A stretch of DNA of 44,744 nt, taken from IMG/VR virus record IMGVR_UViG_3300025324_000016, positions 1-44,744 of that record; one strand, given 5' to 3'. The translations under genes were made by a program, and so were the position numbers. How positions within the stretch are numbered: position 1 is the first letter of the stretch; every line of letters starts with the position of its first letter. The stretch comes from a virus. The notes under the pieces were generated by a model. The model did no database searches. It had not been told where the DNA came from and saw nothing but the letters and a program-made list of their open reading frames with translations. Positions 1 through 44,744 of this stretch are shown here, one piece after another.

Positions 1-13
1 CTGAGGCCATAAA

Positions 14-223
14 ATGACCATGCGCCAAGCCCTACAATCCGGCAATAATTTTCAAGCCATCAAAATAGTTAAACGTATTCCCTCTGGCTGTTCGATTGCC
101 GAAGCCGAGCACGAGGGCTTAATCACAAGCTCAGAAGCCGGACAACTCGCCAGAGCAATTAAAAACTTGCCGCGGCGCTACCGACAGTCAATAAGACTAA
201 ATAAATATGAGGTTTGCTTATGA
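14..223 (+). CDS. small hypothetical protein
   Basis: A 69-residue protein of unknown family with many basic residues towards the C-terminus. The start is ATG at base 14 with a TGAGG ribosome site at 2-6. Its stop overlaps the next start (ATGA at 220-223), which suggests translational coupling. If the genome is circular, it is the first gene behind the promoter at 44694-44723, so it would head the rightward early operon. No domain is recognised and no function is proposed. Confidence 0.6.
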   Translation: MTMRQALQSGNNFQAIKIVKRIPSGCSIAEAEHEGLITSSEAGQLARAIKNLPRRYRQSIRLNKYEVCL

Positions 224-330
224 ATAGAACCTTGCCCTTACTCGCCAGTTTAACGCTGCTGGCGTGGTTCGCTATCGGGGCAATCATAAAATCACTATCA
301 ATAATCATAATAGCGTTGTTAGGAGTTTAG
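220..330 (+). CDS. 36-residue membrane micro-protein
   Basis: ATG overlaps the stop of the preceding gene as ATGA. The product is 36 residues and almost entirely hydrophobic: a Leu/Ala stretch near residues 5-22 and an Ile-rich stretch near residues 26-36, separated by a single Lys. It would sit in the membrane as one long helix or a hairpin. The next gene follows by one base and uses the GGAG in its tail as ribosome site. No family is recognised. The overlaps and composition support a real gene. Confidence 0.5.
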   Translation: MNRTLPLLASLTLLAWFAIGAIIKSLSIIIIALLGV

Positions 331-331
331 A

Positions 332-769
332 ATGGCAATGGTTGGAGTCAATAACGAAAAAGTAAATAGGTTACTAGAACAAGCTAAACAAGATGGCATA
401 GGCAGCGACCTAACCGATAATATGCTAAACGATATAGAACGTACCCAAAAAGTTTGGAATGTAGCCGAGCCAAACGCCACCAAGTTTCTACAGCGCTTTA
501 TGGCTGAAATTGATGAAGTCGAAAATTCCGCTGGGTTTGGCGAGGTAATGTTTAAGATGGTCGGGGAACTTAAAACCTTTGGTCTATCAATGGCGCTACT
601 AAATGAAATAGTAAAGTTTACTGAGCAACTGGACACAATTTTACGTAAGCGCAAGTCATTTTTGGGTAAAGCCAAAAATGGCGACCAAGCGAAAGCCGAA
701 ATGATACGCCAAGTCTATATCGCGGCTATCCTTGCAGAGCTAATCCAGCAGCTTAAGGCCGAACTTTGA
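332..769 (+). CDS. hypothetical helical protein upstream of MoxR ATPase
   Basis: A 145-residue protein, mostly helical by composition, with no recognised domain. An AGGAG ribosome site at 321-325 precedes the ATG. Its TGA stop (767-769) overlaps the TTG start of the MoxR-type ATPase, so the two should be made together. MoxR/vWA pairs are often encoded with a third accessory or substrate protein, and this one occupies that position. That role is inferred from context only. Confidence 0.7.
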   Translation: MAMVGVNNEKVNRLLEQAKQDGIGSDLTDNMLNDIERTQKVWNVAEPNATKFLQRFMAEIDEVENSAGFGEVMFKMVGELKTFGLSMALLNEIVKFTEQLDTILRKRKSFLGKAKNGDQAKAEMIRQVYIAAILAELIQQLKAEL

Positions 770-2028
770 GAGCGATACGCAACCTTAAAGCCGGCGAAAG
801 GGTCGTTGTAACTGACGACCCTGTTATCACCCTTAGATGGCCAACCTGGACACCTCACCATGAAGCCCTTAAAGGTTCAACCCTCACAGTGGAGTCCGTA
901 GAACGTAACTATGTAATGCTTAATACTCCGCGTGGCTCGATGGGATTTTCAAAGCGCTGGCTATCTAGGCCGGTTGTTGATAAATCAAAAAAATCAACTG
1001 GCAGGATACCAACAAAGGTTAAAAAGAGCAACTTACCTAAAATCGGTATTCATACCATCTTAGGCCAGCCAAAAGCTAAAAAACATCTTGGGGTGGCTAT
1101 CAAGCACAATCTACCAGTTTTGCTTGTCGGCGATACCGGCACCGGTAAAACCACTATAATCAAGGATATTGCTGACGGCCGCAAGCAAACTGTTCTTCGT
1201 TTTAGTATTACTGGTGAAACCACAGTGGACGAGTTTGTCGGTAAATACGTCTTAGAGGCCGGAGAAACCAAGTGGCAAGATGGCATATTACTTTACGCCA
1301 TGAAAGCCGGACACTGGTTGGTGGTTGATGAGGTAAATGTCGCCTTACCGGAAATCCTGTTTGTTCTACATAGCTTGCTTGATGATGATAAACAGGTACT
1401 TGTTACTCAACACGATGGCGAAATCATCAAGCCACACGCCGAATTTAGGTTCTTTGGTACAATGAACCCTGTTGACGAGTACGCCGGAACTAAAGACTTG
1501 AACAAGGCGTTCAAGTCCCGTTTTGGTATGATTTTGGAGTTGAAATACCCACCGGCTAAAATCGAGCGCCAGATTGTCGAGTTGAAAGGCGAGACCACGC
1601 CAGAGATGGCGGCTTTACTGGTTGATATCGGCCTGGCTATTCGCAAAGCCAAAGCCAATGACGAGGTATTTTTCACTTGCTCAACTCGCGACCTAATACA
1701 GACCGCCAAACTGGTTGAGCCACTAGGCATAGATGACGCGTTGACTGTCGGCATTGTCAACAAAGGTAACGGCGATGAGAAAAAGCTTAGAGAGATAATC
1801 GCCAAACTGGTTAGCGGTTATGAGGAAGCTATCGCGGAGAATATCACCCTCAATATCGAAATGGCTATCACGCTTAACAAAGCCAAAGAACAGCTAATCG
1901 CTCAACAAAAAGATATTGAGAAAAAAATCAGAGCCGAGATTTTGGCTGAACTCAAAGCCAAGAAAAAAGGAACTACAAAAAAGACAACTAAGAAACGCCT
2001 CAGTTTGGCTGAAAAGTTAAAACTTTGA
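766..2028 (+). CDS. MoxR/CobS-like AAA+ ATPase
   Basis: A 420-residue ATPase of the MoxR/CobS type. Such ATPases work with vWA-domain partners to remodel or metallate substrate proteins. Residues 1-70 form a separate small domain of SH3-like composition. The AAA+ core has Walker A GDTGTGKT at 122-129, Walker B LVVDEVN at 185-191, a sensor-1-like FGTMNP at 230-235 and an SRF arginine-finger candidate at 251-253. The C-terminal ~70 residues are a Lys/Glu-rich helix ending in a basic tail. It starts with TTG overlapping the previous stop, and a second TTG overlaps its own stop to start a 20-residue ORF. The vWA gene follows directly. CobS/CobT-like pairs are known in some phages, but their role is unclear. 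Confidence 0.9.
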   Translation: MRAIRNLKAGERVVVTDDPVITLRWPTWTPHHEALKGSTLTVESVERNYVMLNTPRGSMGFSKRWLSRPVVDKSKKSTGRIPTKVKKSNLPKIGIHTILGQPKAKKHLGVAIKHNLPVLLVGDTGTGKTTIIKDIADGRKQTVLRFSITGETTVDEFVGKYVLEAGETKWQDGILLYAMKAGHWLVVDEVNVALPEILFVLHSLLDDDKQVLVTQHDGEIIKPHAEFRFFGTMNPVDEYAGTKDLNKAFKSRFGMILELKYPPAKIERQIVELKGETTPEMAALLVDIGLAIRKAKANDEVFFTCSTRDLIQTAKLVEPLGIDDALTVGIVNKGNGDEKKLREIIAKLVSGYEEAIAENITLNIEMAITLNKAKEQLIAQQKDIEKKIRAEILAELKAKKKGTTKKTTKKRLSLAEKLKL

Positions 2029-2087
2029 GTAAAAAAGTCTTAGTAAATCCTAAAGACGGCGGTTATGTAGTTGTGGAAGATGTATGA
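2025..2087 (+). CDS. 20-residue coupled micro-ORF
   Basis: TTG at 2025 overlaps the stop of the ATPase gene (TTGA). The frame runs 20 codons and its TGA overlaps the ATG of the vWA gene (ATGA at 2084-2087). It therefore exactly bridges the gap between the two genes. It could be a true peptide or a translational relay that sets the ATPase:vWA ratio. The size and overlaps are seen; the role is inferred. Confidence 0.4.
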   Translation: MSKKVLVNPKDGGYVVVEDV

Positions 2088-3295
2088 GCAGCTTTTTAAT
2101 CGGCGTTAGAGTCGGCAAGCAACCGTTTTTAGTTAGGTTCGAGAATGGCGAAATAGTCGGTGTTATTCCGATAACCGAACCCCCCACCGAAACTCAAGCT
2201 GGCGGTGATAGTGATAGCGAAGTACAAAGCGAAATAGTACAAAGCGAAGTACAAAACGAAATACCGGACTGGATTGACAAAGCCATCAGTCCGAGCGATG
2301 GCGAAGATGATGGCAAAGATGGCGGTGGTTGGGGAGCAGGAGTGAACACTGGCGATATTAAAGTCAATAAGCGTTTTTTTGAAACCGACCCTACCAAGCT
2401 CGACCCTGTTTTCAAACAGCAGCTCATGTCTGTAATGACCGACAACAAATACGATAGGCACTTAAAGGGACGTAAAAAAGGCAATATTGACCATAAAAGC
2501 TTGTGGCGAGTATCCACCGGCGCGACCAATGTTTTCACTCAAAAGCAATCTCGTAAAAATAAGCGTTATAACATCGTATTACTGATTGATGAGTCGGGCA
2601 GTATGCATGCAGCAGTTAGCAGCCGATTGGCGACCTACTACCAACTCCGCGAGCACATGCCTAGTGACAAAGCCTCAGATAAGGCCGAACTTCTCCGAAG
2701 CCACCAAGCAGCCAGAACAGCCGTTTTTTTAGCCAAGCACCTAGACAATATCAATATCGAACTGGCGATTGTCGGATTTAACCGCTTTATTATGATACAT
2801 AAAAATTTTGATGAACACCTACCAGACTTAGAGGAGCTTTATGGGATTATTGTCAATAATGTTAGAGGCGGTGGTGGCGCTGAAAATAACGATATAGACG
2901 GATTGGCGATGGCTTATAAATTGCTCAGACCGAGGCTCGGCCAACAGAACATAGTAATTATGATTAGTGATGGCCAGCCAGCACCGAGCCGCTTTATAGA
3001 GGATATACGACAAGGGCGTTATCGCCATGAGGAGTTACCAGTCCTGACTGACAGCAGCGGTAAAAAACATACTTTTTGGTATGACGAGTCTATAAAACTC
3101 ACTTCTGTTCAGAGGGGACAAGACCACCATATCAGAGCCTACGTCCACTCTAACCGCCATATCGCTAAAACTTTTGGGATAGGTATTGACTCTAACGCGC
3201 GACAAGTGCCGGACAGCATAAGAATAAATGATGGCAGCCAATTACAAGCAGTGGTTGTTGATTATCTTAAAAAGAATATCAAGAGAGGCGTGTAA
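2084..3295 (+). CDS. vWA (CobT-like) MIDAS protein
   Basis: A 403-residue protein. Residues 1-30 form a short N-terminal segment. Residues 35-90 are acidic and Gln/Ser/Gly-rich, probably a flexible linker. A von Willebrand factor A domain fills the rest. The MIDAS metal site is visible as DESGSM at 169-174, with a later SDGQP at 295-299 and a CobT-like acidic segment near 267-272. The immediate MoxR-type ATPase upstream is the usual partner: the ATPase remodels the substrate and the vWA protein presents it or coordinates metal. Translation is coupled through the micro-ORF at 2025-2087. No cobalamin genes are present, so cobaltochelatase activity is unlikely. Confidence 0.88.
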   Translation: MSSFLIGVRVGKQPFLVRFENGEIVGVIPITEPPTETQAGGDSDSEVQSEIVQSEVQNEIPDWIDKAISPSDGEDDGKDGGGWGAGVNTGDIKVNKRFFETDPTKLDPVFKQQLMSVMTDNKYDRHLKGRKKGNIDHKSLWRVSTGATNVFTQKQSRKNKRYNIVLLIDESGSMHAAVSSRLATYYQLREHMPSDKASDKAELLRSHQAARTAVFLAKHLDNINIELAIVGFNRFIMIHKNFDEHLPDLEELYGIIVNNVRGGGGAENNDIDGLAMAYKLLRPRLGQQNIVIMISDGQPAPSRFIEDIRQGRYRHEELPVLTDSSGKKHTFWYDESIKLTSVQRGQDHHIRAYVHSNRHIAKTFGIGIDSNARQVPDSIRINDGSQLQAVVVDYLKKNIKRGV

Positions 3296-3314
3296 TACTT
3301 AGAAAGGAGCGCAA

Positions 3315-3497
3315 ATGACGAAGTTTTTTATTGTTGCAGCCGTTTTGATATGGTTCGCAGCAGGAATAGCGACAGCAGGAATAGCGATAGGAGCAACCAT
3401 ATCGCTATCAGAGAAGCCAGTTGTTGCTAGCTGCCCTGGCAGTAGCACCGGCTTGCAACATACCGAGTATCAGTTACAACCGGCTATCAGTCTTTAA
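3315..3497 (+). CDS. small membrane protein
   Basis: A 60-residue protein with a clear AAAGGAG ribosome site. Residues 4-30 are hydrophobic and rich in Ala, Gly and Ile, consistent with one membrane segment or an uncleaved signal anchor. The remainder is polar with one Cys near residue 40. It follows the vWA gene by 19 bases and ends the first operon. No family is recognised. Confidence 0.6.
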   Translation: MTKFFIVAAVLIWFAAGIATAGIAIGATISLSEKPVVASCPGSSTGLQHTEYQLQPAISL

Positions 3498-3498
3498 T

Positions 3499-3716
3499 CA
3501 GGTGGGGGGTTAATAGTTTAACCCTCTACCTGAGCGTACAAGTTTTGTTGTCGGCTCGGCTTGTACGCTCGAACCTTGTCTACAAGCCGACAATCCACTT
3601 TTTTACACCTTAGAGGGAACGCCACGCTATCTGATAGCCTCTAGCGTTACCCTCTTGTGGTGGTTTGGTTAATTGCCAGCACTCCCCAGCATACCATAAA
3701 GCCGACTGCTGGCAAT
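3499..3716 (+). ncRNA. structured intergenic region with serial hairpins and pseudoknot
   Basis: No credible gene is seen here. Successive strong dyads are. CAGGT...GGTTAA pairs with TTAACC...ACCTG (3499-3532). GAGCGTACAAG (3532-3542) pairs with CTTGTACGCTC (3560-3570). TTGTCGGCT (3548-3556), inside that loop, pairs with AGCCGACAA (3585-3593), giving a pseudoknot. CGGCTTGTA (3557-3565) can instead pair with TACAAGCCG (3581-3589). AGAGGG-AACGC (3612-3622) pairs with GCGTT-A-CCCTCT (3644-3655). ATTGCCAGCA (3672-3681) pairs with TGCTGGCAAT (3707-3716). It may be an operon 3' structure, a small RNA, an attenuator or a replication origin. Confidence 0.5.
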
Positions 3717-3738
3717 CAATCAGACCATCGTTTTACCA

Positions 3739-3768
3739 TTGACTTAACGGGGGTGGGCATGTTATAAT
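3739..3768 (+). promoter_or_regulatory. rightward sigma70-like promoter with operator-like motif
   Basis: TTGACT (3739-3744), an 18-base spacer and a perfect TATAAT (3763-3768). The -35 box lies inside TACCATTGAC (3734-3743), a motif repeated in other promoter regions of this genome. It would drive the leader RNA that follows. Confidence 0.75.
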
Positions 3769-3772
3769 TATA

Positions 3773-3856
3773 GTGTAGAGTGGTAACCGCAAGGGCGGAG
3801 AAAATGGTAATCTGCAGTCAAACCCCTCCTAGTTTTTCTTTATTATCACTCTACAC
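3773..3856 (+). promoter_or_regulatory. long-range hairpin in leader RNA
   Basis: GTGTAGAGTG (3773-3782), just after the promoter, is a perfect inverted repeat of CACTCTACAC (3847-3856). A CCCTCCT inside the loop (near 3826-3832) is complementary to the AGGAGGG ribosome site at 3863-3869, so the leader could switch between two pairings. This looks like a regulated 5' leader or a small RNA. Confidence 0.45.
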
Positions 3857-3876
3857 CTTGAGAGGAGGGTAGCATT

Positions 3877-3906
3877 ATGCCGGATATAACAAAAAAAAGT
3901 GTCTAG
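3877..3906 (+). CDS. possible 9-residue leader peptide
   Basis: An ATG with a near-perfect AGGAGGG ribosome site eight bases upstream opens a nine-codon frame ending in TAG. The strength of the site for so short a frame, just after the hairpin at 3773-3856, suggests a translated leader peptide. It could also be chance. Confidence 0.3.
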   Translation: MPDITKKSV

Positions 3907-3926
3907 CTAACAATCATATAATCTAG

Positions 3927-3960
3927 AAGCCGATAAAGGAGTAACTATGTCGGCTTTTTT
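3927..3960 (+). terminator. hairpin plus T-run, overlapping a ribosome site
   Basis: AAGCCGA (3927-3933) pairs with TCGGCTT (3950-3956) and is followed by Ts, as in an intrinsic terminator. The loop holds AAAGGAG and the ATG at 3947, so folding would both end transcription and hide that start. Confidence 0.5.
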
Positions 3961-4084
3961 ATATTCCGAAATCTTAAACAAAAACCGAACGCCACCAACC
4001 AGATTTGGGGCGACCCCAGACCCCGCGAAAAATCAAGCCCACCAGACATCGGAAAGCCACAGACCCCAGACCCCGGCCAATTAA
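3947..4084 (+). CDS. possible 45-residue Pro-rich protein
   Basis: ATG with AAAGGAG five bases upstream, 45 codons, TAA stop. The second half is Pro/Gln/Thr-rich and derives from a direct repeat of GACCCCAGACCCCG in the DNA (around 4015-4030 and 4060-4075). The start lies in the loop of the terminator-like hairpin at 3927-3956. It may be a real regulated small gene, or noncoding DNA with an accidental frame. Confidence 0.3.
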   Translation: MSAFLYSEILNKNRTPPTRFGATPDPAKNQAHQTSESHRPQTPAN

Positions 4085-4102
4085 AGTTTTCTGTAGAAGG
4101 TA

Positions 4103-4131
4103 TTGACAAGCTTACCTTTAAGGTGTATCAT
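4103..4131 (+). promoter_or_regulatory. strong rightward promoter
   Basis: TTGACA (4103-4108), a spacer of exactly 17 bases, and TATCAT (4126-4131). The spacer contains ACCTTTAAGGT, a near palindrome similar to ACCATTAAGGT in the promoter at the right end. The preceding bases GGTATTGACAAG are shared with the promoter at 11397. It drives the nuclease operon. Confidence 0.8.
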
Positions 4132-4170
4132 GGAGATAGAAGCAAAGAAAGGAAGCCAATAACAAAGCCA

Positions 4171-4335
4171 ATGTCACACCCAGACCCAACTCGAACTTAC
4201 GCCGAAGACATTTTATCGCAATGGTCAGAAGATGAACTGGAAAGATTGTGGGAAATGTATGCCGAGCAATGCAAGCAAGCTCACGTTAAAGCTGATATGA
4301 GCCAATTCTTAGTATTCCTAGAGGAACGGCTCTAA
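4171..4335 (+). CDS. small acidic hypothetical protein
   Basis: A 54-residue acidic, helical protein. The frame is open further upstream to a GTG at 4123, but the promoter -10 box sits at 4126-4131, so transcription begins near 4138 and ATG 4171 is the first usable start. A GAAAGGAAG site lies somewhat far upstream (4147-4155). Its stop overlaps the next ATG (TAATG). No family is recognised. Confidence 0.6.
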   Translation: MSHPDPTRTYAEDILSQWSEDELERLWEMYAEQCKQAHVKADMSQFLVFLEERL

Positions 4336-5138
4336 TGGCGTTTAAGCGCGAATGGGGCCGTTTTATACCCGACGGAGCGATAAATGAATCAATTGCCAGC
4401 TGGCAAGCCAAACAGCCTGAGAGACAACAGGAGAATGCCTCGCCATCATCTTTATTAGACTGCCCGCGTGTTGTATGGCTGCGAAAGCATAAAGTCCCGC
4501 CGACTAATGTCATCGGCTGGGGCAAAAAGCAACGCTTTATGTTAGGCAGAATTACCGAGGACCTTATCGCCTCACAATTGCGAGATGAGGGGATACTTTT
4601 ATACCACTGGCCAGATAATTTCGAAGGCCAAAGCCAATCGCTATCAATGGGCGAGGGGATAGATAAACTGACCGGGACCCCAGACCTACTGCTGAAGTTA
4701 GGAGACAAGGTGGCTATCTCTGACAGTAAAACTTCAAGAAGTGACAGCTTTAACTACGTCCCAATTAAAGACGAAGAAATTTGGCAAGACCCTTACTGGT
4801 ACAGGCACAAACTACAACTGACGGCCTATTATATGCTGTGCCATGCTAATAAAAGTTGGTTACTACAACAGGGTTTGGAAGCACCGGATATTTGTCATCT
4901 ATTCAGTTATGCCCTAGACGATGGGATAGTCCGCCGAGAATTAACTTGGACGCCGACTAGAAGGGACATAATTGAAGTCGGGCTATTAGTTCGACGCTGG
5001 AACCAGGCTTACATCTCGAAAGAGATGCCAGCCTGTACTTGCGTCGAGGATGGAACTGTCAAGTTCTGCCCGTATTCGATAAAAACAGAGAAATCAAAAG
5101 TTGGCACAGAATGCTGCCACGACTCGTTAAAAAATTAA
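4335..5138 (+). CDS. Cas4/RecB-like PD-(D/E)XK nuclease
   Basis: A 267-residue nuclease of the PD-(D/E)XK superfamily, closest in layout to Cas4/RecB-type exonucleases. Candidate catalytic residues: E75 in GRITEDL, D117 in GTPDLLL, D130 and K132 in the SDSK motif, and Q161/Y165 in QLTAYY. Cys43 in an SLLDCPR context and the Cys group C234, C236, C245 (plus C260/C261) match the one-plus-three cysteine pattern that holds a 4Fe-4S cluster in Cas4 and AddB. There is no Cas1, Cas2 or CRISPR array here, so a phage recombination or end-processing role is more likely. It begins the post-promoter operon with an HTH protein and a possible annealing partner downstream. Confidence 0.85.
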   Translation: MAFKREWGRFIPDGAINESIASWQAKQPERQQENASPSSLLDCPRVVWLRKHKVPPTNVIGWGKKQRFMLGRITEDLIASQLRDEGILLYHWPDNFEGQSQSLSMGEGIDKLTGTPDLLLKLGDKVAISDSKTSRSDSFNYVPIKDEEIWQDPYWYRHKLQLTAYYMLCHANKSWLLQQGLEAPDICHLFSYALDDGIVRRELTWTPTRRDIIEVGLLVRRWNQAYISKEMPACTCVEDGTVKFCPYSIKTEKSKVGTECCHDSLKN

Positions 5139-5163
5139 GTAATCGAACGAAAGGAACATAACT

Positions 5164-5415
5164 ATGAATAACGACAAACAATTAATAAGCCTATATATTC
5201 AACATCGGAACCAAACAAAAGTGGCTCAGATACTCGGAGTCAACTACTGGGTAGTAGGTAACCGGATTAGGACTCTCCGCAAGAGCGGTGTACAAATCCC
5301 TAAATTCCGCCCTACAAGGCTAACCCCTGGGGAAGTCAACCAGCTAAATCGTATGATAGGCGAGTTAGTAACGAGCCAACCGAACGAGGTCCCGCATGGC
5401 GCAAGCTCTAGCTAA
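5164..5415 (+). CDS. helix-turn-helix DNA-binding protein
   Basis: An 83-residue protein with an AAGGAA ribosome site. Residues ~17-40 show a homeodomain-like helix-turn-helix: an Ala-containing helix (TKVAQILGV), a turn, then a recognition helix with NRIRTL, followed by a basic stretch. The tail is polar. Its 3' end overlaps the next gene by 20 bases. It could regulate the operon or mark sites for the neighbouring nuclease. Confidence 0.7.
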   Translation: MNNDKQLISLYIQHRNQTKVAQILGVNYWVVGNRIRTLRKSGVQIPKFRPTRLTPGEVNQLNRMIGELVTSQPNEVPHGASSS

Positions 5416-6064
5416 GAAACCAAGTGCGGAACAGACCATCACAGTCTCCCCGCCGAACATACAGGCAATTCAAGTGAGACTGGTAGGTACAGCGCCTTAC
5501 ATGCAGGCTCGTTTCTCGCAGAAAGCCATGAAAGCCATGATGGCTAAAATGGACGGCAGTGTTAAGAAAGCCAGCAAAGCCAGAGTGGCTCGTAACTTCG
5601 AGCAGGATATGAAAGAAGCTACTCACGTCTCTACTGAGGATTGGCCAGGAATCCCGGCAGCTAGTATTCGAGCAGCCTTGATTTCAGCCTGTCGATTAGT
5701 TGACTTTAAAATGACACTCGGAAAGTTAAGCTTGTTCGTGCAAGCCGATGGTTTAGATAGGGTTGACGGTAGCCCGTTAATCAAAATCACTGGCAAGATT
5801 GAACGCAACGATATGGCGGTTCGTTTGCCTAACGGTTCGTTCGACATTAGAATCAGACCAATGTGGCGTAAGTGGTACGCTGAACCGCGTATCAGTTTTG
5901 ACGCTGACCAATTTAGCGCCGAAGACGTCCTTAATCTATTAAGACGTGTAGGAATGCAAGTCGGTTTAGGTGAAGGGCGACCAGATAGCCGTAAGTCAAC
6001 TGGCTTGGGATTCGGCACCTTCGAGGTCCAATCAATCGAAGACAAACCGCCCAAGGTCAGTTAG
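5396..6064 (+). CDS. conserved phage-type protein, possible recombination partner
   Basis: A 222-residue protein that begins inside the HTH gene and lies in the nuclease operon. The N-terminal third is basic. The C-terminal half alternates strands and helices, with a Gly-rich end (VGLGEGRPDS, then GLGFGTFEV) that resembles the glycine-rich loops of RAMP-like folds. Phages often place an exonuclease beside a single-strand annealing protein, so this is a candidate partner of the Cas4-like nuclease. That is inference from position; I cannot assign the family. Confidence 0.7.
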   Translation: MAQALAKKPSAEQTITVSPPNIQAIQVRLVGTAPYMQARFSQKAMKAMMAKMDGSVKKASKARVARNFEQDMKEATHVSTEDWPGIPAASIRAALISACRLVDFKMTLGKLSLFVQADGLDRVDGSPLIKITGKIERNDMAVRLPNGSFDIRIRPMWRKWYAEPRISFDADQFSAEDVLNLLRRVGMQVGLGEGRPDSRKSTGLGFGTFEVQSIEDKPPKVS

Positions 6065-6477
6065 CTCTTTAAAACTAGGCAGGCTGGACACGCCACGACA
6101 GCTTTCGGAGTTACTCGGTTGACACCGCGGGGCTTCACAGGGCAGGCTAGGTTTGGAGTGAACGTGGCTCGACGCGAACATGGCAGGCAGCGCTGGGCAT
6201 GATAGGACGGGGTACGACCACGCACGAACAAGGCAGGCCAGGCGCAACGTGGTTGGCTGTGCGCGAGACGTCCCGGCACCACGAGGCAACGCAGGTATGG
6301 CGCGACGGGTCCCGGTGGAGCACGGCGGAATAAGGCACGGCAGGCGCGTCCACTTAGGGCTAGGAGTGTCACGACCACATGTGGCGTTGCATGGCAGGCA
6401 AGGGGAGCCAATGCGAGATTTGACAACGCATGGCCTGGCTAGGCACGGTAGAATCAATTTAAGTAAGGAGAATTTAA
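6065..6477. other. GC-rich noncoding island with GGCAGGC repeats
   Basis: About 410 bases without a credible gene. G+C is near 65% in 6181-6300, against roughly half elsewhere. GGCAGGC recurs six times (6078, 6141, 6182, 6232, 6339, 6393) with irregular spacing, amid many CACG/CGTG steps. Open frames exist on both strands, but they have shadow-like composition and no ribosome sites. The AGTAAGGAG site of the next gene sits at the right edge. Confidence 0.55.
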
Positions 6478-6969
6478 ATGGCAGAAGAAATTAAACGCAA
6501 GGTCGGAAGACCGAGCAAGGTAGAGATATACAAAAGAGAATTAGAAAAGATTTCGGAGTTAGACCCTAATGGGGTTCTACGCCCAGAGTCTCTGGTTGAG
6601 GTGGCTAGAGACCCAGCGCACCCATTCCATAATCGCTTTACTTGGACTGACTCAGAAGCAGCCGCCAAATTTCGAATAATCGAAGCAAGGTTGTTAATCA
6701 CCCAGCTACGGGTAGTACTTTCACCGCTAAAAATCACAGTCCGAGCGTTGACCAGCCTAGATGTTGACCGAACATCGGGCGGTGGCTATCGATGGATGGA
6801 TGATGTTATGGCTGATTCCAGGCTAAGAGCGAACCTATTAGCCACTGCTCTGCGAGAATTACGCTCAATGGAAAGCAAGTATGCCCATCTACAAGAACTA
6901 GCTAACGTCTGGGATTCTTTAGATGAGGTGGAAAGACAGACACAGATACAAGACAGAGTTCGAGTTTAA
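6478..6969 (+). CDS. conserved phage protein of unknown function
   Basis: A 163-residue protein with a TAAGGAG ribosome site. It starts with an AT-hook-like KRKVGRPSK. Residues ~40-70 contain a pattern (DPAHPFHNRFTWTDSEAAAKFR) also seen in unassigned phage proteins of many hosts. The rest is helical, with an LRELRSMESKY helix near the end. The gene starts immediately after the GC-rich island and heads a run of small overlapping genes. Function is unknown; DNA association is a guess from the basic start. Confidence 0.75.
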   Translation: MAEEIKRKVGRPSKVEIYKRELEKISELDPNGVLRPESLVEVARDPAHPFHNRFTWTDSEAAAKFRIIEARLLITQLRVVLSPLKITVRALTSLDVDRTSGGGYRWMDDVMADSRLRANLLATALRELRSMESKYAHLQELANVWDSLDEVERQTQIQDRVRV

Positions 6970-6985
6970 AGAAAGGAGACACTAA

Positions 6986-7351
6986 ATGGAAAAACGTAAA
7001 ATACCGACAGAAATGGTCATCGAAAGCGAGGAAAAAGGTAGGATTTCCGTTCACTCTAAAAAAGAGTACGATAACATCACGGCTATTAGTGCCAATCGAC
7101 ATAAAATCCAGGCCCGAAAAATCCTGGATGATATAAATGGCTCTTTTATCCTATGCGGCATCCAGAGGAAGGGTGATGAAATGGAAATCCATAATCTCGC
7201 AGCTATTGCAGGGTCGCCAGACGAAACCCTGGAATTAGTCAAAGCACTATCTGAATTAAACAAAAAAGTCACACTAAACGCTATGGAGAACACAATAGAA
7301 AACATCAAAGAGACGCTAGAAGAGGAGACAGAAAAAGATGGGCGGGACTAA
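6986..7351 (+). CDS. hypothetical protein
   Basis: A 121-residue protein with an AAAGGAG ribosome site. The first half looks beta-rich. The C-terminal ~50 residues are a Glu/Lys-rich amphipathic helix that may form a coiled coil. It overlaps the next gene by 14 bases. No family is recognised. Confidence 0.7.
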   Translation: MEKRKIPTEMVIESEEKGRISVHSKKEYDNITAISANRHKIQARKILDDINGSFILCGIQRKGDEMEIHNLAAIAGSPDETLELVKALSELNKKVTLNAMENTIENIKETLEEETEKDGRD

Positions 7352-7550
7352 AGCTGGAGGGCTTAAAGCTGCCGCCAGCAATAAAGCCCGATATGGTGCA
7401 AATTTCTATGTCATAATCGGAGGTATGGGCGGACGTGCCGGGCACACTGGCGGCTTTTACGCTAATCGCGACCTGGCCCGAGTTGCTGGTCGTAAGGGCG
7501 GCTTAAAGAGCCGACGCGGCCCCTCTAAGAAAGGACGTCAAAATGAGTAG
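7338..7550 (+). CDS. KGG-type small basic phage protein
   Basis: A 70-residue Gly/Lys/Arg-rich protein. It contains YGANFYVIIGGMGG, GHTGGF, and AGRKGG near the end, a layout common in small phage proteins with KGG-like repeats of unknown function. It overlaps both neighbours, so it is co-translated within the operon. The basic composition suggests nucleic-acid contact. Confidence 0.7.
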   Translation: MGGTKAGGLKAAASNKARYGANFYVIIGGMGGRAGHTGGFYANRDLARVAGRKGGLKSRRGPSKKGRQNE

Positions 7551-7731
7551 CGGTGAAAAGACCAAACGGACTATGATAAAAAAATACGGTTCGGAAAAAG
7601 CCTACCGCCAGCACATGCGTGAAATACGCCAACTTGTCAAACATATCCCAGGCGGAGCTTTTCGCGATAAGAAGTTCGCCAAAGAACAGAGCAAGCGAGC
7701 GCTAGAGATAAGGTGGGGCAAAAATGGGTAG
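7543..7731 (+). CDS. small basic protein
   Basis: A 62-residue, strongly basic protein starting inside the end of the KGG-type gene (AAGGACG ribosome site). It shows IKKYGSEKAYRQHMREI and a C-terminal ALEIRWGK, reminiscent of small phage proteins found beside KGG-type genes. Function is unknown. Confidence 0.65.
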   Translation: MSSGEKTKRTMIKKYGSEKAYRQHMREIRQLVKHIPGGAFRDKKFAKEQSKRALEIRWGKNG

Positions 7732-8386
7732 TATGACCATAAAATACGCCAGCCCTCTAGGCGAGTATTCGGAGAAATACGGTCAACGCTATTACGGCCA
7801 AGCCCATAGTGTAGACATGGACATCTCCTTCAACTTGATGAATCCCGTAAACTTCGAAGATGGCGATGAAATAGAATTTGAAGAAAAAGCCATCAGGGAA
7901 AAAGGTCCACAGAGCAAGAACCCGGGCGAGGAATACCTATTTCTCAGAAAAGTTAAAAAAGTCAGCGGTTCGCTAAGTTTACCCTCCATTAAGCCCGCGA
8001 TTAAAGAGAGCCCACCCTCCGCCGCTGTTCCTGAATACGAAGCTGGGACTAATGCTAGGTGGGCACTCAAACTGTCAGTAGACGCTTTCAAGAGTATCCT
8101 TGGGCGCGTCCCTGAAAGCGAGGAAGACCATGAAATGATTTTGGGTTTCGCTAACTGGCTACTTGAAGCATTTAGGGAGCTTAAGAACGGTGGTTCACAG
8201 GTTGGTAGCCGTGACGGTTCAACAGTGATTAAAGAGGCAAAATCCCAGCCCGCCACTAACCAGGAGTCTACTGGCCACGTTAAAGCCAAAGCTACGGCTG
8301 AAAGGCTACGGAAAAAAGGAGCGACTCAAGAAGAGATGAGCCCCGAGGCAGCTAACGAATTGCTCAACAGTTTAAAGGAGCAATAA
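7724..8386 (+). CDS. hypothetical two-domain protein, possibly DNA-binding
   Basis: A 220-residue protein. Residues 1-85 are beta-rich and acidic (an EFEEK...LFLRKVKKV pattern compatible with an OB-like barrel). Residues ~105-150 form a helical segment (ARWALKLSVDAF...MILGFANWLLEAF), followed by a flexible linker and a helical tail. This layout resembles single-strand-binding phage proteins, but I see no decisive motif. ATG 7733 is an alternative start. It overlaps the previous gene. Confidence 0.65.
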   Translation: MGSMTIKYASPLGEYSEKYGQRYYGQAHSVDMDISFNLMNPVNFEDGDEIEFEEKAIREKGPQSKNPGEEYLFLRKVKKVSGSLSLPSIKPAIKESPPSAAVPEYEAGTNARWALKLSVDAFKSILGRVPESEEDHEMILGFANWLLEAFRELKNGGSQVGSRDGSTVIKEAKSQPATNQESTGHVKAKATAERLRKKGATQEEMSPEAANELLNSLKEQ

Positions 8387-8686
8387 ATGACGAAGAGTAA
8401 ACAACTGGATGACTTTGAAGCCGAAGCTGAGAAGATATTTAAGTTTAAGGCAGGTGAAATGACTGGTTTCTTGATAGCCAATCCCCCAGACCTAGAAGAT
8501 AGACTCCAAGCAACTACCAAAGAAGCTACTCAAGCCCTCCTAGAAGCTCACCACAAAGCAGTAGCGGCAGAATTGGAGGGATTGATAGACAACTTTTCAG
8601 GAACGCCGAAAGGTTGGGAAACTAAGGTTATTGTCCCTCGCTGGGTATTAGACCAACGCCTAGAGCAACTAAAAGGAGGTGAATGA
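8387..8686 (+). CDS. hypothetical helical protein
   Basis: A 99-residue Glu/Lys/Ala-rich helical protein. Its AAAGGAG ribosome site is in the tail of the previous gene. Its TGA overlaps the start of a 19-codon frame (ATGA at 8683-8686). No family is recognised. Confidence 0.7.
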   Translation: MTKSKQLDDFEAEAEKIFKFKAGEMTGFLIANPPDLEDRLQATTKEATQALLEAHHKAVAAELEGLIDNFSGTPKGWETKVIVPRWVLDQRLEQLKGGE

Positions 8687-8742
8687 TGGGTTGTATTGAT
8701 TGGGAACGAAAGATAAGAGCAGAAAGTTTTGGTTATGACTAA
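8683..8742 (+). CDS. possible 19-residue micro-protein
   Basis: ATG at 8683 has a near-perfect AAGGAGGT ribosome site at 8673-8680. The frame runs 19 codons to a TAA that overlaps the ATG of the next gene (8735). The strong site and overlaps on both sides suggest it is translated, at least as a coupling element. Confidence 0.4.
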   Translation: MMGCIDWERKIRAESFGYD

Positions 8743-9040
8743 CCCCGCCCCAAAGAGGGATGATATAGAGGAGTTGGCTGAAAAGCTACATAAGTGGTAT
8801 TTGGAAATTGTGGCTCGGTTAAAACCTGCATCTTATAATCCCGAAGCGCAAAAACCATACAATGAACTTACTAGCCAGCAACAAGAAATAGATAGATACA
8901 TAGCCAGTAAAGTCCTCGCTTACTTTGAAAGCTTAGTGCCGGAGAAAATACCCGACCCAGACAAAGAATATAGCCAACATTATTGTTGGAATAACGCCAT
9001 AGACCAATTCCATAAGAATGTAAGGAGGTCTGATGGGTAA
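8735..9040 (+). CDS. hypothetical protein
   Basis: A 101-residue helical protein. I chose ATG 8735, which overlaps the end of the 19-codon frame; a TTG at 8729 would add two residues. It contains several aromatic and Glu residues (EKLHKWYLEIV) and no known motif. Its end overlaps the next short gene by 8 bases. Confidence 0.65.
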   Translation: MTNPAPKRDDIEELAEKLHKWYLEIVARLKPASYNPEAQKPYNELTSQQQEIDRYIASKVLAYFESLVPEKIPDPDKEYSQHYCWNNAIDQFHKNVRRSDG

Positions 9041-9206
9041 GAAGCAGTTGGAACTCTTGAGGGCAGCTATTGAAGCCGACATACAGGCAGCACTTTACCG
9101 AGCAATAAAACCAGAAAGTATGGAGTTTTGGATAAGAAAGTCTGAAAAACTCTGGCAAGAGTTACTTAAGCCCCCTAAATCTAACCAACGAATGGAGAAG
9201 GAGTGA
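9033..9206 (+). CDS. 57-residue hypothetical protein
   Basis: ATG at 9033 preceded by TAAGGAGG (9021-9028). The product is a 57-residue, helical, charged protein (LELLRAAIEADIQAALYRAI start). It overlaps both the previous gene and the following micro-ORF. No family is recognised. Confidence 0.55.
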   Translation: MGKKQLELLRAAIEADIQAALYRAIKPESMEFWIRKSEKLWQELLKPPKSNQRMEKE

Positions 9207-9262
9207 TGAACTTAATAATAAATCCGGGTGTAGTAAAAGCGATGAGTAGAACCGTTCGCTAA
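9206..9262 (+). CDS. possible 18-residue micro-ORF
   Basis: ATG at 9206 overlaps the previous TGA. An AAGGAG lies only three bases upstream, closer than ideal. The frame is 18 codons. It may be a coupling relic and not a functional peptide. Confidence 0.25.
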   Translation: MNLIINPGVVKAMSRTVR

Positions 9263-9281
9263 ATAATTTTAAGGAGATAAT

Positions 9282-9671
9282 ATGGAAGACAATAAATATG
9301 AGGACGTAAAAATCGCAATGATGGTAATCGGGATAATAGTTCTGGCGCTAATCTTACTAGCTGGCTTGTGGGCTGGCACTAAGTCTATCGCTCGCTGGCA
9401 GAAACGAGCCGACGCCCAAAACCAAGTAACCCTGAACGAGATACAGATTAGACAGACTGGGCAGCTTGTAGAGGTACAAAAACAGCAAGCCAAAATACGA
9501 ATTGAGGAAGCCAAGGGTATCGCCGAAAGCCAACGCCTAATCAATAACACCTTAACACCCCTATACCTGCAACACGAAGCCATACAAGCCCAAGAGAGCC
9601 AAAGCAACAAGATAATCTATGTACCTTCCGGCAATCAAGGCATACCGCTAGTGCAAACCGTGAATCCCTAA
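9282..9671 (+). CDS. membrane-anchored protein with SPFH-tail-like helix
   Basis: A 129-residue protein with an AAGGAG ribosome site. Residues ~10-31 form one hydrophobic membrane segment. The rest is a Gln/Glu/Ala-rich helix (VQKQQAKIRIEEAKGIAESQRLINNTLTP in three parts) ending in IYVPSG and a Gly/Pro tail. The order 'EA-G-AE-QR, then -LTP-YLQ-, then -YVPSG-' resembles the C-terminal part of SPFH/band-7 proteins without the SPFH domain. It could scaffold a membrane complex. Similarity is judged by eye only. Confidence 0.7.
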   Translation: MEDNKYEDVKIAMMVIGIIVLALILLAGLWAGTKSIARWQKRADAQNQVTLNEIQIRQTGQLVEVQKQQAKIRIEEAKGIAESQRLINNTLTPLYLQHEAIQAQESQSNKIIYVPSGNQGIPLVQTVNP

Positions 9672-9710
9672 TGACCCAAGAGAAAAGTGAATAATAAAGG
9701 AACTTAGGGA

Positions 9711-9908
9711 ATGACCAAGATTGACCTGCGAGCTGCTGGCAAGGGCTGGAACAAGAATGGCTATTTAGGTGACGGGTATTACGCTCGTTACACCCTAAGA
9801 CATTATTGGGCCAACCGCAACCGTTGTACTTGGTGTGGCAAATCGGTAGAGAAGCCCTTGACAGTCCACGCCCCTTGCGCTGAAATCAAGCGAAAGATGC
9901 AGAGATGA
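9711..9908 (+). CDS. small zinc-ribbon-like protein
   Basis: A 65-residue protein. Cys39 and Cys42 (CTWC) plus His53 and Cys56 could hold a zinc ion. The N-terminus is basic and aromatic. Its ribosome-site region (AAAGGAA) is part of a 20-base sequence repeated exactly at 35963-35982. Its stop overlaps the next start. Confidence 0.65.
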   Translation: MTKIDLRAAGKGWNKNGYLGDGYYARYTLRHYWANRNRCTWCGKSVEKPLTVHAPCAEIKRKMQR

Positions 9909-10168
9909 ATACCATTGAAATATGGGCCCCGAGATTCAAAGACGTCTATGGTGAAAAACGCAGCCCAGTGGTGTTAATAGCTCCCTATAAGGTGCAACCA
10001 GGCATGAATCGGATAATCTTCACCAAGACTATGACCGATAAGCAACTATTGATGGACGGCGCTAAGATTAAATCCTACCCCATGGAGAGCAATTCCAAAA
10101 TTGGCTGCTATGCGGTTCCTCTGAAGGATTTTGAAAAAGAAGACATTGGGCAAGAGAGATTATTGTGA
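9905..10168 (+). CDS. hypothetical protein
   Basis: An 87-residue protein starting in an ATGA overlap. It seems beta-rich with IEIWAPRFKD at the start and a central FTKTMTDKQLL. No cysteine cluster or signature is seen. Its position between a zinc-ribbon protein and an HNH protein suggests a nucleic-acid role, but nothing stronger. Confidence 0.6.
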   Translation: MNTIEIWAPRFKDVYGEKRSPVVLIAPYKVQPGMNRIIFTKTMTDKQLLMDGAKIKSYPMESNSKIGCYAVPLKDFEKEDIGQERLL

Positions 10169-10183
10169 GCTATACTCGGAAGG

Positions 10184-10546
10184 ATGAAGCTTGACAAGGC
10201 CGACCAGCTTTTCAGCCTATATATACGAACACGCGATAATTGGACCTGCCAACGTTGTGGTAGGGAATTTACGCCTCCCACCCGAGCCCTACACTGTAGC
10301 CATTTTCAGGGCAGAGGCAAAGAAAACACCCGCTTCGACCCGCTCAACGCCTGCGCGCTCTGTTATGGTTGTCACCGTTATCTCACCTCCCATCCTGCCG
10401 AGCACTATGAATTTCAAATTAAACGGCTCGGGCAAGAAACAGTCGATAAAATAATCCTGGCTTCCCATCTTTATAAAAAGAAAGACCGGAAACTGGAAGT
10501 CCTTTATTGGCGGAGACGCTTGACAGAAGAGTTCGGGGTAAAGTAA
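10184..10546 (+). CDS. HNH endonuclease-like (NinG-like) protein
   Basis: A 120-residue protein with a zinc-supported HNH layout: Cys22-x2-Cys25, an HCSH motif (H37-H40), FDPLNAC with Asn55, then Cys60-x2-Cys63-His64. This spacing is like that of lambda NinG/Rap-type and other small phage HNH proteins, which process recombination or packaging DNA. It is the last gene of the long rightward operon. A homing-endonuclease role is less likely, since it is not inside another gene. Confidence 0.8.
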   Translation: MKLDKADQLFSLYIRTRDNWTCQRCGREFTPPTRALHCSHFQGRGKENTRFDPLNACALCYGCHRYLTSHPAEHYEFQIKRLGQETVDKIILASHLYKKKDRKLEVLYWRRRLTEEFGVK

Positions 10547-10557
10547 ACTAATGGTAT

Positions 10558-10593
10558 CTATTTGGACTTCGTGAAAGAGACAAATAGTGTTTT
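10558..10593 (+). terminator. rightward terminator-like hairpin
   Basis: CTATTTG (10558-10564) pairs with CAAATAG (10581-10587), followed by TGTTTT. It lies 12 bases after the HNH gene stop and would end the rightward operon. TGGACTTCGTG in its loop recurs at 10625-10635. Confidence 0.5.
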
Positions 10594-10600
10594 ACAAAAG

Positions 10601-10623
10601 AAAAAGGCGCTAGATGTAGCGCC
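10601..10623 (-). terminator. leftward intrinsic terminator
   Basis: GGCGCT and AGCGCC (10606-10623) form a six-pair stem with a six-base loop. On the minus strand it is followed by TTTTTCTTTT, a good T-run. It would stop leftward transcription coming through the RNA locus. Confidence 0.6.
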
Positions 10624-10705
10624 CTGGACTTCGTGTTACTCTTATAGTAACAAATTGAAATCTTTTGTCAAGCCGTAACTTTACAAATTGATAGAAGGCA
10701 GTAGT

Positions 10706-10933
10706 GAGGGGTGGCGGAACAGGTAGACGCAGGACGTGTCGTGAGAATGAACTACGAGGAGCGTTCGTAGACACAGGTTGTGCGATAACCAGAGACCACA
10801 CCCACGCAATATTTGCGAGCGGGACACGACAACGGTACACGGTTAGTGGTCGCTCTTATGCCGTGCGAAGCTGACGCAACAGCCAGATGCCGTATTCACT
10901 CATTCATGCGAGGTGCAAATCCTCGCCCCCTCT
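10706..10933 (+). ncRNA. split tRNA-Leu-like element around a ~177-nt structured insert
   Basis: The 5' part reads like a tRNA-Leu start: GAGGGG, TG, then a D-arm with GCG (10714-10716) and CGC (10728-10730) around a GG-containing loop ending GGTAGA. The 3' part is a T-arm, GCGAGG-TGCAAAT-CCTCGC (10908-10926), followed by CCCCTC (10927-10932), which pairs with GAGGGG. Acceptor plus T-stem total 12 pairs, as in tRNA, but divided 6+6 and not 7+5. Between them lie hairpins: CTACGA/TCGTAG, GGTT/AACC with a 7-base loop, GACCAC/GTGGTC, CGCAA/TTGCG, CACGG/CCGTG, GCTG/CAGC. No CCA is encoded. It may be an intron-bearing tRNA, a tmRNA-like hybrid or part of a large RNA. No canonical group I core was seen. 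Confidence 0.5.
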
Positions 10934-10973
10934 CTCATGCTTTCTATCTCTAATCAACTACTCAAACGCTTAA

Positions 10974-11307
10974 GGCTGGGTGTCACAAAAACTATCGGTA
11001 GTACGGGCAACCGTGCGCTGTGCGGAATCAACCGAGCCCAGCCCTCTAAGTAACTCCCTTAGTGGAGTGCCGTGCTCTGCCTAAGTACCCCAACAGAGTG
11101 AGTAGTAGAGAGGGGCTTAGGTTGTATCAGATTTGAGTAATCAAGTGACGTTACAGGGGCTAAGCTCCTCGCTCCTGCTCATAGGCAACACGGCTTTTGG
11201 TAAGGGTTCTAGGTGAGTAAGGAAACGCGACTGGAAGCGGTAAGCGCAGGTGAAAAAACAAGCTCTCGGAATCCTGTAACGCCCCCAATCCCTAGACCCT
11301 TTACCAA
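10974..11307 (+). ncRNA. large pseudoknotted RNA candidate
   Basis: There is no plausible gene, but long complementary arms. GGCTGGG (10974-10980) pairs with CCCAGCC (11037-11043), enclosing ACTA-TCGG-TAGT and ACGG-GCAA-CCGT hairpins. ACTCC/GGAGT lies at 11053-11068. CCTAAG-ta-CCCC (11080-11091) pairs with GGGGCTTAGG (11112-11121). CGTTACAGG (11149-11157) pairs with CCTGTAACG (11273-11281). The 17-base arm at 11197-11213 pairs with 11291-11307 with one bulge on each side. The last two helices interlock, forming a pseudoknot. The density of helices resembles large phage RNAs such as GOLLD or ROOL, which also lie near tRNAs; class membership is untested. Confidence 0.55.
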
Positions 11308-11396
11308 GCTTCATTAAAAGTCCCTGATGTTGATGTAAAGCAATAATGAAACAGCTAAAGCCTCATAGCTCCGACCAAAAGGCTAAGGGGGAGGTA

Positions 11397-11425
11397 TTGA
11401 CAAGTTTTTACGTCTTTGATAAACT
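11397..11425 (+). promoter_or_regulatory. strong rightward promoter for ncRNA
   Basis: TTGACA (11397-11402), a 17-base spacer and TAAACT (11420-11425). The upstream context GAGGTATTGACAAG nearly matches the promoter at 4103. No gene follows for about 360 bases, but an intrinsic terminator does. Confidence 0.75.
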
Positions 11426-11431
11426 GTTATT

Positions 11432-11749
11432 AAGCACATTAACGTTAAGGGTCATTGGTCGTTTAATAACGGGGTTGCAGCCGTAGGACTACTAGGAGGC
11501 GGTGAAAGCCGTGCAAAGCCGGGAGAAGACAGAAGCTTCAGGCCGAGCGCCGATAAAAGCCAGGCAGAGAGCTTGCTCAATGCTACTAGTAAATGCCCGC
11601 CCCATAACAATCAACCTCAGTAAGGTGACTAAACATGGACTACTGCAAGCGGGATTCATGCCGGTGGAACAGCTGAAGAGCTGATTCCGGCCCAATGACT
11701 TGTTAATTTGCCCAAGCTTAGAAGAAACCTCAGTTCGCTGGGGTTTTTT
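11432..11749 (+). ncRNA. ~320-nt independently transcribed RNA
   Basis: Promoter at 11397-11425 and a strong terminator at 11726-11749 bracket about 318 bases with no convincing protein frame. Helices visible include CCCGC (11596-11600) with GCGGG (11649-11653), and a long hairpin at 11660-11691 with GCC, GGAA and CAGCT arms around a GAAG tetraloop. CGG-TGAAAG-CCG lies at 11500-11511. GTTATTAA (11426-11433) with TTAATAAC (11463-11470) flanks the 5' end. I do not recognise 6S, RNase P or tmRNA signatures. Confidence 0.6.
11726..11749 (+). terminator. intrinsic terminator with UUCG tetraloop
   Basis: AACCTCAG pairs with CTGGGGTT across a TTCG tetraloop and runs into TTTTTT. This is a very strong rho-independent terminator on the plus strand. 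Confidence 0.9.
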
Positions 11750-11753
11750 CATA

Positions 11754-11783
11754 TTGACAATTATCAGGCGTTAATGGTAGAAT
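11754..11783 (+). promoter_or_regulatory. rightward promoter with embedded operator motif
   Basis: TTGACA (11754-11759), an 18-base spacer and TAGAAT (11778-11783). GTTAATGGTA (11770-11779), the exact reverse of TACCATTAAC at 44731-44740, overlaps the -10 box. A GTG start lies six bases after the -10 box. Confidence 0.75.
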
Positions 11784-11789
11784 AGAGTT

Positions 11790-11924
11790 GTGATTCCTGA
11801 AGGTAAATTCCTAAAAAAAGGTTGGGCTAGCCGCGATGAGCAGCGAGAACGTCGTAAGGCTTATCGACAGCGCATCAAAGCTAAATTACGTAGGTTAGCC
11901 AGATTAAGGCTTGACTACAATTAG
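11790..11924 (+). CDS. 44-residue basic protein, leaderless start
   Basis: GTG at 11790 is exactly where transcription should begin (seven bases after TAGAAT), and no ribosome site precedes it, so the mRNA is predicted leaderless. The product is 44 residues and very basic: an Arg/Lys-rich helix (RDEQRERRKAYRQRIKAKLRRLARLRL in pieces) with few other residue types. It could bind nucleic acid or membrane. It lies just after the RNA locus and before the CHAP gene. No family is recognised. Confidence 0.55.
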   Translation: MIPEGKFLKKGWASRDEQRERRKAYRQRIKAKLRRLARLRLDYN

Positions 11925-11973
11925 TAGGGGCTTGGTAAAATGGTCGGGTTGCTTTAAATAAGGATAACAATAA

Positions 11974-12002
11974 GCTAGATTGCAGAAGCGGCAGGCTCTA
12001 GC
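11974..12002 (+). promoter_or_regulatory. hairpin upstream of CHAP gene
   Basis: GCTAGA (11974-11979) pairs with TCTAGC (11997-12002). It sits where the open frame of the CHAP protein begins, so it may control or hide the true start. No gene is seen in 11925-12001. Confidence 0.35.
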
Positions 12003-12088
12003 GACTCATTAGTAAGAAACCTGGAACAATTTGGTACTATGAAGACCTGCCTAAGAAAATCAAATCTAAGGTAAAGAAGCCCTTTGAA

Positions 12089-12877
12089 TTGCCGAACTTC
12101 CAAGGGATATCAAGGACTGCCCACAAATTTAGTGCTTTGAGCCGCAAGGTTGGGAAGGGCTTGCGTCCGCCGTCCACCAAGTTATATAATAAGATTTGTT
12201 CCGGGCTAGCCACCGGCAAGCGTTTAGCGAGCCGAACGGGTAAGCTAAGACCTAAGCGTTTGAATGCGGACAGTTGGCGACTGCTTCCCCGGACCAGAGC
12301 CACCAAAGAGACTTTTAGAAGACTCGTGCGGTGGCTCTCTATTTTTTATAAAAGACTAACCAAGCCCCATCTTCCACTCTTCTACTTGATTTTAACAATT
12401 ATCGGCTTGTTGGTGTGGTTCAGCGTCCAGGTCGGCGCTGAAAGTATCAGGTTAGACAACCCCACCCCCTATAAAGCCCCTGTAAGCCCTCTGAAGCCCC
12501 TAGAATCAACGAAGCTGGTGGAGCAGTCTATCTTAGCTGCAATCATCAAACAGCCCAAATGGGGGTCTTGTGGTACGTCAGGCTACTTAGGAGGGCAGTG
12601 CGTCTACGGGATTGCCAAGTGGATTTGCGTACCTCAGAATATGGGTAACGCTAACGAGTGGGACGAGTACGCCAGAAGGAATGGGATTACAGTATCAAGC
12701 GTACCCAAGATTGGTTCGGTAGCCCAATCTGACGCTGGTCGGTACGGCCATGTAACTCTGGTGCTAAAAGTTGAAGGCGGTAGTGTTTACACACGGGGTA
12801 TGAACGAGGCCGGGCCGTGGAGTATTAGGGAGAGCTGGTCACCTGTATCGAGTTTTGAGTATATCTATTTCAATTAG
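12089..12877 (+). CDS. membrane-anchored CHAP-domain peptidoglycan hydrolase
   Basis: A 262-residue protein from TTG 12089. Residues 1-95 are Lys/Arg-rich. A hydrophobic membrane segment spans ~96-115. A linker follows, and a CHAP domain fills ~145-262. The likely catalytic Cys is C171 in GGQCVYG and the His is H221 in GRYGHV. CHAP domains cut peptidoglycan peptides or amide bonds. With a basic N-terminus inside and the enzyme outside, it is not a plain cytosolic endolysin; it may be a membrane-tethered lysin or secreted effector. The frame stays open upstream to 12002 with sensible protein (an ISKKPGTIWYYEDLPKK segment), so an ATT (12008) or CTG (12047) start is possible. No convincing ribosome site is seen. 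Confidence 0.8.
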   Translation: MPNFQGISRTAHKFSALSRKVGKGLRPPSTKLYNKICSGLATGKRLASRTGKLRPKRLNADSWRLLPRTRATKETFRRLVRWLSIFYKRLTKPHLPLFYLILTIIGLLVWFSVQVGAESIRLDNPTPYKAPVSPLKPLESTKLVEQSILAAIIKQPKWGSCGTSGYLGGQCVYGIAKWICVPQNMGNANEWDEYARRNGITVSSVPKIGSVAQSDAGRYGHVTLVLKVEGGSVYTRGMNEAGPWSIRESWSPVSSFEYIYFN

Positions 12878-12880
12878 GCA

Positions 12881-12886
12881 TATAAT
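12881..12886 (+). promoter_or_regulatory. -10 box close to start codon
   Basis: A perfect TATAAT lies nine bases before the ATG at 12896, with no ribosome site between. The best -35 (TTGAGT, 12855-12860) has a long spacer, so the promoter is only moderately supported. Confidence 0.4.
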
Positions 12887-12895
12887 GTATTTATT

Positions 12896-13081
12896 ATGCC
12901 CCGCAAAGAGAAGCAGAACGTCTTTGACGCTCTTGAACAGGCCAGGGAGGACTGGTTAGAGGCGGATAACCAACTGGACAAAGAACGCCAGATGATAGCT
13001 ATAGACGCTTTATTAGATGTAGCTACCAAAGCCGGTTACTTGGCGGTTGAGGGTTCGGGCTTGTCTAAAGGTGTTTCGTAA
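12896..13081 (+). CDS. small acidic hypothetical protein
   Basis: A 61-residue acidic helical protein. There is no ribosome site, and a TATAAT ends nine bases before the ATG, so the transcript would be leaderless or nearly so. It is the last rightward gene. Its end overlaps the end of the convergent leftward gene by 46 bases. No family is recognised. Confidence 0.55.
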   Translation: MPRKEKQNVFDALEQAREDWLEADNQLDKERQMIAIDALLDVATKAGYLAVEGSGLSKGVS

Positions 13082-13374
13082 ATTAACTCATATTCTCCCC
13101 GGCCTTCGGCTATCGTTTCTATTTCCGCCAAATCCAACCCTCTTGTATCGCCGTATAGCCCGACCCTGGTTTTGGCTATTGCCCGATGAAAAGATAGAGT
13201 TACTAATTGACCCCTCCGCCGTCGTTCAGTTAGTTCCAAGCGGGCTATCCGGCGGTTCATCAAATCACTAAAGCCCAGTTTGGCTTCCTGCAGAACCAGA
13301 AAACGAGCCGCCGTAGCCGCTCGCTCCCTTTCCCCTTCTATACCCTCTAATAGTTCAGGAGGATACTCGGACAT
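13036..13374 (-). CDS. hypothetical protein, last leftward gene
   Basis: A 112-residue protein, Glu/Arg-rich and helical in the first two thirds (ERERAATAARFLVLQEAKL), with an acidic tail. It follows the holin-like gene directly and ends convergently with the rightward gene at 12896-13081. The position next to lysis genes suggests a late role; no family is recognised. Confidence 0.6.
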   Translation of the reverse strand: MSEYPPELLEGIEGERERAATAARFLVLQEAKLGFSDLMNRRIARLELTERRRRGQLVTLSFHRAIAKTRVGLYGDTRGLDLAEIETIAEGRGEYELIYETPLDKPEPSTAK

Positions 13375-13566
13375 TTAGACTTCGTTTTTAGGGCTAAACC
13401 AGATGACAACACCGACTATAAGGGCTTCTATAAAAACCCTTAAACCTTCAGCCGAATCCGGTAAAATCTCAATGTCTGCGAACCGTAATCCTGCCAATAC
13501 AGCCGCCACCACGAACCCAGCGACAGCCTTTTTAGAGGCCAAGATAAAATTCACTACAGTATTCAT
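13375..13566 (-). CDS. putative holin (two membrane segments)
   Basis: A 63-residue protein with two hydrophobic stretches, ~residues 11-27 and ~44-57, separated by a short polar turn, and a charged C-terminus. This size and topology is typical of class II holins, which make membrane holes at lysis. It neighbours the M23 peptidase and the XhlA-like protein. Its ATG overlaps the stop of the short basic gene upstream (TAATG). Confidence 0.6.
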   Translation of the reverse strand: MNTVVNFILASKKAVAGFVVAAVLAGLRFADIEILPDSAEGLRVFIEALIVGVVIWFSPKNEV

Positions 13567-13682
13567 TATTTAACCTTTCTTAAGACCCTTGCTAATTTGT
13601 CCTTATTTCTCCGCAACCAATAGACTATGCGGCGTTCATCGTTGTGCCTATCTCGATAGACCTTTCCTTTATTGTTACTCAT
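13566..13682 (-). CDS. 38-residue basic protein
   Basis: An ATG-to-TAA frame of 38 residues on the minus strand, rich in Arg/Lys (YRDRHNDERR, then YWLRRNKDK). It fills the gap between the peptidase and the holin-like gene and overlaps the latter's ATG by one base. The tight fit supports it. Confidence 0.45.
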   Translation of the reverse strand: MSNNKGKVYRDRHNDERRIVYWLRRNKDKLARVLRKVK

Positions 13683-13701
13683 AAGCTCATATTACCACAA
13701 T

Positions 13702-14382
13702 CTAAATTTTCCTAAAAAGCGGCTCCGTGACTTGGGCGTAATTTCCGCCAGCGGCAGCTAATTGAGCTTCGTATTTCTGTTGCAACTTGGCTATCGCCCA
13801 GTTATTCAACCGGCTCCAGGGTCTAGCCGTATAAAAAGCTATATTCTGGGCTGTCGGGGCGCTGCCGGTAACGACCTGAAAAACGTATTTTACTTCTTGC
13901 TCTGTCGGCATGATTTCCTCACTTTCATTATATCCTATTCTATCCCCTACTTTTACATTAACTGAACTCAGATGAAAATGCTCGTACCTATAATCATCAT
14001 CGCTCACCCATCTAACCAAAGTTCCGCCCGAACCTCCTGATGGCCCGGCTTGGATTACTACGCCTGGTGCGTTGAATATGTTTGACGGCTTGAAATAAGT
14101 CTGATTATATCGGGGTTCATAATACCCACCTGCAACCTTGCCTAGTTTATACTTGGCCGAATGGAGGTGGTGGCCGGATGTCGTGCCTGTTACCCCTGTT
14201 TTTCCAAGTAAAGTTGAGCCGTTATAAACCGTTTGGGGTATAGGATTCTTGGGCTGATTATTTATCCTTGGCATCCGCCTATCATCGCCTAAGTGATAGA
14301 GTCCTAAAGAACCGTTCGGGCCGTAATATGTACCGTCTTGCCCCTTAAAGGGGAAGGTTACTGGATATTCGCTGGCTGTCAT
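13702..14382 (-). CDS. M23 (LytM)-like peptidoglycan endopeptidase with rearranged segment order
   Basis: A 226-residue protein, probably the phage endolysin. M23 zinc peptidases have HxGxD, then a core strand block, then HxH. Here HLGDD is at 30-34 and GHHLH at 70-74, only about 40 residues apart. The block that normally lies between them appears after HxH: PGVVIQAG (106-113), the Gly-rich SGGSGG, YEH (133-135) and VKVGDRIG (143-150). The domain thus looks circularly permuted, or the block was moved. Residues ~157-226 form a helical tail, perhaps wall-binding. Zinc ligands (H30, D34 and H74) are kept. It lies beside holin-like genes. Confidence 0.75.
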   Translation of the reverse strand: MTASEYPVTFPFKGQDGTYYGPNGSLGLYHLGDDRRMPRINNQPKNPIPQTVYNGSTLLGKTGVTGTTSGHHLHSAKYKLGKVAGGYYEPRYNQTYFKPSNIFNAPGVVIQAGPSGGSGGTLVRWVSDDDYRYEHFHLSSVNVKVGDRIGYNESEEIMPTEQEVKYVFQVVTGSAPTAQNIAFYTARPWSRLNNWAIAKLQQKYEAQLAAAGGNYAQVTEPLFRKI

Positions 14383-14669
14383 TTTAATTGGCTAATAATC
14401 AAGTAGGTTAATACCGAACCCAAAATAGCTGAGATGGTAGGAGTAATCCAATTTATAAGGGACTTGCGGTTCTCCAGTTTGATAATACTAGCTTTAACAT
14501 TTAAAATCGTGGCTTCAACTTCCTTCATTCGTAGTTCAAAGATGTCATTTCTAATATAGGAATGGTCAATCTGAGAAGGTAACGCCTCTAGTTTTAGTTC
14601 CATATTTTTCTGGTTTTCAGCCAGAGCATCGAGCTTGGCGCTTAATACTTCATTGGTGATAGCGCTCAT
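14379..14669 (-). CDS. XhlA-like coiled-coil membrane protein
   Basis: A 96-residue protein. Residues ~5-68 are a heptad-like helix rich in Leu, Glu and Lys. Residues ~74-93 are one hydrophobic membrane segment near the C-terminus. This matches XhlA-type lysis proteins, which act with a holin and an endolysin. Its stop overlaps the start of the M23 gene, so they are co-expressed. A spanin-like role is an alternative. Confidence 0.65.
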   Translation of the reverse strand: MSAITNEVLSAKLDALAENQKNMELKLEALPSQIDHSYIRNDIFELRMKEVEATILNVKASIIKLENRKSLINWITPTISAILGSVLTYLIISQLK

Positions 14670-15533
14670 CTAAGCTACCGTTTCCCAGTAACCTCTTAAT
14701 ACGATAGTCACGCCCGTAGCATCGGCGTTATCTACTGACCAGTCGAAACTCTGGCTTGCGTCCAGCGGAACGGCTATTGTACCAATTCCTGCCGGAGTAC
14801 CGGTAACGTGTTGCGCTACAAGGGTGGTAGCTGCTTGTGATTCACCACCGCCAGTTTTACGGACATAAATTTGTCTGCTACTACCGACTACCGAACAATG
14901 TAATAATGCTGCCGTAGCCGTAGCGCTGGTGTCAGCAGTCATGTCTACCCCCGTCCAGTTGGTATTGCCAGGGTCGGCATTGACTACTGTGACCGCTGGG
15001 TCTTTAACAACGAATCTTGAGGGGGCGGTTGCTAGTTTGGCAGCGGTAACTGCTCCAGCTTGTAAATCAGCCGTTTCAATCGTGTTAGCGGGTAGTAATG
15101 GAACAGCAGTGAAAGTTGCAACACCGGTCTGGGTAAGACTACCGGCATTGTTTATTGAAGTAGCAGTGATTGCTGAGTGCGTTCCATCTTGGTCGTGTTC
15201 GACCTCTAGCCCTTTGCTTATCATGGCAATATGGGTGGCGGTAGCATAATCGGTGACGGTTGCTCCTGAAGCGTGGCTCTGGTTAGTGCCAGACGTCCAG
15301 ACGACACTATCTATCTGAGTGCTGGCAGTATTAACGGTGCCTGTGAAGGCCTGTTTTTTGTTGGCGTCATCTGGGTCGATTATCATAGCAACGATATCAC
15401 CATTAGCATACCCGGCGACTGAGTTTAATCCTACGGTGGTAGCGCCCGAACTGACCGGTCCTGAGGTGGTAGTTGTAAAACCATCTTGCGGGCTGGGGAA
15501 GTGCGAGGTTACGGATGTAACTGATGTACTCAT
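14670..15533 (-). CDS. tail fibre or virion surface protein
   Basis: A 287-residue protein, Thr/Ala/Ser/Gly-rich and beta-structured in appearance. A repeat-like segment near residues 130-175 (LPANTIETADLQAGAVTAAKLA in two parts) is typical of phage fibre stems. The C-terminal ~110 residues could be a small receptor-binding or decoration domain. It has an AAGGAAAA ribosome site. It lies between the nozzle gene and lysis genes. There are no SPSA repeats in this one. Confidence 0.6.
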   Translation of the reverse strand: MSTSVTSVTSHFPSPQDGFTTTTSGPVSSGATTVGLNSVAGYANGDIVAMIIDPDDANKKQAFTGTVNTASTQIDSVVWTSGTNQSHASGATVTDYATATHIAMISKGLEVEHDQDGTHSAITATSINNAGSLTQTGVATFTAVPLLPANTIETADLQAGAVTAAKLATAPSRFVVKDPAVTVVNADPGNTNWTGVDMTADTSATATAALLHCSVVGSSRQIYVRKTGGGESQAATTLVAQHVTGTPAGIGTIAVPLDASQSFDWSVDNADATGVTIVLRGYWETVA

Positions 15534-15565
15534 GTTTGTTTTCCTTTTTTAAATCATATCATATA

Positions 15566-18049
15566 TTACAAGCGCCATGACCTCGGTTTGCCAGACTGGG
15601 TTTCAGTACCCCAAGTCTGAAGAGTCCTCAGGGTATATTTGGCGTCAAGTGATGAGGTGGTGATGCCCCATTGAACGGCGTTAAGCTCTTTCTGGACGGT
15701 GAAGTAACGTTTAGTCGAACTCTCGGATGTCACTGTGGCGGTCACCGAAGTGTCGTCCCAGAGAGTCGAATCCCATAGGAAAGTATCCCAACCAACGTTA
15801 GCCGAGGTAGTAGCCACTGGGGTGATAGTTTTACTGGCGATTGTGGCAAAACCCTTAGACCGCGAGATGCCTATCAACGTCACCAGGATACTGCCTTGAG
15901 GTTGAGCGACTTCGACCTCGCCTTCTTCAACGAATTGGAAGTCAAAACGGTCTTTGGTTATCGGGTAAAGACCAGTGGTTAGGGAAGTGGTGAACGCTAC
16001 GCCGTAATCCCCTAAAATATTAGCCGAGATTTGGCTTAGGCAGGAGTCACCTGGCTTCAGAGCTAGTAATAGGTGCGAGCCTGAAGTATCAGTATAGCGT
16101 AGGAATTTTTTAAAGCCCAGGTTGAAGGCCTTGGGTATCCAGGCCTTTCGCTCGGTATCATAAACCGCCGTGTAGTTATTGGTTGAGGAGGTATAAGGTA
16201 CCGAGAAATAAATCCTAGCATCGAAGTAAGTAGCAGCGATGCTACTTTCAGCCGACGAGGTAATCTGCTTAACCGTTGGGCGGATGTTGGCGCTCATTTC
16301 GTCGGTACTTAACAAGTTAAGGAATTGGGCACGACTACCTAGGTTATAGAAAGCCTGCGAGTTATAGAAAAAGTAATCGTTTAAAACATTGATTACTGAA
16401 GCTGGGGCTGGGGTACCGCGCGAGCCGGGTAATTTGTAGGCGCTAGGGATTGTTATTGAGATGTCACCGATAGTCAATGTATCTAAGGAGATTTGCAGAA
16501 TGCAACCTTCGCCATCAGCGCTGTCGCAGAAGACCGTAGCATAAGGCACGCCTTTACCGTCGCGGTAATCAACAACTTTCTTAGGAATGTACTTGCCTCC
16601 GCTCTGGAACTCTATATAACCACCGTCGTAGGCGCTGCTGAAACTACCGAAAGGAGCCATCCCCGAGGAGAACCAGACACGATAAATGTGGTCTTGGTCG
16701 CGCACGCCATACATTCTCGAGCCGACATTGGTCAGTTCCTCGACCATCGGCCCAGCGGTGGTATTATCAGTCGGGGCAATGATAGATGGGTTGACTGGTT
16801 GCGTGCCGTCATCGCGATAGGTCGTGGTGGTCACATCGACTGAATTCAGGTAATAGTAGTTCAAATCGTCTTCACTGATATATATGTCAAAGCGGGTCTG
16901 TGAGGCTCCCACGGTAGCAGGCATAGTCACGGTCACGAAGTTGGACGAGTCCCAGACATCACGGGTTCTATCAACTGTTTGGGTCACCTTAGTCGAAGCT
17001 GCCGTGAAGCCAATAGTATTAACAGCTGACACTTTATAATAATAGCTTACCGTAGTTCCGCCCAACCCTGTCTTGGCAGCTGTCGGCGCATCCGGGGTGG
17101 TCAGAGCGGTGTAGCTAGTCAACGTCGTAGTGCCGTCGTAGCGGACGATATTATCAACACCGGTAGTCATGTAAAGGAAATTGTTGTACTGGTTCATGTT
17201 GACATCCGTCCCCGTGGTGTAGAGGGCACCGCTACAGGCATCCCAAGTAGCAGCGTCATCGGTACTACGATAGAACGTTCCGCCAGCCGCCGCTACCAGA
17301 TGTGTTGCCGAACCAGTATCGAAGATATCAAATCCATCGATAACTCCAAAATCAGCGGTTGATGGGGAGGCCGAAAAGCTCGCCGATGCCGAACTGCTGG
17401 CACTGGCTGAAGGGCTTCTTGATAGCGAGGCACTAGCGCTCGGGCTGAGAGAGGTGCTCGGTGATACCGAGGTGCTTGGAGATAGGGAGGCGCTCGGGGA
17501 TAATGAAGCTGACGGCGATAGGGTGGGCGATGCTGACGCTGAGGGCGATAGACTGGCTGAGGGTGATAGTGAGGCACTGGGTGAGGTTGAAGCCGATGGT
17601 GATGTCGAAGTTGACGGCGACAAGGACAGCGACACCGAGGTTGAGGGACTAAGGGAAGCCGATGGACTGAGGGATAAGCTAGCGGAAGCTGACGGGCTGA
17701 TAGAAGCGGATGGTGATAGGGACGCCGATGGAGACAGTGAGGCAGAAGGCGACATTGACTGGGAAGCTGACGGGCTGAGCGAAGCGCTCGGCGATAGGGA
17801 AGCGCTAGGCGATAGGGAATGTGAAGCCGCTGAAGTCCTTCCTGGGTCAGTACCATACCAATCAACTCCCGGGCGCGGCCCAGGATTACCATCTTCGTAT
17901 AAGAATATGTTCTCAGCGGTTTCAAGGGCGTCTTTAGGCAAACGGGATTTGTCAATCAGCGTTATAACCCCGCGTTTCCAGTTGCTAAGAGTTAAGAACT
18001 GTGGTACGGGGAATTTAGTAGGGGTATCGTTAGGAATGTTCAAGGGCAT
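15566..18049 (-). CDS. tail nozzle-like protein with inserted SPSA repeat tract
   Basis: An 827-residue protein. Residues 1-76 resemble the N-terminus of phage nozzle/tail tubular protein B (a GNPGPRPGV segment). Residues ~78-235 are a low-complexity S-x-S-P-S-A tract. The remainder (~240-827) is beta-rich with an FN3-like segment near 330-430 and many Trp/Gly/Asp turns, as in T7 gp12-type propellers. It follows the adaptor-like gene by two bases, as gp11/gp12 do in podoviruses. The repeats therefore appear inserted into a structural tail protein and would project from the tail. Similarity to gp12 is by layout, not alignment. Confidence 0.7.
17350..17818 (-). repeat. SPSA hexapeptide repeat tract 1
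   Basis: Encodes about 155 residues of S-x-S-P-S-A units in the nozzle-like gene. Third codon positions vary widely, so selection acts on the peptide. 17504-17575 matches 25690-25761 over 72 bases with one mismatch. Confidence 0.9.
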
Positions 18050-18050
18050 C

Positions 18051-18731
18051 TTACGCCCCCCAAACCGAACCGCTTCTATCTTGAAGCTTGAACGGGTTAG
18101 CCCAAGTACCGCTATTATTCTGTAACTGCATGGTCTTGAGTACGTCCTCAGCGTCCCGCAGAGCAGAGTTATAATAGGGGTTTCTTGAAGCCCGCAGTCG
18201 ATTGGCTAGGACACGGTGGACGATAAAGTCGGGTTGTGGTATCTCGGCGATATCCGTACCAGTAGTAAATTCTGTGGGGCTTTTATAGTAGTCATACTGA
18301 ACCCGTTTGCCATTGATGGTCGAAGTTGGAGCTGGGTTGAGGCGTAGCGTATAGCCGTCAGAAGGGTTCCCGAAGAAGAAGGAGTACGTCGAGTTGGTGT
18401 CTCGGAATTGGACATCCTCCGGGTTGATTATCGGATAGGTCGCAAGTGTCGTATCATCGGTGTCTATAACTCGGACTGAACCACCGCCCTCGCGAAAGTC
18501 ATCGGGGCATTCGTAATCGACCTGGTCAGTAACGATGGTCGTCCCCTCGCCAGAATCAACTAGGGTAGTGAATAGCTCTTTCCAGTAAGTGTTGTCATAA
18601 CGAGCCCAGCGACGGATAGCTTCATTAGCTAGCTCCATAGCAATCGTATACTCGTCGTCAGTTGAGGCAGGCACTTCTGCTTCAGCTCGGTACAGTCGGT
18701 AAAAAGCGTTGAAAACATCGTCAAAGGTCAT
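18051..18731 (-). CDS. head-tail adaptor (tail tubular protein A-like)
   Basis: A 226-residue protein. The start is helical ([12 protein letters not shown]), then come YECPDDF and beta-rich segments, then a helical C-terminus ([12 protein letters not shown]). This layout matches gp11/gp4-type adaptors that join portal to tail in podoviruses. Position supports this: it directly precedes the nozzle-like gene and overlaps the gene before it by four bases. The product would form a ring under the portal. Confidence 0.65.
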
Positions 18732-19108
18732 TGTCGTATCCTTCTAGTATCCTGATTGAGGTATAACGGTAAAGGGTCCTGGGAAGGGTAGTACCGACTA
18801 AAAGCCTGAGGATTAGAGAGATTATGACTGACAGTCGGCGAGAACCTACCAGGGAGCATACGAAACCCTTGAGTCCGAGGACTCCAATACGTTGAACCAG
18901 GTAGTATCTCATACCTCAAACCATTGGGTCGGTTAGTAAAAAACCTAGGTGGGGTAGGAGTCTTACCGCGGATATTGTCTATCGTCAGTGCGGGTCTCGA
19001 TGGTGGTGAATAGGTCTCGTAGGAACGTGGTGTGAACAATAATCGTCTCTCAGCATCTGTGACCTGTTTTATACCTGGTAGGCTTCGGATTAACTTAAAG
19101 ATGTCCAT
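18728..19108 (-). CDS. hypothetical Pro/Arg-rich protein
   Basis: A 126-residue protein with a helical start and a long Pro/Arg/Tyr-rich, probably extended, remainder. It has an AGGAAAATAAAA ribosome region and overlaps the adaptor start. It may be a small virion component ejected with its large upstream neighbour. No family is recognised. Confidence 0.6.
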   Translation of the reverse strand: MDIFKLIRSLPGIKQVTDAERRLLFTPRSYETYSPPSRPALTIDNIRGKTPTPPRFFTNRPNGLRYEILPGSTYWSPRTQGFRMLPGRFSPTVSHNLSNPQAFSRYYPSQDPLPLYLNQDTRRIRQ

Positions 19109-19138
19109 TTTTATTTTCCTATTTTCACCTTTATATTA

Positions 19139-22100
19139 TCATACTCTACTCTTAGTCAGAGTCACCTTAGGTTTACTGATTCTGGTGGCTGCCACTCTCG
19201 GGGCGTTAGATTTCTGAAACTTGACTGAGGTTGAAGGGGCTGCCCCGCCAGCGGTGCGAGAAACGGCATATCTATATTTAGAAACGACCTTCTTGCCAGA
19301 AGAACTATCGGAGTCGCGTGGTAGGAGATTGCCATATTTATCACGGAACTTATTTTTCTTTATGATTCCGGCTTTGACGAGAGCGTCGCCGTAAGCCAAG
19401 ATTTGTTCAAAGGTCTTTTTACCGTTAGGGATACTGTCGATGTAGTCGTACATTTCTTGGCGGTTGAGCTTCTCACTGTTATAGAGGTCACGATATTCCT
19501 TCTTGAACTTCGTGCCGACTTTTAATTTCTGCAAATCTTGTTCGCGGCTCATCCTCTCAGCCGGGTCGGTAATCTTACCGCTTTTATCGTCATTCTCAAA
19601 TTTAGCAACTGCTAGGTCGTACTCAGCCGAGTCGTGACTTTCGATATACTTTTCTCTAGTCGAGCTGGTCATACGAGCAAACTTGTCAAGAACCTTAGCG
19701 CTCTCAGGATTGAGGTCGGGGGCATATAGCCCCGGTTTAGTCAGCCCTTGGTCAATGGAACGTTCTTTGTCATAGAAGTCACGAGCATCCGGGTCGGTTA
19801 GAGCTAGTTGTCGTTTCTGCTCGTCTTTGAGACTATTCCAGGCAATCTCTTTGCCGTCAACCGTGACTTTAGCGCCAGATAAAGCGGCTTTTTTGATATC
19901 AGCAATTGAAGTTGGTTCAGCTCCCTCTTTAAATCCTACCGCTGGTTTCTTAGAGGGCGTTAGCCTATTAGCAAGAGTCGGTCCGAGTACTGGTACCGTC
20001 TTTAGCGCCTGCTTTTCAGCTGGCTTGGCATTACCTCTAGCTCCCTGATAGGCCGAATTGATAGTGTCTAGCACGGTGCTGACGGTGGGACCAAGACTTT
20101 TGGTCACAGCTGCTGGAGCAAATCCGGTTCCCGAATTATAAGTAGCAGCATCTTTAATGTTCTGGGCGATGTCCCCAGGAGTACCTATACCACCGATTGC
20201 ACGAAAGGTTTTAATGACTTTCTCAGCAGTTGTGTCAGAACTATCATCCTTCAGCCGTATCAAGTCCTTAACGTTGTAAATTCCATAACCAACTGGCAGG
20301 GCTGCCAATAAACGCATCAATGGCAAAGGGTTACCTCCAGCTAAGGGCTTAAGGACTTGGTTAGCTACAAAACCTGTTTGCTTATACGAGAACGTCTGAA
20401 ATTGGACAATCAGTTTACCAACGGGCGTAGAAGCCCACCCGGGCAGAGTGTGTTCGGCGACAACGAACTGCGTGATGTCCGATGTCCCGCGACCAGCTTG
20501 GGAGAGTTGTTTAGGGGTCAATCTACTACCAATAGGTCCTTCCACTCCCAGCTGTCGGAGGTCTCTCTCAGCACGGGCGGCTAATGGTCCACCACTATTC
20601 ACGCGTCTAGCTAGACGTTCAGCGTGAAACTTACCGCCAGTCGCCGAGAAGTAACGATTCCATTTCTCGACTGAGTTAAAGAATGGAGCACCAACCTTTG
20701 AGCCTCTAGTCACAATACCGCTGGCCTCTCGTAAGTCGTGGATTAACTTATAAGTGAAGGCACCAGTATCGCGCGCATAGGTACGACCAGCTGGTGTCGC
20801 CAAATACCCGAGCCCTTTAAGGCTGTCTATATAACCATTTTTTACAACAGCGTTGATTGTCTGGGCCGAGTTAGTGATAGCCCCAAGGCCCAGCTTAGTA
20901 GTGACATTGACCCCTCTAATTACATTAGAGACCTTTGTAGCATTTTCGCCATAGCGTACAAGCCCCATAGCTTGCTCAAAGGTTCTCTTGACCTGTTCGG
21001 CATTGCCACCACGCTTGGCTATTGAGGCAATTAAATCGTTAGCCACTGGGAGTGTGCCGCTTTTATCCATGCCAAAAACACGGGCTCCAGCAACGTGGTC
21101 CGCTGCACCCTGTAAGTATCTTGAAAGGGCATCAGTCGAAGTATCGTACATCTCTGGGGGTAGGTTGTATTTGCGAGAATAACGGAAGCTACCTAGAACA
21201 TCGCCAGATAAATTAGCCCGACGAACAAAACCCAATATCCTGACCGCATCACCGGCATTCTTGGCTTGTTTAGTATCAACTAGATGTTTAATCGCGGCGT
21301 TGTAACCAGAAGAGTTGGGTTTAAGATATTCTCGTTTAAGCATCCTCGGGAAGAAATTCGGTATATTGCCCAGGTCTTCACCTGAGGCTCGCATAAAGTC
21401 CCGTCTGATAGTGGACGAAACTGCTTTCCATTCGGCAACTGCTTGGGCAACTTTGGCATTCCGTGGTTGGGTGATACCCTGAACCGCTAAACCGAAATCT
21501 TTCTTGTCGCCACCACGCAACTTGGCGACTACCGGCATTGAGCTATACCATTTTTGGGCGAAGTCCCTTGATACTTCGTAACGCTTATTAACTAATTTAT
21601 CGAGCGTTTTACCTTCGGGTCCGAAGCGTGACAGATAACCAGAAGTTGAAAGAAACGGCTTAGTTATCCCTGCTCCGCGGTCAGCCATTGCCAGAGGGAC
21701 TGGCGGGGCTTCAGGTGCGGTAGTTTTCATCGTAACTTTAGGTGGTTTGGGCGGTGGAGTTTTAGCGGTTACTTTCGGTCCGGTATGATAAGCTGCTGCC
21801 GCTTTGGCTCTGACCTCTTCAGGTATTTTATCGTAAGGGACACCTGCTTGAGGTCGTCTGCCGCGAGCCCATTGTTTCGCATGGGTTAGCTCCTCAACCA
21901 TTACACTAGGAATTCGTCCTTTAGGGATAGTATCGCTTAAAACGATAAATGGCTGACCCTTAGAATTAGTGCCAAAACTACCCTGGACCTTACCACCCCG
22001 TTTACTATCTTTAGCCATTTCCTTAGCGCTTCTAACTACAACCGGCGTATCGATGACATCCTTGTATTGTTTGTGAATTCTTGGGTCGGTTATATGGTCT

Positions 22101-22720
22101 CCAGCTGTACCGGCCTGACGAACTTTACCTTGGGGAATAGTCTTAGTCGTAACTTTGGGCCTAGTCTTACCTACTTGTGGGGGTTGGGTATTTGGTTTTG
22201 AGCGTATATATTCTGTCGTATCTTTTGTGTAGAACTTGGGGCTATCGGGGTTCCAGCCCTCAGCGTTTTGTTTAGCGACTAGCTGGTCGTAATCCACCGG
22301 GGATTCAGGATTAATTTTAGGCGGCTTACTCAGTTTACCCCGTGGTCCGCCACCAGTGAACCCGGCTACGAACGCTGGGTCGGCAATCCGTCGGTTGGCT
22401 TCCTCAAGGCTCTGCTTTAATCTAGTGCTGGCATTAGTCCTAGCTACAGGGTTCTGGGATATATTAGCAGCAGCTATCCTTGTCCAGTTAGCAAGGATAC
22501 TATTACTCGGATTCCTAATAAATGGATTTATAAAAAGACTTTCGGCGAGACTGGGATGTTCTGGTGCAGTATTCCAGTTATCTGTCGGCTGTGGTCCATA
22601 CCTAGGGACGCCGATATTAGGCAAGCGAGGCGGGGCTGTCGTAATGTTCGGTGCTTGGAAGTTATTACCCCGGACGCTTAAATTAGGTAGGGGCTCGTAT
22701 TTCTTGAGCTTTAGAGCCAT
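19139..22720 (-). CDS. large internal virion/ejection protein with degenerate zincin motif
   Basis: A 1193-residue protein. Residues 1-200 are Pro-rich and likely disordered. Residues ~205-300 contain a zincin-like block with EELTH at 276-280, where HExxH would be expected, so the first His is replaced by Glu. The middle (~380-860) is long and mostly helical, with several weakly hydrophobic stretches. The C-terminal third is charged and helical. Podoviruses package such giant proteins for ejection into the host, and its place among tail genes fits. There is no lysozyme motif. The function of the protease-like block is uncertain because the motif is incomplete. Confidence 0.7.
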   Translation of the reverse strand: MALKLKKYEPLPNLSVRGNNFQAPNITTAPPRLPNIGVPRYGPQPTDNWNTAPEHPSLAESLFINPFIRNPSNSILANWTRIAAANISQNPVARTNASTRLKQSLEEANRRIADPAFVAGFTGGGPRGKLSKPPKINPESPVDYDQLVAKQNAEGWNPDSPKFYTKDTTEYIRSKPNTQPPQVGKTRPKVTTKTIPQGKVRQAGTAGDHITDPRIHKQYKDVIDTPVVVRSAKEMAKDSKRGGKVQGSFGTNSKGQPFIVLSDTIPKGRIPSVMVEELTHAKQWARGRRPQAGVPYDKIPEEVRAKAAAAYHTGPKVTAKTPPPKPPKVTMKTTAPEAPPVPLAMADRGAGITKPFLSTSGYLSRFGPEGKTLDKLVNKRYEVSRDFAQKWYSSMPVVAKLRGGDKKDFGLAVQGITQPRNAKVAQAVAEWKAVSSTIRRDFMRASGEDLGNIPNFFPRMLKREYLKPNSSGYNAAIKHLVDTKQAKNAGDAVRILGFVRRANLSGDVLGSFRYSRKYNLPPEMYDTSTDALSRYLQGAADHVAGARVFGMDKSGTLPVANDLIASIAKRGGNAEQVKRTFEQAMGLVRYGENATKVSNVIRGVNVTTKLGLGAITNSAQTINAVVKNGYIDSLKGLGYLATPAGRTYARDTGAFTYKLIHDLREASGIVTRGSKVGAPFFNSVEKWNRYFSATGGKFHAERLARRVNSGGPLAARAERDLRQLGVEGPIGSRLTPKQLSQAGRGTSDITQFVVAEHTLPGWASTPVGKLIVQFQTFSYKQTGFVANQVLKPLAGGNPLPLMRLLAALPVGYGIYNVKDLIRLKDDSSDTTAEKVIKTFRAIGGIGTPGDIAQNIKDAATYNSGTGFAPAAVTKSLGPTVSTVLDTINSAYQGARGNAKPAEKQALKTVPVLGPTLANRLTPSKKPAVGFKEGAEPTSIADIKKAALSGAKVTVDGKEIAWNSLKDEQKRQLALTDPDARDFYDKERSIDQGLTKPGLYAPDLNPESAKVLDKFARMTSSTREKYIESHDSAEYDLAVAKFENDDKSGKITDPAERMSREQDLQKLKVGTKFKKEYRDLYNSEKLNRQEMYDYIDSIPNGKKTFEQILAYGDALVKAGIIKKNKFRDKYGNLLPRDSDSSSGKKVVSKYRYAVSRTAGGAAPSTSVKFQKSNAPRVAATRISKPKVTLTKSRV

Positions 22721-22729
22721 CTTGGGCTC

Positions 22730-23731
22730 CTAAGCTGTACGTTTTCTAGGTAATGTGAATAATGGTAACTCGGAAGGAAATTGTCCGGTGCCTTGGAACT
22801 GTGCTGGGACGCTGGTGTCAAAGCTGAAAGCGTTTTCTGGGGCCGTGCCTAGACCGGCTAATCTGAAGGCCTCGGTGCGGCGAGCTTCGCCTGAAGACGG
22901 TTGGACTCCGGCGATACCGGCAGATAATTGAGCATCAAGGTCTTGCAACCTCGCCAAAACTTGCTGACGAACCTTCTCTTTTTCAGCTTCGATATTGATT
23001 CTATCAGGCATAGAGGCATTAGCCATGGCAGCATCGAGTTCGGCAAAAGACGTGCGGGCATTAGCTACAATCGAGTTCACGGCTTCAAGTTTATTAGCCG
23101 CAAAGTCACGTTTCTTGGAGGCCTCGCTGGTAAACAAGTTTTGCTGACTTTGCTCGTTAGCGTTCTGGGCAATTTCGAACTGGTTACCAACTCTTGAACC
23201 TTCTCGGCGGCCAATATCACCATAAGCTCGGGCTATAGCTTCAGCGCCACTGGAGACCCCTGCATTACGATTACCGAGCATCACCCCACCGGAGCGAATC
23301 CCGCGTCCGACCATATCAAGTATGCCACGCATGCCAGTAATCTTACCGAGGAAATTCTGAGTACCAGTATTATTAAGACCTTGCTGGGCTAGACGAAGCT
23401 GGTCAAGATAGTCAAGTATTGAAGTGTTGTATTTATTATAGGTAGAACCAGAAGCTTCACTGGAGGTATCATAAATACCCTCTTTCTGGGTGTTGAAACC
23501 AGAGACTAAAGCGTTATAAGCATCCTGCCCGCCCCATTGGGCATAGGGGTCGTCAGTTGCAGCGTCTAGCGTTGCAGTCGAATCCGACGGGTAGCTCATT
23601 ACATCTGTTGCTGGCTGAAGATTGTAGTCACCGCCTTGCAAATAAATTGGTGAAGTGCTCAGCGTTGAGCCACCAGTTAGCGGGACACCACCTCCGCCAG
23701 ATTGAAGGTCGTAAGTCCCGTCTTGTAACAT
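22730..23731 (-). CDS. virion-associated helical protein
   Basis: A 333-residue protein. The first ~85 residues are Gly/Ser/Asp-rich and flexible. The centre and end are helical and Gln/Ala-rich, with a long charged helix around 190-280. It precedes the giant protein by nine bases, so it may be a second internal virion protein. No family is recognised. Confidence 0.6.
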   Translation of the reverse strand: MLQDGTYDLQSGGGGVPLTGGSTLSTSPIYLQGGDYNLQPATDVMSYPSDSTATLDAATDDPYAQWGGQDAYNALVSGFNTQKEGIYDTSSEASGSTYNKYNTSILDYLDQLRLAQQGLNNTGTQNFLGKITGMRGILDMVGRGIRSGGVMLGNRNAGVSSGAEAIARAYGDIGRREGSRVGNQFEIAQNANEQSQQNLFTSEASKKRDFAANKLEAVNSIVANARTSFAELDAAMANASMPDRINIEAEKEKVRQQVLARLQDLDAQLSAGIAGVQPSSGEARRTEAFRLAGLGTAPENAFSFDTSVPAQFQGTGQFPSELPLFTLPRKRTA

Positions 23732-23742
23732 TCTTACCCCCT

Positions 23743-24636
23743 CTAGGCAGCCACTACTGAGCTATTTGCAGTTAGTGGGTACCACATACAAATGTAATCC
23801 AAAACACCGCCACCGACTCCGGCGACAGTCACGGTTTGGATAACATCATCGGTAACTATACTTTGGTCAGCGACGGTAGCAGCTTCGACGGTAGAATCGG
23901 GGGTAGCGTCGTGCCAGATAAATTTAGAATCGAGTAAGAAAGCACTCGTTGTCGTAATCAAACCAGTTGGATTTGTCGCCGTACCGACGGCAATCTGCCC
24001 AGTGTTACCAGCTGAAGGCGAAGCCGAGGCGGAACTTGACGGGCTGAGAGAAGCACTGGGGGACAATGATGCCGAGGGGCTGAGTGAAGCCGATGGTGAG
24101 ATTGACGGACTTTCGGAAGCCGATGGTGATAAAGAAGCAGAGGGAGAGATTGAAGCCGAGGGGGAGATACTAGCGGATATTGAAGATGAGGGGCTCAAGC
24201 TAGCGCTTGGACTGAGGGAGGCGCTGGGAGATAGCGAAGCGCTAGGCGACCCTGACTGGCTAGCAGACGGGGAGAGTGAAGCACTAGGACTAATAGATGG
24301 GCTAGCGCTGGAGCTTACTGAACCGCTAGCTGAGGGTGAGCGAGAAGCGCTCGGGGAGACGGACGTTGATGGGGACACAGAGGTTGACGGGCTGAGAGAA
24401 GCTGAAGCCGAGGCACTGGGAGAGAGTGAAGCACTCGGAGAAGTAGACGGGGCTGTCAAGGAATTAGTAACGAGTCCTATAATTCTCATCAACACAGCGC
24501 CGGTGACAGTGAATAAAGTAGCCGTCCCCACGGCACCAGCACCGGTGTTCCCAGTAAAGGTCATAGTTTTAAGAGCTTGGATAGACCAGTCCGGTGAAGT
24601 AACCGGGGCATTATTCAAATTGTTTTGAAAGGCCAT
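23743..24636 (-). CDS. virion surface protein with SPSA tract inside a globular domain
   Basis: A 297-residue protein. Residues 1-62 look like the first strands of a globular domain. Residues ~63-208 are S-x-S-P-S-A repeats. Residues ~210-297 resume beta structure ([15 protein letters not shown]), as though continuing the same domain. Without the tract, the remaining ~150 residues would make a compact decoration protein. The repeat tract would therefore be a surface loop extended by about 145 residues. It has a ribosome-site-like AAAGGAT upstream. Confidence 0.7.
24010..24450 (-). repeat. SPSA hexapeptide repeat tract 2
   Basis: Encodes ~145 residues of S-x-S-P-S-A units (x mostly Leu, Val, Ile, Ala, Gln, Gly) flanked on both sides by ordinary protein sequence. 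Confidence 0.9.
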
Positions 24637-24687
24637 TTGTTTGTTTTATCCTTTTGTCTTTAGGTTATCTCAATCATATCATAATCG

Positions 24688-25008
24688 TCAAGCAATTTTA
24701 GTGCGAACTTTCCAAGTAGCTTGTTTGTAAAGGCGTTCGGTGCCGCCGCCAGACCAGTTGACCTGAATATCAGCTTTATACTTACCAGCACTTGGGAAGT
24801 CCGTAGCATCGGCTGTATAAGTTATAATCCCCGAAGCTGCCGTGGTGATAACTGCCGCTTTTCCGGCCTGAGTAATGGTACTGCCCCTGGCGATAATAAC
24901 CGTGGCTGAGTCGGCAGTTGACAAATCAATCGCGTCACCATCTCGGGTGCAGGTGATAACATACGAAGGTGCGGTGTTGTCTTCGACAATTTTGAAGTTT
25001 GTAGCCAC
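24688..25008 (-). CDS. baseplate/fibre adaptor domain (BppU N-terminal-like)
   Basis: A 106-residue protein from GTG with an AAAGGAAAAT ribosome site. Its strand pattern, with DGDAIDLSTADSATV near the middle and a terminal GKYKADIQV...W region, resembles the immunoglobulin-like N-terminal domain of BppU-type proteins that attach fibres to phage tails. It stands alone here and could connect the neighbouring SPSA proteins to the virion. Confidence 0.6.
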   Translation of the reverse strand: MATNFKIVEDNTAPSYVITCTRDGDAIDLSTADSATVIIARGSTITQAGKAAVITTAASGIITYTADATDFPSAGKYKADIQVNWSGGGTERLYKQATWKVRTKIA

Positions 25009-25026
25009 TTTTTATTTTCCTTTTAG

Positions 25027-27471
25027 TTATATGGTAGCAGAATTCTTGGGACTATCAATAGTAGTTGAAGTAGTCGGGTTAATAACAGTTGTTACAATCA
25101 CACCATTACGCAAGGTCAGAGTAGTAATTGGTTGGATAATAGTTTTAGGTGAGGCATCGGTATCTATCTCGACTCCGATAGCTGGTTGGTCGATAGTGGT
25201 AGCGTAGGGTGGTGGTGATGGTGACGGACTAGCGGAGGCACTAGCTGAAGCACTCGGCGAAATACTCGGGGAGGCAGAAGCCGAAGGCGAAATAGATGGA
25301 CTGGCGGAGGCCGAGGGACTGGCTGAAGCCGACACACTAGCACTGGGAGATAATGAGGGGCTCGGGCTGACGGAAGCTGAAACACTGGCAGAGGGTGAAA
25401 TAGAAGCGCTGGGAGATAGAGAAGCTGAGGCGGAGGCGCTAGGCGATAAACTGGCTGACGGAGAAATAGATGCCGAAGCACTAGCTGAAGGCGACAGAGA
25501 AGCACTTGGGCTTATAGAGGCGCTAATGCTAGCGCTGGGCGATAGTGATGCTGAAGGTGATAACGATAGAGACGCCGAAGCACTAGGGCTTAAGGACGCA
25601 GAAGGTGAGATACTGGCTGAGACAGACGCCGATGGGGAAACTGAGGCGCTGGGCGATATAGATGGGCTGACACTAGCGCTAGGAGATAGTGAAGCTGACG
25701 GCGATAGGGTGGGCGACGCTGACGCTGAGGGCGATAGACTGGCTGAGGGTGATAGTGAGGCTGATGGAGATATCGAAGCTGAAACCGAAGCTGAAGGAGA
25801 TACAGAGGCAGACGGGCTGATAGAGGGGCTTACAGAGGCAGATGGGGATAAACTAGCAGAGGGTGAAATACTCGCAGAAATACTAGCTGATGGGCTACGG
25901 GAGGCTGAGGGGGAAATGCTGGCACTTGGGCTGATACTCGCCGACGGTGATATGGAAGCCGAAATACTCGCCGAAGGGCTAACACTCGCAGAGGGCGAAA
26001 TGGAAGCACTCACACTGGCGGAGGGCGATACTGAAGCGCTCGGACTCACGCTACCAGAGGGTGACACCGATGCACTGGCGGAAGCAGATGGGGATACGCT
26101 GGCGCTCGGTGAGATTGAAGGGCTAGCAGATGCCGAAGGCGACACGCTTGCTGAGGGTGAAATACTAGCGGAAGGTGATACGCTCGCTGATACAGAAGCA
26201 CTCGGGCTTACGCTTGCGGACGCGGAAGCGCTGGGGGACACACTTGCAGAGGGAGAGATTGAAGCACTAGGTGAAACCGAGGCACTGGGTGAAAGCGAAG
26301 CGGAGGGCGAGACCGAAGAACCACCTCCTGCCGGTTTATGGTCTACTAGGAGCCAGAGAGTTGACATGAGTACCCCGGAAGAACTATCGGCAGACTTACG
26401 CCAGCCAATCTGGGTAGTATCTAAATCAGCTTTAGTCCAAGCCGTAGTGGAAGCTCCTGGCAGGTCATACAAGGTTAGAAGGTGGTTTTTAGGGGCAGCA
26501 TTTGCATTGGTCGCGAAAGCACTGCCAACCGTAGGGGTGAACCCCGAGGATTCTTCAACCGTTCCCCCTGAGGATGCTTTTATACGGAGAACTATTGTGT
26601 CGGACGTCCCTGCTCCGCTTTCGGCGAACCTAAATCCTAGTTGAACGCAGTTTATGGTGTCGTCAGAAGCCAGAGCAGCCGGAGTATCAGCAACGCCATA
26701 GTCGTCGGTATCGCCAACGTCGTCGGTTAGAGAGGAGACAGTAGTAATCCCGTCATCGGGCGTGACTTCATCAACGGATTGATAGTTGGTAGTTGCTCCT
26801 AAACCGCCTAAAGCATTGTTGTCCCCCGTAGCATTCGGACGCAAATGGATGATTTCGCCTTCGCCTGGCAAGTCGTTTTGGAAACTGCCAGTTGAATCGT
26901 TGACAGCCACATCATCGAAGTACAAGTCGCAGGTGGTAGCAGTAATAGCACCCAGTAATATTCGGTTAGGATTATTATTACCGAGATTGACAAGGGTCCC
27001 CGTAGCGAATGAAGTGCCATCTATATAGCCCGTCACAGTTGGTGTGGTAGCGTGGTATTCGTATTTAAGTTCTATCCGGTACCAGGTATCAACCGATAAG
27101 GCCGAACTATCACTACCAATTTGGGTGACATTGCCGCTGTCCCATAGCTCAAGGGTGCGGTCAGAGTTTAGTCTAAAACCGGCAACATTGACGGCGGCAG
27201 CCGTGTCTCTGATTCTGAAAATATCATCAAGAGCATTGGTGGAAGAGGCAATTCTAAGGTAAAAACGGAGAAACAGATTGTCAGTACCGCCGCCAGAAGC
27301 CAGGAAATCATACGCTAAGTTAGCAGTAGCACCAGCCGGATTTACCCTCATGGCGTAAGTGCCGCTACGCACGGTAGTTGTCTGGATGGTGGGAGAATTG
27401 GTTAACACCGTCCACTCCATCCCGGCGGTGACGGAGTTTAACTCAAATCCTGAAGACCAAAGTCTAGCCAT
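25027..27471 (-). CDS. virion adhesin-like protein: LamG-like domain plus long SPSA stalk
   Basis: An 814-residue protein. Residues ~1-200 form a concanavalin/LamG-like beta-sandwich ([25 protein letters not shown] strands), a usual sugar-binding fold. Residues ~205-380 form a second beta-rich domain. Residues ~385-755 are an S-x-S-P-S-A tract. The last ~58 residues are Thr/Ile-rich and could be an anchoring or trimerising end. The layout is head, stalk, base. It lies directly downstream of the glycosyltransferase cluster, making the Ser-rich stalk a possible substrate. Confidence 0.75.
25209..26319 (-). repeat. SPSA hexapeptide repeat tract 3 (longest)
   Basis: About 370 residues of S-x-S-P-S-A units. 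25690-25761 is shared almost exactly with 17504-17575, suggesting recent exchange between repeat genes. The antisense strand is stop-free over much of this length as a by-product of codon use. Confidence 0.9.
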
Positions 27472-27505
27472 TTTGTTTTACCTTTTTATTTAAGGACTAG
27501 CTACA

Positions 27506-29176
27506 TTATAGCTTGAGATGCTCCCAACTTGGTATTTTATCGACTGTGCTCTGAGTGAAGTTGACGGCAGCGGCCTTATCCCGAAAATCCTTCAAGCTCC
27601 ATTTGCTATCAGATAGGTTCTGACCATGACCGCGAATATCAATGTTAGGAGACTCTGAGCGCCAAGAATCCATTAGGATGTCGTCAACATAGATGTCTTT
27701 AGGAATCGCTGAATTATCACGTGTAGCCACCGATTCCTCGGTATTATGTGCCCCAGGTTCAAATCCCATGGAATTGTTATAGCCGTACTCTTCAACAATG
27801 GCGACCCTTTTACGATAGTGGCCTATGAGCAACTCGCGGTTAGCGCACAGCTGTGAAACCTTATAGGCATCCCAGTGGGTCGCTAGCCCATCCTTAGTGC
27901 GGACACACCACCAGTTGAAGTTGTAATAAAATCTGTCGTCTCTTGGTGGGGTAAAGTCAAAATGACTGGGGTGGTAGAGCACGTCATGCTCTGTGAAAAA
28001 GACATATTTAGCACGACTAGCTTGGAGTGCGGTCAGGATTTGTTTAAACATCATTAAGTAACTGGGCTCGCCCTTTAAACGGATGTTGTGCCCCATATGC
28101 GCCATCGGTTTTAGCGTGGCTGATACTATTGGTAGACCCCTATCTTTAGCGATACTTTTAATCTGCTTTTGGACTGGACGGGCGATACTCAATCGCAGGC
28201 GATTATCAGTGTAGTAAATAATACCTCTTTCAGTAGCGGGTGGTGGCATAACATGGTCGAACTGTTTGAGCTTGGTTAAATCTTCGTCCTTCCAGCCGTA
28301 GACTGGCCAGAACTTTTCCACCAGCCAGGATAACGGGTATACCTGTTTGTCCCACTTGTTCTCGAAGAATATCTGCCTAGCGCGTTTTTTAGCAAAGTTC
28401 ACGCTCGATTGCTTCTGTTCATAGGGGAAGCTGAAATCTCCCCCCTGGGTACGAAACATATGAGCATACCAGGTCTTACGGTTGCACAGCACCCTACCGC
28501 CCGACAGCCAAGTCTTAACAGCTACTTCTATACCTTGCGAGCCCCATGAACCAAACTGTTCGTCGCAGATGCCTAGCTCCCAATACTTGTCTCTGGTTAT
28601 CATAAAAAAAGACCCCTGTAAGCTCATGGTTTCAACCAGGTCTCCCTGCTGCCGTTTTTTATATTCATTGAAATATTGGAAGTGCGGTTCAGGGTCGAAG
28701 CAGTAGGCGGTGGAATTAGGCGATGGCTTGGCAAACCATAACACGTCCCTTTCGGTGGGCTTCCCGCAATCCTTGCACGGTCCTGAAGGCGACTGGTAGC
28801 GCCGGTGCCCGTCCGGGCAGACCCAATCAAAGGCATGGAGATTTTTCATTACCGGCACAACCGTCCAATCATCCTGCATGTTCTCCATTAGTATGCGGTC
28901 AAAACCCTTGTCAAAGCTACAGTGAGCATCACATTTGGCGATGTATTTAGCGGTTGATAATCGGGCTAATTGATTAGTCATTGCTCGCTGACCGATTGAT
29001 TGAGGATAACGGACGATTCTAACTCGCTTATCATCAACTATTCCGGGGTCGCTCCATTCTCCGTCTAGCCCGATTAAGATTTCAGTATCGCCCTCAATAT
29101 TCTCTAGGAGGTTCTCGACTGTCTTGGCCGTGAACATTTCCCTACGGCTTGGAATAAGGATACTGAGTTGTGGCAT
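27506..29176 (-). CDS. two-domain glycosyltransferase
   Basis: A 556-residue protein. Residues ~1-295 form a GT2/GT-A-type domain: ILIPSRRE start, DGEWSDPG near 38-45, and DAH (83-85) at the DxD position. It carries a zinc-finger-like insert with C120, H124, C134 and C137. Residues ~315-556 form a second GT-A-like domain with EHD (396-398). Each half has a stand-alone paralogue in the same cluster: the N-terminal half resembles the product of 32924-33877, the C-terminal half that of 29142-29855. It would transfer two sugars or build a disaccharide. Donor and acceptor are unknown; virion repeats are a candidate acceptor. Confidence 0.8.
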   Translation of the reverse strand: MPQLSILIPSRREMFTAKTVENLLENIEGDTEILIGLDGEWSDPGIVDDKRVRIVRYPQSIGQRAMTNQLARLSTAKYIAKCDAHCSFDKGFDRILMENMQDDWTVVPVMKNLHAFDWVCPDGHRRYQSPSGPCKDCGKPTERDVLWFAKPSPNSTAYCFDPEPHFQYFNEYKKRQQGDLVETMSLQGSFFMITRDKYWELGICDEQFGSWGSQGIEVAVKTWLSGGRVLCNRKTWYAHMFRTQGGDFSFPYEQKQSSVNFAKKRARQIFFENKWDKQVYPLSWLVEKFWPVYGWKDEDLTKLKQFDHVMPPPATERGIIYYTDNRLRLSIARPVQKQIKSIAKDRGLPIVSATLKPMAHMGHNIRLKGEPSYLMMFKQILTALQASRAKYVFFTEHDVLYHPSHFDFTPPRDDRFYYNFNWWCVRTKDGLATHWDAYKVSQLCANRELLIGHYRKRVAIVEEYGYNNSMGFEPGAHNTEESVATRDNSAIPKDIYVDDILMDSWRSESPNIDIRGHGQNLSDSKWSLKDFRDKAAAVNFTQSTVDKIPSWEHLKL

Positions 29177-29855
29177 TTTTATTTTCCTTATATAGTTTTA
29201 CTATATCAGATGCCCGCCCCCAAAAAGGTATCTCGGTGGCACGAATATTACCCAATGCCTTGCGGGTGCCCAACCCCTCGAACTGCAAGGCGGTCTGGTG
29301 CGAGAATATTATATTGGGTGGGTTAATGTAAAAATATTCGGAAGGGTAAGGAGTCGTACCGAGCTGGTTATCATACTTTCCGGGTTCACCGAATATTTCT
29401 TTGCGGATTTTAGAATCATCCGACCATAACCGGAACCTTTCTTCTAAGTGATTTATAAACATCTGGCGGTCACAGATAAGGCCAGCCAAGTTCCTTCGGC
29501 CTCCGGGAGCTTTATAGCTGAATACCGGCTCTCCCCAGGTAAAGATACTCCAGGCGTTCATGTTATAACCCCAGTGTCCGTCTTTAGGGCGAAATTTGAA
29601 GTGCTCTGGGGAATAAAGAACATCGTCCTCACAACAAGCTATATATTTAGTGTGAGCCAGTTTCGCCCCCTGCAATGCTTGGCGATAGATATTGGCCTGG
29701 GAACGTTCTGCTAAAGGGTCTTTCTTGATAATAATTATAGGGATATCGCCAAGTGCCTTCAGCAACTGATTCATTGTAGCCACTGCGAACTTGTGGGGTA
29801 ACTCGTCAGCCGTGTAATAAACAGCGGTTATATCATTGCTATGTATTTTTGCCAT
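29142..29855 (-). CDS. glycosyltransferase-like protein (GT-A, EDD motif)
   Basis: A 237-residue protein with alternating strands and helices and EDD (76-78) within ACCEDDVLY, the usual metal/nucleotide-sugar position of GT-A enzymes. It is similar to the second half of the two-domain enzyme downstream (YYTADEL versus YYTDN; DVLY...HF...P in both). It overlaps the previous gene by 28 bases and the next by 35, so the cluster is tightly co-translated. Confidence 0.7.
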   Translation of the reverse strand: MAKIHSNDITAVYYTADELPHKFAVATMNQLLKALGDIPIIIIKKDPLAERSQANIYRQALQGAKLAHTKYIACCEDDVLYSPEHFKFRPKDGHWGYNMNAWSIFTWGEPVFSYKAPGGRRNLAGLICDRQMFINHLEERFRLWSDDSKIRKEIFGEPGKYDNQLGTTPYPSEYFYINPPNIIFSHQTALQFEGLGTRKALGNIRATEIPFWGRASDIVKLYKENKNATTQYPYSKP

Positions 29856-30712
29856 AAGGCGTATTTCTCCCTATAAATCTTAAAGTAGGGATGGCTCTCA
29901 TCGCCCTCCCAGAAATGTTCATTTAGCTCCATGCCAGGAGCTTCGTTCTTGAGATTGGTGAAAACATTGGAGGCTCGTTCGTGGTGGACTCTAGCATATC
30001 CAGTGACCGCTGCCCAGCCGTGTTTATCTATCTCGCGTTTACTCTCCACGCCCGTTAGGATGTCATCAAAACGATGGATACCCAACGCCCAGGGAGCGTG
30101 GTACATATAAGGCAGCATCTTCCGCTTGAAAGCCAAATTCATAGAGCACATCGGGTAATAGGCACCTTTAGGAATCGGACCTTTATAAAACTCTACCGGT
30201 CTGTGGCTCCCCAGAATAAGCTGAGAAGCAGCGTCCCAGTCAGCCACGCCTCGCCAGACACCATGCGATAGGACGACCTCAGCTTCTTCTCTTATTAGAT
30301 AGGGGAACCCCCTGGTGTAGTTGTCGACTGCGGTGGATATCCAGCTTACAGGAACCATTTTTCTGAGGGCGGTAATATGGTCAGCAATGGGGTCGCCTAT
30401 CGGTAGAACGTCGTCGTCTAGGGTGACGATATACTCGACTTCTGGTAGGTACCTAGCTATATAGGCAAAGCCAAGGTTCCGGATTCCAGCGTTGAGATTA
30501 GACAAACAGTCAGCGTATTCACCCATGACATCCACGGGGGAATAGGGCAAGGTATTTTCGTCAGTCCCTATAACTGTTGGGTATTTGCCATCTAGCACTT
30601 TGATAAATTCGGCTTTATGCTTATCGAACAGCGGTTGCCACGCCTCCATGAACTTGGCGAAAATGTCAGCTCGCTCAGGAATAGTGGGTACGGCTACGGC
30701 AATTCTGCTCAT
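29828..30712 (-). CDS. RGP/UDP-arabinopyranose mutase-like (GT75) protein
   Basis: A 294-residue protein carrying the landmark pattern of the plant reversibly glycosylated polypeptide/UDP-arabinopyranose mutase family: TLDDDVLP with DDD at 99-101, RGFPYLIR (134-141), SHGVWRGVADWDA (149-161), PMCSMNLAFKR (187-197), RFDDILTG (214-221) and a HERASNVFTNLKNEAPG block near 244-260. In plants it interconverts UDP-arabinopyranose and UDP-arabinofuranose through a glycosylated Arg. The candidate Arg lies in the RGFPYLIR block. It may supply or transfer a pentose for virion glycosylation. It starts in an ATGA overlap with the preceding gene. Confidence 0.8.
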   Translation of the reverse strand: MSRIAVAVPTIPERADIFAKFMEAWQPLFDKHKAEFIKVLDGKYPTVIGTDENTLPYSPVDVMGEYADCLSNLNAGIRNLGFAYIARYLPEVEYIVTLDDDVLPIGDPIADHITALRKMVPVSWISTAVDNYTRGFPYLIREEAEVVLSHGVWRGVADWDAASQLILGSHRPVEFYKGPIPKGAYYPMCSMNLAFKRKMLPYMYHAPWALGIHRFDDILTGVESKREIDKHGWAAVTGYARVHHERASNVFTNLKNEAPGMELNEHFWEGDESHPYFKIYREKYALWQKYIAMI

Positions 30713-31377
30713 CGGTGGTGGCTTACCAAACTCATGTACCCTGTTTTATAAAGCGGTTCATCGAATGTCTTAACCTTAAGTCCCCAATTATCGCATAGCC
30801 AAGGCAAGGGAATCTGGTCGCAAGTAAAATATCGGCTCTGGTAGTACCACCAGTCCTTCATAAAAGCCTGGACTCTCGGATTATTGCGGTAAGCGAATAC
30901 TGTGGTAGCGTATAATTTATCGTCCGAATAATGCTTGTCTTTCTGGATTATTCGTAACTGCTCTTTATGAAGACCGTTCTCGTATCTTGAGATGATGTAG
31001 TCCTGCCCTCTCTTGGTCCCTACCCGCCGGTGAAGATAGTCGTCTACGTGCCGAACCTCGGCTTCGATGGAATTACGGTGCGGATGTTCGAAAAAGCCGA
31101 TATCATAACCATCTATTTGTGATAAATACCACGTCGCACAATCTCGTCTTAACAGAGATATACCTCCATCCAACCAAATATAAAAATCATATCCAGGCAA
31201 CATCTGCCAACCGAAGTATTTAGGGATTCTGTACTGTAACCTTGGGGTCAAACCAGCGATTAACGGAAAATTCTCATCAGTCCAGCGATGAAAAGTAGCG
31301 GGGATGTCCTGCTCGACGGGGTCTTTGGGGGTGTCGAAGCCACCCAAGACGCAACTTAAGATGGCTACCTTTTCCAT
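30709..31377 (-). CDS. DUF616/TOD1-like glycosyltransferase-type protein
   Basis: A 222-residue protein from ATG 31377, inside the end of the preceding gene; a TTG at 31386 would add three residues. It shows YDFYIWLDGGISLL near 64-77 and HPHRNSIEAEVRHV further on, the pattern of DUF616/MUCI70-type proteins that share a GT-A-like fold. It is therefore probably a sugar transferase. It is part of the overlapping glycosylation cluster. Confidence 0.65.
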   Translation of the reverse strand: MEKVAILSCVLGGFDTPKDPVEQDIPATFHRWTDENFPLIAGLTPRLQYRIPKYFGWQMLPGYDFYIWLDGGISLLRRDCATWYLSQIDGYDIGFFEHPHRNSIEAEVRHVDDYLHRRVGTKRGQDYIISRYENGLHKEQLRIIQKDKHYSDDKLYATTVFAYRNNPRVQAFMKDWWYYQSRYFTCDQIPLPWLCDNWGLKVKTFDEPLYKTGYMSLVSHHR

Positions 31378-31952
31378 AGCATCCAACTTCTCGGGCGGTC
31401 TCTGACTAGCCCTTCGTCTATGGCTTCATTCCCCAGGATGAACAGCTCTATCCCATTTTCATTCGTGAAACGGTGAATGGCGTTCTTGACATCGTGATAC
31501 AGGGGTGTCCCATCCCGATGGGCACTTCGTACATAGTCGTGTCCAGAGAGGATACCCCTAGGTCGGAGTTTTCGATACCACTCGTTAATATCTTGGGAGA
31601 CATACGGTTCCTGGTGGTTGGCATCTATGTATACAAAATCCAAGGAACCGTCCGAGAACTGCTGAACAGCGTCCATACTGAAGGCCTTGATGAACTCATA
31701 GTTGTCATATCCCTTTAACAGACGGCGGGCTTTTATTTCCAGAGTATCTAGGGTGGATTTTCGGGCATAGTCTCTATACCCGCCGTAGGGTGTCCAGGGG
31801 TCTACCCCATAAAGTTCCATTTTAGGATTAGCGTCTAGGATGACCTTAGAAAACCCTCCGGCAGCTACTCCTACTTCCACGCCAACCGTAAATCCCAGCA
31901 AGGCCGTGAGCGAGGCCAACTGATTTCTGCCGAAATCTGGTATAACCGTCAT
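31365..31952 (-). CDS. class I SAM methyltransferase (Methyltransf_24-like), copy 2
   Basis: A 195-residue protein. I chose ATG 31952 because it overlaps the previous TGA as ATGA; the frame is open to 31970. It has a SAM-binding VGVEVGVAAGGFS near the start, VDPW as the acidic strand end, FVYIDANH and GILSGHDY. These match Methyltransf_24-type enzymes that methylate sugars or small molecules. It is a tandem paralogue of the gene just upstream in the operon. Likely role: capping or modifying glycans. Confidence 0.8.
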   Translation of the reverse strand: MTVIPDFGRNQLASLTALLGFTVGVEVGVAAGGFSKVILDANPKMELYGVDPWTPYGGYRDYARKSTLDTLEIKARRLLKGYDNYEFIKAFSMDAVQQFSDGSLDFVYIDANHQEPYVSQDINEWYRKLRPRGILSGHDYVRSAHRDGTPLYHDVKNAIHRFTNENGIELFILGNEAIDEGLVRDRPRSWMLWKR

Positions 31953-32473
31953 CGTCGAAAGTACCAACAAGGTTGACGATTATCGACACTCTGGGTCTTA
32001 TCCCAAGGGATTATATGCAATGCATAGCCGTGCTCGGCGATATATTCGTTGACGGCTGGAATGACGCCGCCTCTACCAGAAGGGAATTCATAGTAATCGT
32101 GGCCCGAAACAATACCACCTTTTCTGACCTTGGGGGTCCAGGCCTCAAGGTCCTCTTTGACATCTTTATAAGTATGCCCAGCGTCGATAAAGACAAAATC
32201 TAAAGCTTCAGATTGAAATTGCTGGGCAGCTTCCAAGCTAGTCATCTCCATGACTTCGGCATTATATTCGTTGGTTCGGTCTAGCGCCTCAGCCATGTTA
32301 CTCCGACGTCGCTCAGAAGCCCAGTTATCTACTAAGTATAGTTTTAACCCTGGGTTGTTCTCGAACATCGTCTGGGCATAAAGTCCCCGATTGACACCAA
32401 TTTCTGCTCCGACCTTAAAACCCAGCTCGGCGAAATACTTAGCTAGTTCGATACGGTTTAACAAAGCGCTCAT
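31949..32473 (-). CDS. class I SAM methyltransferase (Methyltransf_24-like), copy 1
   Basis: A 174-residue protein with VGAEIGVNRG (21-30) as the SAM loop, LVDNW (47-51), FIDAGH (95-100) and GGIVSGHDYY near 119-128. Same family as the next gene; the pair probably arose by duplication. O-methylation of terminal sugars is common in surface glycans, and this fits the neighbouring glycosyltransferases. It overlaps the epimerase-like gene by 35 bases. Confidence 0.8.
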   Translation of the reverse strand: MSALLNRIELAKYFAELGFKVGAEIGVNRGLYAQTMFENNPGLKLYLVDNWASERRRSNMAEALDRTNEYNAEVMEMTSLEAAQQFQSEALDFVFIDAGHTYKDVKEDLEAWTPKVRKGGIVSGHDYYEFPSGRGGVIPAVNEYIAEHGYALHIIPWDKTQSVDNRQPCWYFRR

Positions 32474-32933
32474 AAACCTCCTTCACTTTTAAACGTTCAC
32501 CTGGGCAATTCATCTCGCAGGGCCAACTCGGTATCAGATTTATCCAATGCAGAAATTCGTCTTTACTGATAATATACCTATATTCATTTCTTATCTCCGC
32601 CTTGGGGTGGGCGCGGAGATAATTGATTAGAGTATGGGGATTATTTCCCCAAGCAATATTGCCCAACCTCATAATAGTGTAAGTCGGGAAATTCTCTTTG
32701 ACTAAAGTCTCCATGTAGCGTTTGTGGCGAGTATAAAGAGTATTATCATAAAAAATACTCAAGCTACTGAAGTAAACGATATGCTCGTCCCTCGGTTGAG
32801 ACATTAACAAATCCTCTTCGCGGGCATAAGCGTGGCGATGAATTTCCTGAGAGTTCGATACACCCGAAGCGAAAAATAGTAGATTCTTTCTTTGGGGCAG
32901 TACTTTTGCAATATCACCATGACCTATGACCAC
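32439..32933 (-). CDS. short NAD-dependent epimerase/dehydratase-like (SDR) protein
   Basis: A 164-residue protein. I chose GTG 32933 because TAGGAGA lies seven bases upstream; a TTG at 32957 would add eight residues and lacks a site. It starts with VIGHGDIAKVL, a shortened Rossmann loop, then YFSSLSIFYDN and YTRHKRYME, which matches the SDR catalytic Tyr-x3-Lys region, and MRLGNIAWG after it. Family members are usually near 300 residues, so this is a compact or truncated version. It may make or modify an activated sugar, or be non-catalytic. Confidence 0.65.
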   Translation of the reverse strand: MVIGHGDIAKVLPQRKNLLFFASGVSNSQEIHRHAYAREEDLLMSQPRDEHIVYFSSLSIFYDNTLYTRHKRYMETLVKENFPTYTIMRLGNIAWGNNPHTLINYLRAHPKAEIRNEYRYIISKDEFLHWINLIPSWPCEMNCPGERLKVKEVYERFVKPYRTS

Positions 32934-33877
32934 GTTGGTTCTCCTAACTTCGACCAATCCTTTTCCTGGTCGATTCTAATTTGCTCCTGCCAGTTGTCGG
33001 GCCACCCTGGTACCGGCCAGAATTTATCCATCAACCATTGGAAGCTGTGTATCCGCGCGGGGCTGTCCCATTTATCGTTGACCCAATAATCTATGGCGAA
33101 TAAACGACCTTTCTCCATGTCGGCCATGTGTCTAGCATATTGGGCCCGAGAGAAACCATAGCCCTTGCCTTTTTTACCTTTATGATAATGAGCGTACCAG
33201 GTCTTTTTATTAACCACCAGGCGTCCACCCGACAGCCAGACCTTCATGCCGATTTCCTGGGACTCGTGAGTAAAAGTGCCGTATTTTGAGGTCTCTAGGG
33301 GAAAAAGTAGTTTATCCCAATAGGCCTTGGTGGTGAACCAACATGACCCCTGCCAGCTCATAGTATCGTCTATCAAAATATGCTTGCGGTCATAGTGGCG
33401 CCAGCGCCATTCTCCGCCATGCAGCCCACAAGTACGGTCATAGGGGCGTTGGTAGGGGTAGTCTATCTGCATATAATCAATGGGCGGGCGACCATCTTCT
33501 AGCAGGGTCCAGCTGTCGGGCTCTAATCGAAATCGGCGGGGTATTACCACCCAGTTGTCTTGGCAATCGGCGGCCAATTTCAGGTCATATCCTTGGTCGA
33601 CCATGCAGTGTTCATCAATCTTCATAATGTACTTACCCCGGGCAATACTTACCCCGGCATTTATGGCTTCGCGCATACCCAGGTTATCGTGAATCGTCCC
33701 TTGATGGATGATAACAACCCTAGGGTCCTCCTTCAGGGGCGGATTAGGCCAATAACCATCAAGCACTACAATGACCTCAATCTCGCCGTCAGCTTTTTCT
33801 AATAAATCGTCAACCGTTTTTTGTAGGTATTGGTCGACTCTACTGGCGATAATAACACTCAAGCCCAGCGCAACCAC
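32924..33877 (-). CDS. glycosyltransferase family 2-like
   Basis: A 317-residue protein from GTG. GT-A layout: LSVIIASR at the start, EVIVVLDGYW (34-43), RVVIIHQG, REAINAGVSIARGKYIMKIDEH with DEH (88-90) replacing DxD, and later SWQGSCW and KVWLSGGRLVVNKKTW blocks shared with the N-terminal half of the two-domain enzyme at 27506-29176. It opens the glycosylation cluster and overlaps the preceding gene by 19 bases. Donor sugar unknown. Confidence 0.8.
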   Translation of the reverse strand: MVALGLSVIIASRVDQYLQKTVDDLLEKADGEIEVIVVLDGYWPNPPLKEDPRVVIIHQGTIHDNLGMREAINAGVSIARGKYIMKIDEHCMVDQGYDLKLAADCQDNWVVIPRRFRLEPDSWTLLEDGRPPIDYMQIDYPYQRPYDRTCGLHGGEWRWRHYDRKHILIDDTMSWQGSCWFTTKAYWDKLLFPLETSKYGTFTHESQEIGMKVWLSGGRLVVNKKTWYAHYHKGKKGKGYGFSRAQYARHMADMEKGRLFAIDYWVNDKWDSPARIHSFQWLMDKFWPVPGWPDNWQEQIRIDQEKDWSKLGEPTWS

Positions 33878-34131
33878 TTACGGAACTCCTCGGCATCAAA
33901 TACCAGATTTATTTCATCGTGTTTACTATTGCTCTCTAGATGGAGCAAGAACTTATTCTCACCAGGGATGTTCCAGTCCATCGTGACCGACTCGCCCTGG
34001 TTATAGTCCCGTAGCCGAGCATAACCTTGGTCGCGGACACTCATTAGGGCGAAACCTTTAGTGCGTTTAGTACGACGGTCAGCTTCCAAAATTTCCTTTT
34101 TTTCCTGTTGGCTTTTGGGAGCTTTACGCAT
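33859..34131 (-). CDS. hypothetical protein
   Basis: A 90-residue protein with a basic N-terminus (KAPKSQQEKKEILEADRRTKRTKG in two parts) and a beta-rich second half. It lies between an SPSA-repeat gene and the first glycosyltransferase, overlapping the latter. No family is recognised. Confidence 0.55.
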   Translation of the reverse strand: MRKAPKSQQEKKEILEADRRTKRTKGFALMSVRDQGYARLRDYNQGESVTMDWNIPGENKFLLHLESNSKHDEINLVFDAEEFRKWLRWA

Positions 34132-34186
34132 ATTAAATTAATTTTAACACAAAAAGGTTCCAGAATTACAACAAAGTTTCAGCCGG

Positions 34187-35608
34187 TTATAAACCGACAC
34201 CAAGCATAGTCCGCCACTGAGGCGTCTGCCCGGCGGCGCTAGGGGAAGCCGAGGATGATGGGGACAGACTAGCGCTGAGGCTACTTGATGGGCTTAAACT
34301 ACTACTAGGTGAAATTGATGGGGAGATACTACTTGATGGGCTAACACTTGCCGAGGGCGAGATGCTAGGGCTGGTCGAGGCGCTGGGACTTGTGGATGCT
34401 GAGACCGAAGCCGAAGGGGACAGGGATGGACTAGTGGAACTTGACGGAGATAAGCTTGCCGAAGGGGAGATACTAGCAGAGATGGAAGCTGACGGTGACA
34501 AGGAAGCTGAGGGTGAAATTGAGGGCGATGAAGATGCCGATGGCGAGACAGAAGCCGAGGGCGAGATGGAGCTACCTTCTGACGGCGAAGCACTTGCACT
34601 AGGGGAAACGCTAACACTAGTTGAGGCGCTAGGCGATACAGATGCGGAGGGGCTGATTGATGGAGATTCTGAACTACTCGGTGAAACTGAAGCGCTGGGA
34701 GAGATGCTCGGACTCTCGGATGACGAAGGGCTTAAAGAACTGCTAGGGGAGAGGGAAGGGCTGCTTGACGAACTCGGGCTGGTTGAGGCTGAAGGAGAGA
34801 CGGACGAGGAGGGCGATATACTAGCTGAAATACTGCTACTGGGACTAACGCTGGCGCTAGGCGAGATTGATGGAGACCCGCTGGCGCTCGGACTGGTAGA
34901 AGCCGAGGGTGAAATACTTGGCGACTCGCTAGCACTTGGTGAAATCGAAGCTGAAGGAGAAATACTGGGTGAAACGCTGGCGCTGGGGCTTTCACTAGCA
35001 GATGGAGATACGCTGGCAGAGGGTGAGATGGATGGACTTACTGAGGCCGACGGACTCTCTGAGGCGGAAGGCGATATACTGGGGGACTCAGATGAGCTAG
35101 GGCTAACCGAGGGACTAGGAGCTACGACTAAAGCATAAATAGCATACATCCCATCAGCGTCTCCTACCGCACCCCCGCCGTAGGGGTCGTTTAGAGCGGT
35201 TTGAGATGCCAGTATATCTCTCCCCGCACCCCCAGAATCTGCACGGTCAACTCCACTGTTGCCACTGTGAGCGTCCATTTGTAAGCCGAGCCAATAAGCC
35301 GTACTGGCAGAAATTGCCCAGTCAACTGTTACACGTACCCATCCACCCGCAGTGTCTGAGTTGGTGTCATCAACAAAAAGCCTAACATCTGCTACGCCAG
35401 CAGTATCAGAATATAAAGCTACTTCAAAATTAGCACTATTAGTTCCAGCAGCACGATACCAACCTATCTCGGTTATACTTGTAGCCCCAGCAGGGCTGGT
35501 ATCTTTTGTAACTACAGACGAGCCATCAAAAGTAGTGCTTGTTCCAGCAGGGTCTTCTGTAGGTGCAACGGTTACAAAGCCCGAGTTGGTTCCAAGAGTT
35601 AAAGCCAC
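34187..35608 (-). CDS. virion surface protein: N-terminal beta domain plus SPSA stalk
   Basis: A 473-residue protein. Residues ~1-160 make a beta-rich domain (ITEIGWYRAAG, FEVALYSDTAG, WLGLQMDAH), like small carbohydrate-binding or jelly-roll modules. Residues ~165-455 are S-x-S-P-S-A/S repeats. The last ~18 residues end in Leu/Gly. It is located directly before the glycosylation cluster, while another SPSA protein lies directly after it. It probably forms a fibre or decoration. Confidence 0.7.
   Translation of the reverse strand: MALTLGTNSGFVTVAPTEDPAGTSTTFDGSSVVTKDTSPAGATSITEIGWYRAAGTNSANFEVALYSDTAGVADVRLFVDDTNSDTAGGWVRVTVDWAISASTAYWLGLQMDAHSGNSGVDRADSGGAGRDILASQTALNDPYGGGAVGDADGMYAIYALVVAPSPSVSPSSSESPSISPSASESPSASVSPSISPSASVSPSASESPSASVSPSISPSASISPSASESPSISPSASTSPSASGSPSISPSASVSPSSSISASISPSSSVSPSASTSPSSSSSPSLSPSSSLSPSSSESPSISPSASVSPSSSESPSISPSASVSPSASTSVSVSPSASASPSEGSSISPSASVSPSASSSPSISPSASLSPSASISASISPSASLSPSSSTSPSLSPSASVSASTSPSASTSPSISPSASVSPSSSISPSISPSSSLSPSSSLSASLSPSSSASPSAAGQTPQWRTMLGVGL
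34244..35116 (-). repeat. SPSA hexapeptide repeat tract 4
   Basis: About 290 residues of S-x-S-P-S-A units. This tract uses Glu and Thr at the variable positions more than the others and more SPSSS variants, so it has diverged separately. Confidence 0.9.
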
Positions 35609-35618
35609 GCTGTACTAC

Positions 35619-35918
35619 CTAGCTTATAAAATAGCTTAGGTGTCCCTTGGCTGCTCCCCCAGTAGTGACGATAGACAAGTTATTACCGCGAGGTAACACG
35701 AAAACGGGCGATTCTGGTCTACCAGCTACGACGACTCCACCCTTAGCATCCACGGGTACGTCACCGGTTAGGTTTGAAAGACCCGCAAACTGATAGGTCC
35801 CAGTAGCACTTAGAACCAAAAAATAGCTAACTACCGTCACCGCTTCGCTGGCACTGACCGTGACAAGCGTAGTCGTTCCTGCGGAATCTTGATTTACGGC
35901 AACACTTTGGATAGTCAT
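35619..35918 (-). CDS. small beta-rich virion protein
   Basis: A 99-residue protein. ATG 35918 is chosen because AAGGGTAAAAATAAAT lies just before it; the frame is open to 35939. It is rich in Val, Thr, Ser and Gly with short strands, compatible with a decoration or spike base. It lies between head genes and the SPSA protein. Confidence 0.55.
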   Translation of the reverse strand: MTIQSVAVNQDSAGTTTLVTVSASEAVTVVSYFLVLSATGTYQFAGLSNLTGDVPVDAKGGVVVAGRPESPVFVLPRGNNLSIVTTGGAAKGHLSYFIS

Positions 35919-35950
35919 ATTTATTTTTACCCTTAACATTTATCATAATA

Positions 35951-35985
35951 CAACTAAGTCCCTGAATAATAAAGGAACTTAGTTG
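35951..35985. repeat. inverted repeat upstream of small virion gene
   Basis: CAACTAAGT (35951-35959) pairs with ACTTAGTTG (35977-35985). The right arm region includes 20 bases (35963-35982) repeated exactly at 9688-9707. Confidence 0.7.
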
Positions 35986-35988
35986 CGA

Positions 35989-36042
35989 GCGGTCAGTCAC
36001 CGTAAAGCGGTCAGTCACCGCAAAGCGGTCAGTCACCGCAGA
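35989..36042. repeat. three tandem 18-bp repeats
   Basis: Units at 35989-36006, 36007-36024 and 36025-36042, each GCGGTCAGTCACCG plus TAAA, CAAA or CAGA. Within each unit GCGGT and ACCGC are inverted, so each could fold or be a protein-binding site. They lie in the 130-base gap between two late genes. Confidence 0.9.
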
Positions 36043-36048
36043 CGAGAG

Positions 36049-36261
36049 CTATTCTGCTTTTAAGAGCTCTTGGAGCTCATCATAGGTCAGGTTAGCGTGT
36101 TCCGGATTATGTATATCCAAATCCTTGGGCGGAATCGCGGGTGATTCGACAACCGGCAGGTTAGGCAAAATTACATTTTTCCGGTTACGAGGGTCGTTAG
36201 GGTCGCGGTCAAGGTGGTGAACCACCCCTTCGGCGACTTCAATATGTCTTTCTTTAGCCAT
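36049..36261 (-). CDS. small hypothetical virion-region protein
   Basis: A 70-residue acidic protein with a Pro-rich middle (ILPNLPVVESPAIPP). It is encoded between the coat protein and tail-side genes, eight bases after the gene before it. It may be a head-completion or decoration protein; no family recognised. Confidence 0.6.
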   Translation of the reverse strand: MAKERHIEVAEGVVHHLDRDPNDPRNRKNVILPNLPVVESPAIPPKDLDIHNPEHANLTYDELQELLKAE

Positions 36262-36269
36262 AATGTCTC

Positions 36270-36461
36270 CTATACGTTAGCCCCGCCGGATACTTTAGCT
36301 ACCTGTGCTGCTGCGGGGGCAATCGTGGTAGCCGCGCCAGTAGTGGTGACGGCTTTCTCGGCGTAGATTACTGCTTGTTCGAGTTTGGAATCATTCGGGT
36401 AATCAGCGACAACAACGTTGACGGCGCTTGCCCGAAGTTCCAGTTCTGCTCTACTTGCCAT
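36270..36461 (-). CDS. small Ala/Val-rich head-region protein
   Basis: A 63-residue protein rich in Ala, Val and Thr, with a GGAGGCC-like ribosome site. The Ala-rich helix followed by a Gly-containing tail is seen in small decoration or assembly proteins next to coat genes. Function unassigned. Confidence 0.6.
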   Translation of the reverse strand: MASRAELELRASAVNVVVADYPNDSKLEQAVIYAEKAVTTTGAATTIAPAAAQVAKVSGGANV

Positions 36462-36501
36462 GGTGGCCTCCTTAATTTATTAGAATCTTCGATTTATTGG
36501 T

Positions 36502-36523
36502 GGGGCGGTTTGACCGCCGCCCC
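36502..36523 (-). terminator. GC-rich hairpin after coat gene
   Basis: GGGGCGG (36502-36508) pairs with CCGCC/GCCCC (36514-36523). It lies about 35 bases after the coat gene stop on the minus strand. It lacks a T-run, so it may protect the coat mRNA 3' end or act as a partial terminator. Confidence 0.5.
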
Positions 36524-36556
36524 TAACGGTCAGCTCAGATTAGACGCTAGGCGTCA

Positions 36557-37420
36557 TTAAGGAGCTGTAGTACGGGTCAGTTCGATAACCGAAGCTGCGC
36601 GTTCGACGCCTACTCCGTAGACGCATTGAACAGCGATTTTCCACGCTAACGAATCGACACTGTACTCGGCTTCGAATGTCGGCTTGAGCTGTTTAATCAG
36701 CACAATCGCACTCTTGTGGAAGAACAGATTGCGACCCGTTGTTGAGGTCGGAACATTACCCGAGTGGTAAATGTCCATCCCATATATCGAGCCGACTAGA
36801 CCATCAGAACCGTCAACGGCTTTGCCTTTCATACCGGTTTGGTCGTAAGCAACGTATTTGTTGACACCAAGTAGGTCGGACTTGGTATTGTGGCCGATAA
36901 CACCTCGGCGTTGGCCTTGTGGCGTATCTGCGTCATCGAAAGTACTAACGACGGATAGAATATCAGCGTCGTCAATGTTTGCGCCTCCAGTTACAGTCGA
37001 ACCAGCGGAAGCATAGAGCGCGTGCAAATCGGTGTCGATTTGACGGGCTAGTGATTCAGCCATTCGTTCCTGGAAAGCACTTCTTAGATTGAAATTTGAT
37101 TGGACTTTAGCGATATCCTCGATTTTGACCGCACTGTAGTAGTGCTTGTCAATAGAGTGCGCGATAGCCGTTCCATCGGGTGAATCGTAGGTTAGGTCCG
37201 TGCTGGCGCTTTTGGCGCGAGCGTTAACCCCTGCTACGAATGGTACACGGACTGTGTCTCCACCGCCTGCGGCAATACCGGAGCGGTCTAAGACTAGCTT
37301 TGCCATCTGAAGTTTAGCATCAAACGGCTGCTCGATTTCGCGCGTCCAGAGCTCTTTAACGTACTGAGCTGTCTGGGCAATCGCTAAGGTCACATTAGTA
37401 TTCAGCGTTGGAGCTGCCAT
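36557..37420 (-). CDS. major capsid protein
   Basis: A 287-residue protein with a long N-terminal helix region (TAQYVKELWTREI), a central ESLARQIDTDLHALYAS helix, and a C-terminal QCVYGVGVERAASVI segment typical of phage coat proteins with the HK97-like fold. It follows the scaffold-like gene and precedes small head genes. Its place between packaging genes and tail genes supports the call. The size is at the small end for this fold. Confidence 0.8.
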   Translation of the reverse strand: MAAPTLNTNVTLAIAQTAQYVKELWTREIEQPFDAKLQMAKLVLDRSGIAAGGGDTVRVPFVAGVNARAKSASTDLTYDSPDGTAIAHSIDKHYYSAVKIEDIAKVQSNFNLRSAFQERMAESLARQIDTDLHALYASAGSTVTGGANIDDADILSVVSTFDDADTPQGQRRGVIGHNTKSDLLGVNKYVAYDQTGMKGKAVDGSDGLVGSIYGMDIYHSGNVPTSTTGRNLFFHKSAIVLIKQLKPTFEAEYSVDSLAWKIAVQCVYGVGVERAASVIELTRTTAP

Positions 37421-37443
37421 AATATGAATCCTTGTTTAAGTTT

Positions 37444-38283
37444 CTATTTTGTGAGCGGAACAACAATTTTCAAGGCGGCATTAAGTTCTTCGTTGGACAT
37501 ATCTTTAGGCGCCTTGGACAAATCTAGGCCCTTCGCCGAGCTGCCATCTGGTCGTAGACCAGTTTCGGCCGCCTGCTTGGCGATATTTCTAGTCGAGCGG
37601 ACACTACGTTCCGCCATTAGAGCTTCTGCAAATTCCATTTGGGCTTCCACGAAATCGTAATAGCGAACATTGGGGTTCACCACCGATTCTGGGGCACCAC
37701 GGTCAGGATTGCCAGGAGAGTAACCGACAGTGTTTAGATAGAGCATATTCATAGCGTTGGCCCTCACCGGGTCAAAATCTGAACTGTTCTTATCTAAAAA
37801 GCTGTACTTTTGTTCTACTCTTGGCGCATCAACCTCTAGACGGGTGTGGAATTGGATGTTCTTAGCCATCTCCAATCCAGCGTTCCGTTCTCTATCACCA
37901 TACTGTTTTCGGTCTGCTTCGAGGGTCTTTACGACTTCCTCGTCAGCGTCCAACTCAGTACTGTAATCGATTTCGGGTTTTTGGGAAGGTTCATCGGCTT
38001 GTTTAGGCCGAGTCATATTCGTGATGAGTCGCTCGATTTTCAGGGGGTCCATCCCCCGTTCTTTAGCTTCTTTGACACGCTCCTGCTGGCGCGGCGTCAG
38101 CTCGGGTTCCTCGCTCTCTAGCTCTGGCTCCGGCGGTTCCGGCTCCTCGGCTTGTGGTTCTGCTGCGGGTTCCTCTACCGGAGGTTCAGCTTTTGGCTCT
38201 TCCTTCGGTTCTTCGGCGACAGGCGCCTCTGGTGTTACTTCTGCGGGAGCCTCAGGCTCCTCTTTCTTGGGCTTGTCGGCCAT
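37444..38283 (-). CDS. scaffolding protein
   Basis: A 279-residue protein. ATG 38283 is chosen for the AAAAGGACA site upstream; the frame is open to 38316. Residues 1-65 are almost entirely Pro/Glu/Ala/Lys, then comes a long charged helical region with an RERNAGLEMAKN segment, then a helical C-terminus. This acidic, helical composition and its place directly before the coat gene are typical of scaffolds that direct procapsid assembly. Transcription may start at the promoter at 38398-38427. Confidence 0.7.
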   Translation of the reverse strand: MADKPKKEEPEAPAEVTPEAPVAEEPKEEPKAEPPVEEPAAEPQAEEPEPPEPELESEEPELTPRQQERVKEAKERGMDPLKIERLITNMTRPKQADEPSQKPEIDYSTELDADEEVVKTLEADRKQYGDRERNAGLEMAKNIQFHTRLEVDAPRVEQKYSFLDKNSSDFDPVRANAMNMLYLNTVGYSPGNPDRGAPESVVNPNVRYYDFVEAQMEFAEALMAERSVRSTRNIAKQAAETGLRPDGSSAKGLDLSKAPKDMSNEELNAALKIVVPLTK

Positions 38284-38337
38284 ATTGTTTGTCCTTTTTT
38301 TACGCCCCTGATTCACGCAACGGGCGGCTTGCTTATT

Positions 38338-38384
38338 GGAACCTGTTTTGGTTCCTTATTTGTTTAACGTTCGTTCGTCGAACG
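38338..38384 (-). promoter_or_regulatory. two hairpins in the scaffold/coat leader
   Basis: GGAACC-TGTTTT-GGTTCC (38338-38355) and CGTTCG-TTCGT-CGAACG (38368-38384) are perfect inverted repeats between the promoter and the scaffold start. They could stabilise the mRNA or act in control of late expression. Confidence 0.55.
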
Positions 38385-38397
38385 GCGCGATACTTAT

Positions 38398-38427
38398 AAT
38401 ATATAGCTAAAGTCTGACTTTCGTCAA
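38398..38427 (-). promoter_or_regulatory. leftward promoter before scaffold and coat genes
   Basis: On the minus strand TTGACG (38427-38422), an 18-base spacer, then TATATT (38403-38398). It lies in the tail of the 88-residue gene and would give extra transcripts for scaffold and coat. Confidence 0.55.
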
Positions 38428-38673
38428 TACTGGTCGATTATTTTTAACACCAGTCAGCATCGTGTCAGTTGGTAGAAAATTAACCACATCACCTAATTGA
38501 GTTTCAGCGATTAACTTATTGCCTTCCTGACGCCAGCTCTTGACCTCGGCTTTTTCCATATTCTTAGCGATGTCCTCATCCTTAATGTGGACGTCGCGGG
38601 TCGGGAGCGGCACTCCCCACTCTTTAAACTGGTCGATTTCCTCGGGTGACATCTTTGACCGCTTCCTCGGCAT
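38407..38673 (-). CDS. small hypothetical head-region protein
   Basis: An 88-residue protein with a basic start (MPRKRSK), a helical middle and a beta-rich end. It overlaps the previous gene by 50 bases, unusual even for this genome. Its 3' end contains the -35 region of the scaffold promoter. No family is recognised. Confidence 0.55.
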   Translation of the reverse strand: MPRKRSKMSPEEIDQFKEWGVPLPTRDVHIKDEDIAKNMEKAEVKSWRQEGNKLIAETQLGDVVNFLPTDTMLTGVKNNRPVLTKVRL

Positions 38674-38962
38674 TAGCGTAAAAGTTCAGAACAGCTTGGA
38701 ACTCACCAATAACCAGATTAGCGACTACCCAGTTATGGTAGAGAACTTCAGGCGATTGGGTAGCTGCTGGGTCTCCGTTGGGCAGATGCCCTTGGAAGAA
38801 TTTAATCCTACCCTCTAGATATTCTTTGAGCTGTCGGAATTCCTTAGTCTTGGAATAACGAGCGGCATTTTTTTCTTCGGCTAATTGCGTTTCATCAATT
38901 TTTGTTTGTGGTATGTCAGTACCGAATGTTTCGCCGATGATGGCGTTGGCTGGTTCGGCCAT
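38624..38962 (-). CDS. small hypothetical head-region protein
   Basis: A 112-residue helical, charged protein with a TTAAGGAGG-like ribosome site. A helical hairpin around LKEYLEGRIKFFQGHL is visible. It follows the portal gene. A role in head assembly is inferred from position. Confidence 0.6.
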   Translation of the reverse strand: MAEPANAIIGETFGTDIPQTKIDETQLAEEKNAARYSKTKEFRQLKEYLEGRIKFFQGHLPNGDPAATQSPEVLYHNWVVANLVIGEFQAVLNFYANAEEAVKDVTRGNRPV

Positions 38963-39066
38963 TTTTCCTCCTTAATTTAACTTTCGGCTTGTTGGTAAAT
39001 CCATTGGTAGCATGATACATCTTCACCTGGGCGGCTGTCCAGTGTCTTCCCGAAGGTGAGACGTAA

Positions 39067-41184
39067 TCATCTGGCCCGACTCTTCGGAACGGCATTTTTG
39101 CCTTTCATATCAGAGTTCTTCATCATTGAGCCATCAGGCATACGGTGCATCCCCTCGACAGCGGTAGCTACTTTGGCTATGTGCGGGTCGTTAAAGCTTA
39201 TACCGCCTTTGGAAATCATTGGTTCGATTGCAGGCGGAGAATTAACTCCCATCTTAGAGATACTGGAAGCAATTTCAGCTATATGCGGGTCCATGAAAGA
39301 GTGACCGGTTTCGGCAACAGTCGGCGACTGCTCGGGTTCTTGGGGGGGTTGTAAGTCATCAGCCGGTAACCCAGCTTGATTAAGCATCCCGGCTGCGGCT
39401 TTAAGGGCCCCGGCTTGGACGGCATCTTTAAAGGTGATTGTCTCCGATGGAGGGCGCGGCGGAGTTTGTGGCGGTGGTTGTGGCTTGGCGTCTGGGGTGA
39501 TGGTGATAAATTTGGAAGCTCCCGAGATGTCGGAGACGTTCTCGTAAGCCTGCATTATCAGCCCCCACTCAACCTTGATGGTCGGGTCATCCTTCAGCAC
39601 ATTCTGATATTTCCCTAGTAGACCGATATAATTTTCTAAAGCCTGGCGTTGGGCGTCTTTGTTTATTTTCGCCATCGAATCAGTGGTGATAGAGAAACGA
39701 TATTCTATATCCTTCAATTTAGCGGGGTCGATTTGCAACGTCCCAGCATTAGCTTCGGCGTTGGGGATGAATAGTTCCATCAAGTCTTCCTGTCCGGATT
39801 CGATAATCGCCTTAATGTCCTCGGCGAATAAGGTAATAGGAATCTTCTCAGTACCGATATTAGCAATCAGCGAGAAGAAGGCGTCGGTTAATTGCTCGAG
39901 AGCGGCTTCCAGGTGACGACGCTCGGCACCGTCGCGGGTGGCTTCCTTGTCAGCGTACAAAGAGATGGCTGCCGGAGTACGCCCTTGCGAAGGGTTAAGC
40001 GCGTCAGCCCCCGGAATTGAAGCATTCTGCGAACCATATAGTGCTAGTAAAGAACCAGTCAGGGCTTGCTTAGCGGCTTGGTAGGTGTTTAACCCCGCCG
40101 GAGAACTTTCCAACCTACGAATTGAATTAGGAATAGTTTCCAGCATTACCTGACCTTCACGGTAATCTAGGGTATGTTTTACAACACCATTAGCATTAGC
40201 CACAATCGGTGGTATCAGGTTTATCTTTATGCCCTTGAAGTAGAAGTTATCGAGAGCATCACGGGCGAACTGTAAAGATTGAGCCCGCTGAAAATCTCCT
40301 AGACCATAGAATGAATCAAACAACGGTTGAGAGTACTTTATAATAAACGGGATTTTGCCATTTTTGTGCGGGTTCTTAATCCGCCGGACTTCTATGTGAG
40401 AATGGTCTGGGGCGAAAGTGCACCATTTACCATCCTCTCCTGATTCGTAGCGAGTAGCTAGACAAACGCCCCTTTTGGTTGGTCGAGCAATCCGGGTTTT
40501 TTCAGTTTGGGTATCTTGGTCGGAATCAGACGAAGTTTCCTGGTCGGCCTTTTCGATTAACAATCGAAGAGCGTCGCGGTCCCAGCCGTCAGCATCACTT
40601 TCATTGTCGAGTTTATCTTGGAGGAATTTTTTACTGACCCAGGTCAAAGCCGTGACGTATTCCATATCCGCCAAAGACACTCGACCCTGCTGCGGCACAA
40701 GATGGCGCGGGTTCCACAGCCAGCAGTCAGGCCCGACGTATCCTGTCTCGGAAACGTTCCAATCGTAAAACATCGGCATATAACCGTAAACCGAAGAATA
40801 AAGTTGCCACATATTGAGCTTTTCCAAAAATGGATGCTGAGCATTAGCGTTGGGGTAAACCCACTTCTGACGAAGGATATCCATAAAGGAGGCTTTACCG
40901 ACATCGGCTTTCCCGGCAGGCGTAGTTTGGCCGTCGGGTAGTTTGGCGATTACCCGGTCAGCCCGTTCTTTGGCTAGGGTAGTATTATAAGAGTCGGTGA
41001 TTTTAGCTCCATCGATGCTACGCGAAACCGAGTCGTAGACCTGGGACAGAAGCATCGCCTCATAAGCGTCAAAAGTCTGGATATAATAGCGGTGAACGTC
41101 CCAGTCGTCCTGATAGTCCTTTTTATACTCGAACTCGTAAGGATTTTCTTTTGAGGAAGTTTTTTCTGAACCGTAGTCAGCCAT
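39067..41184 (-). CDS. portal protein
   Basis: A 705-residue protein. It forms the ring through which DNA enters and leaves. Evidence: place directly after the large terminase, suitable length, N-terminal helical region with RYYIQTFDAYEAMLLSQ, aromatic motif WNPRHLVPQQG near 165-175, a central helical region with SIPGADALNPSQGRTPAAIS, and a disordered Pro/Gln-rich segment near 590-640. The last ~100 residues are Gly/Ser-rich with near-repeats (SFMDPHIAEIASSI and SFNDPHIAKVATAV), a small duplication at the C-terminus. Ribosome site AGGAAAATAA. Confidence 0.8.
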   Translation of the reverse strand: MADYGSEKTSSKENPYEFEYKKDYQDDWDVHRYYIQTFDAYEAMLLSQVYDSVSRSIDGAKITDSYNTTLAKERADRVIAKLPDGQTTPAGKADVGKASFMDILRQKWVYPNANAQHPFLEKLNMWQLYSSVYGYMPMFYDWNVSETGYVGPDCWLWNPRHLVPQQGRVSLADMEYVTALTWVSKKFLQDKLDNESDADGWDRDALRLLIEKADQETSSDSDQDTQTEKTRIARPTKRGVCLATRYESGEDGKWCTFAPDHSHIEVRRIKNPHKNGKIPFIIKYSQPLFDSFYGLGDFQRAQSLQFARDALDNFYFKGIKINLIPPIVANANGVVKHTLDYREGQVMLETIPNSIRRLESSPAGLNTYQAAKQALTGSLLALYGSQNASIPGADALNPSQGRTPAAISLYADKEATRDGAERRHLEAALEQLTDAFFSLIANIGTEKIPITLFAEDIKAIIESGQEDLMELFIPNAEANAGTLQIDPAKLKDIEYRFSITTDSMAKINKDAQRQALENYIGLLGKYQNVLKDDPTIKVEWGLIMQAYENVSDISGASKFITITPDAKPQPPPQTPPRPPSETITFKDAVQAGALKAAAGMLNQAGLPADDLQPPQEPEQSPTVAETGHSFMDPHIAEIASSISKMGVNSPPAIEPMISKGGISFNDPHIAKVATAVEGMHRMPDGSMMKNSDMKGKNAVPKSRAR

Positions 41185-41213
41185 TGTTTATTTTCCTGTT
41201 TAAGCGAAGTATA

Positions 41214-42572
41214 TCACATCAACCCATACTCATTAAGAGCTTTTATGGTGGTGTTTTCCGGCATTTTGTCCTCAGTCAGACGACCAAACTTCATTTGAAT
41301 AGCTACATAGCGCAGAGCGTCAGGACCGTGGTCGTTGTCTTTCATCGGCAAATCAGTCGGGTTCCTGTCGGGCTTGTCTTCGGGGTACTTATAGGCCTCG
41401 ACTTCCTGGATGAGGTTCTTACAGGCAGAGGAAAAGAAGATTGATGGCTTGGGTTCGCCGACTAGCTGGGTGCGAGGCTTAAGTTTTGCCCGAATCAGGT
41501 CAATACCGTCAATAATCGACCCCTGATGTTTGACTACCGGGGTAACCGGGAAGCCCTTGGAAGCCATCATTTCAATAGCATCCTTATTCTGCGAGTCGCC
41601 GACTATTAAAATCAACCGTTTGTCGCCTAATTTGGTCCAAATCCGGGGCATAACATCCTCCAGGGTCTCCTCTCGACCATAAACTTCGTCAAAAATCCAC
41701 CAATTCTGCTCTTTATCTATTCCGATGAAAATTACGGCGGTGGTATGGAAGCCGAAATCTATCCCGGCGTAGATATCAAGCTCTTCAAGGTCAGGAAACT
41801 CGGCAGGCTTCTTGATGTGGATGTCTCTGTCAAAGTCTGGATAGACCGCACCCTGAATAGCCCGAAATTCTAGTTCCACTTCTTGTAAAAAAGTCGACAA
41901 TTTGCCGGTTTTTTCAGCTTCTTTGCGTTCATCGATAATAAATTTCTCGGAAACATAGGGCGAATCGCGCCAAGTAGCTTCCTGGTAGAACCAGCGCGGA
42001 TTTTCCTTGGCATATTCCACAAGGTCATAAAAATGATTGTATCCACGTGGGGTCCCCATGAATATTGCCCAGCCATCGGTTGTTGTGAAAAAGTGCTTGT
42101 AGACTGCTTCCCAGTTGTCGGGATTCTGGTCGGCATACTCATCAAAAATAATTCCATGGGCTTTGAAACCACGGTGTGAGTCGGCTTGGTCAGAACCCAA
42201 GAGCTGGATAACACTCCGTGGCTGAGAGTGGTCATGGTCAACCTGAATTGTCTGGCCGTCAGGGAGTTTTACCGGACCGTGGACATAATCAAGTTCGACT
42301 ATCAAATCCAGTTCGTTTTTTTTGTTTATCAATTCCTCCGGGATTAGTGGGATATACTGTCGCCAGACAACTTCGTGGGCTTGTTTATAGGTCTGGAATA
42401 CCACAAAATAGCGCCCCTGGCGAATAACAGCATTTAACCAAGCGTGCTGGGTAGCAAAATAAGTTTTCCCGGATTGACGCCCCATGAGTAGGACGCCACG
42501 TTTAAAACCACCAGTCAGAAAAGCTACATGGGCTATGGCCTGTTTTTTGGTTGGCTGGTAGCCCACAGACAA
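41214..42572 (-). CDS. terminase large subunit
   Basis: A 452-residue DNA-packaging motor protein. ATPase: Walker A GRQSGKT (31-37), Walker B IIFDEYAD (141-148), coupling-type MGTPRGYNHFYDL (172-184). Nuclease: YAGIDFGFHTTAV with its Asp, LIVGDSQNKD, and HGPDALRY near the C-terminus. It starts with TTG eight bases after the previous stop. It works with the small subunit to cut and pump DNA into the procapsid through the portal encoded next. Confidence 0.95.
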   Translation of the reverse strand: MSVGYQPTKKQAIAHVAFLTGGFKRGVLLMGRQSGKTYFATQHAWLNAVIRQGRYFVVFQTYKQAHEVVWRQYIPLIPEELINKKNELDLIVELDYVHGPVKLPDGQTIQVDHDHSQPRSVIQLLGSDQADSHRGFKAHGIIFDEYADQNPDNWEAVYKHFFTTTDGWAIFMGTPRGYNHFYDLVEYAKENPRWFYQEATWRDSPYVSEKFIIDERKEAEKTGKLSTFLQEVELEFRAIQGAVYPDFDRDIHIKKPAEFPDLEELDIYAGIDFGFHTTAVIFIGIDKEQNWWIFDEVYGREETLEDVMPRIWTKLGDKRLILIVGDSQNKDAIEMMASKGFPVTPVVKHQGSIIDGIDLIRAKLKPRTQLVGEPKPSIFFSSACKNLIQEVEAYKYPEDKPDRNPTDLPMKDNDHGPDALRYVAIQMKFGRLTEDKMPENTTIKALNEYGLM

Positions 42573-42580
42573 CTCTACGG

Positions 42581-43327
42581 CTAGCCGTTCTTGAAGGTGC
42601 CGATTTTATCGAAAGGTATAGATTCTTTACTTTCGGAAGTGATTTCGTAGAGCTCAACCAGCTGATTATCAATGACTACCTGGCGTTTATTCTGATTTAT
42701 CGGGGTCGGGGGCGGAAAGAAGGTTTCAATCAACCAGTCGCGCATCCTTATAAAGCGCATTTCGTTGAGAAAATTGAGTTCGTTTTTCTCATCTACCGGT
42801 AGACCCTGTTCGCGGGCAATCACCACCGCCGCTTCGGGGTCTTCGTGCATAATCAGCTGGCGAGCAACATACCTCCGATTGGTCTTCTCGTAAGTTTTGT
42901 CATCAAAGATGATTTTGATTAACTTCAGGGTGAATCGAGGTTCAGTCTGCCAAATCCCATCGACTGTTTGATAGCGAGTCGGCGAAATTGCCCAGTCAAG
43001 TTCCCAATTTTCTGAGAAAGCTAATCGCTTGAACTGTTCTTGTTCGGCCAGCCGTTCGCGCGGGTCCGGGTATAAGTCTGGGTCAAGGCGGTATTTTTCG
43101 CGCGTTCCGATAACCCCACGGTCAGTCACCTGAGGGCCAGAATGCAGAAGAGCGGCTTTTAATAACTCCTGATTATCCTTCAGTTCTTTAATTTGCTTGA
43201 TTAGGTCGGACTCATCCTGGTCGGATGGGATTGAAGGTGCAGCTAGAATTTGTTTGGCGCGTCTAGCTTCACGCATCTGGACTCCCCAAGCCTTAGCTTC
43301 GGGACTTCCCCTTTTAGGTCGAGGCAT
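42581..43327 (-). CDS. hypothetical packaging-region protein
   Basis: A 248-residue protein with ACAGGAG as ribosome site. The N-terminus is basic (MPRPKRGSPEAK), followed by a helix-rich region; the rest is mixed with several aromatic residues. It directly precedes the large terminase. It might assist packaging or bind DNA, but no motif proves this. A promoter is seen just upstream (43375-43404). Confidence 0.65.
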   Translation of the reverse strand: MPRPKRGSPEAKAWGVQMREARRAKQILAAPSIPSDQDESDLIKQIKELKDNQELLKAALLHSGPQVTDRGVIGTREKYRLDPDLYPDPRERLAEQEQFKRLAFSENWELDWAISPTRYQTVDGIWQTEPRFTLKLIKIIFDDKTYEKTNRRYVARQLIMHEDPEAAVVIAREQGLPVDEKNELNFLNEMRFIRMRDWLIETFFPPPTPINQNKRQVVIDNQLVELYEITSESKESIPFDKIGTFKNG

Positions 43328-43374
43328 TTTTATCTCCTGTTAAGTTATTTTTTAAGAGATGTTTATTTGTCTTT

Positions 43375-43404
43375 TTAATAACACGACGAGCTAGTGCTTG
43401 TCAA
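43375..43404 (-). promoter_or_regulatory. leftward promoter before packaging/head operon
   Basis: On the minus strand TTGACA (43404-43399), an 18-base spacer and TATTAA (43380-43375). It lies about 50 bases before the 248-residue gene and would drive terminase, portal and head genes. Confidence 0.6.
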
Positions 43405-43422
43405 TTTTTTCCAGCTCATAGC

Positions 43423-43770
43423 TCAGATTTTGCTAGCTCTCTTAGCGGCTCTTAAAACACCCTCACGTATGTCTCTTATAATCCCGTGCCCCTCGTATTC
43501 TTTTTCTAGCTCTTCCTTGAATCTTGCTAACCATTCGGAGCCGGTCAAAAGAAGTTCTGGCCTGTCATTATCAAAAGTAAGGTTGACTTCGTTTTTAACC
43601 TCTGCCTTATGCCACCCCTCATCATCAAAGGCTTGTTTGATTTGGGCTATTACGAGGTTCTCTGAATCTTTGGCAGTTTCACCTCGTTCCTTCAATTCCC
43701 TGTAACCCTTTTTAGTAATCAGGTAACGAATATGGGGTCTGATTATCTCTTTAAGTTTGTCGTCTATCAT
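43423..43770 (-). CDS. hypothetical protein
   Basis: A 115-residue charged helical protein (GYRELKERGETAKDSE start region, ERLARFKEELEKEYEGHG-like helix later). It overlaps the previous small gene as ATGA. Position between the small terminase and the packaging genes suggests a DNA-related role, without proof. Confidence 0.6.
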   Translation of the reverse strand: MIDDKLKEIIRPHIRYLITKKGYRELKERGETAKDSENLVIAQIKQAFDDEGWHKAEVKNEVNLTFDNDRPELLLTGSEWLARFKEELEKEYEGHGIIRDIREGVLRAAKRASKI

Positions 43771-43982
43771 TTCTTCCCTTTAAAATAAGTTTTGTGCCCA
43801 ATTAAAGGCTCTACCGCTTTACGGGCGTCTTTGGGGGTTTTGATGGGTTGAAATGCTCCATTAGTATAAGGGTTCAAATCCAGATTGATATTCAACGCAT
43901 TATGGATAAATTCAGACTTCTTTTTAATCGTAGCCCACTTTGGGTAATCTTCGTCGCGTATATAAACATTAACTTGGGGCAT
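43767..43982 (-). CDS. 71-residue protein with leaderless start
   Basis: A ~71-residue protein with a ribbon-helix-helix-like start (VNVYIRDEDYPKWATIKKKSEFIHNAL in pieces). There, a short strand is followed by two helices, as in small dimeric repressors. The ATG is six bases after a TACACT -10 box, so its mRNA should begin at the ATG. An inverted repeat covers the -10 box and start codon. Together these suggest an autoregulated DNA-binding protein. The fold call is by pattern only. Confidence 0.6.
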   Translation of the reverse strand: MPQVNVYIRDEDYPKWATIKKKSEFIHNALNINLDLNPYTNGAFQPIKTPKDARKAVEPLIGHKTYFKGKK

Positions 43983-43995
43983 ACACTCAGTGTAT
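43981..43995. promoter_or_regulatory. operator-like inverted repeat at the start codon
   Basis: ATACAC-TCA-GTGTAT overlaps the -10 box and the start codon of the 71-residue gene. A protein bound here would block its own transcription. Confidence 0.6.
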
Positions 43996-44017
43996 CACTC
44001 AGCCATATATATGTCAA
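43989..44017 (-). promoter_or_regulatory. leftward promoter giving leaderless mRNA
   Basis: On the minus strand TTGACA (44017-44012), a spacer of 17 bases, TACACT (43994-43989), six bases, then ATG at 43982. No ribosome site is present. Confidence 0.75.
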
Positions 44018-44034
44018 TCTACCACCTATGCATG

Positions 44035-44062
44035 TCGCCGAGGTCACTCTCGCTCTCGGCGA
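44035..44062. promoter_or_regulatory. hairpin between small terminase and next gene
   Basis: TCGCCGAG (44035-44042) pairs with CTCGGCGA (44055-44062). It lies just upstream of the leftward promoter at 43989-44017 and may separate the two transcripts. Confidence 0.45.
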
Positions 44063-44167
44063 TATAACAGATGGAGATGTAACTCAGCAGCCCAGAGGTG
44101 GCAGGGGGGTAGGGTAAGCAGGTAAAAGGGGTTGTATGTTTTTATTTTCTCTAACTCAATCACTCAC

Positions 44168-44533
44168 TCAGGTATCTATATCTTGAGCTAAGCTTGAGCC
44201 AGTAGTTAAGTCTATGTTGATAGTCACGCCGGTGGTCTGTACCTCTGTTCTCTGAGTCGCTTTACCTAAAGCTCGGTCTAGAACTGCCTCGCTAGCTTGT
44301 AGGGCTATTCCTTCTTTTTTGCTTTCTACTAACTGTACTACCTTATTCCTTGCCTTCGTTATATGTTTTTCTAAGTAGATTTGTGCCTCCGGTTTTTGGA
44401 GTAACCGGTAAGAGTTTACCGCTGCCGTTATGTCGCTAGCGTTTGGGTGAACCTCTTTATAGGCGGCTGTGGCGTTCTGCTTTTTCTGACCGGCGATGAT
44501 ATCTAGGGTTCGTTTGGAGTTTTCTTTTAACAT
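44168..44533 (-). CDS. terminase small subunit
   Basis: A 121-residue protein. It starts with a helix-turn-helix-like region (RTLDIIAGQKKQNATAAYKEVHP in pieces), then a long helical oligomerisation region (KHITKARNKVVQLVESKK) and the AVLDRALGKA segment common in small terminases. The family binds the packaging site on phage DNA. It is the first leftward gene. No strong ribosome site is seen; a weak AAAGGTGA is 13 bases off. Tandem operator-like repeats lie upstream. Confidence 0.85.
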   Translation of the reverse strand: MLKENSKRTLDIIAGQKKQNATAAYKEVHPNASDITAAVNSYRLLQKPEAQIYLEKHITKARNKVVQLVESKKEGIALQASEAVLDRALGKATQRTEVQTTGVTINIDLTTGSSLAQDIDT

Positions 44534-44543
44534 GGATATATTT

Positions 44544-44574
44544 TATCACCTTTCAGTGATATTGAGTGATATTG
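44544..44574. promoter_or_regulatory. operator-like repeats before small terminase gene
   Basis: TATCAC (44544-44549) and GTGATA (44556-44561) are inverted. AGTGATATTG occurs twice in perfect tandem (44555-44564, 44565-44574). They overlap the region where the leftward promoter should be and could be regulator sites or the packaging recognition site. Confidence 0.55.
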
Positions 44575-44619
44575 TACGACACCCGTTTTTAAGCTTATAA
44601 CGATATTCTATGCCTCTTT

Positions 44620-44740
44620 TACCATTGACCCTATGTCGCACAATGTCTTTCTGACCTCTGTTACGGAATACCTAAAACTACAACGCTTTACCATTGACAC
44701 CTATACCATTAAGGTGATAAGATTAGAGTGTACCATTAAC
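44620..44740. promoter_or_regulatory. clustered TACCATTRA repeats in divergent control region
   Basis: TACCATTGAC at 44620-44629 and 44689-44698, TACCATTAAG at 44704-44713, TACCATTAAC at 44731-44740. Other copies lie at promoters: 3734-3743 (direct) and 11770-11779 (inverted). All sit on or near -35/-10 boxes, as expected for operators of one phage regulator. Origin iterons are the alternative. Confidence 0.65.
44694..44723 (+). promoter_or_regulatory. rightward promoter reading off the right end
   Basis: TTGACA (44694-44699), an 18-base spacer, TAAGAT (44718-44723). The -35 box is inside one TACCATTGAC copy and the spacer contains TACCATTAAGGTG. No gene follows within the window; if circular, the transcript runs into the gene at base 14 with a leader of about 30 bases. 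Confidence 0.65.
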
Positions 44741-44744
44741 ATAA

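Follow-up and report, generated by a model that had tools for sequence, protein, structure and literature searches.

Positions 10705-10933 of the phage genome examined here almost certainly encode an RNA of a family that is widespread in phages and absent from Rfam, an assignment made by sequence comparison. The ends of this element resemble tRNA-Leu, a structured insert replaces the anticodon and variable arms, and the element is not a translating tRNA.

A tRNA-like element in a non-coding phage stretch

The window, by which we mean the whole 44,744-nt stretch of DNA that was analysed, is a 44.7-kb phage record with genes for a terminase large subunit and a major head protein among those encoded. 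Between a NinG-type HNH gene and a CHAP lysin gene, about 1.1 kb is devoid of any convincing reading frame. All ORFs of at least 35 aa within 10600-11780 scored zero or negative against the codon usage of the same phage, which agrees with the initial annotation, where the stretch was described as lacking a convincing protein frame; such scores are weak evidence alone, because values close to zero are also seen for some genuine genes nearby. A search of the whole window with Rfam 15 at the gathering score gave zero matches, and a search of 10500-11950 with E-values up to 10 returned noise only. The GOLLD, ROOL, tmRNA, RNase P and group I/II intron models, with which the initial annotation had proposed to compare the region, all remained without a match in 10500-11950 at E up to 10, the same being true of 6S RNA, and none of these models matched the window at the gathering score. 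ARAGORN called neither a tRNA nor a tmRNA in the window; a run with relaxed settings called hundreds of chance genes and was set aside. The features of the element and its surroundings are as follows.

10184-10546: NinG-type HNH gene, flanking the non-coding stretch
10520-10549, plus strand: promoter-like site TTGACA-18-TAAACT upstream of the element, a consensus match only
10705-10933, plus strand: whole anticodon-less tRNA-like RNA, 229 nt
10705-10711, plus strand: 5' acceptor strand TGAGGGG, pairing with 10927-10933 (6 of 7 pairs)
10712, plus strand: U8 of the tRNA-like element
10713-10730, plus strand: tRNA-Leu-type D-arm GGCGGAACAGGTAGACGC, the second commonest form in the family
10731-10907, plus strand: structured insert, 177 nt
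10737-10743 / 10825-10831, plus strand: helix H1, TGTCGTG / CACGACA, 7 pairs, crossing H2
10745-10750 / 10900-10905, plus strand: helix H2, GAATGA / TCATTC, 6 pairs, the base helix of the insert
10908-10926, plus strand: T-arm with 6-bp stem GCGAGG/CCTCGC, preceded by CAT, a family signature
10914-10920, plus strand: T-loop UGCAAAU, within the T-arm
10927-10933, plus strand: 3' acceptor strand CCCCTCT, CCA not encoded
12089-12877: CHAP lysin gene, the other flank of the non-coding stretch

Promoter-like matches in the region number 4, compared with 1.4 expected. Just upstream of the element, beside hairpins, there is a direct repeat, TGGACTTCGTG, at 10563-10573 and 10625-10635, enclosed by a 17-nt inverted repeat pair (10518-10534/10657-10673).

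Membership of the window element was assessed with covariance models. Model R2, built from 12 relatives with the window left out, matched 10705-10933 over its full length with 52.4 bits and an E-value of 3.6e-13 (E-values are rough, calibration having been short), and this was its sole match. The same model gives ordinary tRNA-Leu genes 28-42 bits and most other large members 46-87 bits. With model R1, built from short members, the two halves of the element were matched separately, at 29.1 and 26.5 bits; R1 alone is insufficient, because it also gives tRNA-Leu 33-40 bits. The tRNA-like element reported in the initial annotation is thereby confirmed, with its start at 10705 instead of 10706. 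No second tRNA-like fold was found in 10940-12000. By fold energy the element is unremarkable (z about -0.8). Both family signatures occur in it: a Leu-type D-arm GGYGGAANAGGTARACRC directly after the acceptor, at 10713-10730, and CAT/TAT followed by a 6-bp T-stem, a UGCAAAU loop and the acceptor complement, at 10905-10933. The latter fold occurs a single time in 10500-12000, and any such fold was seen in only one of 20 shuffles.

With tRNA-Leu the element shares the acceptor length, a D-arm GGCGGAA..GGTAGACGC with a 3-bp D-stem, and a T-arm stacked on the acceptor. It differs in having no anticodon arm, a T-stem of 6 bp, a T-loop UGCAAAU with G55, a variable discriminator and a structured insert. 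In the window, 2 of 5 anticodon-stem pairs can form, and the discriminator is C at 10934, or T with a 6-bp acceptor, so that the A73 of tRNA-Leu is missing in either reading. With tmRNA (RF00023) it shares tRNA-like ends around a pseudoknotted insert at the place of the anticodon arm, and the two RNAs lie side by side in two phages; unlike tmRNA, it has a true D-arm with a stem, an unrelated insert and no recognised tag reading frame. The element is thus nearest to tmRNA in architecture and to tRNA-Leu in sequence, and it belongs to neither.

The family, its covariation and its inserts

A first pattern, consisting only of the D-arm and the odd T-arm (GGTGCAAATCC) spaced 160-190 nt apart, was found in 43 phage contigs, which with few exceptions share one layout. 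ARAGORN called no element of this set a tRNA; its sole tRNA-Leu (in L101) was an ordinary tRNA that matched the pattern by chance. Scanning with the T-arm pattern gave at least 120 stretches in viral contigs and at least 118 in GTDB genomes, and the pooled pattern scans comprise at least 157 distinct relatives with D-arm, T-arm and acceptor. A scan with the D-arm only, which is unbiased toward the T-loop, also matched true tRNA-Leu genes, and UGCAAAU was again present in most of its matches; the overall tally for this loop (144 of 165) counts loci from the earlier scans and is biased. Rare variants of the loop are UGCGAAU, UGUAAAU, CGCAAAU, UGCAGAU and UUCAAAU. The D-arm is of the tRNA-Leu type and nearly invariant throughout the family.

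The core of the family is strongly supported by covariation. Among the matches listed, with 121 acceptor combinations, 94% of acceptor cells pair, compared with 53% when partners are dealt at random. An alignment of 35 short-insert members showed pairing in 97.5% of cells (76% in shuffles); both partners had changed in 125 cells (34 in shuffles), and in the acceptor 6 of the 7 pairs had changes on both sides. An anticodon stem is not above chance in the family (5.6%, against 7.6% shuffled). Insert length ranges from 18 to 443 nt among the matches listed, two members having inserts of just 18 and 23 nt, and the inserts behave as modules: nine acceptors each occur in combination with between 3 and 8 distinct inserts, and four types of insert are shared by two or more acceptors (again among the matches listed). 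Several phages (L094, L117, L125, L163 and L168) carry multiple tRNA-like elements with different inserts, arranged in tandem at L094 7602-7810. In L204, L106 and L099 a T-arm of the ordinary tRNA type lies inside the insert, as though part of a tRNA had been taken up.

These data bear on whether the element could be a decayed or intron-bearing tRNA-Leu gene. Such an origin would account for the match of the D-arm to tRNA-Leu, and for the normal T-arms inside the three inserts just mentioned. It is, however, scarcely credible, given the strong compensatory change in acceptor and T-stem, the chance-level anticodon stem, inserts of 18 and 23 nt that are too small to hold such a stem, a G55 T-loop common to most members, and the absence of any group I or II intron match.

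Members with inserts of about 160-175 nt form a large-insert subclass, to which the window element also belongs. Its five helices, one of which is pseudoknotted, keep fixed positions and show covariation, with 28 pairs changed on both sides and a covariation score of 0.505, compared with 0.192 in shuffles and at most 0.115 when slid. In the family at large, short members included, the pseudoknot is not above chance, and we therefore claim it for the large-insert subclass only. The base helix of the insert (H2) is family-wide and ends 2 nt before the T-stem oftener than in shuffles. An interlocking pseudoknot had been noticed in the window at the outset, and the comparison upholds it: H1 lies at the position it has in large-insert relatives (shuffle frequency 0.003), H2 has a shuffle frequency of 0.0013, and the two occur jointly at the subclass positions in about 1e-5 of shuffled-insert trials, a value weakened somewhat because the allowed positions were derived from the relatives once the window had already been seen. 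By helix inspection the window insert has no clear equivalents of H3, H4 and H5, though R2 aligns across that region. A mini-hairpin after the D-arm was rejected as not above chance.

Phage hosts, neighbours and possible function

In the pattern scans, most relatives came from Firmicutes phages and prophages (among them phages of Lactobacillus, Enterococcus, Listeria and Weissella), with a few matches in other phyla, and almost all lacked an annotation. Named carriers include the Lactobacillus phages Lb338-1, phiJL-1, ATCC 8014-B2 and JNU_P10, Enterococcus phage EFDG1 and its kin, Weissella phage WC29P3 and Listeria phage LP-LmcIH1-8; Bacteroides phage BI-TP1 gave a weaker match, of 20 bits. 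At chromosomal loci, terminase, Erf or DnaB genes were near the element in 5 of 10 tested. With a strict cut-off it was present in 9 of 81 genomes of a Lactobacillus family set and in 0 of 75 of a Gammaproteobacteria set, a patchiness that indicates a distribution of the mobile-element type.

Relatives of the window phage were sought through the HNH, CHAP and terminase genes, and none of the 24 terminase relatives carried a homologous RNA. The nearest relative by HNH gene (G005) has different genes after that gene, and the one relative with an identical terminase is uninformative on the region, because it covers only window positions 1-3562 and 27209-44744. In a near-identical record, L057, 526 nt (3563-4088) lie between the two window ends, so that the window has the appearance of a genome, circular or permuted, from which that piece is missing. 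Direct blastn of the region against named phages gave only noise plus a tRNA D-arm. One candidate, from the tRNA array of a related phage (L084 17205-17275), was rejected as a family member because it has an anticodon arm; it is a Cys-type tRNA whose T-loop reads UGCAACU.

Other phage RNAs were found near some of the elements. In Enterococcus phage EFDG1 and the metagenomic phage L106 the element directly follows a tmRNA; in EFDG1 (2651-3204) and in record L446 the tmRNA directly 5' of the element is unannotated, and a ROOL RNA lies about 6 kb off. The element of Lactobacillus phage Lb338-1 begins 63 nt after a ROOL RNA, and at 3365-4800 this phage has a 1.4-kb RNA island consisting of ROOL, the tRNA-like element and a tRNA, with at least one more acceptor and T-arm fold, lacking the usual D-arm, near 4730-4790. 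ROOL, and tmRNA above cut-off, were each detected in only 3 of 50 tested records, so we consider them as neighbours in RNA islands and not as fixed partners. In other phages the element is usually free-standing, with median distances of about 190 nt to the flanking ORFs.

Abutment on tmRNA and the short distance to ROOL are as expected of a unit that is processed from a longer transcript. One could go further and regard the tRNA-like fold as a mere cleavage marker, which frees neighbouring RNAs or mRNAs from the long phage transcript; its position directly after tmRNA in EFDG1 and L106 and near ROOL and tRNAs would fit, as would the co-directionality of element and neighbouring genes (155:36 upstream, 136:46 downstream). 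Most elements, however, stand alone between protein genes, and a marker would have no need of a conserved, covarying 160-nt pseudoknotted insert, so a role limited to marking cleavage is distinctly unlikely.

A role on the side of translation was considered as well, in which the core would mimic a tRNA and be recognised by LeuRS, EF-Tu or another tRNA-binding protein, either being charged or blocking it. The nearly invariant tRNA-Leu D-arm speaks for mimicry, and the anticodon plays no part in recognition by the LeuRS of some bacteria. A73, on the other hand, is a main Leu identity base, and among the matches listed the base after the acceptor is A in 57% of members only and T in 24%; charging by LeuRS is unlikely on this account, the more so as it is not A in the window. 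The G at T-loop position 55 is unlike ordinary tRNAs, and mimicry would leave the swappable inserts unexplained. We regard it as rather unlikely.

The explanation that we favour, by a modest degree, is that a tRNA-Leu-type core and a separate insert have different tasks, the tRNA-like ends being processed and the insert acting in trans on a host factor. The insert is placed in the working role because of the pattern of change, namely swappable inserts on a fixed scaffold. As a tentative mechanism, which we put forward with less conviction, host RNase P and RNase Z would recognise the tRNA-like ends and cut a stable RNA from a longer transcript, and the CCA-adding enzyme, judging from what is known of tRNA processing, may complete the 3' end. 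The insert, which is exchanged and remodelled between phages on an unchanging scaffold, would be under diversifying pressure, and during infection it could act in trans as a decoy, or as an antagonist of host defence or regulation. In short members, where the pseudoknot is not above chance, the variable insert could also be a weakly selected spacer.

The remainder of the kilobase

The initial annotation described dense RNA structure throughout about 1 kb and at least fifteen helices. This did not hold for the stretch as a whole: the full 1000-nt fold has a z-value of -1.92 against shuffles, and 200-nt windows over the region average -0.85, a level reached by 35% of the windows of this phage. 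Since the fold z-values are mostly ordinary, helix counts alone are no evidence here except within 10960-11320, which does stand out. Downstream of the element we recognise the following features.

10960-11320, plus strand: strongly folding segment, candidate second structured RNA (z -4.57, 0 of 100 shuffles)
11397-11749, plus strand: candidate transcript of about 320 nt, from promoter-like site to UUCG-loop terminator
11397-11425, plus strand: internal promoter-like site TTGACA-17-TAAACT with TG
11725-11749, plus strand: UUCG-loop terminator
11754-11783: strong promoter-like site, for the lysin genes, next to the terminator

The internal promoter and terminator that had been pointed out earlier are thus both present. 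The fold of 10960-11320 is stronger on the plus strand (z -4.71) than on the minus strand (-2.25), and its level is reached by about 4 of 247 windows of equal length; that of 11430-11750 is unexceptional (z -1.6 to -1.7). For 10936-11780, neither 50 phage records, almost all of them carriers of the element, nor any of the loci collected gave a match, and two motif scans returned isolated 16-17-mers only. Positions around 11626-11653 had been considered as the 3' part of a tmRNA, an idea rejected since there was no tmRNA match and the pattern matches were isolated 16-17-mers. A tentative reading is that 10960-11749 probably holds an additional RNA, or two, of the phage within this RNA island.

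Alternatively, the whole could be a single RNA, giant and ornate, that is about 1 kb long and has the tRNA-like part for a 5' domain. ROOL and GOLLD, suggested earlier as the nearest known idea, are encoded by phages close to tRNA islands and have no known function, and GOLLD linkers can hold phage tRNAs (PMC12286853). The suggestion was apt in kind, as relatives of the element do lie beside tRNAs, tmRNA and ROOL in phage islands. ROOL (RF03087), structured and phage-borne near tRNA islands like the element, differs from it in its length of about 600 nt and its other fold, and does not match the window, while the same Rfam library does detect ROOL in Lb338-1; GOLLD resembles the element in its phage setting, near tRNA islands and sometimes with a tRNA in the linker (PMC12286853), and differs in that many members exceed 800 nt, in its conserved 3' region and in having no match to the window. 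A single RNA would agree with the unbroken non-coding stretch, which has a promoter-like site before it and closes with a terminator, with the unusually good fold of 10960-11320 and with the tRNAs in GOLLD linkers. Against it, relatives of the element are free-standing, no downstream sequence is conserved with it, the internal promoter-like site divides the stretch, and ROOL and GOLLD are unmatched even at E 10; we judge it very improbable. What had been foreseen for a new class, covariation with no Rfam hit, holds for the 229-nt tRNA-like element and not for a 1-kb RNA.

In our separate-insert reading, one may also ask whether the family is a new class of phage RNA, in Firmicutes and some other hosts, whose fixed tRNA scaffold serves to produce and protect a fast-changing, structured anti-defence payload, with 10960-11749 as one or two more new RNAs from that island; this broader proposal is less likely than not. 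A conserved tRNA scaffold with swappable inserts would be an expected legacy of the arms race between host and phage, and the idea is testable at once in lactobacilli or enterococci. More generally, phage RNA islands contain more than tRNAs, tmRNA, ROOL and GOLLD. We found no earlier description of the family in the open-access literature (subscription journals were largely outside the scope), and neither an Rfam 15 model nor an RNA annotation of it in the phage records inspected; the named-phage records have no annotation under the match, save the Listeria ones, in which a hypothetical protein overlaps. Even in phages that have been studied well, Lb338-1, EFDG1 and phiJL-1 among them, and in many prophages it has stayed unannotated, because tRNA finders seek an anticodon and Rfam is without a model.

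The window has a second long, hairpin-dense non-coding stretch at 3296-4122, with no Rfam match, whose folding is among the strongest of the phage (z down to about -7). It follows, at 766-3295, genes for an AAA ATPase (CobS/MoxR-like) and then a VWA protein (CobT-like).
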